A DNA stretch of 42,150 nt from a virus, in the IMG/VR virus record IMGVR_UViG_3300026309_000001, positions 1-42,150 of that record. One strand, given 5' to 3'. Every line of letters begins with the position of its first letter. The first letter of the stretch is position 1. The notes under the pieces were generated by a model. It had not been told where the DNA came from. It made no database searches and saw only the letters and a list, made by a program, of their open reading frames with translations. This document shows, piece by piece, positions 1 to 42,150 of the stretch. The translations under genes were made by a program, and so were the position numbers.

Positions 1-127
1 CCGCCGAAATGCCAGATCCCAGGATGCGAGCGGCTTGGCCTGCTACAATGCGACTTCCCGCTGCCCAACGGAAAGACCTGCGACAGGTATCTCTGCGCTG
101 ACCATGCCGTGCCGCAGGGGCCTAATC
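1..127. repeat. Terminal direct repeat (circular-contig overlap), copy 1
   Basis: These 127 bases are identical to 42024-42150. An exact 127-base overlap is what a de Bruijn assembler with k=127 leaves when a molecule is circular or circularly permuted. It is therefore most likely an assembly signature of completeness rather than a biological terminal repeat. The coding frame continues across the junction, which supports the circular reading. Confidence 0.9.
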
Positions 128-207
128 GCGACTACTGCCCTCACCATCCAGGCCAGGGCGATCTATTCCACAGGGCCGATGCCGAGCGGGAGGCGCGCGG
201 TGGCTGA
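1..207 (+). CDS. Small Cys/His-rich zinc-binding protein, 3' part (gene spans the window ends)
   Basis: The frame is open from base 1 to TGA at 205-207 and is the continuation of the gene that starts with GTG at 41952. Joined through the terminal repeat it gives a 92-residue protein. Cys and His pairs (CxxxxC, CxxxC, CADH, CPHH) suggest one or two zinc sites. The tail is acidic and Arg-rich. Its stop overlaps the next gene's GTG at 200. Function is unknown. It follows an HNH nuclease and precedes a second zinc-ribbon protein in the early operon. Confidence 0.75.
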   Translation, partial: PPKCQIPGCERLGLLQCDFPLPNGKTCDRYLCADHAVPQGPNRDYCPHHPGQGDLFHRADAEREARGG

Positions 208-478
208 GCACCAAGTCTCGCCAGCGGCCTGCCCGTGGTGCGGCTATGAGATGGACGGGGCGAGCAATCTCACGGGCGACCGCGCGCCAGAACCCGGCAA
301 TATTATGCTGTGCCTCAAATGCGCCAGCCCGCTGCAATTCGTCGAGGGCGGTGGGCTCGCGAAGATCGCTGACCGGGAGATCCGCGATCGGCTGAGCGCC
401 GATGGCTACCAGCACTTCCTGCGAGCACGCCGGGCGCTCTTGAAGGTGGACCGCAGCAAGGTCGGCTCCGATGCCTAA
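200..478 (+). CDS. Small zinc-ribbon protein
   Basis: A 92-residue product. The start is taken as GTG at 200 because it overlaps the upstream stop in a GTGGCTGA pattern that recurs at other junctions of this genome; ATG at 179 is the alternative. The N-terminal half has CPWC and, about 28 residues later, CLKC, a standard zinc-ribbon pair. The C-terminal half looks helical and charged. The stop overlaps the following HTH gene by 8 bases. Role unknown; early small phage zinc ribbons often act in nucleic-acid binding, but nothing here shows that. Confidence 0.6.
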   Translation: MAEHQVSPAACPWCGYEMDGASNLTGDRAPEPGNIMLCLKCASPLQFVEGGGLAKIADREIRDRLSADGYQHFLRARRALLKVDRSKVGSDA

Positions 479-794
479 GCCCTGTGCGCTCCCGGTGAAG
501 GAGGTCGCGAAGCACTATGGGGTCGGCGTGCGCATGGTCTATGGTTGGATCAAGAAGCGGGAGCTCAACGCAGTGAAGCTCCCCGGCGGCGACTACCGAG
601 TGATGCCCGATGATCTGGCCGAGTTCGATCGCCGATGTCGCGGCCAAGGCTTAGAGAGCCCGAATACCGGCTCAGGCAACGAGGCCGGTTCTGGGTTCTC
701 AGCTGGACCGACCCCGACAGTCGTGCCACTCGGGCCGTTTCAACGCGGCAGACAGACCGCGGCAAAGCGGAAATCTGGCGAGACCAGTTCCTAG
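471..794 (+). CDS. Excisionase-like helix-turn-helix protein
   Basis: A 107-residue product. Residues 6-55 form a MerR/AlpA-type winged-helix HTH (VKEVAKHYGVGVRMVYGWIK, then GDYRVMPDDLAEF), the fold used by small excisionases and DNA-bending factors. It starts inside the end of the previous gene. It lies directly upstream of the integrase, which starts at 635, so about 160 bases are read in two frames. The HTH itself lies before the overlap, and the Gly/Ser/Pro-rich tail is the overlapping part. A recombination directionality factor is the natural role by position. An early regulator is the alternative. Confidence 0.65.
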   Translation: MPKPCALPVKEVAKHYGVGVRMVYGWIKKRELNAVKLPGGDYRVMPDDLAEFDRRCRGQGLESPNTGSGNEAGSGFSAGPTPTVVPLGPFQRGRQTAAKRKSGETSS

Positions 795-1684
795 CCGGCC
801 GGGCGCAGCCCGAGCCTCCGAAGCAGCCGCTTATCTCGGCAATTCTGGACGGCTATTTAGCTGCGCGAAAGCCGCATGTCGCGGCCTATGCGACGCTCCA
901 GTACGACGCGAAGGCGCTCAACCGGCACGTCGGCAATTTGGAGCCGCACATGCTCGGCCGCCGCGTCTATCGGCAAGCCCGCGAGCGGGAAAGCGTCAGC
1001 GATGGTACGATCCGGCGGGAAATTGGCACGCTGCGGGCGGCTCTTGCCTGGGCGAAGCATGAGCGCTGGATTGAGACGGTGCCGAACATCGAATCCCCGC
1101 CCAAGCCGCCGCCGCGCGAGCGCTGGCTTACCCGCGAAGAGTTCGAGCGGCTGCTCGCCGGCTGCGCCCAGCCGCATGTGCGGCTCTTCGTGCTGCTCGC
1201 CTACCACACCGCCGCGCGGGCCGGCGCGATCTTGGATCTCACCTGGGATCGGGTCGATTTCGAGCGCCGGCGGATCGACTACCGGCGGCCCGGCCGTCGC
1301 CGGACCAACAAGCGCCGGGTCACGGTGCCGCTCAACACGGTGGTGCTGGCGGCGCTCCAGGAGGCCCGCCCGCATGCGCTGACCGACCATGTGATCGAGC
1401 AGCACGGCCGCCCGGTCGCGTCGATCAAGAAAGGCTTCGCCGCCGCCTGCGCGCGCGCCGGGATCGAGGATTGCTCGCCGCACGTCCTGCGCCACACCGC
1501 GGCGACGCACATGGTCATGGCGCGCGTGCCGCTCGCCGAGATCGCGAGGCTCCTGGGCGACAGCGAAGCGATGGTCGAGCGCACTTATGGAAAACACTCC
1601 CCCGACTACCTGCGGGGCGCGGTCGATGCGCTCGCCGGCGATCTGTCGCCGCGGCTGGTTTCTGAAACACTGTCGGAGAAATGA
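635..1684 (+). CDS. int: Tyrosine recombinase (phage integrase)
   Basis: A 349-residue product, usual length for this family. An N-terminal beta-rich arm-binding region (about 10-55) is followed by a SAM-like core-binding domain (65-155) and the catalytic domain (165-335). Visible active-site residues are R195 (TAARAGAI), K226, H283 and R286 (HVLRH), and nucleophile Y318 (ERTYGKHS). The position usually held by His or Trp before the nucleophile is D309 (LLGDS), a variation to note. The start is supported because the first strands belong to the arm-binding fold. It catalyses integration and excision between attP, which lies directly downstream, and a bacterial tRNA gene. Its N-terminal coding overlaps the excisionase-like gene. 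Confidence 0.95.
   Translation: MSRPRLREPEYRLRQRGRFWVLSWTDPDSRATRAVSTRQTDRGKAEIWRDQFLAGRAQPEPPKQPLISAILDGYLAARKPHVAAYATLQYDAKALNRHVGNLEPHMLGRRVYRQARERESVSDGTIRREIGTLRAALAWAKHERWIETVPNIESPPKPPPRERWLTREEFERLLAGCAQPHVRLFVLLAYHTAARAGAILDLTWDRVDFERRRIDYRRPGRRRTNKRRVTVPLNTVVLAALQEARPHALTDHVIEQHGRPVASIKKGFAAACARAGIEDCSPHVLRHTAATHMVMARVPLAEIARLLGDSEAMVERTYGKHSPDYLRGAVDALAGDLSPRLVSETLSEK
1667..1681 (+). repeat. Candidate integrase arm site, left copy
   Basis: ACACTGTCGGAGAAA lies over the end of int. The same 15-base word with one change occurs inverted at 1870-1884, on the other side of the tRNA-like core. An 8-base version (ACACTGTC) abuts the core at 1768-1775. Repeated words placed symmetrically around a core are typical of integrase arm sites. 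Confidence 0.5.
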
Positions 1685-1775
1685 AACCACCACACAGCAC
1701 CACAAGGGCCTTCAGCCCTCGCTACGGCGCACCAAACGTCACGAAACATCACTAAAATCAGAGAGGGACACTGTC

Positions 1776-1820
1776 TTACCAAGGGAGAGGTCGTAAGTTC
1801 AATCCTTACCGGCAGCACCA
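1776..1820 (+). other. attP: Candidate attP core: 3' half of a tRNA gene
   Basis: The segment folds as the 3' half of a tRNA. It has a 7-base loop (1776-1782), an anticodon-stem 3' strand GGGAG, a 5-base variable loop AGGTC, a perfect T arm (GTAAG, loop TTCAATC, CTTAC at 1793-1809), an acceptor strand CGGCAGC, discriminator A and an encoded CCA at 1818-1820. There is no 5' half in the phage, so it is not a functional tRNA. Lying just downstream of int, it should rebuild the host tRNA on integration. From memory the sequence resembles alphaproteobacterial tRNA-Thr(GGT), but the loop TTACCAA does not match that gene's TTGGTAA, so the host tRNA identity is uncertain. Confidence 0.8.
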
Positions 1821-1869
1821 CTGATTTCGCTCACAATTTTGTTTCCGCAGTGCCTCCGGTCAGCGCGGG

Positions 1870-1884
1870 TTTCTGCGACAGTGT
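1870..1884 (-). repeat. Candidate integrase arm site, right copy
   Basis: On the - strand this reads ACACTGTCGCAGAAA, matching the left copy at 1667-1681 in 14 of 15 bases and in inverted orientation. It sits about 50 bases beyond the tRNA-like core. Confidence 0.45.
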
Positions 1885-1957
1885 AGGAGAAACCCCTTCA
1901 ATATCTTGCGCCGCTCGCGTACATGAGCGCTAGACAGACGGCAAGTGATTGAAGGAA

Positions 1958-2275
1958 ATGGCCCTCTCAAACATCCTGCGCGAACCCCGCCGCGAGATCA
2001 CCGAGACCGTCGTCGGCGCGGCCGTGGTCTTGGCTTTTCTGGCGGCCGATTACGAGTTCGCGCTGTGGCTCCAGGACGCGGCCGGCGGCTGGAATAAAAT
2101 GCCGTGGCCGGCTGGAATGATGATCGGCTTGGTGGGGTCGCTCATGCCCATTCCGATCGTGGCGCTCGCGCACATGCTGGGCGAGGACATCTGCGACAGC
2201 CTCCAGCGCCGCGGTATCCGCCTGCGCCCGCGCGAGCGGTGGTGGGCACAAAAAAAGAGCGGCGCCCCGGAGTGA
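1958..2275 (+). CDS. Small membrane protein, function unknown
   Basis: About 105 residues from the ATG at 1958; a TTG at 1949 would add three residues. Two hydrophobic segments (about residues 17-38 and 55-72) predict a hairpin membrane topology, with a basic C-terminal tail (RLRPRERWWAQKK). GAAGGA lies only one base before the ATG, so the exact start is unsure. It is the first gene beyond attP, so in the prophage it would lie at one end. An accessory or lysogenic-conversion role is possible; nothing proves it. Confidence 0.6.
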   Translation: MALSNILREPRREITETVVGAAVVLAFLAADYEFALWLQDAAGGWNKMPWPAGMMIGLVGSLMPIPIVALAHMLGEDICDSLQRRGIRLRPRERWWAQKKSGAPE

Positions 2276-2288
2276 CCCGGAGCGCCGC
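2251..2288 (-). terminator. Rho-independent terminator for leftward transcription
   Basis: Read on the - strand, GCGGCGC (2288-2282) pairs with GCGCCGC (2265-2259), with further CCGG pairing inside, and is followed by a run of T (2256-2251). It would stop late leftward transcripts that run past the last late gene at 3134. On the + strand there is no T run after the stem. Confidence 0.6.
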
Positions 2289-2351
2289 ACGGCTCTGTGT
2301 AGAGCGGTCGATGCCTTGAGGTGGCTAAGGCTTTAGCACGGAGGGACTCTC

Positions 2352-2837
2352 GTGACCACGATCAATCAGAACTCGCTCGACGCGATCGGCAAACTCCTGC
2401 ACGGCATCACCGCGATCTGCTTCAATGAGGACGCGGACCCGCCCTGGCTGTCGCAGGCGAACAACTGGTTCTTTCAGCACAGGGGCGCCGGTTTCATGAC
2501 GCAGGCGGGCACCACGCCGGCGACGGGCAATGCCGGCAACACGGCGAACGACGCGATCCTCGCCGAGATCGGCAAGTTCCGAAATGGCATCACCGCGGCG
2601 AACCTGGGCCTCGGCCTGAAGGCCAGCGGCACCACGATCCGCAACCTCGGGCCGGCGCTGGCGAACCTCCAGCGCTCGGGGCTCATCCACAAGCAAGGCG
2701 ATCTGTGGATGCCCGGACCGTCGGCCGACAAGAAGGTCTCGATGGGGCTGGGCCGCAAGCAGGCGCAGCGGCGCGGGCGAACGCAGGCAACGGCCGGCAA
2801 TGCCGAGCAGGAGCAGCAACGGGCCGCGGCGGAGTAG
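2352..2837 (+). CDS. Hypothetical protein
   Basis: 161 residues starting at GTG, with a good Shine-Dalgarno sequence (GGAGGG at 2339-2344). There are no membrane segments. The middle is Gly/Asn/Thr-rich. Residues about 110-135 (LGPALANLQRSGLIHKQGDLW) resemble the second half of a winged helix, and the tail is basic and Gln-rich. Family not recognised. It is the first of two + strand genes that converge on the end of the late operon. Confidence 0.65.
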   Translation: MTTINQNSLDAIGKLLHGITAICFNEDADPPWLSQANNWFFQHRGAGFMTQAGTTPATGNAGNTANDAILAEIGKFRNGITAANLGLGLKASGTTIRNLGPALANLQRSGLIHKQGDLWMPGPSADKKVSMGLGRKQAQRRGRTQATAGNAEQEQQRAAAE

Positions 2838-2840
2838 CCG

Positions 2841-3137
2841 ATGGCTGAGAAGCCCCGCCTCCCGCGCTGGCGCTCGCACAAGGAGGTCGAGGCCGCGCCG
2901 ATCGAGCGCATGGAACCGGGGAAACTGCCCGACAGCCATGTGCGCCTGTATCTCGCCGGCGGCGTCCATGTCGATGTCGATCGGAAGGTGTTCGCCCGCG
3001 GCATGCCGGTGATCGGCGACTATTTCGTCCGGTACGCCGACGGCTACGAGAGCTGGAGCCCTCGGAAGGCGTTCGAGGAGGGTTACGGCCTCATCGGCGA
3101 TGAGGGGATCGAGGCGCCGGGGAAGCTGCTGGACTAG
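2841..3137 (+). CDS. Small conserved phage protein, function unknown
   Basis: 98 residues, starting 3 bases after the previous stop. It has the layout of a recurring small phage protein: an N-terminal 'WRSHKEVEAAPI' segment and a C-terminal 'GDYFVRYADGYESWSPRKAF' segment ending in EEGY. I recall this pattern from many phages but know no function. It ends converging with the leftward gene at 3134 (4-base overlap). Confidence 0.7.
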   Translation: MAEKPRLPRWRSHKEVEAAPIERMEPGKLPDSHVRLYLAGGVHVDVDRKVFARGMPVIGDYFVRYADGYESWSPRKAFEEGYGLIGDEGIEAPGKLLD

Positions 3138-3331
3138 GCCGGCGGGGCGAGCGGCGCGGGCGGCAGATACCGCTGCACCAGGTTGAAGGCGACGCCGAGC
3201 GCCAGGACGATGAGCCCGGCCTCGGCGTTCGCCATGTCGGCACCGCAGCCCTGCATGCCCTGGATCACCGTCGCGAGCCAGATGTAGGCGCTGCCGCCGC
3301 CGATGGCTCCAAGCGCATGGTCACGGTTCAT
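3134..3331 (-). CDS. Small two-segment membrane protein (possible holin)
   Basis: 65 residues. Two hydrophobic segments (about 8-25 and 37-55) are separated by a short loop with an acidic patch, and the C-terminus is Pro/Ala-rich. Its ATG lies inside the end of the HNH gene (11-base overlap). It is the last gene of the leftward late operon, downstream of the endolysin. Size and topology fit a class II holin or an antiholin, but there is no family match I can name. Confidence 0.6.
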   Translation of the reverse strand: MNRDHALGAIGGGSAYIWLATVIQGMQGCGADMANAEAGLIVLALGVAFNLVQRYLPPAPLAPPA

Positions 3332-3806
3332 GGCGGTGGATGACCTCGCGAGAGTTGAAGCGATACCCGTCACGCGCGAATCGCTGGGCGATCCAAATCG
3401 GTAGCGGAAGTGTGTGCACCCCCTCGTCCGCGCCGACGTGATGGTCCTTACAGGCCAAGAGGCCGTTGTGGAGCATGTTGTCGACAAACTCCTCCCATCG
3501 GTCGGCATCGAAATGCGCCCAATCGAAGGCTTGAGGGTGCGGCCCGTAATCTCCGGCGACCGCCTGGCGCATGAACAATTCCCAATCGACCAACTCGGCG
3601 AGCGAGCGCTCGACCGGATGGTGATGCGCCTCCAGCGGGTGCCCACTTTCCTCCGCGGTCCTGCCGCAGATCCAGCATCGGCCATGCTCGCGCTCGATCA
3701 GCGCCGCCCGCGTCTTCCGAAATAAGGGCGTCGTCACCCGGTCGGCGTGCGCCGGGATGCGAACGTCGAATTTCAGCGTTTCCGTCTGCGAGTGTGCCGC
3801 GGTCAT
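3321..3806 (-). CDS. HNH endonuclease-like protein
   Basis: 161 residues. A zinc-binding HNH pattern is visible: CxxC (C44, C47), the first histidines at 61-63 (EAHHHP), then N114 and a CKDHH cluster at 119-123. The start at 3806 overlaps the lipoprotein stop as ATGA. Such genes are often selfish homing nucleases or, when near terminase, packaging helpers. Here it lies within the lysis genes, far from terminase, which favours a mobile insertion. Confidence 0.8.
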   Translation of the reverse strand: MTAAHSQTETLKFDVRIPAHADRVTTPLFRKTRAALIEREHGRCWICGRTAEESGHPLEAHHHPVERSLAELVDWELFMRQAVAGDYGPHPQAFDWAHFDADRWEEFVDNMLHNGLLACKDHHVGADEGVHTLPLPIWIAQRFARDGYRFNSREVIHRHEP

Positions 3807-3973
3807 GGCGTAGCCGCCGGCTTTGGTGTGAGGCCCTCGACGACGCCCTTGGCCGCCCCCTCGATCGCCGGCGCCCAGAGCGGCTCGGTGGCGATGGCGA
3901 TCGGCAATGCCGCGGCGCAGCCCCCGAGCGCGACGCCGAGGCCGAGGAGGCCGATCAGCGCGAGCACCTTCAC
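3803..3973 (-). CDS. Small lipoprotein in the lysis cassette (Rz1-like candidate)
   Basis: 56 residues from GTG at 3973. The signal sequence ends in a clear lipobox, LGGC, with Cys at about residue 18. The mature part is short and ends Pro/Ala-rich. It overlaps the endolysin stop (GTGA) and the HNH start (ATGA), so it is translated with both. Outer-membrane spanins (Rz1) are short Pro-rich lipoproteins placed beside endolysin genes, which fits. No partner inner-membrane spanin is obvious. Confidence 0.65.
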   Translation of the reverse strand: MKVLALIGLLGLGVALGGCAAALPIAIATEPLWAPAIEGAAKGVVEGLTPKPAATP

Positions 3974-4683
3974 GACACGCCTCCGAGGCGTTGCAGCTCG
4001 GCGGCGTTGAGGGCCTCGGCCGAATTGTCGGTGTCGGCCGGGCTCTCCTGAGCCGGGCGCGCCGTGCCTCGGACATGCGGCGCCGCCGGCTTGGTGACGG
4101 CAGGGGCCGGCGCGGGTTTTGCTGCAGCCTGCGCCGGCCGGCGGCCGAAGAACTCCGAAACCGACTGCAAAATATGCGTGAAAATATTCCTGGCGGCTGG
4201 CGTAGCCGGTGCCGGAGCTGCCTGCGGGCGCGGCGCGGCATCGCCCAGATACATGCGGCGCTCTTCGTTGCGCCGGCGCAGGAGGCCTGGGATCACCGCG
4301 AGCTGGCCGTCAACATGGCCCTTGTCCCACAGCAGGAAGGCGGCCGCGGCACCGGGATAATCCTTCGCGCGATGCTTTTTCAGGACGGAGCTGCCTTTGA
4401 AGGCGCCGACCCCGATGTTGAAGGCGAGCGAGACCATCGCCGAGAACTGCTCTTCGGTCGTCGGCACGTCCTGCGTCACCGCATCGACCGCGCGCTCGAA
4501 CCGGGCGATGTCGTGCCTCAGCAGATCCTCGGCATCGGCCTCGGTGATCTTCTGCCCCGGCCGCGCCGGAGTGTGGCCGTAGCCGATCGTCCATACTGAA
4601 GCGACGTCCTGATAGGCAGCGAGACGCAGGCCCTCGTCTTTTTTGACGAGCGCCAGCCCCGCGTCGCTGATGCGGCGCGTCAT
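3970..4683 (-). CDS. Endolysin, T4-lysozyme family (GH24) with Pro/Ala-rich tail
   Basis: 237 residues. Residues 1-150 match GH24 muramidases. Catalytic E17, D26 and T32 have exactly the T4 lysozyme spacing (DEGLRLAAYQD...WTIGYGHT). It would cleave the glycan backbone of peptidoglycan at lysis. No signal or SAR segment is present at the N-terminus, so a holin is needed for release. The last about 85 residues are low-complexity Ala/Pro-rich, an unusual extension for GH24 endolysins. GGAGAG before the ATG at 4683 is a good ribosome site. The stop overlaps the lipoprotein start. Confidence 0.92.
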   Translation of the reverse strand: MTRRISDAGLALVKKDEGLRLAAYQDVASVWTIGYGHTPARPGQKITEADAEDLLRHDIARFERAVDAVTQDVPTTEEQFSAMVSLAFNIGVGAFKGSSVLKKHRAKDYPGAAAAFLLWDKGHVDGQLAVIPGLLRRRNEERRMYLGDAAPRPQAAPAPATPAARNIFTHILQSVSEFFGRRPAQAAAKPAPAPAVTKPAAPHVRGTARPAQESPADTDNSAEALNAAELQRLGGVS

Positions 4684-4706
4684 GCAATTCTCTCCGGTTG
4701 TGGGGC

Positions 4707-4907
4707 TTAGTGGCTCGCGGCGACGTGGCCGGTCAGCGCGGCGATGACGATCGTGACGATCCAGCGCGCGGCGTCGGCGACCCGATGCTTTACCAGGTCG
4801 CCTCCGGTCTTCTCGGCGACATGCGTCTCGATCGCGCGGGTGCGCGCGTCGATGCTTTCGAGCCGGGTATCGATGCTCTCGATGAGCATCTGCAATTCGG
4901 GGCTCAT
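4707..4907 (-). CDS. XhlA-like lysis membrane protein (holin candidate)
   Basis: 66 residues. An N-terminal coiled coil (residues 1-35, SIDTRLESIDARTRAIETHV) is followed by a single C-terminal membrane helix (about 47-62). This is the architecture of XhlA/haemolysin-type lysis proteins. It overlaps the tail-fibre stop as ATGA and directly precedes the endolysin. Together these make it the best holin or holin-partner candidate. Confidence 0.65.
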   Translation of the reverse strand: MSPELQMLIESIDTRLESIDARTRAIETHVAEKTGGDLVKHRVADAARWIVTIVIAALTGHVAASH

Positions 4908-6610
4908 TTGGCGGTCGCCTCAAGCCTAGCGACGCGCGCGTCCAGGCGCCGCATTGACCGCCTGCTGCGCCACAGCAACAGCAGCAGCGCTCCGAGGCCG
5001 CCCGTCAGCAGCGCGTTCCAAAGGAGGAGGATCTGCGCCGCCCGGGCGAGGAGGGCGAGGACGGCGTTGCTCTCGAAGGTGTAGTACCCATCGGGGTTCT
5101 GGAATACCGCCTCGGGGAAGACGCGCTGGAGCTCCTGCGCGATGAACCCGGCATGGGTGAGGCCTTGGTCGTCCGAGCGCCAGACGAAGAACCGCGGCGT
5201 CAGCCGCAACAGCCGCCACAGCGCGCGCGGAGAGGACAGCGAACGGATGTCCTGCTTCAGCCGCGCGTCCGACGAGCAGGCGGTGATCCCGAGATAGCCC
5301 ACTTCATAGGCGCCGTTCGACTCACACAGCGCCGTCGAGCCGGCGCTGGCGATCGTCGCGGCGCTGAGCCGGCTCGCGGTCAGGTCGGCGTCGCCGCTGT
5401 TCGTCGCGTCGCGCACCGACAGGATATTGGCGCCAGGCGAATGCAGATCGATCAACCCAGAAAGAATCAGATCGTTCGGCGCCGTAATGCTGCCGGCGGT
5501 CACCCCCAGTCCGCCGCTGTCGATCGTCACGCTGGTCAGGTGCGGCGCGTTCGCCAGCGCGACATTGCCGGTGCCGGTCGTCAAAAGCCGCGCGGTCGAC
5601 AGCGTCCCTGACGAGATGTTCGAGGCATTGGTCGCGTCGGTCGCGCACGACGCCGCGGCGTTCGACAGGCTGCCGCAGGCAATCTGCGAGCCGCCGACCC
5701 GAAAGACGCCGGTGGTGTTCACATCGCCGCCGGCATTGATTGCGTAGGCGCTGTTGGCCGCCGCGTTCACGCCGAGCTCATCGAAAATGCGAACATGCCG
5801 ACTGCCGTTCGCTCCGGCCCCGACGATGCTGAGAGCGCCGGCGTCGTACCCGCGATAGTCGATCGACCCGTCAGCGACATCGTCGCCGGCGGCAATAGCA
5901 AACATCAACCGGTTGGCGGCAAGGCCAGCTTGCGTAGTGCTGGCGCTGCCGGTGTACGTCTGGGTCAGGGAGAACGGAAACAAAGGGCCGGCCGTGCCGA
6001 TGCCAAGCCGATGGTTGGTCGCGTTCCAGAACAGGTCCGCGTTATCCTGCGCGAAGTTGCTGCCATTGCTGAAGATGACGGAGCCGGCGGTGAAGCCGCC
6101 GCCTATCCGGCTCGACGCGGAGAGTTGGAAATTGGTGCCGTCGTAGCAGGTGCGCTCAATATCGCCCGTGACGATCTCGCCGCCGACCAATGCTGTGCCG
6201 GCGCCATTGCGCCGAATATGCACGGCGCCGAGCCCGTTGACGTTGAGTGTCGTGTCGCCGCTGTTGCTGGCCCCGGCCGTCCAGGTGAAGCACTGCCCGG
6301 TCACCAGAGCGGCCGGGGCGGCGGTATAGGTCAGCGTCTGCGCGTTCGCGGTGCCCCCGCTGGTCAGCGTGGCGTTATCCTGATCGTACCAGCGCTTGAT
6401 AGCGCCCATCATCGCGCGCGCGGTCGGCTCGACCTGGCTCGGTAGCATCGTTCCGCTGGCCCAGCCGTTCGGTGAGGCTGCGTTATTGCTGCCGTCGAGT
6501 TCCGACCAGCTCGTATTGCCGAGGTCGTTGGCGAAGGCGGGCGCGACGGCCGGCGGCAGCGCCAGGGCGAGCGACAGCAGCACCGCGGCGAGGCGGTCGA
6601 TAAAGCGCAT
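4904..6610 (-). CDS. Tail fibre/spike with signal peptide, S74 chaperone domain and C-terminal membrane helix
   Basis: 568 residues. The N-terminus (1-28) looks like a cleavable Sec signal (basic start, hydrophobic core, AFA before ND). Residues about 30-440 are Gly/Ala/Thr/Asn-rich beta repeats typical of trimeric fibres. From about 446 there is a peptidase S74 intramolecular chaperone with the self-cleavage dyad S447 and K452 (SDARLK) and the conserved AGFIAQELQRVFPEAV stretch. A strong membrane segment (about 527-547) and a short basic coiled coil follow. Fibres with S74 domains trimerise and then release the chaperone. The signal peptide and membrane anchor are not expected in a virion fibre. 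Host adhesion is the presumed role. Confidence 0.85.
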   Translation of the reverse strand: MRFIDRLAAVLLSLALALPPAVAPAFANDLGNTSWSELDGSNNAASPNGWASGTMLPSQVEPTARAMMGAIKRWYDQDNATLTSGGTANAQTLTYTAAPAALVTGQCFTWTAGASNSGDTTLNVNGLGAVHIRRNGAGTALVGGEIVTGDIERTCYDGTNFQLSASSRIGGGFTAGSVIFSNGSNFAQDNADLFWNATNHRLGIGTAGPLFPFSLTQTYTGSASTTQAGLAANRLMFAIAAGDDVADGSIDYRGYDAGALSIVGAGANGSRHVRIFDELGVNAAANSAYAINAGGDVNTTGVFRVGGSQIACGSLSNAAASCATDATNASNISSGTLSTARLLTTGTGNVALANAPHLTSVTIDSGGLGVTAGSITAPNDLILSGLIDLHSPGANILSVRDATNSGDADLTASRLSAATIASAGSTALCESNGAYEVGYLGITACSSDARLKQDIRSLSSPRALWRLLRLTPRFFVWRSDDQGLTHAGFIAQELQRVFPEAVFQNPDGYYTFESNAVLALLARAAQILLLWNALLTGGLGALLLLLWRSRRSMRRLDARVARLEATAK

Positions 6611-6625
6611 GGGGCGGTTCTCTCG

Positions 6626-6652
6626 AAAAGAAAAGCCCCGCCGGGGCGGGGC
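6626..6652 (-). terminator. Terminator-like hairpin in the tail-fibre leader
   Basis: On the - strand, GCCCCG pairs with CGGGGC around a 6-base loop and is followed by CTTTTCTTTT, 16 bases before the fibre ATG. The same stem-plus-CTTTTCTTTT arrangement occurs before the genes at 13490 and 19466. It may act as a partial terminator that sets gene dosage in the late operon, or one read through by an antitermination mechanism. Confidence 0.6.
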
Positions 6653-6696
6653 AGTGGGGTAGAGTGGGGCGGTTAGTGAGTTACAGGGTGAACCAG

Positions 6697-6891
6697 ATGA
6701 TCTGGGCGGATCGAGTGCCGCTGGTGTTTGCGGGCTTTTGCGCGATCGTGGTGGTGCTCAACGTGGACCCACCACGCGCCGCCAACACGTCGGCGATCCT
6801 GGTGGTGTTCCTTTGGCTGGTGTGCCGCGCCCTAGACTTTCTCGGCACCGGCCGAATCAGAAGCAGCGGTCGCAATCCTCCGCCCTACTAG
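6697..6891 (+). CDS. Small membrane protein on the opposite strand
   Basis: 64 residues from ATG at 6697; GTG at 6688 is possible. Two hydrophobic segments (about 7-22 and 34-52), a basic end, and GC-rich third positions support coding. It lies between two leftward late genes and converges with the gene ending at 6888 (4-base overlap). No family recognised. An independently expressed membrane protein is possible. Confidence 0.5.
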   Translation: MIWADRVPLVFAGFCAIVVVLNVDPPRAANTSAILVVFLWLVCRALDFLGTGRIRSSGRNPPPY

Positions 6892-8216
6892 GCCCCAGGA
6901 AGCAGGCCGCCTCCTTGAGGCATCGCGGGGGGCAGAGATCCGTTCCGCATATAGTCGAGAAGGCCCGGCAGCAGGGCGCGAGTAACGACGCCGGAGTGCG
7001 TCAGCGGCGGCAGAGCGTACTGCGTTGCGGCGGCAAGCGGCGATCGCATTCTCATCATCTCGTCAACCGGGTTTAGCGCGCGCTGGGCTAGAGATCCCTC
7101 TAGTGACTTCGCGGCGCCGCCTGCGATCAGAGGAACAGCGGCTCCGACGCCTGCCCCTTCGGGTCCGAAGTGGCTGCCCAGCACCGACCCCAGAACGCTG
7201 AACATGCCGCCGTGCATGCCCTGGCCTCCACCTAGGAGGTTGCCGAACCGACGCGCGGCATTCTGGACGGGGCCGCCCATGTCCACGCGGTTCAATCCGG
7301 CGAGTTCGGCGTCGCTTAGGCCGGCAACGTTTCCCGGTTGTTCGAGAAAGCTCGCGACCCGCTGCCGGATGCTGTTGCCTACGTTTTGCCCCGAGTTGCT
7401 GGCGGCAGCGCGCGCTTGGGCGCGATCAAGGATCCCGGTGTTTGCCCTGTCGAGCGAGCCGGTGAGAGCATTAGAGCGCTGGGCGGCGGCGTAATTGCCG
7501 TTCGCGTCGGCAAAGGTCCGAGCAGCCGCGGCGGCATCTTCAGCCGAGCCGGACAGAAGATCGCTTGAAGAAAGCCCAGACAGAAACTGGTCAATGCCCT
7601 GCTTGGCGCGAGTAGCCGCCAGCATGTCGGTCTTGTCGCCCGAGACGCTGCCAAAGGTTCGCCGGAGGGCTTGCATATTGGCAGGCGTGATGACATCGGC
7701 TGCAGCGGCGTCGTTGATGCCCTTGTTGATGCCGGCAAAGGTCTTGGGCGCAAGCTCGGCAATGATGCCATCGTTTTCCAGGCCTTGCTTGACGCCGTTG
7801 ATCGCGCTGCCGACAGAGGAAGGGCTGATCTCGATGCCCGAGTTTCTAAAGGCATCGTAGCCAGCTACGCCGGCGTTCTTCAAGTCCGCAGCTCCAGGCA
7901 CTCGCGACCCGAACTCGACCGGCGAAGCGATGCTCGCGAAGTTATAGGCGCGGGAATTCAGCGTTGGATCTGTCCGGCCGTTCGCGCCGACGACCGGCTG
8001 CTGCCCACTAACCACATCGCTCGGAAGTTTCACCGCATTGATGATGCTGCCCAGAACGCCAGCGGTCGGATCGAAGGAGGCCTTGCCCTGAGCGTCAGTG
8101 GAGAATGGCAAGATGCTGCCATGGTAGGCGGGCTGATCGAATTGGTCGAAATAATTCGATGGCGCCGATGGCTGGGGAGCGGGTGGCGCGTCATATTGGT
8201 CGAAGTAGTTCGCCAT
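6888..8216 (-). CDS. Putative internal virion (ejection) protein
   Basis: 442 residues, Ala/Gly/Ser-rich. The N-terminus has two copies of an (A/S)NYFDQ(Y/F)D motif (residues 2-9 and 20-27), often seen at the start of phage internal proteins. The rest is mostly helical with Gly-rich membrane-active-looking stretches near 330-370. It is the third of a run of large low-complexity structural genes between the gp10-like protein and the fibre, where podoviruses encode ejection proteins. Exact role inferred from position only. Confidence 0.6.
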   Translation of the reverse strand: MANYFDQYDAPPAPQPSAPSNYFDQFDQPAYHGSILPFSTDAQGKASFDPTAGVLGSIINAVKLPSDVVSGQQPVVGANGRTDPTLNSRAYNFASIASPVEFGSRVPGAADLKNAGVAGYDAFRNSGIEISPSSVGSAINGVKQGLENDGIIAELAPKTFAGINKGINDAAAADVITPANMQALRRTFGSVSGDKTDMLAATRAKQGIDQFLSGLSSSDLLSGSAEDAAAAARTFADANGNYAAAQRSNALTGSLDRANTGILDRAQARAAASNSGQNVGNSIRQRVASFLEQPGNVAGLSDAELAGLNRVDMGGPVQNAARRFGNLLGGGQGMHGGMFSVLGSVLGSHFGPEGAGVGAAVPLIAGGAAKSLEGSLAQRALNPVDEMMRMRSPLAAATQYALPPLTHSGVVTRALLPGLLDYMRNGSLPPAMPQGGGLLPGA

Positions 8217-10865
8217 TTACTTTCCTAGCACCTTGGCCGCGGTGCCTGGGCCGTATTTGGCCTCGAATTGATCGCGGAGCATCGGGTTCATCTGGAGGGC
8301 CTTGACAGCGCCACTGGGCGGCGGCGGCGAGCCAGGGCCGCCGAGCATTCCCCTGAGCGGGCCGATGTCCCTCTCGGCTTGATCGCGGGCCTTGTCGAGC
8401 GGGTTGAGCGCGCTCCAGGCCGTCTCAAAGGATTGCGGGTTACGCCAGCCCTGCTGCTGCGCGACGTTCCAATCCGCTGGGAGTTGCTGCGCCTGCCGGA
8501 CGAGCGCCAGGTCCTCTGACAGCATCTTCAGGTTGGCCGCGGGCTGGATGTTCGGATGCTCGCGGTTTTCGCTGACCGAAAGGAACTCGATCTGCGATGG
8601 GCGAGGAGTGGCTGCCTTCAACAGTGGCAGCGTAGTCAGCATGTTGTCGTGCAGAGCTTCCTGCACCGCCGCCGGGTTGGTGGACATCACCAGCCCCGGG
8701 TCCATACCCAGAGCCTTGAGCGTCGCCGCCAGCTCGGCCTTGTGGGTTTCAAAGGCGCCGGACTCGGTCATCTTGAAAGCGTTGGCGATCGTGCTGAGCC
8801 GCATCTCGGCTTGCCGCGCCGGGGCGATGGCTTCCGTCCACTTTTCGGTCTGCGCGTGCCACTTAGGCAGAGCCTCCTGGATCTCGGCCGGGCTCTGCGG
8901 CATGAACTGCTGGCTTATCGGCGGCAGCATCGTGCCCTGAGGCGTCGGTATCGCCTGGACTTTGCTCGTCGGCGCTTCGGCGGGGTTGGGGGCGCCCTGG
9001 TTGAAGCCGGGCATGCCGCCATACTCAGCCTCGTAGCCGCCAGATTTCTGTGCGCGGCTTGCCGATTGAATGGCCGGGATGGCTCCAGGCACTTCCTGGG
9101 CCACTGGCCCTTGCGGCGTGTTGACCAGCGACGTTCCTTCCGGCAGCCGCGGGCTTTGCGCCTGCAGCTCGTATTTCCCGGTTGCTGGGTTCATCGCCCA
9201 GAGCGAGCCGCCCTGCCGCATAATCTGCGGCTCCAGCCGCTTATTGCGCAGCTGCAGATCGGCCTGGTTCGTCTGCTTGCCAATCTCGTAAGGGTATTGC
9301 GCCCCGGCCGTCGCGGCCGCCTTCGGCCCGACGAAGGGCAGCCCCGCAGCTTCGTCGAGGAAGCCGGGGGTCTTGATGCCGAGCAGCGCGTAGGCTTTCG
9401 AGAGGTTCTGCTGGCGCTGCGCATAAGCAAGCTGCGCCGGCGTGAGCGCCGCGCTGGGGACCGCGGGCATCTGCGCCGGCGCAGCTCCCTGCTGCTGGGC
9501 AGCAGGTTGGGGTTGAGTGACGGGCGGAATGCCGCTCGGCGGGGGTGCGGCGCCGGCTCCGGGGATCAGCCCCGGCGGCATCGCTGCGGGAGGCGGAGGC
9601 GGCGCGTTTGTGCCGTTCGCGATCTGCGGCATCGGGGTTGCGCCGGGCGAGGGTTGGCCGCCGGAGGACTGGCCGTTCTGCGCGACGAAATCTTGGATGG
9701 TGCCCTTGAAGCCGCTATCGAGGGCGCGGCCGTAGGCCTGAGACAGCGTGAGCCGCGCCTGGTACTGCGCCGGATCGACTGCGGAGGGAGCAACATCGCC
9801 GCTCGCCGTGGTCGGCAGATATTGCCGGCCAGGGGGAAGGTTGAGGCCGCTTCCGCGAGCCAGAACCGACGCCGGATCAGGCGGCATGGCGGAGCCGCTC
9901 GAGTCGCCGGCTGGCAGCATCGGGATCGAGGTCGGTGCGCCGTTCTGCGCCAGACGGATCGGCGGCTGCGGTGCCTGGAGGCCGTTTACCGGCCCGGTGT
10001 CGAAGCTGGGCGCGCTGGCGCCCCCGGCCAGCGCCGGCCCCTGACCTTGCGGCGGCGCAAACTTGCCGATGCCGGCAAACCCGGTGATGCCGAGCCGCTT
10101 CGCGCCGTTCCATGGCCCCCAGCCGCCTTCTGCGGCCTTTCGCAGCGCGAAATCGATGGTCGCGCGCTCATTCTTCGGATCGAGCGGATTGAGGCCGGTT
10201 TCCTTCTGAAACTCATTGCCGAGGCCGCCGCCGGTGTAGAGTTGGAAGGCGCCCCCCGACTTTCCGTGATCGCCCAAGAAGGTGCCGAGGCCCTCGCTGC
10301 CGGCGACCGCCGTCGCGACATTGGGGTCGATCCCGTACTTCGTCGCGGTGAGGCGGATGTACGGCACCAACCCGCGCGGGTCGTCGCCTTGGCCCGGCTG
10401 CGACAGATCGGGCGCGCCGCTCGGGGCGCCGGCGGTTTGTCCGCCGCCCTGGCCGCCCGCTTCCGGCGGAGGGGCGCCGCCGCTGGCCCCGAAGGCTGCG
10501 CTCATGCCATCGTCGCCGCCGCTGGCGCCCATCAGCTGCTGCAGGAGCCCGAGCTTCTGCTTCAGCATCTGCTTGTTGAGCAGGAACTCCTGCGCCTTCA
10601 GCCCGACATTGGCGGACTGGTCCTGCGCGTCCTGCGCGCCGGCCGCGGCGCCGGCCAGCCCGGCGGCAAACCCGCCCGGCACCTTCCCGCTGATGAAGGG
10701 CACCGTGTAGTCGAGCGCCCCCGATTTGAGGAGGCCGGCCATGGCGCCGCCGAGCGAGCGCTGGCGGATCGCCGCCATCTGCTCGGGCAGGAGCGCGCCG
10801 GCATAGAGATCGGGCGCGGCGCCGCTGTTGCCGCCGCCGCCGCTGAGAAAATCGAGGAGGCCCAT
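8217..10865 (-). CDS. Internal virion protein with lytic-transglycosylase-like domain
   Basis: 882 residues. The start at 10865 is fixed by a TGATG overlap with the upstream gene. Residues 47-77 (SGALDYTVPFISG...AAGLAG) form a motif repeated in the exported protein at 36268. Residues about 165-265 look like a virion peptidoglycan hydrolase: KYGIDPNVATAVAGSEGL with probable catalytic E191, then GGAFQLYTGGGLG and DFALRKAAEGGWGPW. The middle is Pro/Gly/Gln-rich, and the C-terminal 350 residues are helical. It probably enters the periplasm with the DNA and opens the wall locally, as T7 gp16 does. Confidence 0.75.
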   Translation of the reverse strand: MGLLDFLSGGGGNSGAAPDLYAGALLPEQMAAIRQRSLGGAMAGLLKSGALDYTVPFISGKVPGGFAAGLAGAAAGAQDAQDQSANVGLKAQEFLLNKQMLKQKLGLLQQLMGASGGDDGMSAAFGASGGAPPPEAGGQGGGQTAGAPSGAPDLSQPGQGDDPRGLVPYIRLTATKYGIDPNVATAVAGSEGLGTFLGDHGKSGGAFQLYTGGGLGNEFQKETGLNPLDPKNERATIDFALRKAAEGGWGPWNGAKRLGITGFAGIGKFAPPQGQGPALAGGASAPSFDTGPVNGLQAPQPPIRLAQNGAPTSIPMLPAGDSSGSAMPPDPASVLARGSGLNLPPGRQYLPTTASGDVAPSAVDPAQYQARLTLSQAYGRALDSGFKGTIQDFVAQNGQSSGGQPSPGATPMPQIANGTNAPPPPPAAMPPGLIPGAGAAPPPSGIPPVTQPQPAAQQQGAAPAQMPAVPSAALTPAQLAYAQRQQNLSKAYALLGIKTPGFLDEAAGLPFVGPKAAATAGAQYPYEIGKQTNQADLQLRNKRLEPQIMRQGGSLWAMNPATGKYELQAQSPRLPEGTSLVNTPQGPVAQEVPGAIPAIQSASRAQKSGGYEAEYGGMPGFNQGAPNPAEAPTSKVQAIPTPQGTMLPPISQQFMPQSPAEIQEALPKWHAQTEKWTEAIAPARQAEMRLSTIANAFKMTESGAFETHKAELAATLKALGMDPGLVMSTNPAAVQEALHDNMLTTLPLLKAATPRPSQIEFLSVSENREHPNIQPAANLKMLSEDLALVRQAQQLPADWNVAQQQGWRNPQSFETAWSALNPLDKARDQAERDIGPLRGMLGGPGSPPPPSGAVKALQMNPMLRDQFEAKYGPGTAAKVLGK

Positions 10866-11269
10866 CAACCGTACAGTGAGAGGAGGGAGGGATCGGTCAT
10901 CGCCGCCAGCGGGCTGGCTTGCGCCTGCTGCGGCTGCTGCGGCATCGCCGGGAGGCCGAGCTTCTGGCGCAGCTGCGCGAGGAGCGCGAAGGGCGGGACG
11001 CGCGGCTGGATCGGCGGCGCGAAATTCGGCGCCTCTACCGGCTGGCCGCCCATGGCGGGAGGCTGCGGCGCGGGATGGATCTGCGGCACCGAGAAACCGT
11101 TCTGGCCGAGCCCCAAGGGGTTGCCGCCGACGCTGTAGCCGCCGCCGCCGCCGAAGAGCTGCTGCAATCGCTTGAAGATGTCGGGTTGCTGCTGTGCGCC
11201 TGGCTGCGCGGTCGCGGCCGGGGCGCCCCCGTAGATGTTGCTGTCGAGCCCGTCGAGGATGCCGGCCAT
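10865..11269 (-). CDS. Pro/Gln-rich structural-region protein
   Basis: 134 residues from ATG at 11269, which shares an A with the upstream stop (TGATG). The N-terminus is MAGILDGLDSNIYGG; the rest is Pro, Gln and Gly-rich with a helical QQPDIFKRLQQLFGG stretch and LLAQLRQKLGLPAMPQ near the end. The composition matches the flanking internal virion proteins, and an ejection or assembly accessory role is likely. Family not recognised. Confidence 0.6.
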   Translation of the reverse strand: MAGILDGLDSNIYGGAPAATAQPGAQQQPDIFKRLQQLFGGGGGYSVGGNPLGLGQNGFSVPQIHPAPQPPAMGGQPVEAPNFAPPIQPRVPPFALLAQLRQKLGLPAMPQQPQQAQASPLAAMTDPSLLSLYG

Positions 11270-11499
11270 CAGGAAAGCCAATCGTCAATAAAGGGAAGCT
11301 GCACGGTCTTGCCGTTGCCGAGGTCGCCCGGGTCGCCCCGATAGACCCGCAGCCGCGCGAGGCGGGTCGAGTGCGCCGCGGCGGCCAGCACCTTCTCGAC
11401 GCAGTGCATGCTGGCGCAGCGGATCGTCTGGTTCGCGTCGCGCGCGCGCTCGGGGCTGCCGACCGCGAACAGCAAGAGGATCACGAAGGCGGTGTGCAT
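11269..11499 (-). CDS. Small exported or membrane-anchored protein in the virion gene block
   Basis: 76 residues. The start overlaps the previous stop as TAATG and the stop overlaps the next start as TGATG, so it is certainly translated with its neighbours. The N-terminal 16 residues (MHTAFVILLLFAVGSP) form a signal or anchor segment, followed by two cysteines (C28, C33) and a charged domain. Function unknown. A predicted exported protein between internal virion proteins is odd. Confidence 0.6.
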   Translation of the reverse strand: MHTAFVILLLFAVGSPERARDANQTIRCASMHCVEKVLAAAAHSTRLARLRVYRGDPGDLGNGKTVQLPFIDDWLS

Positions 11500-13490
11500 T
11501 AGAAGCCGAGGAAGGGCAGGAAGTCGGCGAGGATGCTGCCGCCGGCCGAGGCTGCAGCCCCCGCGCCAAACTCGGGCGCCAAGGTAGCGGAAGCGAGTTC
11601 TGCTGCTGTTGGCGTACCGAAAGAGGCGAAACTCGGCAGGCTCGCGTCGAAGCCCAAGCCGCCGCCTCCGATCAGGCCGGCACCGCCGCCGCCGCCGAAG
11701 AGCCCGAGGTTGTTGCCGAGGCTGCCGAGGCTGCCGAGCGTGCCGAGCGCGGAGGATGCCGCGTTCGGCCCGAGGACCGGCGTCGTTGTCGACGAGCTGC
11801 CGGTCTGCGGGTTGCCGATCAGGTTCATGTATTGGGAAGCGGTTTGCCACGGAGCCTGGATGTTGCCGTAGAAGCGGTTCTGCTGGTCGTTGATCTGCTG
11901 CTGCGCGAGCCCGGTGAGGCCCTGGCCGCCCGCGGTCATCTGCTGCGCCGGGGCATAGTTCTGAGACATGACCTGCGGCTCCATGCCGAGGCCGATCAGC
12001 GAATTGCGGTTGCCCGTGTCGTAGCCGCTCTGCAGCGTCGACAGCGCGCTGTTCGCCAGGCCGCCCGCCTGGCCGTAAGCCTGGCGGGCGAGCGAGAGGC
12101 CGTTGTTGTAGGCGTTCTCGCGGTCCTGCACCGCCTGTAGCCGCGAGCTGAAGTCGCCGAGCCGCAGGTTGCCGGCTGAGTTCTCCAGATTGCCGGCGTT
12201 GGCGATGCCGGCCTGGTACTGGCTGCCGGCTTGATTCAGGAGCTGCCCGGTTTGCCCCCGCTCGTTCTGCAGGATGTTGGCGGCGGCCCCGGCGCCGGTG
12301 ATGCCTTCGCCAAGCCCGGTCAGGTACTGGTTGCCGGCTTGGTTGAGCGCGCCGGTGCGGGCGCCGAACTCGCCGAGCCCGAGGCTTCCGAGGGCGGAGC
12401 CGGCCGATTGCTCGAGCTGGTTGCCCTGGTTGATGAGGGAGCCCAGCGTCCCCTGGGCGCTCGTCATCAGCCCCCGCTCGTTGGCGTAATCCTGGCCGTA
12501 GAGGTTCGCCCCCATGTCGCCGAGGGTCTTGCCGAGATCCTGCTGGTTGATGTCGCGGTTGTTCTGGACGAAGCCGGAGCCGTAGCGGCCGGAGGCTTCC
12601 GCCGTGCTGTCGGCCTGTGGCGCGGTCGCGGTCTGGTAGGCGTTGACGACCGGCCGGGCCGCGGCGCCGAACTCGGCGTCGATGTAAGGGTTTTTGCCGA
12701 GGAAGGCGCCGCTGGCCTCGGCGCCGAGAGTGCGGGTCGCGAGGTTCGGCTGGGCCGCCGTGGCGCCGGCATGGCCGAGAAGGCCATAGCCGGCCCCGAG
12801 CCCGTTGATGGGCCCCCCGGCCATCCCCGCGAGCTCCCCGGCATAAGGGTTGGCCGCTGCTTGCGCGCCATAGCCTGCCGCGGTGCCCGCGTAGGGGGTA
12901 GCGCCCGACCCGTTGTAAGCGAGCGTGCTGAGCCCGTTGCTGTATTGCCGGCCGGCGGCCGTCGCTTCGCCGCTCAGGTTTCCGAGCGCATCGACTTGGT
13001 TGCCGACGCCGGTGCCCTGGTTGAGCAGCGAGCCGAACTCATTGGAGTATTCGCTGCCGGCGTCGATCTCCCGCTGCCCAAGAGCATTGAGCGTCGCGGT
13101 GCTGCCGCCGGTTTGGCCGCCGATCGCGGTCAGCGGGTTGAAGGCCGGGCTGTTGATGCCCGACATGCCGCCGCCGGTAGCGCTGCCGAAGAGCGAATTG
13201 GCCTGGCCGGCGATGCCGAGGCCGGTGCCGTACTGGTTGATCTGGCCCTGGAAGCCGCCGCCGATCGCCGGGTTGAAGTCGGCGAGGGTTTGGCCGGGGT
13301 AGTACTGGAGGGGGTCGTGCTGGTTGAGGTCGAGCGCCGCATTGAATCCGGCGGGGCGCGGATTGTCGCCGAAGCCGGCAGTGCCGGCTGCCTCCCCCGT
13401 CAGGAACGGGAGCTGCGCTTGCTGTGTGGGGTTTTGGGTCGTCTGCGTGATATTGCCGGACGAACTCGGACCTTTCCCGCCTCCCGGCAT
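11499..13490 (-). CDS. Large Gly/Gln/Asn-rich internal virion protein
   Basis: 663 residues. After a Gln/Thr-rich start come a long helical region and a conserved-looking block near 270-350 (GKNPYIDAEFGAAARPVVNA...GSGFVQNNRDINQQDLGKTLGDMGANLYGQDYANER) that I recall from podovirus-type internal or DNA-transfer proteins. The C-terminus is Gly/Leu-rich and hydrophobic and may insert in membranes. It is the largest of three consecutive ejection-type genes. An AGGAG ribosome site directly follows a terminator-like hairpin in its leader. Confidence 0.65.
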   Translation of the reverse strand: MPGGGKGPSSSGNITQTTQNPTQQAQLPFLTGEAAGTAGFGDNPRPAGFNAALDLNQHDPLQYYPGQTLADFNPAIGGGFQGQINQYGTGLGIAGQANSLFGSATGGGMSGINSPAFNPLTAIGGQTGGSTATLNALGQREIDAGSEYSNEFGSLLNQGTGVGNQVDALGNLSGEATAAGRQYSNGLSTLAYNGSGATPYAGTAAGYGAQAAANPYAGELAGMAGGPINGLGAGYGLLGHAGATAAQPNLATRTLGAEASGAFLGKNPYIDAEFGAAARPVVNAYQTATAPQADSTAEASGRYGSGFVQNNRDINQQDLGKTLGDMGANLYGQDYANERGLMTSAQGTLGSLINQGNQLEQSAGSALGSLGLGEFGARTGALNQAGNQYLTGLGEGITGAGAAANILQNERGQTGQLLNQAGSQYQAGIANAGNLENSAGNLRLGDFSSRLQAVQDRENAYNNGLSLARQAYGQAGGLANSALSTLQSGYDTGNRNSLIGLGMEPQVMSQNYAPAQQMTAGGQGLTGLAQQQINDQQNRFYGNIQAPWQTASQYMNLIGNPQTGSSSTTTPVLGPNAASSALGTLGSLGSLGNNLGLFGGGGGAGLIGGGGLGFDASLPSFASFGTPTAAELASATLAPEFGAGAAASAGGSILADFLPFLGF

Positions 13491-13506
13491 GGTTGGGGGT
13501 GCTCCT

Positions 13507-13533
13507 AAAAGAAAAGGCCGCCCGGAGGCGGCC
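13507..13533 (-). terminator. Terminator-like hairpin in the leader of the 13490 gene
   Basis: On the - strand, GGCCGCC pairs with GGCGGCC around a 4-base loop and is followed by CTTTTCTTTT, ending right before the AGGAG ribosome site. It is the second of three elements with the same design. Confidence 0.65.
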
Positions 13534-13624
13534 TATGTGAATGGGATGGGTCGTCAGTTACGGCTTCGGCCGGCGCTTGCGTCTGCGCTGATTGCGGTTC
13601 TGCTCGCTCGGCGTCGCCGCGTGA

Positions 13625-14050
13625 CTACAGAGCCCGCACCATGATCTCGCTGGCGATGCTCTGGGCGACGCCGCGCGCCTTCCAGAAGCGCGACCAGCCG
13701 GGGCGGCCATAGGCGGTGATCTTGGCGCAGCCGGCTTGCCGGGCCAGCGCGTCCATCGCGTCGACGAAGAGCGGCCACCATTCGGCGAGCCGGCGTCCGG
13801 CGACGAAGTCGATGGTCCAGAAGCGGCGGCGCGGAAAGACGTTGACCCGGCCGGTGGCGACGGCGACGAGCTGCGCGCCGTCCTCGATCGTGAAGATCGC
13901 GACCTGGCCGTTCAAAGACTGCTGAAGCACGTCGATCGGCTCGTAGCAGCCTTCGGTGCGGTCGGTGGCGCGCTTCAGGACGGGCGCGATCTCGCCCCAC
14001 CGCGCCGACAATTCGTCTCGCGTGGGCCGGCGGATCCGCAACTCAGCCAA
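13625..14050 (-). CDS. GNAT-like small protein
   Basis: 141 residues from TTG at 14050, chosen because TTGGCTGA overlaps the upstream stop as at other junctions here. The layout is GNAT-like: an early helix, then QVAIFTIEDGAQLVAVATGRVNVFPRRRFWTIDFVAG strands and a final ITAYGRPGWSRFWKARG region like the end of acetyltransferase folds. Such proteins are common next to head-completion genes in podovirus-type phages; the substrate is unknown and it may not be an active enzyme. Downstream (13558-13624) is a short - strand open stretch with coding-like composition but no clear start. Confidence 0.6.
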   Translation of the reverse strand: MAELRIRRPTRDELSARWGEIAPVLKRATDRTEGCYEPIDVLQQSLNGQVAIFTIEDGAQLVAVATGRVNVFPRRRFWTIDFVAGRRLAEWWPLFVDAMDALARQAGCAKITAYGRPGWSRFWKARGVAQSIASEIMVRAL

Positions 14051-14396
14051 TGACCGCAAACCCGAATGTCTGCGTCGTCGAGGCGTTCGAGGGATGGTTG
14101 ATCGTGGCGCTGCCCCTCGTCGGCACGACGTAGATGCCGGGCGAGGTCAGGACCGCGATCGCGGCGGCCGCGGTCTGCGGCACCAGGATGACGGCGCTGT
14201 TGGGGCCGATGCGGCTGTCGGTCAGGGTTGTTGACGTGGCGCTCGCGGTGAGGGTGACGGAGCCGGTGGCGTTCAGCTTCCCGGCCAGCACCAGGTTCAA
14301 GACGCGGGCGATGCGAGTGAGCCAACTCGCCCATTCCGATTGCAGCACCGTCTCGGGTACGGGGCCGATGCCGATCGCCGGGATGTTGGCGCTCAT
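14043..14396 (-). CDS. Small beta-rich structural-region protein
   Basis: 117 residues. The ATGA overlap with the gp10-like gene fixes the start. A short helical N-terminus ([20 protein letters not shown]) leads to Thr/Ser/Ala-rich strands ending GFAVIG. This fits a small oligomeric virion protein attached through its N-terminus, such as a tail or vertex accessory. Family not recognised. Confidence 0.6.
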
Positions 14397-16192
14397 CGCA
14401 CAAACCGGCCTTCCGGCTTCATCGTCGCCTGCACGCCTTGCAGGTGCGTGAAGTTGGATCCCGCCGGCAATGTCAGCTGAAACCGCACATAGGCGCCGGT
14501 CGCGTGCATCGGGCACTCGCCGAGGATGTTGACCGGCACCGCGGCATCGTAGGTCACGCTGTCGAAGATCCGGTCGCGATGGCCGAAACTGACCGAGGGC
14601 GAGCCGCCATCGACGATCGGCCGCGCCGAGAGGATCTTCGTGCGCCGGCCCGGAAGGGGCTGCATTTCGCTGGTCTCGACCACCGGCGCCATCGGCGGGC
14701 CGTTCAGGAAATTGAGCTTATGGTTCTGGTCGAAGGCGGCGAGGACCGGCAGGCCGCCGGCATAGAAGCCGCTGTCGAGCGCGGCCGGCAGCGTGTCGAT
14801 CGCGCCGAACGCATTGAGGGCGTCGAGCGTCATCCCCGGCGCCAGCGCGACGGTGCCCCACTCCGCCGGCGTTGCGGTCAAATCGCACAAGGACCAGCGC
14901 TGGACGATGGGGTTGTAAAGCACGAGCCGGTCGTAGAGCCCGGTGCCCGCGCCCGAGGCGCTGGCATAGAGCCAATAGACGATCGGCAGGTTGGGGATGG
15001 TGCCGCCTTGCACGGTCGAGACGTAGCTCGAATTGAGGTCGGCGATGACCGTCCGCGCGATCTTCTGCGTCCCGATCGGGAAGCTCGCCATGCCGTTGAA
15101 GGCATAGAAATCGTCGTCGCCCAGGTAATAGCCGACCGCCTGGCTGCCATAGGCGCCCTGCATGCGGCGCAGCACGATCGACAAGGGCGCCTGCGTCCCG
15201 GCCGCGCCCTCGGCGACCTGGAAAGAGAAGATGCCGCCGGAGCTGCCGACATACTGCACGCGGTAGATGCCGCGCTCGCACCAGATCGCGGCGTCGGCCG
15301 CCGAGAGATGGCCGCCAATCCCGCCGGTGATCTGCCCGAGGTCGGACTGCTCCAAATCCTGGTAGTCGGACTGCACCTGGATCGCGGCGTTCGTGCCCGG
15401 GGTCGGCCAGGAGAGCGGGTTGCCGATCGCGCACCACCAGGCTCGCCGCGGCTGCGCGCCGAAGGTGCCGTCGCTGGTGTTGAGCGCCATCACGAAATCC
15501 TTGACCGTGATGACGAAGCGCGCTTTGGGCGCCGCGCTCGCTAGATCGGAGAAGACGCTGTCGCTGCCGACGAGGAAGGTCTGCTGCGGGTCGCTGTAGT
15601 TGGTGGCGATGATCCGCGTGCCGAAGCTGGTGAAATGCCAATAGCCGACGGTGGGGATCACCGGATTGAGGGGCGAGGGCGTGGCGTAGGGGCCGCCGCC
15701 CTGGCTGGTCATCGCTTCGCTGGCGACCGTCTGCGAATTGTTGACCGTGTAGGTGCCGGTGCCGCCCGTGCCGGTGCCGAGCGCGGTGATCGTGGTCGCG
15801 GCGGTGACGCCCGAGCCGGAGAGGGTGTCGCCGACGTTGATCGTTCCGGCGGAGATCGCCGAGACAGTGAGGGTGGTCGTCGCGATCGACCCGGTGAAGC
15901 TCGCTTTCCGCGAAATGTCGCTGAAATTGGGCGCCGAGCCCGCGCTCATCTGATAGAGCCGCTTTGCGTCGCCCGCGAAGACGTGCACCGCCTCGCCGTC
16001 GTCGAGAAAGCCGTAGGCCCCTTGGCATCGGGCGGTGAGCGGCCCCGAATAGATTTGCGGGGTCGGCATCGGCCCATAGGACTGCGCCGTGACGGGGATC
16101 ACGTTCTTGATCGTCTTCGCGCCCGGATTATTAAAATTGGGCTGGTCGGGCAGCCATTCTCCAAACGGCATGAACTCGGGAGGCGAGGCCAT
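14393..16192 (-). CDS. Packaged-DNA stabilisation protein, P22 gp10-like, with inserted domain
   Basis: 599 residues. The overall pattern is that of P22 gp10-type tail proteins: an N-terminal segment, then repeated beta-propeller-like strands with motifs such as [35 protein letters not shown] and [14 protein letters not shown]. It would close the tail channel after packaging. Residues about 98-163 ([17 protein letters not shown]...[11 protein letters not shown]) are a Thr/Gly-rich beta domain of a type that recurs in unrelated phage tail proteins and looks inserted. The first 15 codons lie in a 75-bp block duplicated at 23237-23311. Confidence 0.8.
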
Positions 16193-16220
16193 CTCAGGGG
16201 TTGCCGGTATCGGTGCGTAC
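16146..16220. repeat. 75-bp inverted duplication, copy A
   Basis: The reverse complement of this segment is identical over 75 bases to 23237-23311. It holds the last codons of the adaptor gene (VRTDTGNP, stop) and the first codons of the gp10-like gene, so this is the native copy. The two copies face each other across about 7 kb that contain the capsid and appendage genes. Confidence 0.95.
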
Positions 16221-16826
16221 GGTCAGGGTGCCGCCGGTCCAGCGCTGCTTCAGGTCCGCCATCATGATGCGGTTGAAGATCGACTCGCGCAGCTGCACCC
16301 AGCCGGGCACGCGCTCGTCATTGCCGATGAAGGCCTCGCCCCACAGCATCGACCCGGCGAGATACAGCGAGGGGTAGTTCAAGAGGAGCCAGTTGGTCGG
16401 GTTCGCGTTGCTGAGCGAAGAGATCCCGGCGTTGTAGTCGAGGGCGATCGAATAGACCGCATCCGGGGTCGGCGCGAAGGTGAAGCTCGTACCCTTGACC
16501 GTGAAGAACTCGGGGGCGCCCGTCGCGCCGTCGACCCAGGTACCGTCCATCACTTCCGGGGTGATGTATTTGATGAAGACCGTGGGCGAGGTTTGCAGGA
16601 CCATCTCGCGATGACCCTCATAGAGCGCCGGCAGCGCTATCGTGGCGAGGTCGGCCGTCGTGGTCAGCGTGGTGCTGGTCTCGCCGAGCCTTGTGCGCAG
16701 GCGGTCGCGCGCCTCCTCCTCGAACAGCGCGATCAGGTCGGCCGGCTGGACTTGCGTATCGCCGGGGCGGGCCATCCAGGCGAGGATCGTGGTTTGGAGG
16801 TCGGCGTAGGTGCTGAAGGATGCCAT
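16194..16826 (-). CDS. Head-tail adaptor protein, SU10 adaptor type
   Basis: 210 residues. The opening [18 protein letters not shown] followed by an acidic helix ([17 protein letters not shown]) and later [20 protein letters not shown] and [19 protein letters not shown] are the pattern I associate with phage SU10-type adaptor or connector proteins, which bind under the portal. Position next to the gp10-like protein agrees. The final eight codons fall in the duplicated 75-bp block. The stop lies just before the next gene's ATG. Confidence 0.75.
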
Positions 16827-16835
16827 GCGCGCGTG

Positions 16836-16946
16836 CTACCGTTCGAGCTGCGCGAGGAAGGCGAGCCCCACGCCGAGGAAGAAGCAGCCGCAGGCGAAGC
16901 CGCGCGCGAACCAAGTGGCGGAGGGGAGGATTTCGATGATGCTCAC
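16836..16946 (-). CDS. 36-residue single-span membrane peptide
   Basis: Starts with GTG in a TAGTG overlap with the upstream stop and ends 9 bases before the adaptor gene. The product is MSIIEILPS followed by one hydrophobic helix (about 11-33) containing GCFFLGVG. Its coupling to neighbours and high GC at third positions support it. No function known. Confidence 0.5.
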   Translation of the reverse strand: MSIIEILPSATWFARGFACGCFFLGVGLAFLAQLER

Positions 16947-17281
16947 TAGATCACCATCGAGTTGACCCGAAGCCAGCGGTACTCGTTCGAGTTCAACATC
17001 CGCTTCACTCCGGGCCAGTCCTCGCGCAGCCAGCCGCGGATGCCGTGGTCGGCGAACCACTTCAGGATAATCGCGTTCGGGACGCGCGCGACGAGGCGCA
17101 AATCGAGATCGTCCTCGCCCGAGCGGTCGATGCTGCCGTGATTGGCCGCCTCCCGGTTGGCGTCGAGGATCGGCTGCACGTCGCAGGAGTGGCGGATGAC
17201 CGCGGTCTCGGTGCCTTCGTCGAAGGTGAAGGTCTCGGTCGCGCCCGAATCCGGGTCGCGGTCCAGGAGGACGGGGTTCAT
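16946..17281 (-). CDS. Conserved-looking virion-region protein
   Basis: 111 residues, soluble. The ATGA overlap sets the start. Central block: DANREAANHG...DLDLRLVARVPNAIILKWFADHGI, then YRWLRVNSMVI. I recall similar small proteins next to the adaptor in podovirus-type phages. Function unknown; possibly a head-completion or tail accessory protein. Confidence 0.6.
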   Translation of the reverse strand: MNPVLLDRDPDSGATETFTFDEGTETAVIRHSCDVQPILDANREAANHGSIDRSGEDDLDLRLVARVPNAIILKWFADHGIRGWLREDWPGVKRMLNSNEYRWLRVNSMVI

Positions 17282-17535
17282 TCGGTCGGGCGCAGCCACG
17301 GGGCGATGCCGCGGGCGTACTCTTCCCAATATGCCGCGAGATCGCGGGCGGTTTTCAAATCGTCTTTCTGGCGCTCATAGTCCCGGGCCAGTGCCGCGAG
17401 CGCGGCCTCGGTGTGCCGATGCGCCACGTCGCCGGCGTTCCACTCGGCTACGGCATTGTGTGCCAGATCAGGGCCGGCCGCGAGCGCGGGGAGCGCCATC
17501 AGCGCCGCGATCAGGAAGGCGAAAATCCAGGTCAT
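17278..17535 (-). CDS. Small exported coiled-coil protein
   Basis: 85 residues. Residues 1-20 are a classical cleavable signal peptide (MTWIFAFLIAALMALPALA before AGPD). The mature part is a charged helix (EAALAALARDYERQKDDLKTARDLAAYWEEYARG). It is coupled to the next gene by ATGA. A periplasmic helical protein inside the virion structural block is unexpected; it may be a periplasmic assembly or exclusion factor. Family not recognised. Confidence 0.65.
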   Translation of the reverse strand: MTWIFAFLIAALMALPALAAGPDLAHNAVAEWNAGDVAHRHTEAALAALARDYERQKDDLKTARDLAAYWEEYARGIAPWLRPTE

Positions 17536-17545
17536 GCAGTTCTCC

Positions 17546-18634
17546 TCAATAAGCGAAGCAAGAAATCCGCAGCTTGTCGCTGGCCGCCCAGGCCGCCGCT
17601 GCGCCGGAGGTGTTGAAATTTCCGAATGTGGCCGTGGTCGTTGTTGACGCGGTTTGTTTGGTCAGGAACACGGTCGCCGAATTGGTGGTGATGTCCGTCG
17701 CCGCGCAGTTCCATCCGGTCGTGGCCGCCGGCAGGCCGATTACGCCGCTGGTTGCCGTGCCGCCGGTGCCGACGTTCACCTCGAAAGTGATCGTGCCGTT
17801 ACTTGCGGTGATGCTCGGGCTGGTGCCGAACCCGGAGGAGATCGTGGGCGCGGCCGGCGATACGGCGGCCTTGCCGTTTACCTGAAGCGTGCCCTTGACG
17901 TTGAGCGACCCAGCGGCCGTGCAGCTTGTGTCGTCCTGGCAGAAGAACTCGTTAGCCGACGAGCTGTTTTTAACGACAAAGGAAAACGTGCCGCTGGTCG
18001 CGCCGCTGCCCTGCACGAATAGCGGAAAGCCCTGATCGGTAAGCGTCCCGATGTTGATGTGGCCGTTCGTGCCGATGTAAGCGTTCGCGTCCGCATTGCG
18101 CAGAAACAGATTGGCGGTTGGCTGAGTGCCGCCGCCGGTCATCGCCTCGTTGTTTATGCAAGCGTAGGTATTTACCGCGCCACCGCTCGCGTTGGCCTGC
18201 GTAAGCTGGCACTTTGCGCCGTAGAGCCGGGTCGCGGTCCCACCGGAATTGTTCTGCGGGATGAGAAGCGCGCCGTCCCACTCGGTCACTGTGCCCGAGT
18301 TCTGCAGCTTGGCCTCGAAGGATTCGGCCTGCGCGGCTAGGGCGCCACTCTCGACAGTAAGATTGCCGTGGAAGTGGTTTATCTCGCCATTGGCATGGCC
18401 CGGCCCGGTCAGATCGACGAATACGTTGAAGGGTTCGAAAATGTTCGCCGTGTCGCTGCTGGGCGACAGCGTGATGTTCAAAAGGTTGAGGCGGGTCGCG
18501 GCGCCGGTCGTGGCGAGGTTGAAGGTGGACGCGACCTGTGTCGGGCCCCCCTGCGACTTGATCTCCGCCGAGGCGAGCGCCGGCGCAAAGGCCAGCGCTG
18601 CCGCGAGGGCGGCCGAGAGAAGGCGGCGACGCAT
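17546..18634 (-). CDS. Fibre-like beta-rich protein with signal peptide
   Basis: 362 residues from ATG at 18634, four bases after the previous stop. Residues 1-23 form a Sec signal (MRRRLLSAALAAALAFAPALASA before EIK). The remainder is Thr/Ser/Gly/Asn-rich beta sequence with segments such as NAYIGTNGHINIGTLTDQG and GSLNVKGTLQVNGK, typical of phage fibre shafts. Several cysteines occur (for example CQDDTSC), suggesting disulphides in an oxidising compartment. No S74 domain is present, unlike the second fibre at 4904-6610. Likely an appendage or adhesin. Confidence 0.65.
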   Translation of the reverse strand: MRRRLLSAALAAALAFAPALASAEIKSQGGPTQVASTFNLATTGAATRLNLLNITLSPSSDTANIFEPFNVFVDLTGPGHANGEINHFHGNLTVESGALAAQAESFEAKLQNSGTVTEWDGALLIPQNNSGGTATRLYGAKCQLTQANASGGAVNTYACINNEAMTGGGTQPTANLFLRNADANAYIGTNGHINIGTLTDQGFPLFVQGSGATSGTFSFVVKNSSSANEFFCQDDTSCTAAGSLNVKGTLQVNGKAAVSPAAPTISSGFGTSPSITASNGTITFEVNVGTGGTATSGVIGLPAATTGWNCAATDITTNSATVFLTKQTASTTTTATFGNFNTSGAAAAWAASDKLRISCFAY

Positions 18635-18638
18635 CTGC

Positions 18639-18968
18639 CTACAGCCCCTCGCCCGGCGTGAAGTAGAGCTGCGCCGTGCCCGAGGCGGTGATCGCCGCGA
18701 CGAACTCGTAGGGGGCGGAGAAGATCTCGACGGCGCCGGCGGAGATCGGCATGCTGCCGGCCGCGCCGCCATTCACGGGAAGCGTCGCCGCGACCGTGTT
18801 GTCGATGCCGAAAGCGATGAAGGCGTCGACAGCGCCGGCGTTGCGCACCCGCACATGCCGGCTGGCCTGGCCCGCCTGCACCTGCACGTTTGCCGTGGTC
18901 GTTGCGGCGTTGAGGGCGACCGTCGATGCCGGGTTCGGCTTGAAGGCCGGCTGGCTGATGTTGTTCAT
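18639..18968 (-). CDS. Small beta-rich head or fibre decoration protein
   Basis: 109 residues, almost entirely Ala/Thr/Val/Asn strands (TANVQVQAGQASRHVRVRNAG, VDAFIAFGIDN, AAGSMPISAGAVEIF). This jelly-roll-like pattern is common in small virion decoration proteins encoded near the capsid gene. No family named. It precedes the fibre-like gene by four bases. Confidence 0.55.
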   Translation of the reverse strand: MNNISQPAFKPNPASTVALNAATTTANVQVQAGQASRHVRVRNAGAVDAFIAFGIDNTVAATLPVNGGAAGSMPISAGAVEIFSAPYEFVAAITASGTAQLYFTPGEGL

Positions 18969-18980
18969 GCGGCCGGCGGC

Positions 18981-19466
18981 CTAGACCGGGATGAAGCTGA
19001 GGTAGGCGCTGCCTACGAGCCCAGCGGTCGCGCCGCTGGCCTTCGAGATCGTGAAAAACGCGCCCTTCACGATCTTGCCGCGCGACTTCCCGTTCGTGCC
19101 CTTGTCGGTCACGTTGTCGAAGGTGCCGGTCGCGGTGCCGACATCGAGCGTGTCGATCAGGTTGGCCGCGGATACCGCGGTCGCGGCGATGCCGGCGGAG
19201 ATCGTCGAGGCGCCGGTCGACTTTGTCGTGACATCAATAATCAGCTCGCTGACCAGGATGTCGTAGCCGAGGTTGTTCTGCCACGAGACGACGCCGGCGG
19301 CGGCATCGGCCGCTGTCAGCGGCACCTTCATCGTGCGCATGCCGTAAAACCGCGGCGCTGCGACGGTCGGGCTGGCGGGGCCGCCGAGGATCTGGTCGGG
19401 CACCCCATCGTTGGTGTTGGCGACGTACATCGTGCCGTCGGCGTTCTGGGTCAAAACTTCGGACAT
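18981..19466 (-). CDS. Virion structural protein near the capsid gene (head decoration candidate)
   Basis: 161 residues. The N-terminus MSEVLTQNADGTMYVANTNDGVPDQ leads to strands including RFYGMRTMKVPLTAADAAAGVVSWQN and LVSELIIDVTTKSTG. GAAGGG precedes the ATG. The leader contains a terminator-like hairpin with CTTTTCTTTT. Position immediately after the capsid/HNH pair suggests an abundant head protein. Confidence 0.6.
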   Translation of the reverse strand: MSEVLTQNADGTMYVANTNDGVPDQILGGPASPTVAAPRFYGMRTMKVPLTAADAAAGVVSWQNNLGYDILVSELIIDVTTKSTGASTISAGIAATAVSAANLIDTLDVGTATGTFDNVTDKGTNGKSRGKIVKGAFFTISKASGATAGLVGSAYLSFIPV

Positions 19467-19489
19467 GGATGCCCTTCGGGAGTAGGGGG

Positions 19490-19521
19490 AAAAGAAAAGG
19501 GCCGCCCCGAAAGGACGGCCC
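19490..19521 (-). terminator. Terminator-like hairpin in the leader of the 19466 gene
   Basis: On the - strand a 9-base stem with one mismatch (19521-19513 with 19507-19499) is followed by CCTTTTCTTTT, about 24 bases before the ATG at 19466. It is the third element of this design in the late operon. It follows the HNH gene, so it could also separate that inserted gene from the next. Confidence 0.65.
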
Positions 19522-19546
19522 CGATGAAGCGGCGCGATTGCCGCGA

Positions 19547-20002
19547 CTAGGGTACGTGTCGCCAGGAACGGCGGAGGCGAATCCCGGAGATGACGCTCGG
19601 CACGACACCGAACGCGCGGCCCAGCTGAGCGCAATTAAGCGGGCTGGAGCGAATGATCTCCACGTCTCGCTCGGTCAGCTTTGACCTTCCGTGACGTGAT
19701 CCCACTGTGCCGGTGCGGGAGTTGGCGCGCTGTTCCGATCGGGTTGCCCATCGGACGTTTCCAGGCTCATAGCCCTTGTTGTTGTCGTCGCGCTCCAGCG
19801 TGTAGCTTCGGTCCGGGGGCTCGCCCATGTCCGCAAGGAAGTTGGCGAAGTCGAGCCAGGCCTCACAGACTTTGATGCCGCGGCCACCGTAGCGTTCATA
19901 GTGCGCCTGGTTCGGATTGAAGCATCGCTGCTTCATCGCGTTCCATCGACCATACAGCCAGTGGTGCTTGCCGCCGGGGCGGCAGTAGCCGTGCCTTTTC
20001 AT
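19547..20002 (-). CDS. HNH homing-type endonuclease with C-terminal HTH
   Basis: 151 residues. Residues 13-95 have the plan of small HNH homing nucleases: HHWLYGRWNAMKQRCFNP, YGGRGIKVCEAWLDFANFL, DRSYTLERDDNNKGYEPGNVRW, then SEQRAN. The C-terminal RSKLTERDVEIIRSSPLNCAQLGRAFGVVPSVISGIRL is a helix-turn-helix module used for DNA recognition. It sits between the major capsid gene and a head gene, a common insertion place for selfish nucleases. Its ribosome site lies in a hairpin stem. Confidence 0.85.
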   Translation of the reverse strand: MKRHGYCRPGGKHHWLYGRWNAMKQRCFNPNQAHYERYGGRGIKVCEAWLDFANFLADMGEPPDRSYTLERDDNNKGYEPGNVRWATRSEQRANSRTGTVGSRHGRSKLTERDVEIIRSSPLNCAQLGRAFGVVPSVISGIRLRRSWRHVP

Positions 20003-20007
20003 AGCAA

Positions 20008-20033
20008 TCTCCCCCTCAGCAAAGAGGGGGAGA
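20008..20033 (-). promoter_or_regulatory. Hairpin hiding the HNH ribosome site
   Basis: A perfect 10-base stem (20033-20024 with 20017-20008, loop of 6) ends 5 bases before the HNH ATG at 20002. The ribosome-binding GGGGGAG is in the 3' arm, so in a long late transcript the site would be base-paired and translation low. A second short dyad (20041-20060) lies upstream. No T run, so it is not a typical terminator. Confidence 0.6.
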
Positions 20034-20073
20034 CGCTATCACACTCTTAGGCTAGAGTGTACCGATCAAGCGA

Positions 20074-21024
20074 CTATTGCAGGTCCGCAATAATCCCAGA
20101 ACCGGCCTCATTTCGGCTTTCAAGCGTATATTCACCAATAAGCTGCTTCTTGCTGGCGTCGCCCGTCTTGGCGAGGTCTTCCAGCTTGATGGGGCGCAGC
20201 CACGCGACGGCCCAGAGGTCAGTGTTGATGACCTGGGCGTCCCGCGAGCGCACGAAGCGGTTGGGCACGATCCGCACCGAGCTGAAATCCCCGGTGTAGT
20301 AATCGATGCTGGCCACCAGCTTCTTGTTGGTGGTGTCCTGCATCCGGGTCGTGTTGCCGGCGAAGGTCGAGGCCTCCTGCTTCACGGTGCCGCCGACCAT
20401 CAGCATCTCGGGTTCGTCGCCCGAGTTGGTCCAGATGCTCTTCAGCACGGTCTTGAGGCTCGACTCCACGAAGACGCGCGTGGTGCCGTCCGTGCGGGTG
20501 CCGGTGCCGTCCGAAGCGGAGGGATCGGCACCGCTGGCGCCGAGATCGGTGTTGGTCTTGATCCACGACAAGGTCGAGGCCAGGGTGCGCGCCGTGGTGC
20601 TGTTGCCGGCGGTGCGCGCCTGGTTGGTGCCGCAGAGGATCGACTCGATGTCGCGCTTCAACTCCTTGCCGCGGATCGCGACTTGGAGCGCCAGCTCGGA
20701 TTTCCGGCCGGCCTTTTTCACCGCGTCGGCGGTGCCCGAGACGATGACCGTCTTGCGGCTGATCTGCGTGTAGTTGCCGAGACGGGTCGTGAAGTTCGCG
20801 GCCTGGAACGAGGTGATGTCGTCGCCTTCGAGCTGCGCGTTGGTCGTGTCGGCAGCGGCGAGCGACTGGGTCTGCCACTCGTGGAAGGTGTTGTCGGCCT
20901 TGGCGCGGCCGATCGAGGTCATGAACGGGGTTTCGACCGGCGAGATGTTGTAGATCACGTCGGACAGGTCTTCCCGAATGCCCTTCATCGAGAAGGTCAG
21001 TTCGGTATTGCTTACGGTCGCCAT
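20074..21024 (-). CDS. Major capsid protein (SU10 type, HK97-like fold expected)
   Basis: 316 residues. The N-terminus SMKGIREDLSDVIYNISPVETPFMTSIGRAKADNTFHEWQTQSL is diagnostic of the SU10-type capsid family, as are EGDDITSFQAANFTTRLGNYTQISRKTV, VFVESSLKTVLKSIW and the C-terminal WLRPIKLEDLAKTGDASKKQLIGEYTLESRNE. It forms the icosahedral shell with the scaffold protein encoded just upstream. Confidence 0.92.
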   Translation of the reverse strand: MATVSNTELTFSMKGIREDLSDVIYNISPVETPFMTSIGRAKADNTFHEWQTQSLAAADTTNAQLEGDDITSFQAANFTTRLGNYTQISRKTVIVSGTADAVKKAGRKSELALQVAIRGKELKRDIESILCGTNQARTAGNSTTARTLASTLSWIKTNTDLGASGADPSASDGTGTRTDGTTRVFVESSLKTVLKSIWTNSGDEPEMLMVGGTVKQEASTFAGNTTRMQDTTNKKLVASIDYYTGDFSSVRIVPNRFVRSRDAQVINTDLWAVAWLRPIKLEDLAKTGDASKKQLIGEYTLESRNEAGSGIIADLQ

Positions 21025-21130
21025 GGTGGTGGAGGCTCCATCGGAGGGAAGGCCGGCGCTTCACAGCGCGGGCGAGGCCGCTGCCCCTGGGGCGGCTTTG
21101 GGAGGGGCGCTCTTAGCGCGCGTCGAGGGT

Positions 21131-22177
21131 TTAGAGAAAATTCTCCAGGAGCATGGCGGCATCGCGCGTGCTGCCGGTGCGGCCGAAGCGCTGTGCAGCA
21201 GCCTTGACCTTCGCCGAGTTGCTGGCGTCCGGCCCCTGCGGGGTGCCGGGGCGCTGCACGCGCGGCGGGGTGTTCTGTCGCTTCTGCTCTGCCGATACCC
21301 GCGCGGCGGTCTGCTGGTTCGCGCGCAAAGCGGTGAGCGCGAGGCGGACCATGCGGGAGTCGATGACGCTCCCGACTTCGTGCGGGGTGAACCCGAATTC
21401 CGATTGCAGGTATTGGCTGAGATCCGACCCGAGCTTCGTGGCTTTCGCCTTGTCGCCAAAGTCGGGCTCGGCCTGGACCAGCTTTTGATGCTCGGCAGCG
21501 ACGAATTTCTGGCGCTGTTGCGCCTGTTCCTGCTGCTGCAGCTGGGTTGCCTGCTGCAATTCGGCCTGGATCGCGCCCACGCGCTGCCGCAGCGAGTCGC
21601 GCTGCTGCGAGAGCTGGGCCCAGGCGGCCGGGTTCTCGGTTGCCAGCCGGTCCCAGTCGATCCGAGCGAACTGCTCGGCTTCGGGGAGGGCGGCGTGCAA
21701 CAGAGTTTGAAGCGACTGCTGGTACTGCTGTCGCTGGGTCGCAATCGCCGTGCGCTCGGCTTCCCAGCCTTTGCGCTCCTCGGCGATCTCCTGCGTCTTT
21801 TGAGTGAAGGCCTTGTCGCGGTCGCTCTCCCGGCGGGCGATGATCTGCTGCGCTTCGGGTGGGAGCTTGGCGAAAACTGCCTTTTCGTCATCGGACAGAG
21901 ATTTGGGCGGTTCGATGGGCGTCGGGGTTTGCCCGTCCGCTTCGCTGTGGCCCTCTTCGTCTTCCCCGGTGGGAGGAGTCTCCCCCTCTCCGGTATCGGG
22001 CGCGCTGGCGCCGGATTCCTCTTCGACTTCGCCGTCATCGGCCGGGAAAAGCAGCCCTTCGAGGGCGCTGGCGGCGGCGTGGTCGGTGTTAAAGGGTTCG
22101 TCGGTATTGATCTCGGGTGCGGGTCGGCGATCGACCTCGCCGGCGGCCCCAGCGGCCGGCGTTGCGTCTAGCGACAT
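21131..22177 (-). CDS. Capsid scaffold protein
   Basis: 348 residues. Acidic, Pro-rich N-terminal third (EVEEESGASAPDTGEGE), then a long Gln/Glu/Arg-rich coiled coil (about 100-245: ARRESDRDKAFTQKTQEIAEERKGWEAERTAI, QATQLQQQEQAQQRQKF) and a basic C-terminal helix region likely to bind the capsid protein. Composition and position directly before the capsid gene fit a scaffold, which assembles inside the prohead and leaves before packaging. The 105-base gap to the capsid gene holds GC-rich inverted repeats but no clear terminator. Confidence 0.8.
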   Translation of the reverse strand: MSLDATPAAGAAGEVDRRPAPEINTDEPFNTDHAAASALEGLLFPADDGEVEEESGASAPDTGEGETPPTGEDEEGHSEADGQTPTPIEPPKSLSDDEKAVFAKLPPEAQQIIARRESDRDKAFTQKTQEIAEERKGWEAERTAIATQRQQYQQSLQTLLHAALPEAEQFARIDWDRLATENPAAWAQLSQQRDSLRQRVGAIQAELQQATQLQQQEQAQQRQKFVAAEHQKLVQAEPDFGDKAKATKLGSDLSQYLQSEFGFTPHEVGSVIDSRMVRLALTALRANQQTAARVSAEQKRQNTPPRVQRPGTPQGPDASNSAKVKAAAQRFGRTGSTRDAAMLLENFL

Positions 22178-22371
22178 GAGCTCTCCAGGTGGTAAATTCT
22201 AAATTCGAGGCCGAAGGGCGTCACCTGCCCTCGGCCAGTCTCGTATGGCGTCGGCTTCGGCCGCGGCGCCTAAACTGGCCTACGGCGATGATCGGAGGAT
22301 TCCGGGAGCGAGGACGGCAGGCGAGGGCAAGTGCGTGAGGGTGGCGGGCTACCGCCTAAATTAGCGGCGCG

Positions 22372-22764
22372 ATGAAGAGGCAGCCCTACAAGCTGACGCC
22401 GGAGGTGCTCCAGACGATCTGGCGGCTGCGGATGTTTCGGCGTTGGACCGCGCCGCAGATCGCGCGGGAATTGCGGCTTGCGGTCAGGACCGTCGAGCGG
22501 GCGATCGCCAAGCTGAAGGGCGAATTACCGGCCGAAGAGTCGGAAAAGCGAGTAGCCGATGCAGGTCAGCGTGCCGGTCACGGTCATCGCGATCATGCCG
22601 AGCCACGGAATGACCGCGGGGATTTGCTCATCGGCCGATGCGCCGGCGCGCTCGACTTCGCGGCCGATGATGTAGAACCCGAGCGCGACGGCGTACTGCC
22701 CCAGGATGAACCAGCCGATCACCGGCCCTCGCGGCGCTTGGCCTCGGCCTCGTCACGCTCCTGA
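22372..22764 (+). CDS. Small HTH protein on the + strand (only the N-terminal part looks coding)
   Basis: The frame gives 130 residues. Residues 7-53 are a sigma-region-4-like helix-turn-helix (LTPEVLQTIWRLRMFRRWTAPQIARELRLAVRTVERAIAKLKG). Beyond about residue 57 third-position GC falls and the frame overlaps the leftward gene 22525-22722, so the true 3' end is uncertain. No strong ribosome site precedes the ATG. The upstream 194 bases (22178-22371), between it and the scaffold start, hold no other gene. It may be a degraded regulator or a short HTH protein with convergent overlap. Confidence 0.45.
   Translation: MKRQPYKLTPEVLQTIWRLRMFRRWTAPQIARELRLAVRTVERAIAKLKGELPAEESEKRVADAGQRAGHGHRDHAEPRNDRGDLLIGRCAGALDFAADDVEPERDGVLPQDEPADHRPSRRLASASSRS
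22525..22722 (-). CDS. Small two-span membrane protein
   Basis: 65 residues from GTG at 22722, which overlaps the upstream stop as GTGA. Two hydrophobic segments (about 2-20 and 37-58) surround a charged loop (GREVERAGASADEQIP). It lies between the portal-proximal gene and the scaffold. Function unknown. Confidence 0.6.
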   Translation of the reverse strand: MIGWFILGQYAVALGFYIIGREVERAGASADEQIPAVIPWLGMIAMTVTGTLTCIGYSLFRLFGR

Positions 22765-22979
22765 GCCCGCCGGTCCTCGGCTTCGAGCACCTTGGCGTCG
22801 CCCAGGATCAGCGCGAGCTGCGTGCGCAGCTGTTCCTTCGCCCAATGCAGCCGGTAGGCCGCCTCGCGCGCTTCGGTGTCGCTGACGGCGCTGCCGAGGA
22901 TCGTCTCGATCAGGTCGCGGTCGATGCGGTCGAGGGCGAGGGCGAGCACGGGGTCCTCGAGGAGGCGCTTCCCCTGCAT
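22719..22979 (-). CDS. Small helical head-region protein
   Basis: 86 residues from ATG at 22979. The frame stays open upstream and TTG at 23033 is an alternative start that would keep the coding-like segment TPAEIPTDRRQLG. All-helical and charged: LALDRIDRDLIETILGSAVSDTEAREAAYRLHWAKEQLRTQLALILGDAKVLEAEDRR. I recall similar proteins next to portal genes in podovirus-type phages, sometimes proposed as packaging or scaffold helpers. The stop overlaps the next GTG. Confidence 0.6.
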   Translation of the reverse strand: MQGKRLLEDPVLALALDRIDRDLIETILGSAVSDTEAREAAYRLHWAKEQLRTQLALILGDAKVLEAEDRRAQERDEAEAKRREGR

Positions 22980-23053
22980 GCCGAGCTGGCGGCGGTCGGT
23001 CGGGATTTCGGCAGGGGTGCGGGACCACAGCAATTTTGCTATACCGGAGAGCA

Positions 23054-23263
23054 ATGAACACCTGTCAAGTTTGCGGGGCGGCGTTAGCCTTCGGCCTCTG
23101 CTGGCGCTGCGCTCTAGGAGGACGCGATGGAACTTGGAGAGCCTCTGCGACGCGGCACGGTGGTGCCAACCCGTCATCCGGTGCGGGCGCCGGAGCCTCA
23201 GCGGGAGACGATTCCATCATCGCCGCGGCCTATGCAGTACGCACCGATACCGGCAACCCCTGA
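23054..23263 (+). CDS. Short zinc-ribbon-like open frame fused to a duplicated gene end
   Basis: 69 residues. The start MNTCQVCGAALAFGLCWRC has two CxxC pairs. Further on the sequence is low-complexity. The last eight residues (VRTDTGNP) and stop come from the 75-bp duplicate of the adaptor gene end. A second frame with a stronger ribosome site (23127) overlaps it, so the real gene may be shorter or absent. Confidence 0.35.
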   Translation: MNTCQVCGAALAFGLCWRCALGGRDGTWRASATRHGGANPSSGAGAGASAGDDSIIAAAYAVRTDTGNP

Positions 23264-23357
23264 GATGGCCTCGCCTCCCGAGTTCATGCCGTTTGGAGAA
23301 TGGCTGCCCGAGCCGACTTCGCCCGAGCCCAGCAAAACGCCCGAGCAGGTGGATTAG
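23127..23357 (+). CDS. Short Pro-rich protein carrying the duplicated gp10-like N-terminus
   Basis: 76 residues. AGGAGG lies five bases before the ATG, a near-perfect ribosome site. The product is Pro/Arg-rich, and residues 48-62 ([14 protein letters not shown]) are copied from the start of the gp10-like protein through the 75-bp duplication. It is part of a + strand island inside the leftward late operon. No known function. Confidence 0.45.
   Translation: MELGEPLRRGTVVPTRHPVRAPEPQRETIPSSPRPMQYAPIPATPEMASPPEFMPFGEWLPEPTSPEPSKTPEQVD
23237..23311. repeat. 75-bp inverted duplication, copy B
   Basis: Identical to the reverse complement of 16146-16220. It lies in a + strand island between the portal gene and the 22719 gene, where it has no native role, so this is the derived copy. 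Confidence 0.95.
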
Positions 23358-23863
23358 GCAATTTGGGCGTCCTCGGCTTCCAAGTGGGCGGGCTCTCGCA
23401 GCCGCATCCGATCAACCTACCTTTCCCAGAGCCCCGCGCTCCCGCCGTACCGCTGGAAAGTGCGGGCATCACGGTCGGCGAGTTGGTCGGCTGGCGCATC
23501 TGGCGCGTGCGAACCCGAGAAAAACTGCTGGTCAGCTACTCGGCGGACGCGATCTGGCTGCCCGGCGAGCCGATGGAGGGCAAACCCTCCGATCGCGGCC
23601 ACCATGGCGTCTGGGCATTCAAAGACGCGCGGCGGGCGCTAGCGAAAATCATCAACGAGCGCTTCTGGGGCGCGATGGGCACCGTCTGGCTCTGGGGCGA
23701 CTACGTCGAGCACTCTATCGGCTACCGCGCGCAGTTCGCTGAAGTCAGAAGCATCGACCGGTTTTTTGTCACCGATTCAACCGATGATGAGGCCAGCGTG
23801 CTCGCGGCATTGCGGGCGCGCTACGGCGTCGGCGACGATCAAGCTGCGACCGCTCCCGGCTGA
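23300..23863 (+). CDS. Conserved phage protein, function unknown, on the + strand
   Basis: 187 residues from the ATG at 23300, which lies inside the 75-bp duplicate; the real start could be later, since the conserved-looking part begins near residue 55. From there, GELVGWRIWRVR, VWAFKDARRALAKIINERFWGAMGTVWLWGDYVEHSIGYRAQFAEVRSI is a pattern I recall from phage proteins of unknown function. The 3' end converges with the portal gene (25-base overlap). Opposite orientation inside the late operon suggests a separately expressed accessory gene. Confidence 0.65.
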   Translation: MAARADFARAQQNARAGGLGNLGVLGFQVGGLSQPHPINLPFPEPRAPAVPLESAGITVGELVGWRIWRVRTREKLLVSYSADAIWLPGEPMEGKPSDRGHHGVWAFKDARRALAKIINERFWGAMGTVWLWGDYVEHSIGYRAQFAEVRSIDRFFVTDSTDDEASVLAALRARYGVGDDQAATAPG

Positions 23864-26067
23864 GCCGGCGCAAACGCGCCCGCCGCGGCCCTCATTTCAA
23901 GCTCGCGGCGCTCCTGCGCCTGCCGGAACTCTTCGCGCATCTGTTCGAGCCGCATCTCATGCTCGAGCTTCTGTTGCGACAGGTGGGCATCGAGTTGCGC
24001 CCGCTGCTGCGCCAGTTGCGAATCGAGCTCGGCCTTGGAGCGCTGCGCCGCGAGGTCGGCCTGCAACCGCGCTTGGTCGTTGGCGCTGGCGAGCTTCACC
24101 TTCTGCTGTTCGAGCGCCATCTGCGCCTGCGCCTTTATCATCTCGGGGTCGGGCGGCGGCTGTTGCGGGGCGCCCTGGCCCGGCGGCGGCGGCTTCGAGG
24201 GGTCGGTGAAGAACGATTCCTTGAACCCGGCGTTCTCGCTGGCGCGTTCGAGCGCGTCGAACACGTTCTTGCCGTAGACCAGCGGGCCGTTCAGCCCCTT
24301 CTGCTGCTGCACGATCTGGAGTTGCGCCTCCAGGATCTCCTTCAGGTGCATCGCGATCTGGTCGCGGTTGCCGGTGCCGAGCCCGACATTGATCGAGACC
24401 TGCATCGAATTGCGCCACTGCCGCGGGTCCATCTCGACCCACTGCCCGGTGACCCGGATCACGCGCTCGCGCTGCTGGTAGCGCATGACGAGCCCGAGGA
24501 TCTTGGTGCAGAGTTCCTTGATGCCGGTTTCGGCGAAGATGCGGGCGATGAGTTCCACCCGCTGCGCCGCGGCCTGCTGCAACAGGTGCGTCTGGAGGCC
24601 CGAGCTCGATTTGTTGATGACGTCGGCGTCGATTTCCTGGTTGTGCCGGGCAACGCCGGTGCGGATCTCGCCGAGCTGGTCGAAATACTGGATGAGGGCC
24701 TGCGCCTTGTCGGCGATGAACGGCACCAGGTGCGGGACGATGCCCTCGGCCTTCTTGACCCGGATGACGCCGCCGGGGCGCGAGGTCAAGAGATCGTCAT
24801 AGGTGTTCTCGTTGGCGGCCTGGTCCTCGACGACGGTGCGGGCGTTGTTGGCGAGGTAGACGTTGTCGAGCATCTGCCGGGCCAGCACCGTCTTGATCTG
24901 CTGGAGGTCCATCACGAGGTCGGCGAGCCCCATGCCCACGAGCTTGTGCGGCATCGGGATCGGGCAGAGCGAGATCAGCGGGATGTCGTCGATCGGCTCG
25001 ATGTCGGGCTTGCCGTTCTTGGTCAGGATCACCTGGCCGTTGCCGGCGGTGACGATCTTGTTGAGTTCGGCCCTGCCGTCCTGGTCGTAATCGACCCGGA
25101 GGTAGCATTCCTCGACCCAGATTTCGCGCGCCGGCTTGTCGGTCCGCTCGGTCGTGAAGGGGAAGTCGTCTTCCTGCTCGTAGCGCGCGACCCGCTCCGA
25201 ATTGTATTGCGGCGCGTCGTAGGAGGGCAGCGCGTCGAGGCAATCGGCGTCGTAGCCCTCTTCGAGGAGGTCGGTATAGGTGCGCTCGCGGCGGTGCGCG
25301 ATGAAGGGGATGGGAGCGTTGCGCTTGGCGCGGCGGCTGACCAGCACCTCTTCGGGCGGCACGCCGTCCAATTTGATGCGGCCTTCGGTGCGCACATGGC
25401 GCAGGGTGCAATCGTAGAGCATCGCGCCTTCTATCCCGGCTTGCGGGTTGGGCGCGTCCTCGTCGATGCCGTCAGGCTTCGGCGCAGGGTAGCTCTGTTC
25501 TTCCAGCACCTCGACATCGCCCGCGGCGAGCATCGCCTGGTACTGGTCTTGTGTCAGGCCCTTGTAGTCGTTGACCTCGATGACCTCTTCGGTGTCCCAG
25601 AATACTTTGACCCAGCCGAGCTTCTGTATCAGCGCGTCCTTGATCCAGTCGTGCAGCAGCATGAAGCCGCTGTTGTCCTTGTAGAAGATGTGCGTCAGGT
25701 ATTGGGAGGCCTGGTTGGCCGCCTGCTCGTCGTTCTGCGAGGCCGGCTCGAAATCGGCGAGCTTGTCCGAGGCGCAGAAAATGCGCAGCAATGCCGGCAA
25801 GACCCACTCGACCGCCTCCAGCACCGTCAGCATCGTCACCGAGCTGCGGCCTTCGGGCGGCGTGTCGAGATCCGACATCGAGCCCTCGTAGTATTCGAGG
25901 TTCATGCGCCGGTCGGTCGAGAGCTTGCCGCCCTCGGTGCCGAGCGCCTGGTCGATCTCGCGGGCGACGATCATGCGCAATTCGCCCAGGTCCATCTTGC
26001 CGGGCTGCGGGCGCGCCAATGTGGCGCGATCCGTCTGGCTCGCGGTCGGGTCGACTTGCTCTGACAT
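23839..26067 (-). CDS. Portal protein, P22 type
   Basis: 742 residues, close to the 725 of P22 gp1. Typical features: an early RRMNLEYYEGSMSDL region, SVTMLTVLEAVEWVLPALLRIF, then PLISLCPIPMPHKLVGMGLADLVMDLQQIKTVLARQMLDNVYLANNAR and INKSSSGLQTHLLQQAAAQRVELIARIFAETGIKELCTKILGL (the crown and wing helices). A long Gln/Glu/Arg coiled coil (about 650-725) matches the barrel helix seen in P22-like portals. Its ATG shares a base with the methyltransferase stop (TGATG). It forms the dodecameric DNA gate of the head. Confidence 0.93.
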   Translation of the reverse strand: MSEQVDPTASQTDRATLARPQPGKMDLGELRMIVAREIDQALGTEGGKLSTDRRMNLEYYEGSMSDLDTPPEGRSSVTMLTVLEAVEWVLPALLRIFCASDKLADFEPASQNDEQAANQASQYLTHIFYKDNSGFMLLHDWIKDALIQKLGWVKVFWDTEEVIEVNDYKGLTQDQYQAMLAAGDVEVLEEQSYPAPKPDGIDEDAPNPQAGIEGAMLYDCTLRHVRTEGRIKLDGVPPEEVLVSRRAKRNAPIPFIAHRRERTYTDLLEEGYDADCLDALPSYDAPQYNSERVARYEQEDDFPFTTERTDKPAREIWVEECYLRVDYDQDGRAELNKIVTAGNGQVILTKNGKPDIEPIDDIPLISLCPIPMPHKLVGMGLADLVMDLQQIKTVLARQMLDNVYLANNARTVVEDQAANENTYDDLLTSRPGGVIRVKKAEGIVPHLVPFIADKAQALIQYFDQLGEIRTGVARHNQEIDADVINKSSSGLQTHLLQQAAAQRVELIARIFAETGIKELCTKILGLVMRYQQRERVIRVTGQWVEMDPRQWRNSMQVSINVGLGTGNRDQIAMHLKEILEAQLQIVQQQKGLNGPLVYGKNVFDALERASENAGFKESFFTDPSKPPPPGQGAPQQPPPDPEMIKAQAQMALEQQKVKLASANDQARLQADLAAQRSKAELDSQLAQQRAQLDAHLSQQKLEHEMRLEQMREEFRQAQERRELEMRAAAGAFAPAQPGAVAA

Positions 26068-26750
26068 CAGGCGGCGATTTTCTGGGACTTAAAGGAATCT
26101 TTATGTGCGCGTTGCGCGTCGTCGATGCGCCGGCATGCAATCTCGAAGTATCGCGGCTCGATCTCGATGCCGACGAACCGGCGGCCGAGCTGCGCGCAGG
26201 CGACGCCGGTGGTGCCGCTGCCCATGTAGGGGTCGACCACTCGCTCGGGCATGCCGGCCTGTTCGATGCACCAGCGCATCAGCGCGGTAGGTTTCTGGGT
26301 TGGGTGCTTGCGGTTTCGCTCGTCTTCGTTGCGGCCCTCTCGAATCGCCCCCTTCCAGAGGAACGAGAAGACCCGCGAGGCTCCCTTTCGGGAATGCCAA
26401 GCGAACTCGACATCAGCGAAGGTGTCGCCAAATGGTTCGTGCCGGCCGAGCTTATTCCAAGCCAGGAACCGGCCGCCCTCCGGCAGGCGCGCCCTATAGT
26501 GATCGGCGCCCCACAAGATCAGCTCGGCGGTATATTCCAGCATCCAGCTCGGATCAAAAGGGCGGTCGTCACCGATAATCGGCCGAGTGTTTCGTATCGG
26601 CACAATACCGCCGCCCGAAACCCCTTTCACAAAGCCAATGCCATAAGGCGGATCGCTGATGATCGCGAAGTCGCGCCGCAGCCTCGGCAGCACCTCGCGC
26701 GCGTCGCCGAGGTAGAGCGTCGCGTTGCCGATGGTGACTTTCTCTGTCAC
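26067..26750 (-). CDS. DNA adenine/cytosine-N4 methyltransferase (beta-type order)
   Basis: 227 residues, starting GTG at 26750 in a GTGA overlap. Catalytic motif IV is DPPY at 33-36, and the AdoMet-binding motif I is DPYMGSGTTG at 173-182, preceded by HPTQKP at 149-154. This order (IV before I) is the beta class. It methylates an exocyclic amino group in DNA. No cognate restriction enzyme is visible, so it is an orphan, probably protecting phage DNA or altering its packaging or expression. Lying between terminase-side genes and portal, it is expressed late. Confidence 0.92.
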   Translation of the reverse strand: MTEKVTIGNATLYLGDAREVLPRLRRDFAIISDPPYGIGFVKGVSGGGIVPIRNTRPIIGDDRPFDPSWMLEYTAELILWGADHYRARLPEGGRFLAWNKLGRHEPFGDTFADVEFAWHSRKGASRVFSFLWKGAIREGRNEDERNRKHPTQKPTALMRWCIEQAGMPERVVDPYMGSGTTGVACAQLGRRFVGIEIEPRYFEIACRRIDDAQRAHKDSFKSQKIAA

Positions 26751-26896
26751 TTCGCCGGCGCGCCCTTCTTCGGTGCGGCCTGCTCCAGCGCTTCGACGCG
26801 CTCCTGCAGCCGCGCCACTACGCCGACCAGGTCGTCGACGAGCCGGCGCGTGCGGGCCTGCTCCTCCTGGAGGCGGATGAGTTCTTGGGTGCTCAT
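26747..26896 (-). CDS. 49-residue coiled-coil protein
   Basis: ATG at 26896 overlaps the upstream stop (ATGA) and its own stop overlaps the methyltransferase GTG. The product is one long helix (ELIRLQEEQARTRRLVDD...ARLQERVEALEQ) with a Lys/Pro tail. The sequence looks genuinely coding and coupled. Role unknown. Confidence 0.6.
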   Translation of the reverse strand: MSTQELIRLQEEQARTRRLVDDLVGVVARLQERVEALEQAAPKKGAPAK

Positions 26897-26961
26897 GCGG
26901 CGGCCGGCATGGCGGTCCAGCCGAACAGCTGCCGCCAGATCGTGACGATTGCGAAGGTCAT
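26893..26961 (-). CDS. 22-residue coupled micro-ORF
   Basis: ATG at 26961 and stop at 26893-26895 overlap the neighbours as ATGA on both sides. The peptide (MTFAIVTIWRQLFGW...) is mildly hydrophobic. It may encode a real peptide or just carry ribosomes across to the next start. Confidence 0.35.
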   Translation of the reverse strand: MTFAIVTIWRQLFGWTAMPAAA

Positions 26962-27116
26962 ACGCGTCGGGACTGCGCGAGCAGCCACTCCGTGTAATAG
27001 GGGTTGTCGGTCGGCTTGGGCGCCGGTCGCTCGCCGTCGCGCTCTTCCAGGAGCCGGGCGACGACGCGCTCCAGCTCTTCGACGCGGCGGTCGAGCTGCC
27101 GTTCGGCGAAGGTCAC
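26958..27116 (-). CDS. 52-residue coiled-coil protein
   Basis: GTG at 27116 overlaps the upstream stop (GTGA). An N-terminal coiled coil (ERQLDRRVEELERVVARLLEE) is followed by a Pro-rich linker and a conserved-looking NPYYTEWLLAQSRR end. Function unknown. Confidence 0.55.
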   Translation of the reverse strand: MTFAERQLDRRVEELERVVARLLEERDGERPAPKPTDNPYYTEWLLAQSRRV

Positions 27117-27280
27117 GCGGCCTTGCTCGCCTTGTGGTGGGTCAGCAGCTTGACGATGCTGGCGATGGCCGGCTCGGCCTTCACGACTTCCGGCGCGATC
27201 TCCTGCGCCAGCTCGACCAGCTGGTCGAGTGTCGCGCCATACTTGTGGGCCAGCTCCATCATTGCGGCGAAGTCGCTCAT
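27113..27280 (-). CDS. 55-residue helical protein
   Basis: ATG at 27280 overlaps the upstream stop (ATGA). Helical, with DFAAMMELAHKYGATLDQLVELAQEIAPEVVKAEPAIASIVKLL, then a basic tail. The spacing resembles a small oligomerisation bundle. Function unknown. Confidence 0.55.
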   Translation of the reverse strand: MSDFAAMMELAHKYGATLDQLVELAQEIAPEVVKAEPAIASIVKLLTHHKASKAA

Positions 27281-27660
27281 TGGTAAATCTCTCCTCGGGT
27301 GGCGTTGGGTTCGTAGCGGCGCTTGAGGGCCGCGTAAGCGTCCAGCCGGTTGGCGGCGAGTTGGGCCAGGTCGGCGATCTCGCGCTGCTGCTTGCCGATG
27401 GTCTGGGCCTGCGCCCGGTGCATCCCGGCGAGGCGCTTGTAATCGGCGTCGCGCTCGTCGAGGCGCTCGGTCAGCACGCCTACCAGGTTGCGCTCGTAGT
27501 GCAGCTCTTCTCGCGCCTGGAATAGCTGGCAGTTGCGAGCCGCGAGCTGCTCGTGCGCCTCGCTCAGCATCCAGGCGTGCTTGCGGCACTCTTCGGCGTG
27601 ACGCTCCTCTGCTTCGGCCAGATCGGCGGTGTGAGCGGTCAGCGCGAGGTAAACCCTCAC
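27277..27660 (-). CDS. Charged coiled-coil protein
   Basis: 127 residues from GTG at 27660 (GTGA overlap). Almost entirely alpha-helical heptads: EAEERHAEECRKHAWMLSEAHEQLAARN, then LTERLDERDADYKRLAGMHRAQAQTIGKQQREIADLAQ. It follows the terminase gene. A packaging or assembly accessory role is possible but not shown. Confidence 0.6.
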   Translation of the reverse strand: MRVYLALTAHTADLAEAEERHAEECRKHAWMLSEAHEQLAARNCQLFQAREELHYERNLVGVLTERLDERDADYKRLAGMHRAQAQTIGKQQREIADLAQLAANRLDAYAALKRRYEPNATRGEIYQ

Positions 27661-27869
27661 CGCGGGCGCACCGGAAATTCGATGCTGAGCGCCACGCGAT
27701 CCACGCGCTCGCCGTCGCTGATCGAGACCAGGCAGCCGCACTGCTCCAGGTCGGCGAGGAGCGCGTTGAGCTTGTCGCAAGCCCGCGCCGCCTCGGCGGC
27801 GTTCTGGGCGTTGAAATCGGTCGGCGTCATGCGCAGAACTCCGTAGCTGTCGCTCAATTGTTGGTTCAT
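27657..27869 (-). CDS. 70-residue small protein
   Basis: ATG at 27869 overlaps the terminase stop (ATGA), and the stop overlaps the next GTG. A helix (AAEARACDKLNALLADLEQ type) precedes a strand pair (CGCLVSISDGERVDRVALSIEF), suggesting a small alpha/beta domain. Family not recognised. Confidence 0.55.
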   Translation of the reverse strand: MNQQLSDSYGVLRMTPTDFNAQNAAEAARACDKLNALLADLEQCGCLVSISDGERVDRVALSIEFPVRPR

Positions 27870-29228
27870 ACGATCCCCAGTTTCGGATAAGAGAGCTTCT
27901 TCGGCGCGCCGGGGTTCTTCAGCCCGTCGGCGATCGCCATCGCGGCCGAGCGGAAGCCGTCGGCCGGATGGCTGGCCCAGTCGTGCAGCGGGCGGTCGTG
28001 GAAGACCTTCCGCTTGTCGTCCCAGGCCTTGCGGTAGTTCTGCAGCCCGGCGATGCCGCGCGCGCATTTGGCGCGGTCGAAGCTGCACCGGCTCAAGAGC
28101 CCGCGGACGATGTTGATGTCCTGGTCGATGTTGTCGGTGCGCGGCAGCACGATCTGCTGCCGGTAGCCGAGTTCGGCGAGTTGCCCGGCCACGGTCTTGT
28201 CGGCGGCGACGTGCTCCGAGGCGGCGTCATGCGGCAGGCACAGCGTCCCGTATTTGTAGGGCCGCTTGTCGAGTTCCTTGGCGTACCAGCTGATATGGAC
28301 GCCGGTGTTCTCGATGTAGTCGATCAGGTGCACCGGCCCGTGCGGCCCGCCGCCGAGCAGCTGGAAGAACCAGATCGTCGTCGAGTCGCGCCGCCCCAGA
28401 TCCCAGCCGGTGTGCACCGGCAATTCTGGGATCCACGGCACCTCTTTGATGCGGACTTCAGCCTCGGCCATTTCCATCCCCTGCCCGTAATAGGAGCCGA
28501 CGACGCCGGCGGCGAAGGAGCAGAGGTATTCCTGCCGGAAGCGGTTGAGCCCGTCCTCGGGGCCGAACTCGCGGATGTATTCGCGCTCTTCGGTCTCTAG
28601 CTGCTCGGCGCTGAAAACGCCGGTGTCGGTCGCCGGCAAGAGCTGCGCGAACCAGCGCTCGTCGCGCTTGGCCTCCTCGTAGAAGGTGGCCATGTGGTTG
28701 CGGCCGCGCGGCGTCGAGATGAAGAGCGCCCAGCCGTCGTTCTCTTGCAGGATCGGCCGGATGTAGGCCCAGGCGTTGGGGTCGGCGAGCGCCCATTCGG
28801 AATAGACGACGCCGACCGGGGGCGAGCCCACGAGGCTGTTGTAGTTGTCGCTGCCGATCACCTGCCAGGTCGAGCCATTCGCCAGCTCGATCGCCATTTC
28901 CTTGTCGCGCGTCCTGACCCGGATTTCCTCGGGGAAGGCTTCGTCGATGCGGCGCTTGCCGGTGTGCGGGTTGATCGCGTCCCAGATGGCTTTGCGGGCC
29001 TGCTCGGCCTGCGGCAGCATGTGCCAGTAGCCGCCGACCCGCTGCATCATCGAGCGCGCGGTCCAGTGCAGGCAGACGTCGTCTTTGCTAACCTGCGCGC
29101 CGATGCCATACGGCAATAGCGCGCTTTCCTCCTTTCTGCAAATACCGCCACAGCGGCAGCTGATAGGAGCGGGGTCGCCAGAACTGAGGCAGTTGAATGC
29201 ACTCAGTGGCGTCAGGTTGGACGATCAT
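27866..29228 (-). CDS. terL: Terminase large subunit, frameshifted in the Walker A motif
   Basis: Two frames together encode one TerL. ATG at 29228 (TGATG overlap with TerS) gives a 46-residue start ending IAVWHRRAG at a TAG (29088-29090). The second frame continues with KDDVCLHWTARSMMQ and runs to 27866, with the ATPase motor (VVYSEWALADP Walker B region, ALFISTPRGRN coupling motif) and nuclease half (HTGWDLGRRDSTTIW, HDWASHPADGFR). In homologues I recall, HRRAGKD is continuous, so four extra bases (TAGC) appear to interrupt the ATP-binding loop. Packaging would need this repaired or bypassed. Confidence 0.85.
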
Positions 29229-29527
29229 CAGAAATTCCATAATTGCACCAGCAGCGGGCGGCCGCCCTTGGTGCCGTGCTCGACCTGGCCCAGCCGCGGC
29301 TTCTCGTAGGGCAGCGCCTTGCCGGCCGCCTCGATGCGGGTCGGCCACTCGAACAGCGGGTTCTTGTAGACGTAGGTCAGGAGCGCGTGCGCGTCGCCCT
29401 CGAAGGCGTCCTCGCCCATCATCTGAGCGATCTGCTCGCGTGCTGCCTCCGCGGCCTCCTCGCGGGCCAGCGTGCGCTTGTTCGGCGTGCCCTTGGCGCG
29501 GCCGCCGGTTTTATGTCCTTGGGCCAT
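29228..29527 (-). CDS. Terminase small subunit candidate
   Basis: 99 residues. The N-terminal GGRAKGTPNKRT basic motif followed by a helix and later PTRIEAAGKALPYEKPRLGQVEH is the usual plan of small DNA-binding packaging subunits (the 'mRIeAAkaalPYehPrl' pattern). It lies immediately upstream of TerL and shares a base with its start. It would recognise the packaging site. Confidence 0.75.
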   Translation of the reverse strand: MAQGHKTGGRAKGTPNKRTLAREEAAEAAREQIAQMMGEDAFEGDAHALLTYVYKNPLFEWPTRIEAAGKALPYEKPRLGQVEHGTKGGRPLLVQLWNF

Positions 29528-29531
29528 ACGA

Positions 29532-29759
29532 CTACGGCAGCACCCGGCCCGGCGGCGTGTAATGCCGGCGCGCGATCATCCGGGTGATCGCCTTGCAAGT
29601 CGGGCGCAGGTCGGGGCAGTCCGCCTCGCGCAGGATGTCGTCGCAGATCGCCTGCCGCTCGGCCATGTCGCCGGCGAGGCCCGCCCGCTCGGCGCGCTCA
29701 TGCGATTCCAGCGCGAGGAGGCCGTTCAGATCGGCGATGTCGCGGGCGGTCGGGGTCAT
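29532..29759 (-). CDS. Small helical protein upstream of TerS
   Basis: 75 residues from ATG at 29759, chosen for its ATGA overlap; ATG at 29774 would add five residues. Charged helices: ARDIADLNGLLALESHERAERAGLAGDMAERQAICDDILREADC, ending Arg/Pro-rich. Function unknown. Four bases separate it from TerS. Confidence 0.55.
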   Translation of the reverse strand: MTPTARDIADLNGLLALESHERAERAGLAGDMAERQAICDDILREADCPDLRPTCKAITRMIARRHYTPPGRVLP

Positions 29760-29983
29760 TTGTGCATAAGCCATCGGCCACGGAGTTCGTCCCGTTGCTC
29801 GTCTCGACAGGCCAAGATTGCAGCAACGCCCGGAACGTGCTCGGCTTCGCGCGCCTCCTCGATCGAGGTCTGCGGCAGCCGATTGATCGCGTCGAGATAA
29901 TCTAACCACGAGATCGGCTCTGGCGTCGGCCGGCGACGGCTCGCGACGAACCACGCACCGCGCGGATGTAGCGGCAGGCTCAA
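29756..29983 (-). CDS. Small protein, TTG start
   Basis: 75 residues from TTG at 29983 in a TTGA overlap with the frameshifted upstream gene. Contains PISWLDYLDAINRLPQTSIEEAREAEHVPGVAAILACRDEQRDELRGRW. Coding is supported by codon composition in this frame. Function unknown. Confidence 0.5.
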   Translation of the reverse strand: MSLPLHPRGAWFVASRRRPTPEPISWLDYLDAINRLPQTSIEEAREAEHVPGVAAILACRDEQRDELRGRWLMHK

Positions 29984-30190
29984 ACCCCGATCTCCTCGTC
30001 GAGCATCCGGTCGATGATGCGCTGCCGGGCGTCGGCAACGACGATGTTCTGCTGGGTAGATCGCGCCGGCCTCGGCGCTGCATTGCGGGCAGATGCCCGC
30101 GCCGCCGCAGTTCATCTTGGTGCCGTCGGCGCGTGCCCGGACGTGGCCGTGGCCGAGCGCCCCGGTCTGGTAGAAGCCCCAGGTGCTCAC
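29980..30190 (-). CDS. Small zinc-ribbon protein with an apparent single-base frameshift
   Basis: Starts GTG at 30190 (MSTWGFYQTGALGHGHVRARADG), with a zinc site C..GGAGICPQC. After GAIY the coding-like composition jumps to the +1 frame, giving QQNIVVADARQRIIDRMLDEEIGV and a TGA at 29980. Removing one C from the CCC at 30054-30056 joins the parts into about 69 residues. The uncorrected frame runs on but with poor third-position GC. It may be a real mutation or a sequence error. Confidence 0.55.
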
Positions 30191-30209
30191 GGTCTATTTC
30201 TCTATTTCG

Positions 30210-30224
30210 GTCTACTAAGTAGAC
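30210..30224. promoter_or_regulatory. 15-bp perfect palindrome between late genes
   Basis: GTCTACTAAGTAGAC is a 7-base inverted repeat around a central A, in the 38-base gap between two leftward genes. It is unlike the CTGC..GCAG repressor dyads. It could be a protein-binding site; no T run follows, so it is not a standard terminator. Confidence 0.35.
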
Positions 30225-30228
30225 GCGG

Positions 30229-30516
30229 TCAGTAGCGCTCGTGCCGCATGGTGCGGCTGTCGCCGTGCATCCCGGCGCCTTTCGCCGAGCTGTGGACGGC
30301 GAGGCCGCCCTTGCCCGAGCCCATGCCGTCGCGGGCGCCGCTGCGGCCTTCGCCGCCGTGGTAATTCTTCTGTCCAGGCGCCGCGCCCTTCTTCCGGGCG
30401 ATCTCGCCGATGACGCCGCCCGGCACACCCTGCGCCTTCAACTGCGCCGCGCGTCCGCCGTGGCCGAGCGCGTTGCTCTTGCCGCCGAACGAGCCGGTTT
30501 TCTTGGTGCCGGCCAT
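30229..30516 (-). CDS. Gly/Lys-rich basic small protein
   Basis: 95 residues, basic and Gly-rich: TKKTGSFGGKSNALGHGGRAAQLKAQGVPGGVIGEIARKKGAAPGQ then HGGEGRSGARDGMGSGKGG. The N-terminal 'KSNALGHGGRAAQLKAQGVP' segment is seen in several phage proteins I recall, without assigned function. Possibly DNA-binding. Confidence 0.6.
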   Translation of the reverse strand: MAGTKKTGSFGGKSNALGHGGRAAQLKAQGVPGGVIGEIARKKGAAPGQKNYHGGEGRSGARDGMGSGKGGLAVHSSAKGAGMHGDSRTMRHERY

Positions 30517-30517
30517 C

Positions 30518-30745
30518 TCACCACTCCTCGAAAATGTAGATCGCGACGTCCTTGTCGTGGTCGTGGCGGGCGCGGACGTAAAACTCCCGCTCAGCCTTAA
30601 CTGTTTCCTGGATGTCCATGTCCTTTCGCGAGGGAGGAGCCAGCCGCGACAAGCGCGGCATCGTGATGACCTCCCAAACCGCCGGACAATCCCGCATGTG
30701 GCGCTTGGTCAGATCCCAGGAGCCGCCGATGAAATACGCCAGCAC
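30518..30745 (-). CDS. Small hypothetical protein
   Basis: 75 residues from GTG at 30745, directly abutting the upstream TAG. LAYFIGGSWDLTKRHMRD, then a strand-rich end EREFYVRARHDHDKDVAIYIFEEW. Soluble alpha/beta appearance. Two bases from the next gene. Family not recognised. Confidence 0.55.
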   Translation of the reverse strand: MLAYFIGGSWDLTKRHMRDCPAVWEVITMPRLSRLAPPSRKDMDIQETVKAEREFYVRARHDHDKDVAIYIFEEW

Positions 30746-30790
30746 CTAGCAGCCCCGACCCTTGCCGCGGCCCTTCGCCTTCTTAGCCAT
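30746..30790 (-). CDS. 14-residue Lys/Gly/Arg micro-ORF
   Basis: ATG at 30790 to TAG at 30746 encodes MAKKAKGRGKGRGC between two real genes, overlapping the KTSC gene by 8 bases and abutting the next GTG. It may be a basic peptide or only a translation bridge. Confidence 0.3.
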   Translation of the reverse strand: MAKKAKGRGKGRGC

Positions 30791-30989
30791 ATGTCGCCTC
30801 GTGATCGTGGTTGGGCCGGATGATTTCGTTGAAGTAGCGGCCGGCGCTCTCGGCATCGTGAAATGCGTCGACGTGCTCAGGCCCGGCGCTCGGGTAGCGG
30901 TAGCTGCGGCCGCCGGTGAAGGTCACGACAAGGCCGTTGCCGTCGTGCTCGACGTGCTCGATGGCGCTGCTGCCGCTGATCGCTGGCAT
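30783..30989 (-). CDS. KTSC-domain protein
   Basis: 68 residues. SGSSAIEHVEHDGNGLVVTFTGGRSYRYPSAGPEHVDAF then ESAGRYFNEIIRP is the KTSC domain pattern (named for lysyl-tRNA-synthetase C-terminal-like small domains; function in phages unknown). Its start lies 67 bases inside the end of the serine recombinase gene. Confidence 0.75.
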   Translation of the reverse strand: MPAISGSSAIEHVEHDGNGLVVTFTGGRSYRYPSAGPEHVDAFHDAESAGRYFNEIIRPNHDHEATYG

Positions 30990-31690
30990 CGCTCGATGAT
31001 CCTTCGGACGGTTGTCGCTTCCCAGCGCTCGGAGCCGCCAGGGGTCTTGATCCCCCGCGCCTCCATCGCCTCGGCGACCGATTCGTAAGTGCCGCAGCCG
31101 GCGCGTTGCGCGGCCTCGATGAACGGCATCAACTCTTTAGCCCGGCGGTAGGCCTGCCCGCTTTTGGCGTTGGCTGCCGCGATCGCGGCGGTCCGATCGC
31201 CGGCGCGCAGCCGGGGGTTACCGAGCTTCGTCCCGCGGGCCTTCGCCGCCGCGAGGGCGGCCTTGGTCCTCGAGCTGATCTGCTCGCGCTCTTTTTCCGC
31301 CACCAGGGCCATGATGCCGACCGTCAGCCGATCGGCGTTCGGCATGTCGCAGATCGCGATCTCGACGCCTGAATCCCGCAGGTTCAACAGGAATGCAGCG
31401 TTGCGGCTCAGGCGGTCGAGCTTCGCAATTACGAGGCATGCCCGCGTGGCGCGGCACCGGGCCAGCGCCTTTGCCAGCTCGGGCCGGTCGTTCTTCTTGC
31501 CGCTCTCGACCTCGCGGTATTCGTCGATCAGTTCGCCGCCGACCTGGCGGATATGACCGTCGATCGCGTGCTGCTGGGCTTCCAGGCCGAGCCCGGAGGT
31601 GCCCTGCTGCTGCGTCGAGACGCGGACGTATGAGACGAAGGCGGGCGCCGAACGAGCGCCAGCGGGCCGCAGAGGCCGCCTGCGGGCCAT
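30923..31690 (-). CDS. Serine recombinase (resolvase/invertase type)
   Basis: 255 residues. The catalytic domain begins YVRVSTQQQG with nucleophile Ser25, then LVIAKLDRLSRNAAFLLNL and MALVAEKEREQISSRTKAALAAAKARG, all standard. The C-terminus holds a helix-turn-helix (TYESVAEAMEARGIKT...TTVRRIIER). GAGGT precedes the ATG. Such enzymes invert or resolve DNA between short sites, or integrate. The genome also has a tyrosine integrase, so this one is probably not the integrase. The 31691-31751 leader has a near-palindrome around 31733 that could be a site. Confidence 0.9.
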   Translation of the reverse strand: MARRRPLRPAGARSAPAFVSYVRVSTQQQGTSGLGLEAQQHAIDGHIRQVGGELIDEYREVESGKKNDRPELAKALARCRATRACLVIAKLDRLSRNAAFLLNLRDSGVEIAICDMPNADRLTVGIMALVAEKEREQISSRTKAALAAAKARGTKLGNPRLRAGDRTAAIAAANAKSGQAYRRAKELMPFIEAAQRAGCGTYESVAEAMEARGIKTPGGSERWEATTVRRIIERCQRSAAAAPSSTSSTTATALS

Positions 31691-31751
31691 TTAACCTCGA
31701 TTGTCAGACCGAAACCCGAGCGGCGGGTCCAAACGGTCGTTTAACGGTGCG

Positions 31752-32348
31752 TCAGCCGGCGGCGGCGAGCCTCTCGGCCTTGTCGCCGTAATGGCCCATA
31801 TGCCAGTGCCGGGCGAGCGCATCCGTCGCTTCCTGCAGCGCCTCCATGTCGCGCTGATCGGCGGCCCATGCGGCGGGCGTGCGGGCTCGGGCCGTATCCA
31901 TGAACCGCAGCTCGCGGTCGTGGATCGCCAGGTTTTCGAGGACGTGGCCCGGCCGGCTCGTTGGCAGCGCCTTCAGCGCCGACCAGGCGCGGCCGTATTC
32001 CTCGGCCGCCTCGCGGACGCGGCGATCGCGCTCCGGGTCGTCGTGAAGCGACGGGCCGCCGGCGAGATCATAGACGAGCTTGGCGAGGTGCGATTTCGGG
32101 GTGCGTCGGCCGAACACGATCTGATGCAGGGCGGCGAATTTTAATGCCGCGGCATGGTCGATCCGGGTGATCGCGCCGCGGGCGAAGAGGATGCCGAGCG
32201 GATAAGAGGCGCGCGGGTCGTTCTCGTCGACGCCAAGGGCGCGCCGTCTGGCGACGAGCTGCGGCGTCATGGTTTCGGCGTTGCGGAGGGCGCGGCCGTT
32301 GGGCTCGCGCTCGATATCCTGCGCCGGGGGCCGGCCGCGTGTTGCCAT
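31752..32348 (-). CDS. Hypothetical protein, first gene of the late leftward operon
   Basis: 198 residues from ATG at 32348 with a strong GAGGAGG ribosome site. Starts MATRGRPPAQDIEREPNGR, a basic arm, then RIDHAAALKFAALHQIVFGRRTP and a helical, charged C-terminal half. I recall similar proteins in alphaproteobacterial prophages, function unassigned. Its leader has a promoter and a terminator, which suggests controlled expression. Confidence 0.6.
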   Translation of the reverse strand: MATRGRPPAQDIEREPNGRALRNAETMTPQLVARRRALGVDENDPRASYPLGILFARGAITRIDHAAALKFAALHQIVFGRRTPKSHLAKLVYDLAGGPSLHDDPERDRRVREAAEEYGRAWSALKALPTSRPGHVLENLAIHDRELRFMDTARARTPAAWAADQRDMEALQEATDALARHWHMGHYGDKAERLAAAG

Positions 32349-32368
32349 CGCCCCCTCCTCACAGACAC

Positions 32369-32399
32369 AAAAAAACCGCCGCGGCGCGAGACCGGGCGG
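32369..32399 (-). terminator. Leader terminator upstream of the late operon
   Basis: On the - strand a stem (CCGCC/GGCGG plus CGG/CCG with one bulge, 32399-32376) is followed by seven T (32375-32369), about 20 bases before the first late gene's ATG. Lying between promoter and gene, it could act as an attenuator or an antitermination target. Confidence 0.65.
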
Positions 32400-32411
32400 A
32401 ATGGAATATCT

Positions 32412-32440
32412 GACATACCTGCATGTGCTTCCCCTGTCAA
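32412..32440 (-). promoter_or_regulatory. Sigma-70-like promoter for the late leftward operon
   Basis: On the - strand, TTGACA (32440-32435), a 17-base spacer and TATGTC (32417-32412). The -35 is consensus and the -10 is weak, which would suit a regulated promoter. Confidence 0.5.
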
Positions 32441-32530
32441 CCGCGATCCTCGGTGCGCGGGTCAAGAAACAGAGTGCAAATGCAGTTGGGCGTATTTCGG
32501 GCGCGAGTCTTTAGCTCTGCTAACGACTTC

Positions 32531-32809
32531 TCAAACCCACTGCGACAATACAGTCGAGACGGCGCACAGCGAAAGCATCGCGGCCCGCACGTAGATGACG
32601 GCGGGCTGCCGGGCGCGCGGCAGGTCGAGCGCCAGCATCCAGTCGATCCGCTGGATCGGGGTCATGATCTCCCAGGCGATGATGATCGCCAGGATCGCTT
32701 TGTTGCGGCCGCTCCTAATGCCCATCGAGACGAACCACTGGCTGCGGCCGAGCGCTCGCGCGATCGTCGCCTGTCGAATCCCCGCCGATCGCGCGCGCTG
32801 CTGCCACAT
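32531..32809 (-). CDS. Small HTH protein, possible late regulator
   Basis: 92 residues from ATG at 32809. Residues 8-30 read as a helix-turn-helix (AGIRQATIARALGRSQWFVSM), followed by hydrophobic helices (NKAILAIIIAWEIM, AAMLSLCAVSTVL) that may dimerise or touch membrane. The frame is open upstream, and a TTG start about 20 codons earlier is possible. Position between the replication genes and the late operon suggests a role in switching to late expression, by inference only. Confidence 0.55.
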   Translation of the reverse strand: MWQQRARSAGIRQATIARALGRSQWFVSMGIRSGRNKAILAIIIAWEIMTPIQRIDWMLALDLPRARQPAVIYVRAAMLSLCAVSTVLSQWV

Positions 32810-32870
32810 GAGGCCTGGATATGTGCACGGTAGCGTACCGATGAGCAACTCGGGACCAATCGGCCGCGGC

Positions 32871-33095
32871 TCACCCGTACCCTCCCCGCGCCAGCCGCTG
32901 CCGGTAATCGTCGTCGAGGACATCGCGGCAGCGCTCGGCCTCGGCGCGCGTCGGGAAGGCGATGCTGACGACGGTGTGGCGGTGGCAGGGGCACGTGCGC
33001 CAGACGTACCAGCCGGCGTCCGGGCTGCCCGACGCCCCATCGAGGCTCACGACCTCCAGGAAGGCGGCGCTGTCGTGGTGCGGGGCGTCCGTCAT
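32871..33095 (-). CDS. Small hypothetical protein
   Basis: 74 residues. The ATGA overlap sets the start. A compact alpha/beta pattern, AGWYVWRTCPCHRHTVVSIAFPTRAEAERCRDVLDDDYRQRL, with a CPCH cluster. Function unknown. Confidence 0.55.
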   Translation of the reverse strand: MTDAPHHDSAAFLEVVSLDGASGSPDAGWYVWRTCPCHRHTVVSIAFPTRAEAERCRDVLDDDYRQRLARGGYG

Positions 33096-33340
33096 GCGGT
33101 GGCCCGCGTGCGGAAGCCGCCTGGCCCTTCGAACAGCAGCTCGGCTTGGCGAGCGAGCTGGCGATCGTGGTGGCGGCCATCGGGGTCGATCGGCGAGTGG
33201 CCGCGATCGTCCATGAAGATCGCCCGGAAGCCGTAATCGTAGGCGTGAAACCGGGTTAGCTCGTCGGGGATCAGGCTCGAATAGCCGAATTTCCGCAGCT
33301 TCTCCCGCAGGTAGTCGCGATCGGCATGGCTGAGGTTCAT
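33092..33340 (-). CDS. Small hypothetical protein
   Basis: 82 residues, coupled to the replication gene by ATGA. Starts MNLSHADRDYLREKLRKFGYSSLIPDELTRFHAYDYGFRAIFMDDRG and ends helical. No family recognised. Confidence 0.55.
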   Translation of the reverse strand: MNLSHADRDYLREKLRKFGYSSLIPDELTRFHAYDYGFRAIFMDDRGHSPIDPDGRHHDRQLARQAELLFEGPGGFRTRATA

Positions 33341-34191
33341 GCCCTGAGCCTCCCGGCTGCCGGCAGGGTTGCTTCGGCCCTTTCGGTCGGCGCCCCTCCT
33401 TCAAGCGAATAGAGCATTTCTCCTTGCTGCCGGCGCGGCTTCGCCTTGGCTGGCTTGCCACGTCTGCGGTCGATCTGCCGGTTGAGCCGCTCCAGCTCGG
33501 CCTTGGCCCACGGCGGCCGCGGATCTTCCATCAGCGCGGCCCAGAGCGCCGTCACCCGGTCGGCCGGCATCGTGGCGTGCGCCTCCTGCATCATCCGATG
33601 CTCCCAGCGCGCCTTGCGTTCCGCCGGTTCCATTCCGGGAGCGTCGTCGATGACCCGCGACCCAGCGCGCGCGCCAGCGCGCGGAGAGCCAGGATCAATT
33701 TCGCTTTCGAGAGAACCTTCGGCTGGATCGCGCTGCGTTTCCGGGGAAGGGGGGGTAAGGGGGGGAAGAGAGATCTCTTCTCCTCTACTCTCCTCTGGGG
33801 CGTTTCGTGCGTTTCGCTGCGTTTCATCGCGTTTCACGGCGGCGTCGCGCTGCCGCTCACGGAACCGCCGGACACGTTCCGTCGAGGCGCCGTCCTCCTC
33901 CCGCACGGGCTGGCGCTTCTCCCAGCAGGCGATCCGATCGTCGGCGACGATGCCCTTGGCGATCAGCGCGTCGAGGATCGCGCCGACCGTCGTTTCCTCG
34001 AAACCGTAGAAGCAGGCGACGCTCTCGACATCGAAGCCCTCGACCGAGCCGCGGTCCTCGTGCTGGCTGGCATGATCGAGGAGGGCCGTAAAGACCGCCC
34101 AGACCTCGCCAGGCTTGGCGTGGGCCCGCCGCGCGATCGTCAACCACTTCGGATCGGTCGGCGCGCGGTGGTACAGCCGAAACCAATCCAT
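33337..34191 (-). CDS. Replisome organiser/replication initiator-like protein
   Basis: 284 residues from ATG at 34191 with GAGGGTG before it. Residues 1-100 are a winged-helix domain of the phage replisome-organiser N-terminal type: MDWFRLYHRAPTDPKWLTIARR, PGEVWAVFTALLDHASQ, DVESVACFYGFEETTVGAILDALIAKGIV. A charged, Pro-rich linker with ERVRRFRERQRD leads to a basic C-terminus. It probably binds the phage origin and recruits a host or phage helicase. No helicase or polymerase is encoded nearby, so replication would rely on the host. Confidence 0.7.
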   Translation of the reverse strand: MDWFRLYHRAPTDPKWLTIARRAHAKPGEVWAVFTALLDHASQHEDRGSVEGFDVESVACFYGFEETTVGAILDALIAKGIVADDRIACWEKRQPVREEDGASTERVRRFRERQRDAAVKRDETQRNARNAPEESRGEEISLPPLTPPSPETQRDPAEGSLESEIDPGSPRAGARAGSRVIDDAPGMEPAERKARWEHRMMQEAHATMPADRVTALWAALMEDPRPPWAKAELERLNRQIDRRRGKPAKAKPRRQQGEMLYSLEGGAPTERAEATLPAAGRLRA

Positions 34192-34445
34192 CACACCCTC
34201 CCGCGCCGGGGATGGCGGAAACACTCGTTTTTCGTGTAGAATGATGCGGAAACGACGGCCATGTTCATTGCCCTCATCCGAACATTGGTCGAGGCGGCCC
34301 CTTGCGTCCGGCGAGGGGCCGCTGCTATTTCGGCTTCAGCCGACCGGGGGATCGGGGCGGCTCATAGGGCTCGCATCCGAAGGGCGTCCTCCTCCCCGGA
34401 TCGGCTCGGTGTCAGCTCGGCGGCATGGCTTCCCCCTGACGTAGA
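34192..34445. other. 254-base gap upstream of the replication gene
   Basis: No convincing gene on either strand. It contains a perfect 8-base hairpin (34294-34301 with 34315-34322, loop 13) without a strong T run. It may hold a promoter, a partial terminator or part of an origin. Confidence 0.4.
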
Positions 34446-34676
34446 TCAGGCCGCGCGCGGCAGATCGACCGCGCCGCGCTGCGCCAGCATCCAGCGCAGC
34501 ATGACGCGCACGACATCGGACCAGCTCGGGCGCCAGAACATATCGGTGAACTGACCGAGCGCGGCCCAAGCCTCGCAAGGACCGACCTGCTGGTCCTGCC
34601 ACCAGCGGATCTGCTCGGCGATGATCGCGGCGTCGATGACCCGCGTCGCGGCGTCGAGACAGGCGCAATGCTTCAC
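34446..34676 (-). CDS. Small helical protein
   Basis: 76 residues from GTG at 34676 in a GTGA overlap. CxC near the start, then helices with many Trp (AEQIRWWQDQQVGPCEAWAALGQFTDMFWRPSWSDVVRVMLRWMLAQRG). Function unknown. Confidence 0.5.
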   Translation of the reverse strand: MKHCACLDAATRVIDAAIIAEQIRWWQDQQVGPCEAWAALGQFTDMFWRPSWSDVVRVMLRWMLAQRGAVDLPRAA

Positions 34677-34765
34677 GTGAAACGCCGCCAGCGCCGGCGC
34701 GCCCGCCGAATCCGCCTCGCCGCGAGGGCGAGGAAGTAAAGGATCCATCCGAGCAGCCATTTCAA
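34673..34765 (-). CDS. 30-residue membrane peptide with Arg-rich tail
   Basis: TTG at 34765 overlaps the upstream stop (TTGA), and the stop overlaps the next GTG. One hydrophobic helix (KWLLGWILYFLALAA) and a strongly basic tail (RRIRRARRRWRR). This layout is that of small membrane-active peptides. Confidence 0.45.
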   Translation of the reverse strand: MKWLLGWILYFLALAARRIRRARRRWRRFT

Positions 34766-35019
34766 AGTTCCGCGGCCCACTGCGCCAGCACGCGGCAGAT
34801 CGCCGTGCGCTCGACCTCTTCGCGCTCCATCTCGGCGAGCAATGCCAGCGCCATCTCGCGGCGACGGCGGCTCGACGGGCCGTGATAAAGCCAATGCTTT
34901 GCGGTGCGCACCGGCACGTCCATCAGCCGCGCCAGGCGCTTCGGGCCGTGCGGCCGCAGCGCAGCGCGGATGACGGCGCTGTCCGTCACCGCCGACTCCG
35001 CCATTTTGTCGGAGGACAC
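34762..35019 (-). CDS. Small HTH DNA-binding protein
   Basis: 85 residues from GTG at 35019; ATG six codons later is possible. The central RPHGPKRLARLMDVPVRTAKHWLYHGPSSRRRREMALALLAEME is a helix-turn-helix with basic recognition region. It is a candidate early regulator in the leftward early operon. Confidence 0.55.
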   Translation of the reverse strand: MSSDKMAESAVTDSAVIRAALRPHGPKRLARLMDVPVRTAKHWLYHGPSSRRRREMALALLAEMEREEVERTAICRVLAQWAAEL

Positions 35020-35075
35020 AGGGATTGCCTCTCTCGTAGCCTCGCCGCGTTGTGGGCAGCGAGGGGAGAGAGCGA

Positions 35076-35107
35076 CGCGGCCGGGAAAACTGGCAAACCC
35101 GGCCGCG
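35076..35107. repeat. 10-bp perfect inverted repeat in an early intergenic region
   Basis: CGCGGCCGGG (35076-35085) and CCCGGCCGCG (35098-35107) flank 12 bases. Two further GCGGCCGC palindromes lie near 35158 and 35217. The whole 35020-35314 stretch holds no convincing gene. It could fold as structured RNA or act as an origin or terminator; the T run is weak. Confidence 0.45.
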
Positions 35108-35314
35108 CCTTTCCGCCGCGAAGACCGAGGATCGGCGGAACGGGATGAGGGTGACGCGGCCGCCCCGAGGCGTCTTGGGGAAGAACGGACCTCGGCCTGG
35201 AGGTTGGGACAAAGGCGGCCGCGCCATCTCCGCCGCTGCTGTCAGGGCGGCGAAGGGTGAACCCGGGTGTGCGGTGAATCGCCGGGCCAGCGAGCAAGGG
35301 GCCGCGGCGCATGG

Positions 35315-35524
35315 TCAAGGGTCCTCGTGAAAGCCGGGCGGCTCGATGTCGGCTTTGGCTCGATTCAGCGCCTCGATCAGATCGTCGATCTCGGCCGGAG
35401 AAAGCCAGGGCGTCGCACGGGTGTGAAAATTATCAACCGCGACTTGGCGGCTCTCGGGGTCGGGGGTGACGATGATCGAGCCGCCCTCGAACAGATCGAC
35501 GACGTACTGCCGCCGGGTGCGCAT
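35315..35524 (-). CDS. Small hypothetical protein
   Basis: 69 residues from ATG at 35524 (TGATG overlap with the Cro-like gene). RRQYVVDLFEGGSIIVTPDPESRQVAVDNFHTRA, then a helix PAEIDDLIEALNRAKADIE. Second gene of the leftward early operon. Function unknown. Confidence 0.55.
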   Translation of the reverse strand: MRTRRQYVVDLFEGGSIIVTPDPESRQVAVDNFHTRATPWLSPAEIDDLIEALNRAKADIEPPGFHEDP

Positions 35525-35763
35525 CACGCGGCCCGCGAGCGGCGGCGGGAGTCGGAATAGAGCCGGCTCAACAGCGCGTGGTCGATCTCAGGCAGGCCCA
35601 TCTTGGCGGCGGCGGAGACAACCGCATCCCAGTGCGCCGGCGGGATGACGTTGCGCGTCTTCATCGCGCTCGCTGTGCCGATCGGCTTACCGATCGCGTC
35701 GCCGAAGGGGCCGGAGCCGCCGAAGGCGTCGATGACCGCCGCGAAGGTTGGGTAGTTCTCCAT
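35524..35763 (-). CDS. Cro-like small HTH regulator
   Basis: 79 residues. FAAVIDAFGGSGPFGDAIGKPIGTASAMKTRNVIPPAHWDAVVSAAAKMGL has the spacing of Cro/YdaS-like phage regulators. It is transcribed divergently from the XRE repressor, the position of cro in lambdoid switches, and its promoter carries two repressor-type dyads. Confidence 0.65.
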   Translation of the reverse strand: MENYPTFAAVIDAFGGSGPFGDAIGKPIGTASAMKTRNVIPPAHWDAVVSAAAKMGLPEIDHALLSRLYSDSRRRSRAA

Positions 35764-35773
35764 TTGGCGCGGA

Positions 35774-35802
35774 ACTCTGCCTTTTGCAGATTTTCCCGTC
35801 AA
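35774..35802 (-). promoter_or_regulatory. Leftward early promoter
   Basis: On the - strand TTGACG (35802-35797), 17-base spacer, CAGAGT (35779-35774). The dyad at 35777-35789 overlaps its -10 and the dyad at 35812-35824 lies just upstream of its -35. Confidence 0.55.
35777..35789. promoter_or_regulatory. Repressor operator candidate 1
   Basis: CTGCCTTTTGCAG, one of four 13-bp dyads of form CTGC-N5-GCAG. It covers the -10 region of the leftward early promoter. Confidence 0.65.
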
Positions 35803-35811
35803 GCCCCTTCG

Positions 35812-35824
35812 CTGCAACATGCAG
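35812..35824. promoter_or_regulatory. Repressor operator candidate 2
   Basis: CTGCAACATGCAG, 17 bases before the repressor ATG and upstream of the leftward promoter -35. It could mediate both autoregulation and repression of the Cro-like gene. Confidence 0.65.
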
Positions 35825-35840
35825 AACCTTTTTCTCCACA

Positions 35841-36221
35841 ATGACGGCGATGGAGCTTCACGAGCGGCTTAGGCAGGCGCGGCAAAGGAAATTCAAGACG
35901 GCGAAGGCCGCCGCCGACGCGCTGGGGATTCCATACGGCACCCTGACAGGCCACGAGGCCGGCACCCGCGGCGTCAAGTCGAAGGAGTTGAGCCGGTACG
36001 CCCGAGCCTACGGCGTCGAGCTTGCTTGGCTAGCACACGAGATCGGCCCCGAAACGAAAGGCCGGGGCGCTGGCCCGACTACCCGCGAAGAGCGCTTAAT
36101 CTTGGAAGCGTACAGAAGGTTGCCGGAAGAAGAAGCGACCGCGCATCTTCAGCTATTGCTCGCGCGCACCGGCGCCGATCTGACCGATGACCAGGAGCCC
36201 TCAAAAAAGGGGCAGATGTAA
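35841..36221 (+). CDS. XRE-family phage repressor
   Basis: 126 residues from ATG at 35841; ATG at 35850 is possible. Residues 5-60 are an XRE helix-turn-helix (LHERLRQARQRKFKTAKAAADALGIPYGTLTGHEAGTRGV, then ELSRYARAYGVELAWLAHE). No LexA-type peptidase domain is present, so induction must work differently from lambda CI. It sits between two promoters carrying matching dyads and should maintain lysogeny. Confidence 0.8.
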   Translation: MTAMELHERLRQARQRKFKTAKAAADALGIPYGTLTGHEAGTRGVKSKELSRYARAYGVELAWLAHEIGPETKGRGAGPTTREERLILEAYRRLPEEEATAHLQLLLARTGADLTDDQEPSKKGQM

Positions 36222-36267
36222 TTCAATTTCGATTGATATCCAAAGAATGAAACGGGTCCGGAGCGTT

Positions 36268-36612
36268 ATGCACAAGCCAATCCTCCTATTCGCCGCTCTG
36301 GCGCTAGCCGCCGCACCGGCCGCCGCGCAACTCGCGCCGCAATACGGGACAACCCCGCAGTCGCAAGCCGCCTTCCGGGCCTACATCCAGCAGCGAGACC
36401 AACTCGAGGAAATCCAGCGGGAGATCGCGCGAACGCAAGCGCAGATCCGCGCCCTCGAAGCACAACAGAACAGCAGCGCGCGAGGCTCCGATTGTTTCGC
36501 GCGCGGAATGGCCGGATCGGGCGCGCTCGGCTACACCGCGCCGTTTCTGTCGGGGCAGATGCCCTCCGGGCTCGCGGCGGGGCTGGCGGGCGGGGTAGCC
36601 GGCTGCAACTGA
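36268..36612 (+). CDS. Exported protein sharing a motif with the virion hydrolase protein; superinfection-exclusion candidate
   Basis: 114 residues from ATG at 36268; ATG at 36247 is an alternative. Residues 1-20 are a Sec signal (MHKPILLFAALALAAAPAAA before QLAP). A coiled coil (about 40-67) follows. The C-terminus (83-113, SGALGYTAPFLSGQMPSGLAAGLAG) is identical at 20 of 31 positions to residues 47-77 of the internal virion protein at 8217-10865. Cys at 76 and 113 could form a disulphide. Lying just downstream of the repressor in the same direction, it is probably expressed in the lysogen. Confidence 0.7.
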   Translation: MHKPILLFAALALAAAPAAAQLAPQYGTTPQSQAAFRAYIQQRDQLEEIQREIARTQAQIRALEAQQNSSARGSDCFARGMAGSGALGYTAPFLSGQMPSGLAAGLAGGVAGCN

Positions 36613-36734
36613 GCTGAAAGGCGGATCGTCCCCACAAAGCTGACGCCGCCAAAGCGACCCTCTATCGGGATCTCGCCGCCACTGCTCGCGTCTACCAGGG
36701 CGTCGAGGATCGCCCAGCTATCTCCGTCTGCCAT
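36531..36734 (-). CDS. Small leftward protein overlapping the exported-protein gene
   Basis: 67 residues. AGGAGG five bases before the ATG at 36734 is an excellent ribosome site. MADGDSWAILDALVDASSGGEIPIEGRFGGVSFVGTIRLSAQ is coding-like; the tail, which overlaps the exported-protein gene by 82 bases, is Pro-rich. Function unknown. Confidence 0.45.
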   Translation of the reverse strand: MADGDSWAILDALVDASSGGEIPIEGRFGGVSFVGTIRLSAQLQPATPPASPAASPEGICPDRNGAV

Positions 36735-36779
36735 CGCCACCTCCTGATCGCGACCGCAGCATAGCGCCTCGGAAAAAAT

Positions 36780-36792
36780 CTGCAAATTGCAG
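36780..36792. promoter_or_regulatory. Repressor operator candidate 3
   Basis: CTGCAAATTGCAG, a perfect dyad directly abutting the -35 (TTGACA) of the rightward early promoter. Confidence 0.7.
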
Positions 36793-36820
36793 TTGACACG
36801 GTCTCTGCATTTTGCAGAAT
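36793..36820 (+). promoter_or_regulatory. Rightward early promoter
   Basis: TTGACA (36793-36798), 16-base spacer, CAGAAT (36815-36820), leading to the gene at 36847. Operators 3 and 4 flank and overlap it, so the repressor would block polymerase binding. Confidence 0.65.
36805..36817. promoter_or_regulatory. Repressor operator candidate 4
   Basis: CTGCATTTTGCAG lies between the -35 and -10 of the rightward early promoter, sharing bases with the -10. Confidence 0.7.
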
Positions 36821-36846
36821 GCCTCTCACACACGAGGGAGGCAGCG

Positions 36847-37080
36847 ATGGCCGCAAAACTTACGTCCTGGGAAATCATGATGGTCGAGGCGCTGGTTGGA
36901 TGCGCCCTGACCAGCAACCGGGACCGCTTCTCCAAACTCTGCGCCGATGACCCCGGCGTTTGCGACAACTACACCGACCTCCTGCGAGAGTTGGCCGGCA
37001 AGTTGACGTGCGCGACGGAGCTGACGGTGACGCGCGAGCTGCCGCGACCGAAAGCCAGTTACGCCGCGATGGCTCGGTAG
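36847..37080 (+). CDS. First gene of the rightward early operon, function unknown
   Basis: 77 residues from ATG at 36847 with GGGAGG before it. Helical: SWEIMMVEALVGCALTSNRDRF, three Cys, then LLRELAGKLTCATELTVTREL. As the first early gene it could be a regulator, but no DNA-binding motif is evident. Confidence 0.6.
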   Translation: MAAKLTSWEIMMVEALVGCALTSNRDRFSKLCADDPGVCDNYTDLLRELAGKLTCATELTVTRELPRPKASYAAMAR

Positions 37081-37087
37081 GCACCCG

Positions 37088-37438
37088 ATGCCCGACACCA
37101 CCAGCCCCGACCCGTTCGTCGCCGTCGCCCGCGCGGTCTACGGCAAGGCGCGCTGCGACATGCCCGCGCCGATCCAGCCCGCGCCCTTCAAGAACCGCGA
37201 CGAGGCGCAGGCCGCACTGAGCGCGTGGCTCGCTGACGGGGCCGCGATCCTCTTGCGGTGCCGGGTCGGCCGCGAGCGCGGCTACCTCCTCGATACGCTC
37301 ATAGAGTTCGCCGGCCTCTCGCTCGCCGAGCTTGACGAGTACTGGGGCACCGAGCGCTGGGAAGATTCCGAGCACACCCGCGACTGGGCGCTCGGAATCG
37401 TCCGCGAGGCCGATGACCGGCTGCGCGGGAGGGCGTGA
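37088..37438 (+). CDS. Hypothetical early protein
   Basis: 116 residues. Pro-rich first 35 residues, then an alpha/beta-looking region (DEAQAALSAWLADGAAILLRCRVGRERGYLLDTLIEFAGLSLAELDEYWG). Family not recognised. Stop overlaps the next ATG (TGATG). Confidence 0.55.
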   Translation: MPDTTSPDPFVAVARAVYGKARCDMPAPIQPAPFKNRDEAQAALSAWLADGAAILLRCRVGRERGYLLDTLIEFAGLSLAELDEYWGTERWEDSEHTRDWALGIVREADDRLRGRA

Positions 37439-37635
37439 TGGCCGCCGCCGTCACGGACCTACACTGCCGCTGCGCGCCGGCCGAGCGATGCCGTGGCGGA
37501 TGCGAATACCTGTGTTCGCGGCTGCGCATCAGGAAAGAGGCGCGCGGACACGTCGCTCGCAGGATCGAGCTCTTCGTAAAGCAGGCGGCAACCACAGCGA
37601 CCGCCGCCCCGAACAGAGCGGGAGGCGGCAAATGA
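37438..37635 (+). CDS. Small Cys-rich early protein
   Basis: 65 residues from ATG at 37438. HCRC, then C...C and C within 20 residues (LHCRCAPAERCRGGCEYLCSR) suggest zinc binding. The rest is basic and helical. Stop overlaps the next ATG as ATGA. Confidence 0.5.
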   Translation: MAAAVTDLHCRCAPAERCRGGCEYLCSRLRIRKEARGHVARRIELFVKQAATTATAAPNRAGGGK

Positions 37636-37844
37636 GCCCCGCCTTCGCCCGCCAGCTCGTCGCCAGCGCGGCATTGCTGCAACCGAGCCCGGCCGACCGG
37701 ATCGTGCTGGCCCGCTGCCAGACCAGGACGGCGCTCGCCTGCCTCTCCGCCGAGACGCCGGACCTGCGGGCGGCGCAAGCGCTGCTGGTCGATGCGCTCG
37801 ATCACATCGAAGGGGCGCTCGCCGTCGGGGAGCCTGCGCCGTGA
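37632..37844 (+). CDS. Small helical early protein
   Basis: 70 residues from the ATG of an ATGA overlap. Ala/Leu-rich helices (FARQLVASAALLQPSPADRIVLARCQTRTALACLSAETPDLRAAQALLVDALDHIEGAL). Function unknown. Confidence 0.5.
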   Translation: MSPAFARQLVASAALLQPSPADRIVLARCQTRTALACLSAETPDLRAAQALLVDALDHIEGALAVGEPAP

Positions 37845-38020
37845 GCATCTTCGACGGGCTGCGCGACTACGAGCCGCTGACGATCACCGCGCCGAGTCGC
37901 CGGCACCCGCATTGGCGTCGCGTTTGGCCGCTCTATGGCCCGGCGCTGCTGATTGCGCTCGGGCTCGGGCTGCTCGCCGGCTCGTGCGCGGCGCTGATCG
38001 TGAGGGAGCTTTGGATATGA
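37841..38020 (+). CDS. 59-residue single-span membrane protein
   Basis: GTG at 37841 in a GTGA overlap. A 30-residue N-terminal part (MSIFDGLRDYEPLTITAPSR), then a membrane helix (about 33-53, PALLIALGLGLLAGSCAALIV). Overlaps the next gene as ATGA. Function unknown. Confidence 0.55.
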   Translation: MSIFDGLRDYEPLTITAPSRRHPHWRRVWPLYGPALLIALGLGLLAGSCAALIVRELWI

Positions 38021-38211
38021 GCGACGACCACAGCCCACAACTCGACCAGCCGCCGCGTTCTCGGATCGAGGCGGCGCTCGAAATCGCGGTGAAGGCGCTG
38101 CGCCAGATCGTCGAGGCCGACATGATTGAGGCTGGCGGCGCATACCGACGATGCGCGCAAGACTCCCTCGACCGCATCGCCATCCTGTGCCCGGAGAAGG
38201 TGAAGCCATGA
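38017..38211 (+). CDS. 64-residue helical early protein
   Basis: ATG at 38017. Central helix RIEAALEIAVKALRQIVEADMIEAGG, then RRCAQDSLDRIAILC. Coupled on both sides by ATGA. Role unknown, but it directly precedes the exonuclease gene. Confidence 0.55.
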   Translation: MSDDHSPQLDQPPRSRIEAALEIAVKALRQIVEADMIEAGGAYRRCAQDSLDRIAILCPEKVKP

Positions 38212-39098
38212 GCGAGCCGCAGCGCGAAGTCCGCGAGATCGGCACAGTCGGTGAGTGGCTGGAGTGGCGCCGACACGACATCACGGCCAGCCGCATCGCC
38301 GCCCTGTTCGACGCGCACCCCTACATGACTCGCGAGGGGATCGCCGCCGCGCTGCGGGCGGAAAGCGGCAACGGCATCCCATCCCCGGCGCTGCGCCGCG
38401 GGCGCATATTGGAGCCGGCCGTCGCCGCGGCGCTTGCCGAGGATCACCCGGACTGGCGGCTCGCGAAAGCCACGACCTATCACCGCCTGACCGATCATCG
38501 GCTCGGCTGCACGCCCGACTATTGGCTCGACGACGACGGGCTCGTCCAGGTCAAGACCGTCGCGCCGCAGGAATGGGAAAAGTGGCAGGGACGGCCGCCC
38601 CTCGCCTACACGCTGCAAACCCTGACCGAATTGCTGGTCACCGGGCGGCAACGCGGAGTGCTGGCGATCATGGTCTGCTCGTCATCCTTCCCGGTGCACG
38701 AGTTTCCCGTGCCGCGGCACCCCGAGGCCGAAGCGAAGATCCTCGCCGCCGTGGCCGAGTGGTGGCGTGCCTGGGAGGCCGGCGAGATCGCCGGGGCGGC
38801 GCCAGCCGCAGAAATCGCCGCCGCGGTCGACGACGGCACGCACATCGATTTGAGCGGCGACAACGCGCTGCCCGGCCTCCTCGCCGAGCGCGCCGAATTA
38901 AAGGCCGTCGCGAGCGGGGCCGAGAAGCGCCTCGCGGAGATCGACGGCGAAATCAAAGCTCGGATCGGCACCGCCCGCACCGCTTGGCTGCCGGGCTGGT
39001 CGATCAGCTACGCCGCGCAGCACCGCAACGAGTTCGTGGTCCCCGCGAAGGACACCCGCGTTCTGAGAGTGAAGCCCAACCAGGAGATTTCGCCATGA
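38208..39098 (+). CDS. YqaJ/lambda-Exo-type recombination exonuclease
   Basis: 296 residues. WLEWRRHDITASRIAALFDAHPYMTREG, RRGRILEPAVAAALAED, and LGCTPDYWLDDDGLVQVKTVAPQEWEKW match YqaJ-family nucleases; E68-like glutamate, the Asp of TPDY and the Q/K of VQVKT form the metal site. It resects double-strand ends to give 3' tails. It is coupled by ATGA to the RecT-like gene, the usual exonuclease-annealase pair. The C-terminal about 80 residues contain a coiled coil. Confidence 0.85.
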   Translation: MSEPQREVREIGTVGEWLEWRRHDITASRIAALFDAHPYMTREGIAAALRAESGNGIPSPALRRGRILEPAVAAALAEDHPDWRLAKATTYHRLTDHRLGCTPDYWLDDDGLVQVKTVAPQEWEKWQGRPPLAYTLQTLTELLVTGRQRGVLAIMVCSSSFPVHEFPVPRHPEAEAKILAAVAEWWRAWEAGEIAGAAPAAEIAAAVDDGTHIDLSGDNALPGLLAERAELKAVASGAEKRLAEIDGEIKARIGTARTAWLPGWSISYAAQHRNEFVVPAKDTRVLRVKPNQEISP

Positions 39099-40021
39099 AC
39101 GACACCGCGATCATGTCGCCCAGCGCGGCGCCCTCCACGATGCGCCGCTCGCTGGTGCCGACGACGTATGCCGAGGCTTTCGACTTCGCGCAGCACCTCT
39201 CAAAATCGAGCATGGTGCCGGCCGAATACCGCGGCAAGCCGGAGAACATCCTGCTGGCGATACAGTGGGGCATGGAGGTCGGCCTCGCCCCGCTCCAGGC
39301 CATCCAGAACATCGCGGTCATCAATGGCAAGCCGAGCGTCTATGGCGACGCGCTGCTGGCGATGGTGAAGGGCTCGCCCGTCTGCGAGGACGTGATCGAG
39401 AGCTTCCAGGGCGACGGCGAAACCCTGACCGCAATCTGCGAGGCGCGCCGCCGGGGCAAGGCCCCGGCCGTCGTCAGGTTCGGCGTTGCCGACGCGAAGA
39501 AAGCCGGGCTGTGGGGGAAGGCTGGCCCCTGGCAGCAATACCCGCGTCGGATGCTGCAGATGCGCGCCCGCGGCTTTGCGCTTCGCGATGCCTTCCCCGA
39601 CGTGCTGCGGGGAGTCATCACCGCAGAGGAGGCGGCCGATTATCCGGTCGATGTCAGCCGGGGCCGCGAGCCTGTCGATGTGACCCCAAAGGCTGATCTC
39701 GACCAATTCGCCAAGGCAGGGGAGACCATCGAGCACGATACCGGGGAGATACGGCCTTTCGAGCCGCCGCCATGGCGTGCGGGGCTTATCGCCGGCGCTC
39801 ACGACAAAACCAAGGAAGGAGAGGCCGCGTTCCGCTCGTGGTATCGGACATTGACGCCAGAGCAAAAAGACGCGCTGAAGGCAGAGCCCGTCACTTGGCT
39901 TGAACTTGCCAGAGCGGCGGACGCCGCAAGGGCCGGAGGGCTTGATGACGAAGACCCCTTCGGCCTCCCGCCGCTAAAGCGCGAGCCGGCCGGGTCGCTG
40001 TCGGAAATGGGGCAGCCTTGA
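39095..40021 (+). CDS. RecT-like single-strand annealing protein
   Basis: 308 residues. PTTYAEAFDFAQHLSKSSMVPAEYRGKPENILLAIQWGMEVGLAPLQAIQNIAVINGKPSVYGDALLAMV is a RecT-type N-terminal core; FGVADAKKAGLWGKAGPWQQYPRRMLQMRARGFALRDAFPDVLRG is also characteristic. It anneals complementary strands in phage recombination with the exonuclease just upstream. The C-terminal 100 residues are less conserved. Confidence 0.85.
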   Translation: MNDTAIMSPSAAPSTMRRSLVPTTYAEAFDFAQHLSKSSMVPAEYRGKPENILLAIQWGMEVGLAPLQAIQNIAVINGKPSVYGDALLAMVKGSPVCEDVIESFQGDGETLTAICEARRRGKAPAVVRFGVADAKKAGLWGKAGPWQQYPRRMLQMRARGFALRDAFPDVLRGVITAEEAADYPVDVSRGREPVDVTPKADLDQFAKAGETIEHDTGEIRPFEPPPWRAGLIAGAHDKTKEGEAAFRSWYRTLTPEQKDALKAEPVTWLELARAADAARAGGLDDEDPFGLPPLKREPAGSLSEMGQP

Positions 40022-40254
40022 CCCGTCTGCGCGCCCCGGCCGCCGACACGCTGGAGCAGCGCCTCGCGCACTCCCTGCGCCTGACCGGCGGCACGATGCG
40101 CCTCACCGTCGTCGTGAAGGACGATTGCGAGCGTGCGCAGGCATTGCGCTACCTCGCCGGCCGGATCGGCGGCCATCTGATCGAGCTCGAAACCCAGGAC
40201 GAGAGCGCGGCGAAGCGGAAGGCCTGGCGCGAGCGGGGAGAGCGGCTTGGCTGA
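40018..40254 (+). CDS. Small early protein, TTG start
   Basis: 78 residues, TTG at 40018 in a TTGA overlap. MRLTVVVKDDCERAQALRYLAGRIGGHLIELETQDESAAKRKAWRERGE suggests a small alpha/beta fold. Function unknown. Confidence 0.55.
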   Translation: MTRLRAPAADTLEQRLAHSLRLTGGTMRLTVVVKDDCERAQALRYLAGRIGGHLIELETQDESAAKRKAWRERGERLG

Positions 40255-40669
40255 GCGACGCCGCACCTTTGCCGAGGACACCAAGGTTCCGGTCACCCGC
40301 ACGCGCGACCAGATCGTCGAGCTGATGAAGCGGGCCGGCGCCGACGCCTTCGTATTCGGAGAAGAGGGCCGCCGCGCGACGATCGGCTTCCGGCTCAACG
40401 GCCGCTATCTGAGATTCACCGTCCCGTTCCCGGAGAAGGCCGGCGACCAGGTCGTCCGGGCGCGCTGGCGAGCCTTGTGGCTGGTCGTAAAGGCGAAGCT
40501 GGAAGCGGTGGCGATCGGGCTCGTGACCATCGAAGAAGCATTCCTCGCCGACACGATGCTCCCCGACCGGCACACCGTCGCCGAGGTCATGGTGCCGCAG
40601 ATCGAGCAAGCCTATCGAGACGGCAAGCTACCGCCGCTGCTGCCCTACTACGGAGACGACCGTGGCTGA
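40247..40669 (+). CDS. Conserved phage protein, function unknown
   Basis: 140 residues, TTG at 40247 (TTGGCTGA overlap). FAEDTKVPVTRTRDQIVELMKRAGADAFVFGEEGRRATIGFRLNGRYLRFTVPFP then RWRALWLVVKAKLEAVAIGLVTIEEAFLADTMLPDRHTVAEVMVPQIEQAYRDGKLPPLLPYY. I recall this protein widely from alphaproteobacterial prophages and mobile elements next to recombination genes, with no proven role. Confidence 0.7.
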   Translation: MAERRRTFAEDTKVPVTRTRDQIVELMKRAGADAFVFGEEGRRATIGFRLNGRYLRFTVPFPEKAGDQVVRARWRALWLVVKAKLEAVAIGLVTIEEAFLADTMLPDRHTVAEVMVPQIEQAYRDGKLPPLLPYYGDDRG

Positions 40670-40916
40670 AAACTGGCGGCCCGGTCAGGGCCTCCCGATA
40701 GAACGCCTTTACGCCTGGGTCGCGACCGAGCCCGATGGCGGCGAGGGCCTATGCTCGGTCACGACGCTGGCGCTCGGCACGATGCCGCTGATCGGCGCCG
40801 ACCGGGAGCGCATCGAGTCGCTGCGGCCGCATGCGGAGATCACCCGCAAGCTGACGGGCTACCCGGTGCGGCTCGTGCGCTTCCTGCGAACTGACGTCAT
40901 GGAGGAGCTGCCGTGA
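40662..40916 (+). CDS. Small conserved protein, function unknown
   Basis: 84 residues, GTG at 40662 (GTGGCTGA overlap). WRPGQGLPIERLYAWVATEPDGGEGLCSVTT, then MPLIGADRERIESLRPHAEITRKLTGYPVRLVRF. The pattern recurs in alphaproteobacterial mobile elements. Role unknown. Confidence 0.65.
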   Translation: MAENWRPGQGLPIERLYAWVATEPDGGEGLCSVTTLALGTMPLIGADRERIESLRPHAEITRKLTGYPVRLVRFLRTDVMEELP

Positions 40917-41170
40917 TGCCGGGGATCTTTGTCCGCGTGCTCCGCGCCGAACAAATCCCGCCACGGCCGCGGCAGCCCGAAGACGGCCTCCCCTGGGGCG
41001 TTCATCCGGTCCTCGACCTGATGAAGATGGTCCTGCTGATCGCGGACACGCAGCGCGACATGGCCCGGCTGGTGACCAAGCGTGACCGGCTGATTTCTAT
41101 TATGGCGATCCTTTGGTGTGTGACCGCGGTCGGCCTTGTGCTGACCGAGACGCTTCGATGGCTGCGCTGA
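40916..41170 (+). CDS. Small protein with C-terminal membrane helix
   Basis: 84 residues from ATG at 40916 (TGATG overlap). Pro-rich soluble part, an amphipathic helix (LDLMKMVLLIADTQRDMARL), then a membrane segment (about 62-80, LISIMAILWCVTAVGLVL). Function unknown. Confidence 0.55.
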   Translation: MPGIFVRVLRAEQIPPRPRQPEDGLPWGVHPVLDLMKMVLLIADTQRDMARLVTKRDRLISIMAILWCVTAVGLVLTETLRWLR

Positions 41171-41955
41171 TGCCGACCTGCAACGCCCAGGGATGCGAGA
41201 AACGCGCCCGTCAGGTGGGCCTCTGTCCAATGCATTACGCCCGCGCTCGCCGACAAGCCAACAAGGCCGCAAATCGGAACTGCACTCTCGGCGGATGTAG
41301 CGAGCCCGTTCACGCGAAAGGGCTTTGCTGGCCGCACTATGCTCGGCTGCGGCGCTATGGTGACCCTCAACGGCGCCCCATCAATCGGCGGGCTAAGCCG
41401 CCGGAAGAACGGTTCTGGGCAAGAGTTCGAAAAGGGGTTGGGTGCTGGGAAATCCCTGGACCCGCCGAGGACTATCCGCAGGTTCACCTAAGCCGAGATG
41501 CCGCCGGTCGCCGCCGCGTGACGCAGGCGCACCGCTTTGTGTGGCAGATGCTGAACGGCGAGATCCCGGCCGGAATGTATATTTGCCATCACTGTGACAA
41601 TCGACGGTGCGTGCGCCCAGATCACCTCTTCCTCGGCACACCGAAAGACAACGTGGCCGACATGGAGGCTAAGGGGCGGGCTCGACGAGTCGGCGCGCAG
41701 GGGGAAAATCACCCCGGGGCAAAACTGACTATCGCACAGGTCGAAGATATTCGGCGACGGTACGCCGAGGGCGCGGCCAGCTACGAGAAACTCGCTGCTG
41801 AGTTCGGTGTCACGGGAGCCGCAATCAGCCTGATCGTGCGGGGGCGCAACTGGCCGAGTCACAACCAGGCGGCCCAACACCGCAAGCAGAACGCGCACCG
41901 GACTCGGCGGGCGAAGAAGGCGAGCGGGGATTTGCTGGAGGACGCGGGCTCGTGA
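41170..41955 (+). CDS. HNH endonuclease with N-terminal zinc fingers and C-terminal HTH
   Basis: 261 residues from ATG at 41170 (TGATG overlap); ATG at 41158 adds four. Two finger-like units (CNAQGCEKRARQVGLCPMHY and CSEPVHAKGLCWPHY) are followed by an HNH_3-type nuclease (AHRFVWQMLNGEIPAGMYICHHCDNRRCVRPDHLFLGTPKDN). Then a C-terminal repeat-like module (GENHPGAKLTIAQVEDIRRRYAEG, LAAEFGVTGAAISLIVRG) acts as an HTH. The same C-terminal plan is seen in the HNH at 19547. Likely a free-standing homing nuclease. Confidence 0.88.
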   Translation: MPTCNAQGCEKRARQVGLCPMHYARARRQANKAANRNCTLGGCSEPVHAKGLCWPHYARLRRYGDPQRRPINRRAKPPEERFWARVRKGVGCWEIPGPAEDYPQVHLSRDAAGRRRVTQAHRFVWQMLNGEIPAGMYICHHCDNRRCVRPDHLFLGTPKDNVADMEAKGRARRVGAQGENHPGAKLTIAQVEDIRRRYAEGAASYEKLAAEFGVTGAAISLIVRGRNWPSHNQAAQHRKQNAHRTRRAKKASGDLLEDAGS

Positions 41956-42150
41956 CGTGCACACCGATCAGAATGCCGGGCGGCGGTGTCGCCATTGTCT
42001 GCGATCGTAGGCGGCGGCGCCGACCGCCGAAATGCCAGATCCCAGGATGCGAGCGGCTTGGCCTGCTACAATGCGACTTCCCGCTGCCCAACGGAAAGAC
42101 CTGCGACAGGTATCTCTGCGCTGACCATGCCGTGCCGCAGGGGCCTAATC
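41952..42150 (+). CDS. Small Cys/His-rich zinc-binding protein, 5' part (gene spans the window ends)
   Basis: GTG at 41952 overlaps the HNH stop (GTGA). The frame runs to the window end and continues at 128-207. The N-terminus MTCTPIRMPGGGVAIVCDRRRRRRPP is basic and Arg-rich, then the zinc-binding cysteines begin. Bases from 42024 duplicate 1-127. Confidence 0.75.
   Translation, partial: MTCTPIRMPGGGVAIVCDRRRRRRPPKCQIPGCERLGLLQCDFPLPNGKTCDRYLCADHAVPQGPN
42024..42150. repeat. Terminal direct repeat, copy 2
   Basis: Identical to 1-127; see the first copy. Removing one copy gives a 42,023-bp circle. Confidence 0.9.

Follow-up and report, generated by a model that had tools for sequence, protein, structure and literature searches.

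The window, meaning the whole stretch of DNA that was analysed, is an IMG/VR record of 42,150 bases, and the dataset is this one phage. The first 127 bases are identical to the last 127 bases, and given this direct terminal repeat the genome is very probably complete. Judged by its gene content, which includes an integrase, an HTH repressor, the recombination proteins YqaJ and RecT and a portal of the SU10 type, the window is a temperate tailed phage. Its proteins have weak relatives that point to an alphaproteobacterial host, in which a periplasm would be present. The features are collected in Table 1. When proteins of the genome were compared with one another, the products of 19547-20002 (-) and 41113-41955 (+) formed the third-best intragenomic pair; both look HNH-type or phage DNA-binding, and they are perhaps duplicated homing-type genes.

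Table 1. Positions of the genes, segments and regulatory sites in the window.
Feature	Position	Strand	Remarks
Integrase	635-1684		
Lysozyme/endolysin-like gene	3970-4923	-	Far from P0001
P0002, presumed internal virion/ejection protein, 882 residues	8217-10865	-	Lysozyme-like stretch, residues about 162-285
Segment DNA, virion copy (P0002 residues 44-76)	10638-10736	-	
First operator-like palindrome pair	35776-35790, 35811-35825		Ahead of the repressor
Phage repressor (HTH_3; PHROG transcriptional repressor)	35844-36221	+	Directly 5' of P0001
P0001, predicted exported protein, 114 residues	36268-36612	+	Signal-peptide-like 1-21; coiled coil about 30-72; virion-like segment 80-112; Cys76, Cys113
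Segment DNA, P0001 residues 80-112	36505-36603	+	
Second operator-like palindrome pair	36779-36793, 36804-36818		Overlaps the promoter-like site
Promoter-like site, TTGACA-16-CAGAAT	36793-36820	+	

The coordinates and translation of P0001, as given by an earlier sequence-only reading of this DNA, were correct. The coding score of 0.31 bits/codon was similar to that of its neighbours (0.26 for the repressor), and GGAG lies shortly 5' of the ATG at 36268. The N-terminus looks like a cleavable Sec signal as judged by sequence and hydropathy; the hydropathy over residues 5-23 is 2.06, and AAAQ at residues 18-21 offers a site of the A-x-A type, so that the signal peptide claimed previously is supported as a prediction. 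An alternative in-frame ATG at 36247 would give the protein a basic n-region (KRVR). The mature N-terminus carries no lipobox cysteine, the only cysteines of P0001 being Cys76 and Cys113. AlphaFold2 without alignments predicted a confident helix only at about residues 31-70, the coiled coil. Sec-signal-like N-termini, which are unusual among virion proteins, were also seen in two late-operon genes, 4904-6610 (-) and 17546-18772 (-); the sequences are MRFIDRLAAVLLSLALALPPAVAPAFA and, at an internal ATG, MRRRLLSAALAAALAFAPALASA.

The P0001 gene follows the repressor stop codon at a distance of 46 bases. Palindromes resembling TCTGCANNNTGCAGA with at most one mismatch occur four times in the whole window, all in the immunity region, and the two pairs flank the repressor-P0001 gene pair, delimiting that region. 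The promoter-like site in the second pair is the sole sigma-70-like promoter in the scanned stretch and is oriented into the recombination operon, leading away from P0001. By their annotated positions, ltp of TP-J34 and sie2009 of Tuc2009 occupy slots behind the repressor comparable to that of P0001. P0001 follows the repressor and has operator-like sites on its other side; the simplest reading is that P0001 and the repressor would be expressed together in the lysogen, as for ltp and sie2009. The earlier observation that P0001 sits beside the repressor and the virion gene in the late operon is borne out, and a lysogenic gene position is supported. Searches for relatives of the immunity region yielded nothing useful except a distant repressor in record L103, from which a P0001 counterpart is absent. 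An ORF of 67 residues (36531-36734, -) with a strong Shine-Dalgarno sequence, AGGAGGT, runs antisense over the 3' end of P0001 and most of the virion-like segment. Leftward reading of this ORF could start from the operator region (about 36780-36820), and its coding score is positive but weak; its expression could turn P0001 off upon induction.

P0002 is located among the late structural genes. In tblastn it matched Sulfitobacter phiGT1 (E 5e-14) and Sinorhizobium phiM5 (E 2e-4); the matches were confined to about residues 169-266, and both are annotated as internal virion/injection proteins. The lysozyme-like stretch is related to 'internal virion protein' and 'tail tape measure' domains of alphaproteobacterial phages and also resembles proteins on uncultivated virus contigs. 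Homology of P0002 to the annotated internal virion proteins of alphaproteobacterial phages was found in the enzymatic stretch only. P0002 had been called a peptidoglycan hydrolase, a reasonable inference that is unproven; no Pfam model, SLT included, matched the protein.

Smith-Waterman alignment of the two proteins matched P0001 residues 80-112 with P0002 residues 44-76, with 21 of 33 positions identical and no gaps (GMAGSGALGYTAPFLSGQMPSGLAAGLAGGVAG and GLLKSGALDYTVPFISGKVPGGFAAGLAGAAAG, respectively). In the 31-residue frame described originally (P0001 83-113 against 47-77 of the virion protein), the reported 20 identities were confirmed. The alignment score was 112, compared with a mean of 43 to 47 when P0001 was shuffled. 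Three kinds of shuffle were used, 3000 of each, including one within 10-residue windows that preserves local composition; no shuffle attained 112, and the Gumbel p was about 2e-7 to 2e-6. With the local-composition shuffles p was about 1e-6, or about 1e-3 allowing for the 465 pairs that can be formed among 31 selected genes, of which P0001 and P0002 were the top pair by a wide margin. The best-conserved half of the segment, SGALxYTxPFxSGxxP, is the less compositionally biased one and holds the strongest identity, while the second half is Gly/Ala-rich with small-residue spacing (GLAAGLAGGVAG and GFAAGLAGAAAG) and moderately hydrophobic. A common origin of the two segments is supported by the sequence comparison. 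AlphaFold2 rendered the segment as a low-confidence short helix in both proteins. The two cysteines of P0001 flank the copied segment and P0002 has none, which makes a disulfide-closed loop plausible.

The DNA of the two segments is 68% identical in the 31-residue frame, and the same codon is used at 11 of the 20 shared residues and a different one at 9. This level of DNA identity and the differing codons indicate that the copies diverged long ago; the copy appears to be an old one, separated within the phage lineage or in an unsampled source. A recent internal duplication was ruled out, the DNA being just 68% identical. Over 33 codons pS was 0.47 and pN 0.26, and pN was below pS in 95% of bootstraps, a borderline result. 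Neutral simulation to equal DNA identity left a mean of 14 to 15 identical residues, and 21 of 33 was reached in 2 of 2000 runs, whichever copy was taken as the start. As the amino-acid identity exceeds the neutral expectation, the data suggest that the protein sequence of the segment is maintained by selection, judged on a short stretch.

A 12-residue core of the segment was scanned as degenerate DNA against IMG/VR and against the genomes of 84,980 bacterial and archaeal species, one for each. There were no matches in the 84,980 genomes, and the sole match in IMG/VR was a 12.7-kb contig that is 100% identical to window positions 3509-16240. A relaxed core pattern recovered this contig again along with two unrelated chance matches. 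A relative with a change at any fixed position would escape exact degenerate scans, and distant homologues may exist. The concern that the segment might be a common low-complexity motif was put to rest, within these public collections, by the scans, with which the local-composition shuffles agree. The idea that the virion segment belongs to an N-terminal motif widespread among podovirus internal proteins was also considered and dropped: a consensus of that motif matched no PHROG and gave no phage in tblastn, and at 80 loci whose major capsid proteins are related no counterpart of the virion segment was seen. No relatives were found for the N-terminal 116 residues of P0002. P0001 had no tblastn relative among 50,697 phage records and no PADLOC match, and Pfam, NCBIfam and PHROGs returned only weak scores at the level of coiled coils. 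As a separate observation, a 75-bp end stretch (window about 16146-16220) of the identical contig, L003, has a second perfect match at 23237-23311, which is either an exact intraphage repeat or an assembly effect.

The favoured explanation is that P0001 is a periplasmic decoy that would poison the DNA-entry conduit of incoming relatives and so bring about superinfection exclusion, a reading that is held tentatively and is given clearly less than an even chance. It draws on a segment match that greatly exceeds chance and was confined to this phage in the scanned collections, on the apparent selection on the segment, on the kinship of P0002 to internal virion/injection proteins, on the slot behind the repressor comparable to those of ltp and sie2009, and on the placement of the only two P0001 cysteines around the segment. 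Furthermore, ejection proteins and the tape-measure protein are established targets of SieA and Ltp, respectively. P0001 would be transcribed together with the repressor in the lysogen and exported by the Sec pathway, with cleavage of the signal after AAA or AQ. An oligomer would form through the coiled coil, and in the oxidising periplasm a Cys76-Cys113 bond would turn the segment into a closed loop. As an incoming related phage releases its internal proteins for the DNA channel, the P0001 segment may occupy the usual partner of the virion segment, which may be a host envelope factor or further subunits of ejection proteins; with this partner occupied, channel formation would be stopped. The stricter version, in which the prophage protects its host with a disulfide-closed copy of a segment of its own ejection protein, exported to the periplasm, where it would act as a dominant negative and keep related phages from assembling the channel for DNA entry, is possible but doubtful. 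Against the decoy, Ltp, Sie2009, HK97 gp15 and SieA do not copy their targets, the searches gave no relatives of P0001 or of the P0002 N-terminus, the bootstrap for selection is borderline, and AlphaFold2 gives the segment low confidence in both proteins.

The main rival to the decoy is that the segment is a glycine-rich, membrane- or envelope-associating self-assembly module that has been reused. The virion segment would then serve ejection, while P0001 would be a lysogenic-conversion protein with another job, for example altering the envelope or a receptor, whose segment is a C-terminal anchor that does not compete with incoming virions. The Gly/Ala-rich, moderately hydrophobic second half with its small-residue spacing and the short helix tentatively predicted in both proteins are what such a module might look like, and an export signal joined to a coiled coil is an ordinary build for envelope proteins. 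However, the SGALxYTxPFxSGxxP half is no generic glycine zipper and is absent elsewhere in the scanned collections, and none of Pfam, PHROGs, NCBIfam and PADLOC assigned P0001 to an envelope family. On balance this explanation is possible, though on the unlikely side.

The remaining explanations appear less probable. P0001 could be a lytic-cycle or virion protein, such as a spanin-like protein or an assembly partner of P0002, with the segment as a homotypic assembly interface; a segment in common can indicate self-association, and an export signal followed by a periplasmic coiled coil is superficially like an inner-membrane spanin. The gene, however, is not in the late operon but on the opposite strand; it follows the repressor and precedes a repressible-looking early promoter, the lysozyme/endolysin-like gene is distant, and such a role is improbable. 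Exclusion by the coiled coil or some other part of P0001, with the segment acting as a tag for targeting to the ejection site or for escape from its own phage, would fit the gene slot and the fact that known exclusion proteins work without sequence copying; this account is improbable as well, marginally more so. A chance or convergent likeness of two Gly/Ala-rich stretches is very unlikely. In its favour, one half of the segment has a biased composition and the searches gave no relatives able to prove descent, but the match withstands the local-composition shuffles, also over the 465 pairs, and the strongest identity falls outside the biased half.

If P0001 is a decoy, its visible copy of part of an ejection protein would directly name the interacting surface. 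The mechanism would become testable through residue swaps between the P0001 and P0002 copies. A search rule for further cases would be an exported gene beside a repressor with a segment in common with a late virion gene.

Several prophage proteins are known to prevent DNA entry by other phages, in most cases through an unclear mechanism. Sie2009 of Tuc2009 blocks DNA injection, and HK97 gp15 blocks DNA entry at the tape-measure stage. Sie2009 and P0001 are both encoded by a small gene immediately 3' of the repressor, but Sie2009 acts in a Gram-positive host, where it is a membrane protein, and has no segment in common with the tape measure protein. HK97 gp15 and P0001 are both small, gp15 being expressed from the prophage and P0001 presumably so; gp15, however, is a moron within the tail operon, a predicted inner-membrane protein with no segment in common with its target. 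P0001 shows no homology to the Ltp, Sie2009, HK97 gp15 or SieA families by PADLOC, Pfam, NCBIfam, PHROGs or tblastn. When the same shuffle statistics were applied to these four proteins and their own virion targets, no shared segment was detected (p 0.1 to 0.9), and SieA had none in common with gp7, gp16 or gp20.

In short-tailed phages the ejection proteins precede the DNA and build a conduit, and P22 SieA interferes at this step, its superinfection exclusion targeting the ejection proteins gp16 and gp20 (PMC10883804). SieA and P0001 are both envelope proteins (predicted, for P0001) made by the prophage of a temperate phage in a Gram-negative host, and an ejection-protein target is established for the former and proposed for the latter. 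SieA, however, is an inner-membrane protein with its own promoter, whereas P0001 appears to be periplasmic and carries a copied virion segment. Ltp of TP-J34 is described as an exported lipoprotein whose target is the tape measure protein (PMC3952083). Ltp and P0001 are both short and exported (predicted, for P0001), their genes both follow the repressor in the lysogeny module, and each is proposed to act on a protein that enters before the DNA. Ltp differs in being a lipoprotein of a Gram-positive host with helical repeat domains, P0001 having no lipobox cysteine, and in sharing no sequence with its tape measure protein, whereas P0001 copies a virion segment. No prophage protein that copies its virion target was described in the portions of open-licence full text that were covered, which is weak evidence of absence. 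Exclusion at DNA entry is thus a class already known; within it, mimicry of the target's sequence would be a novelty.
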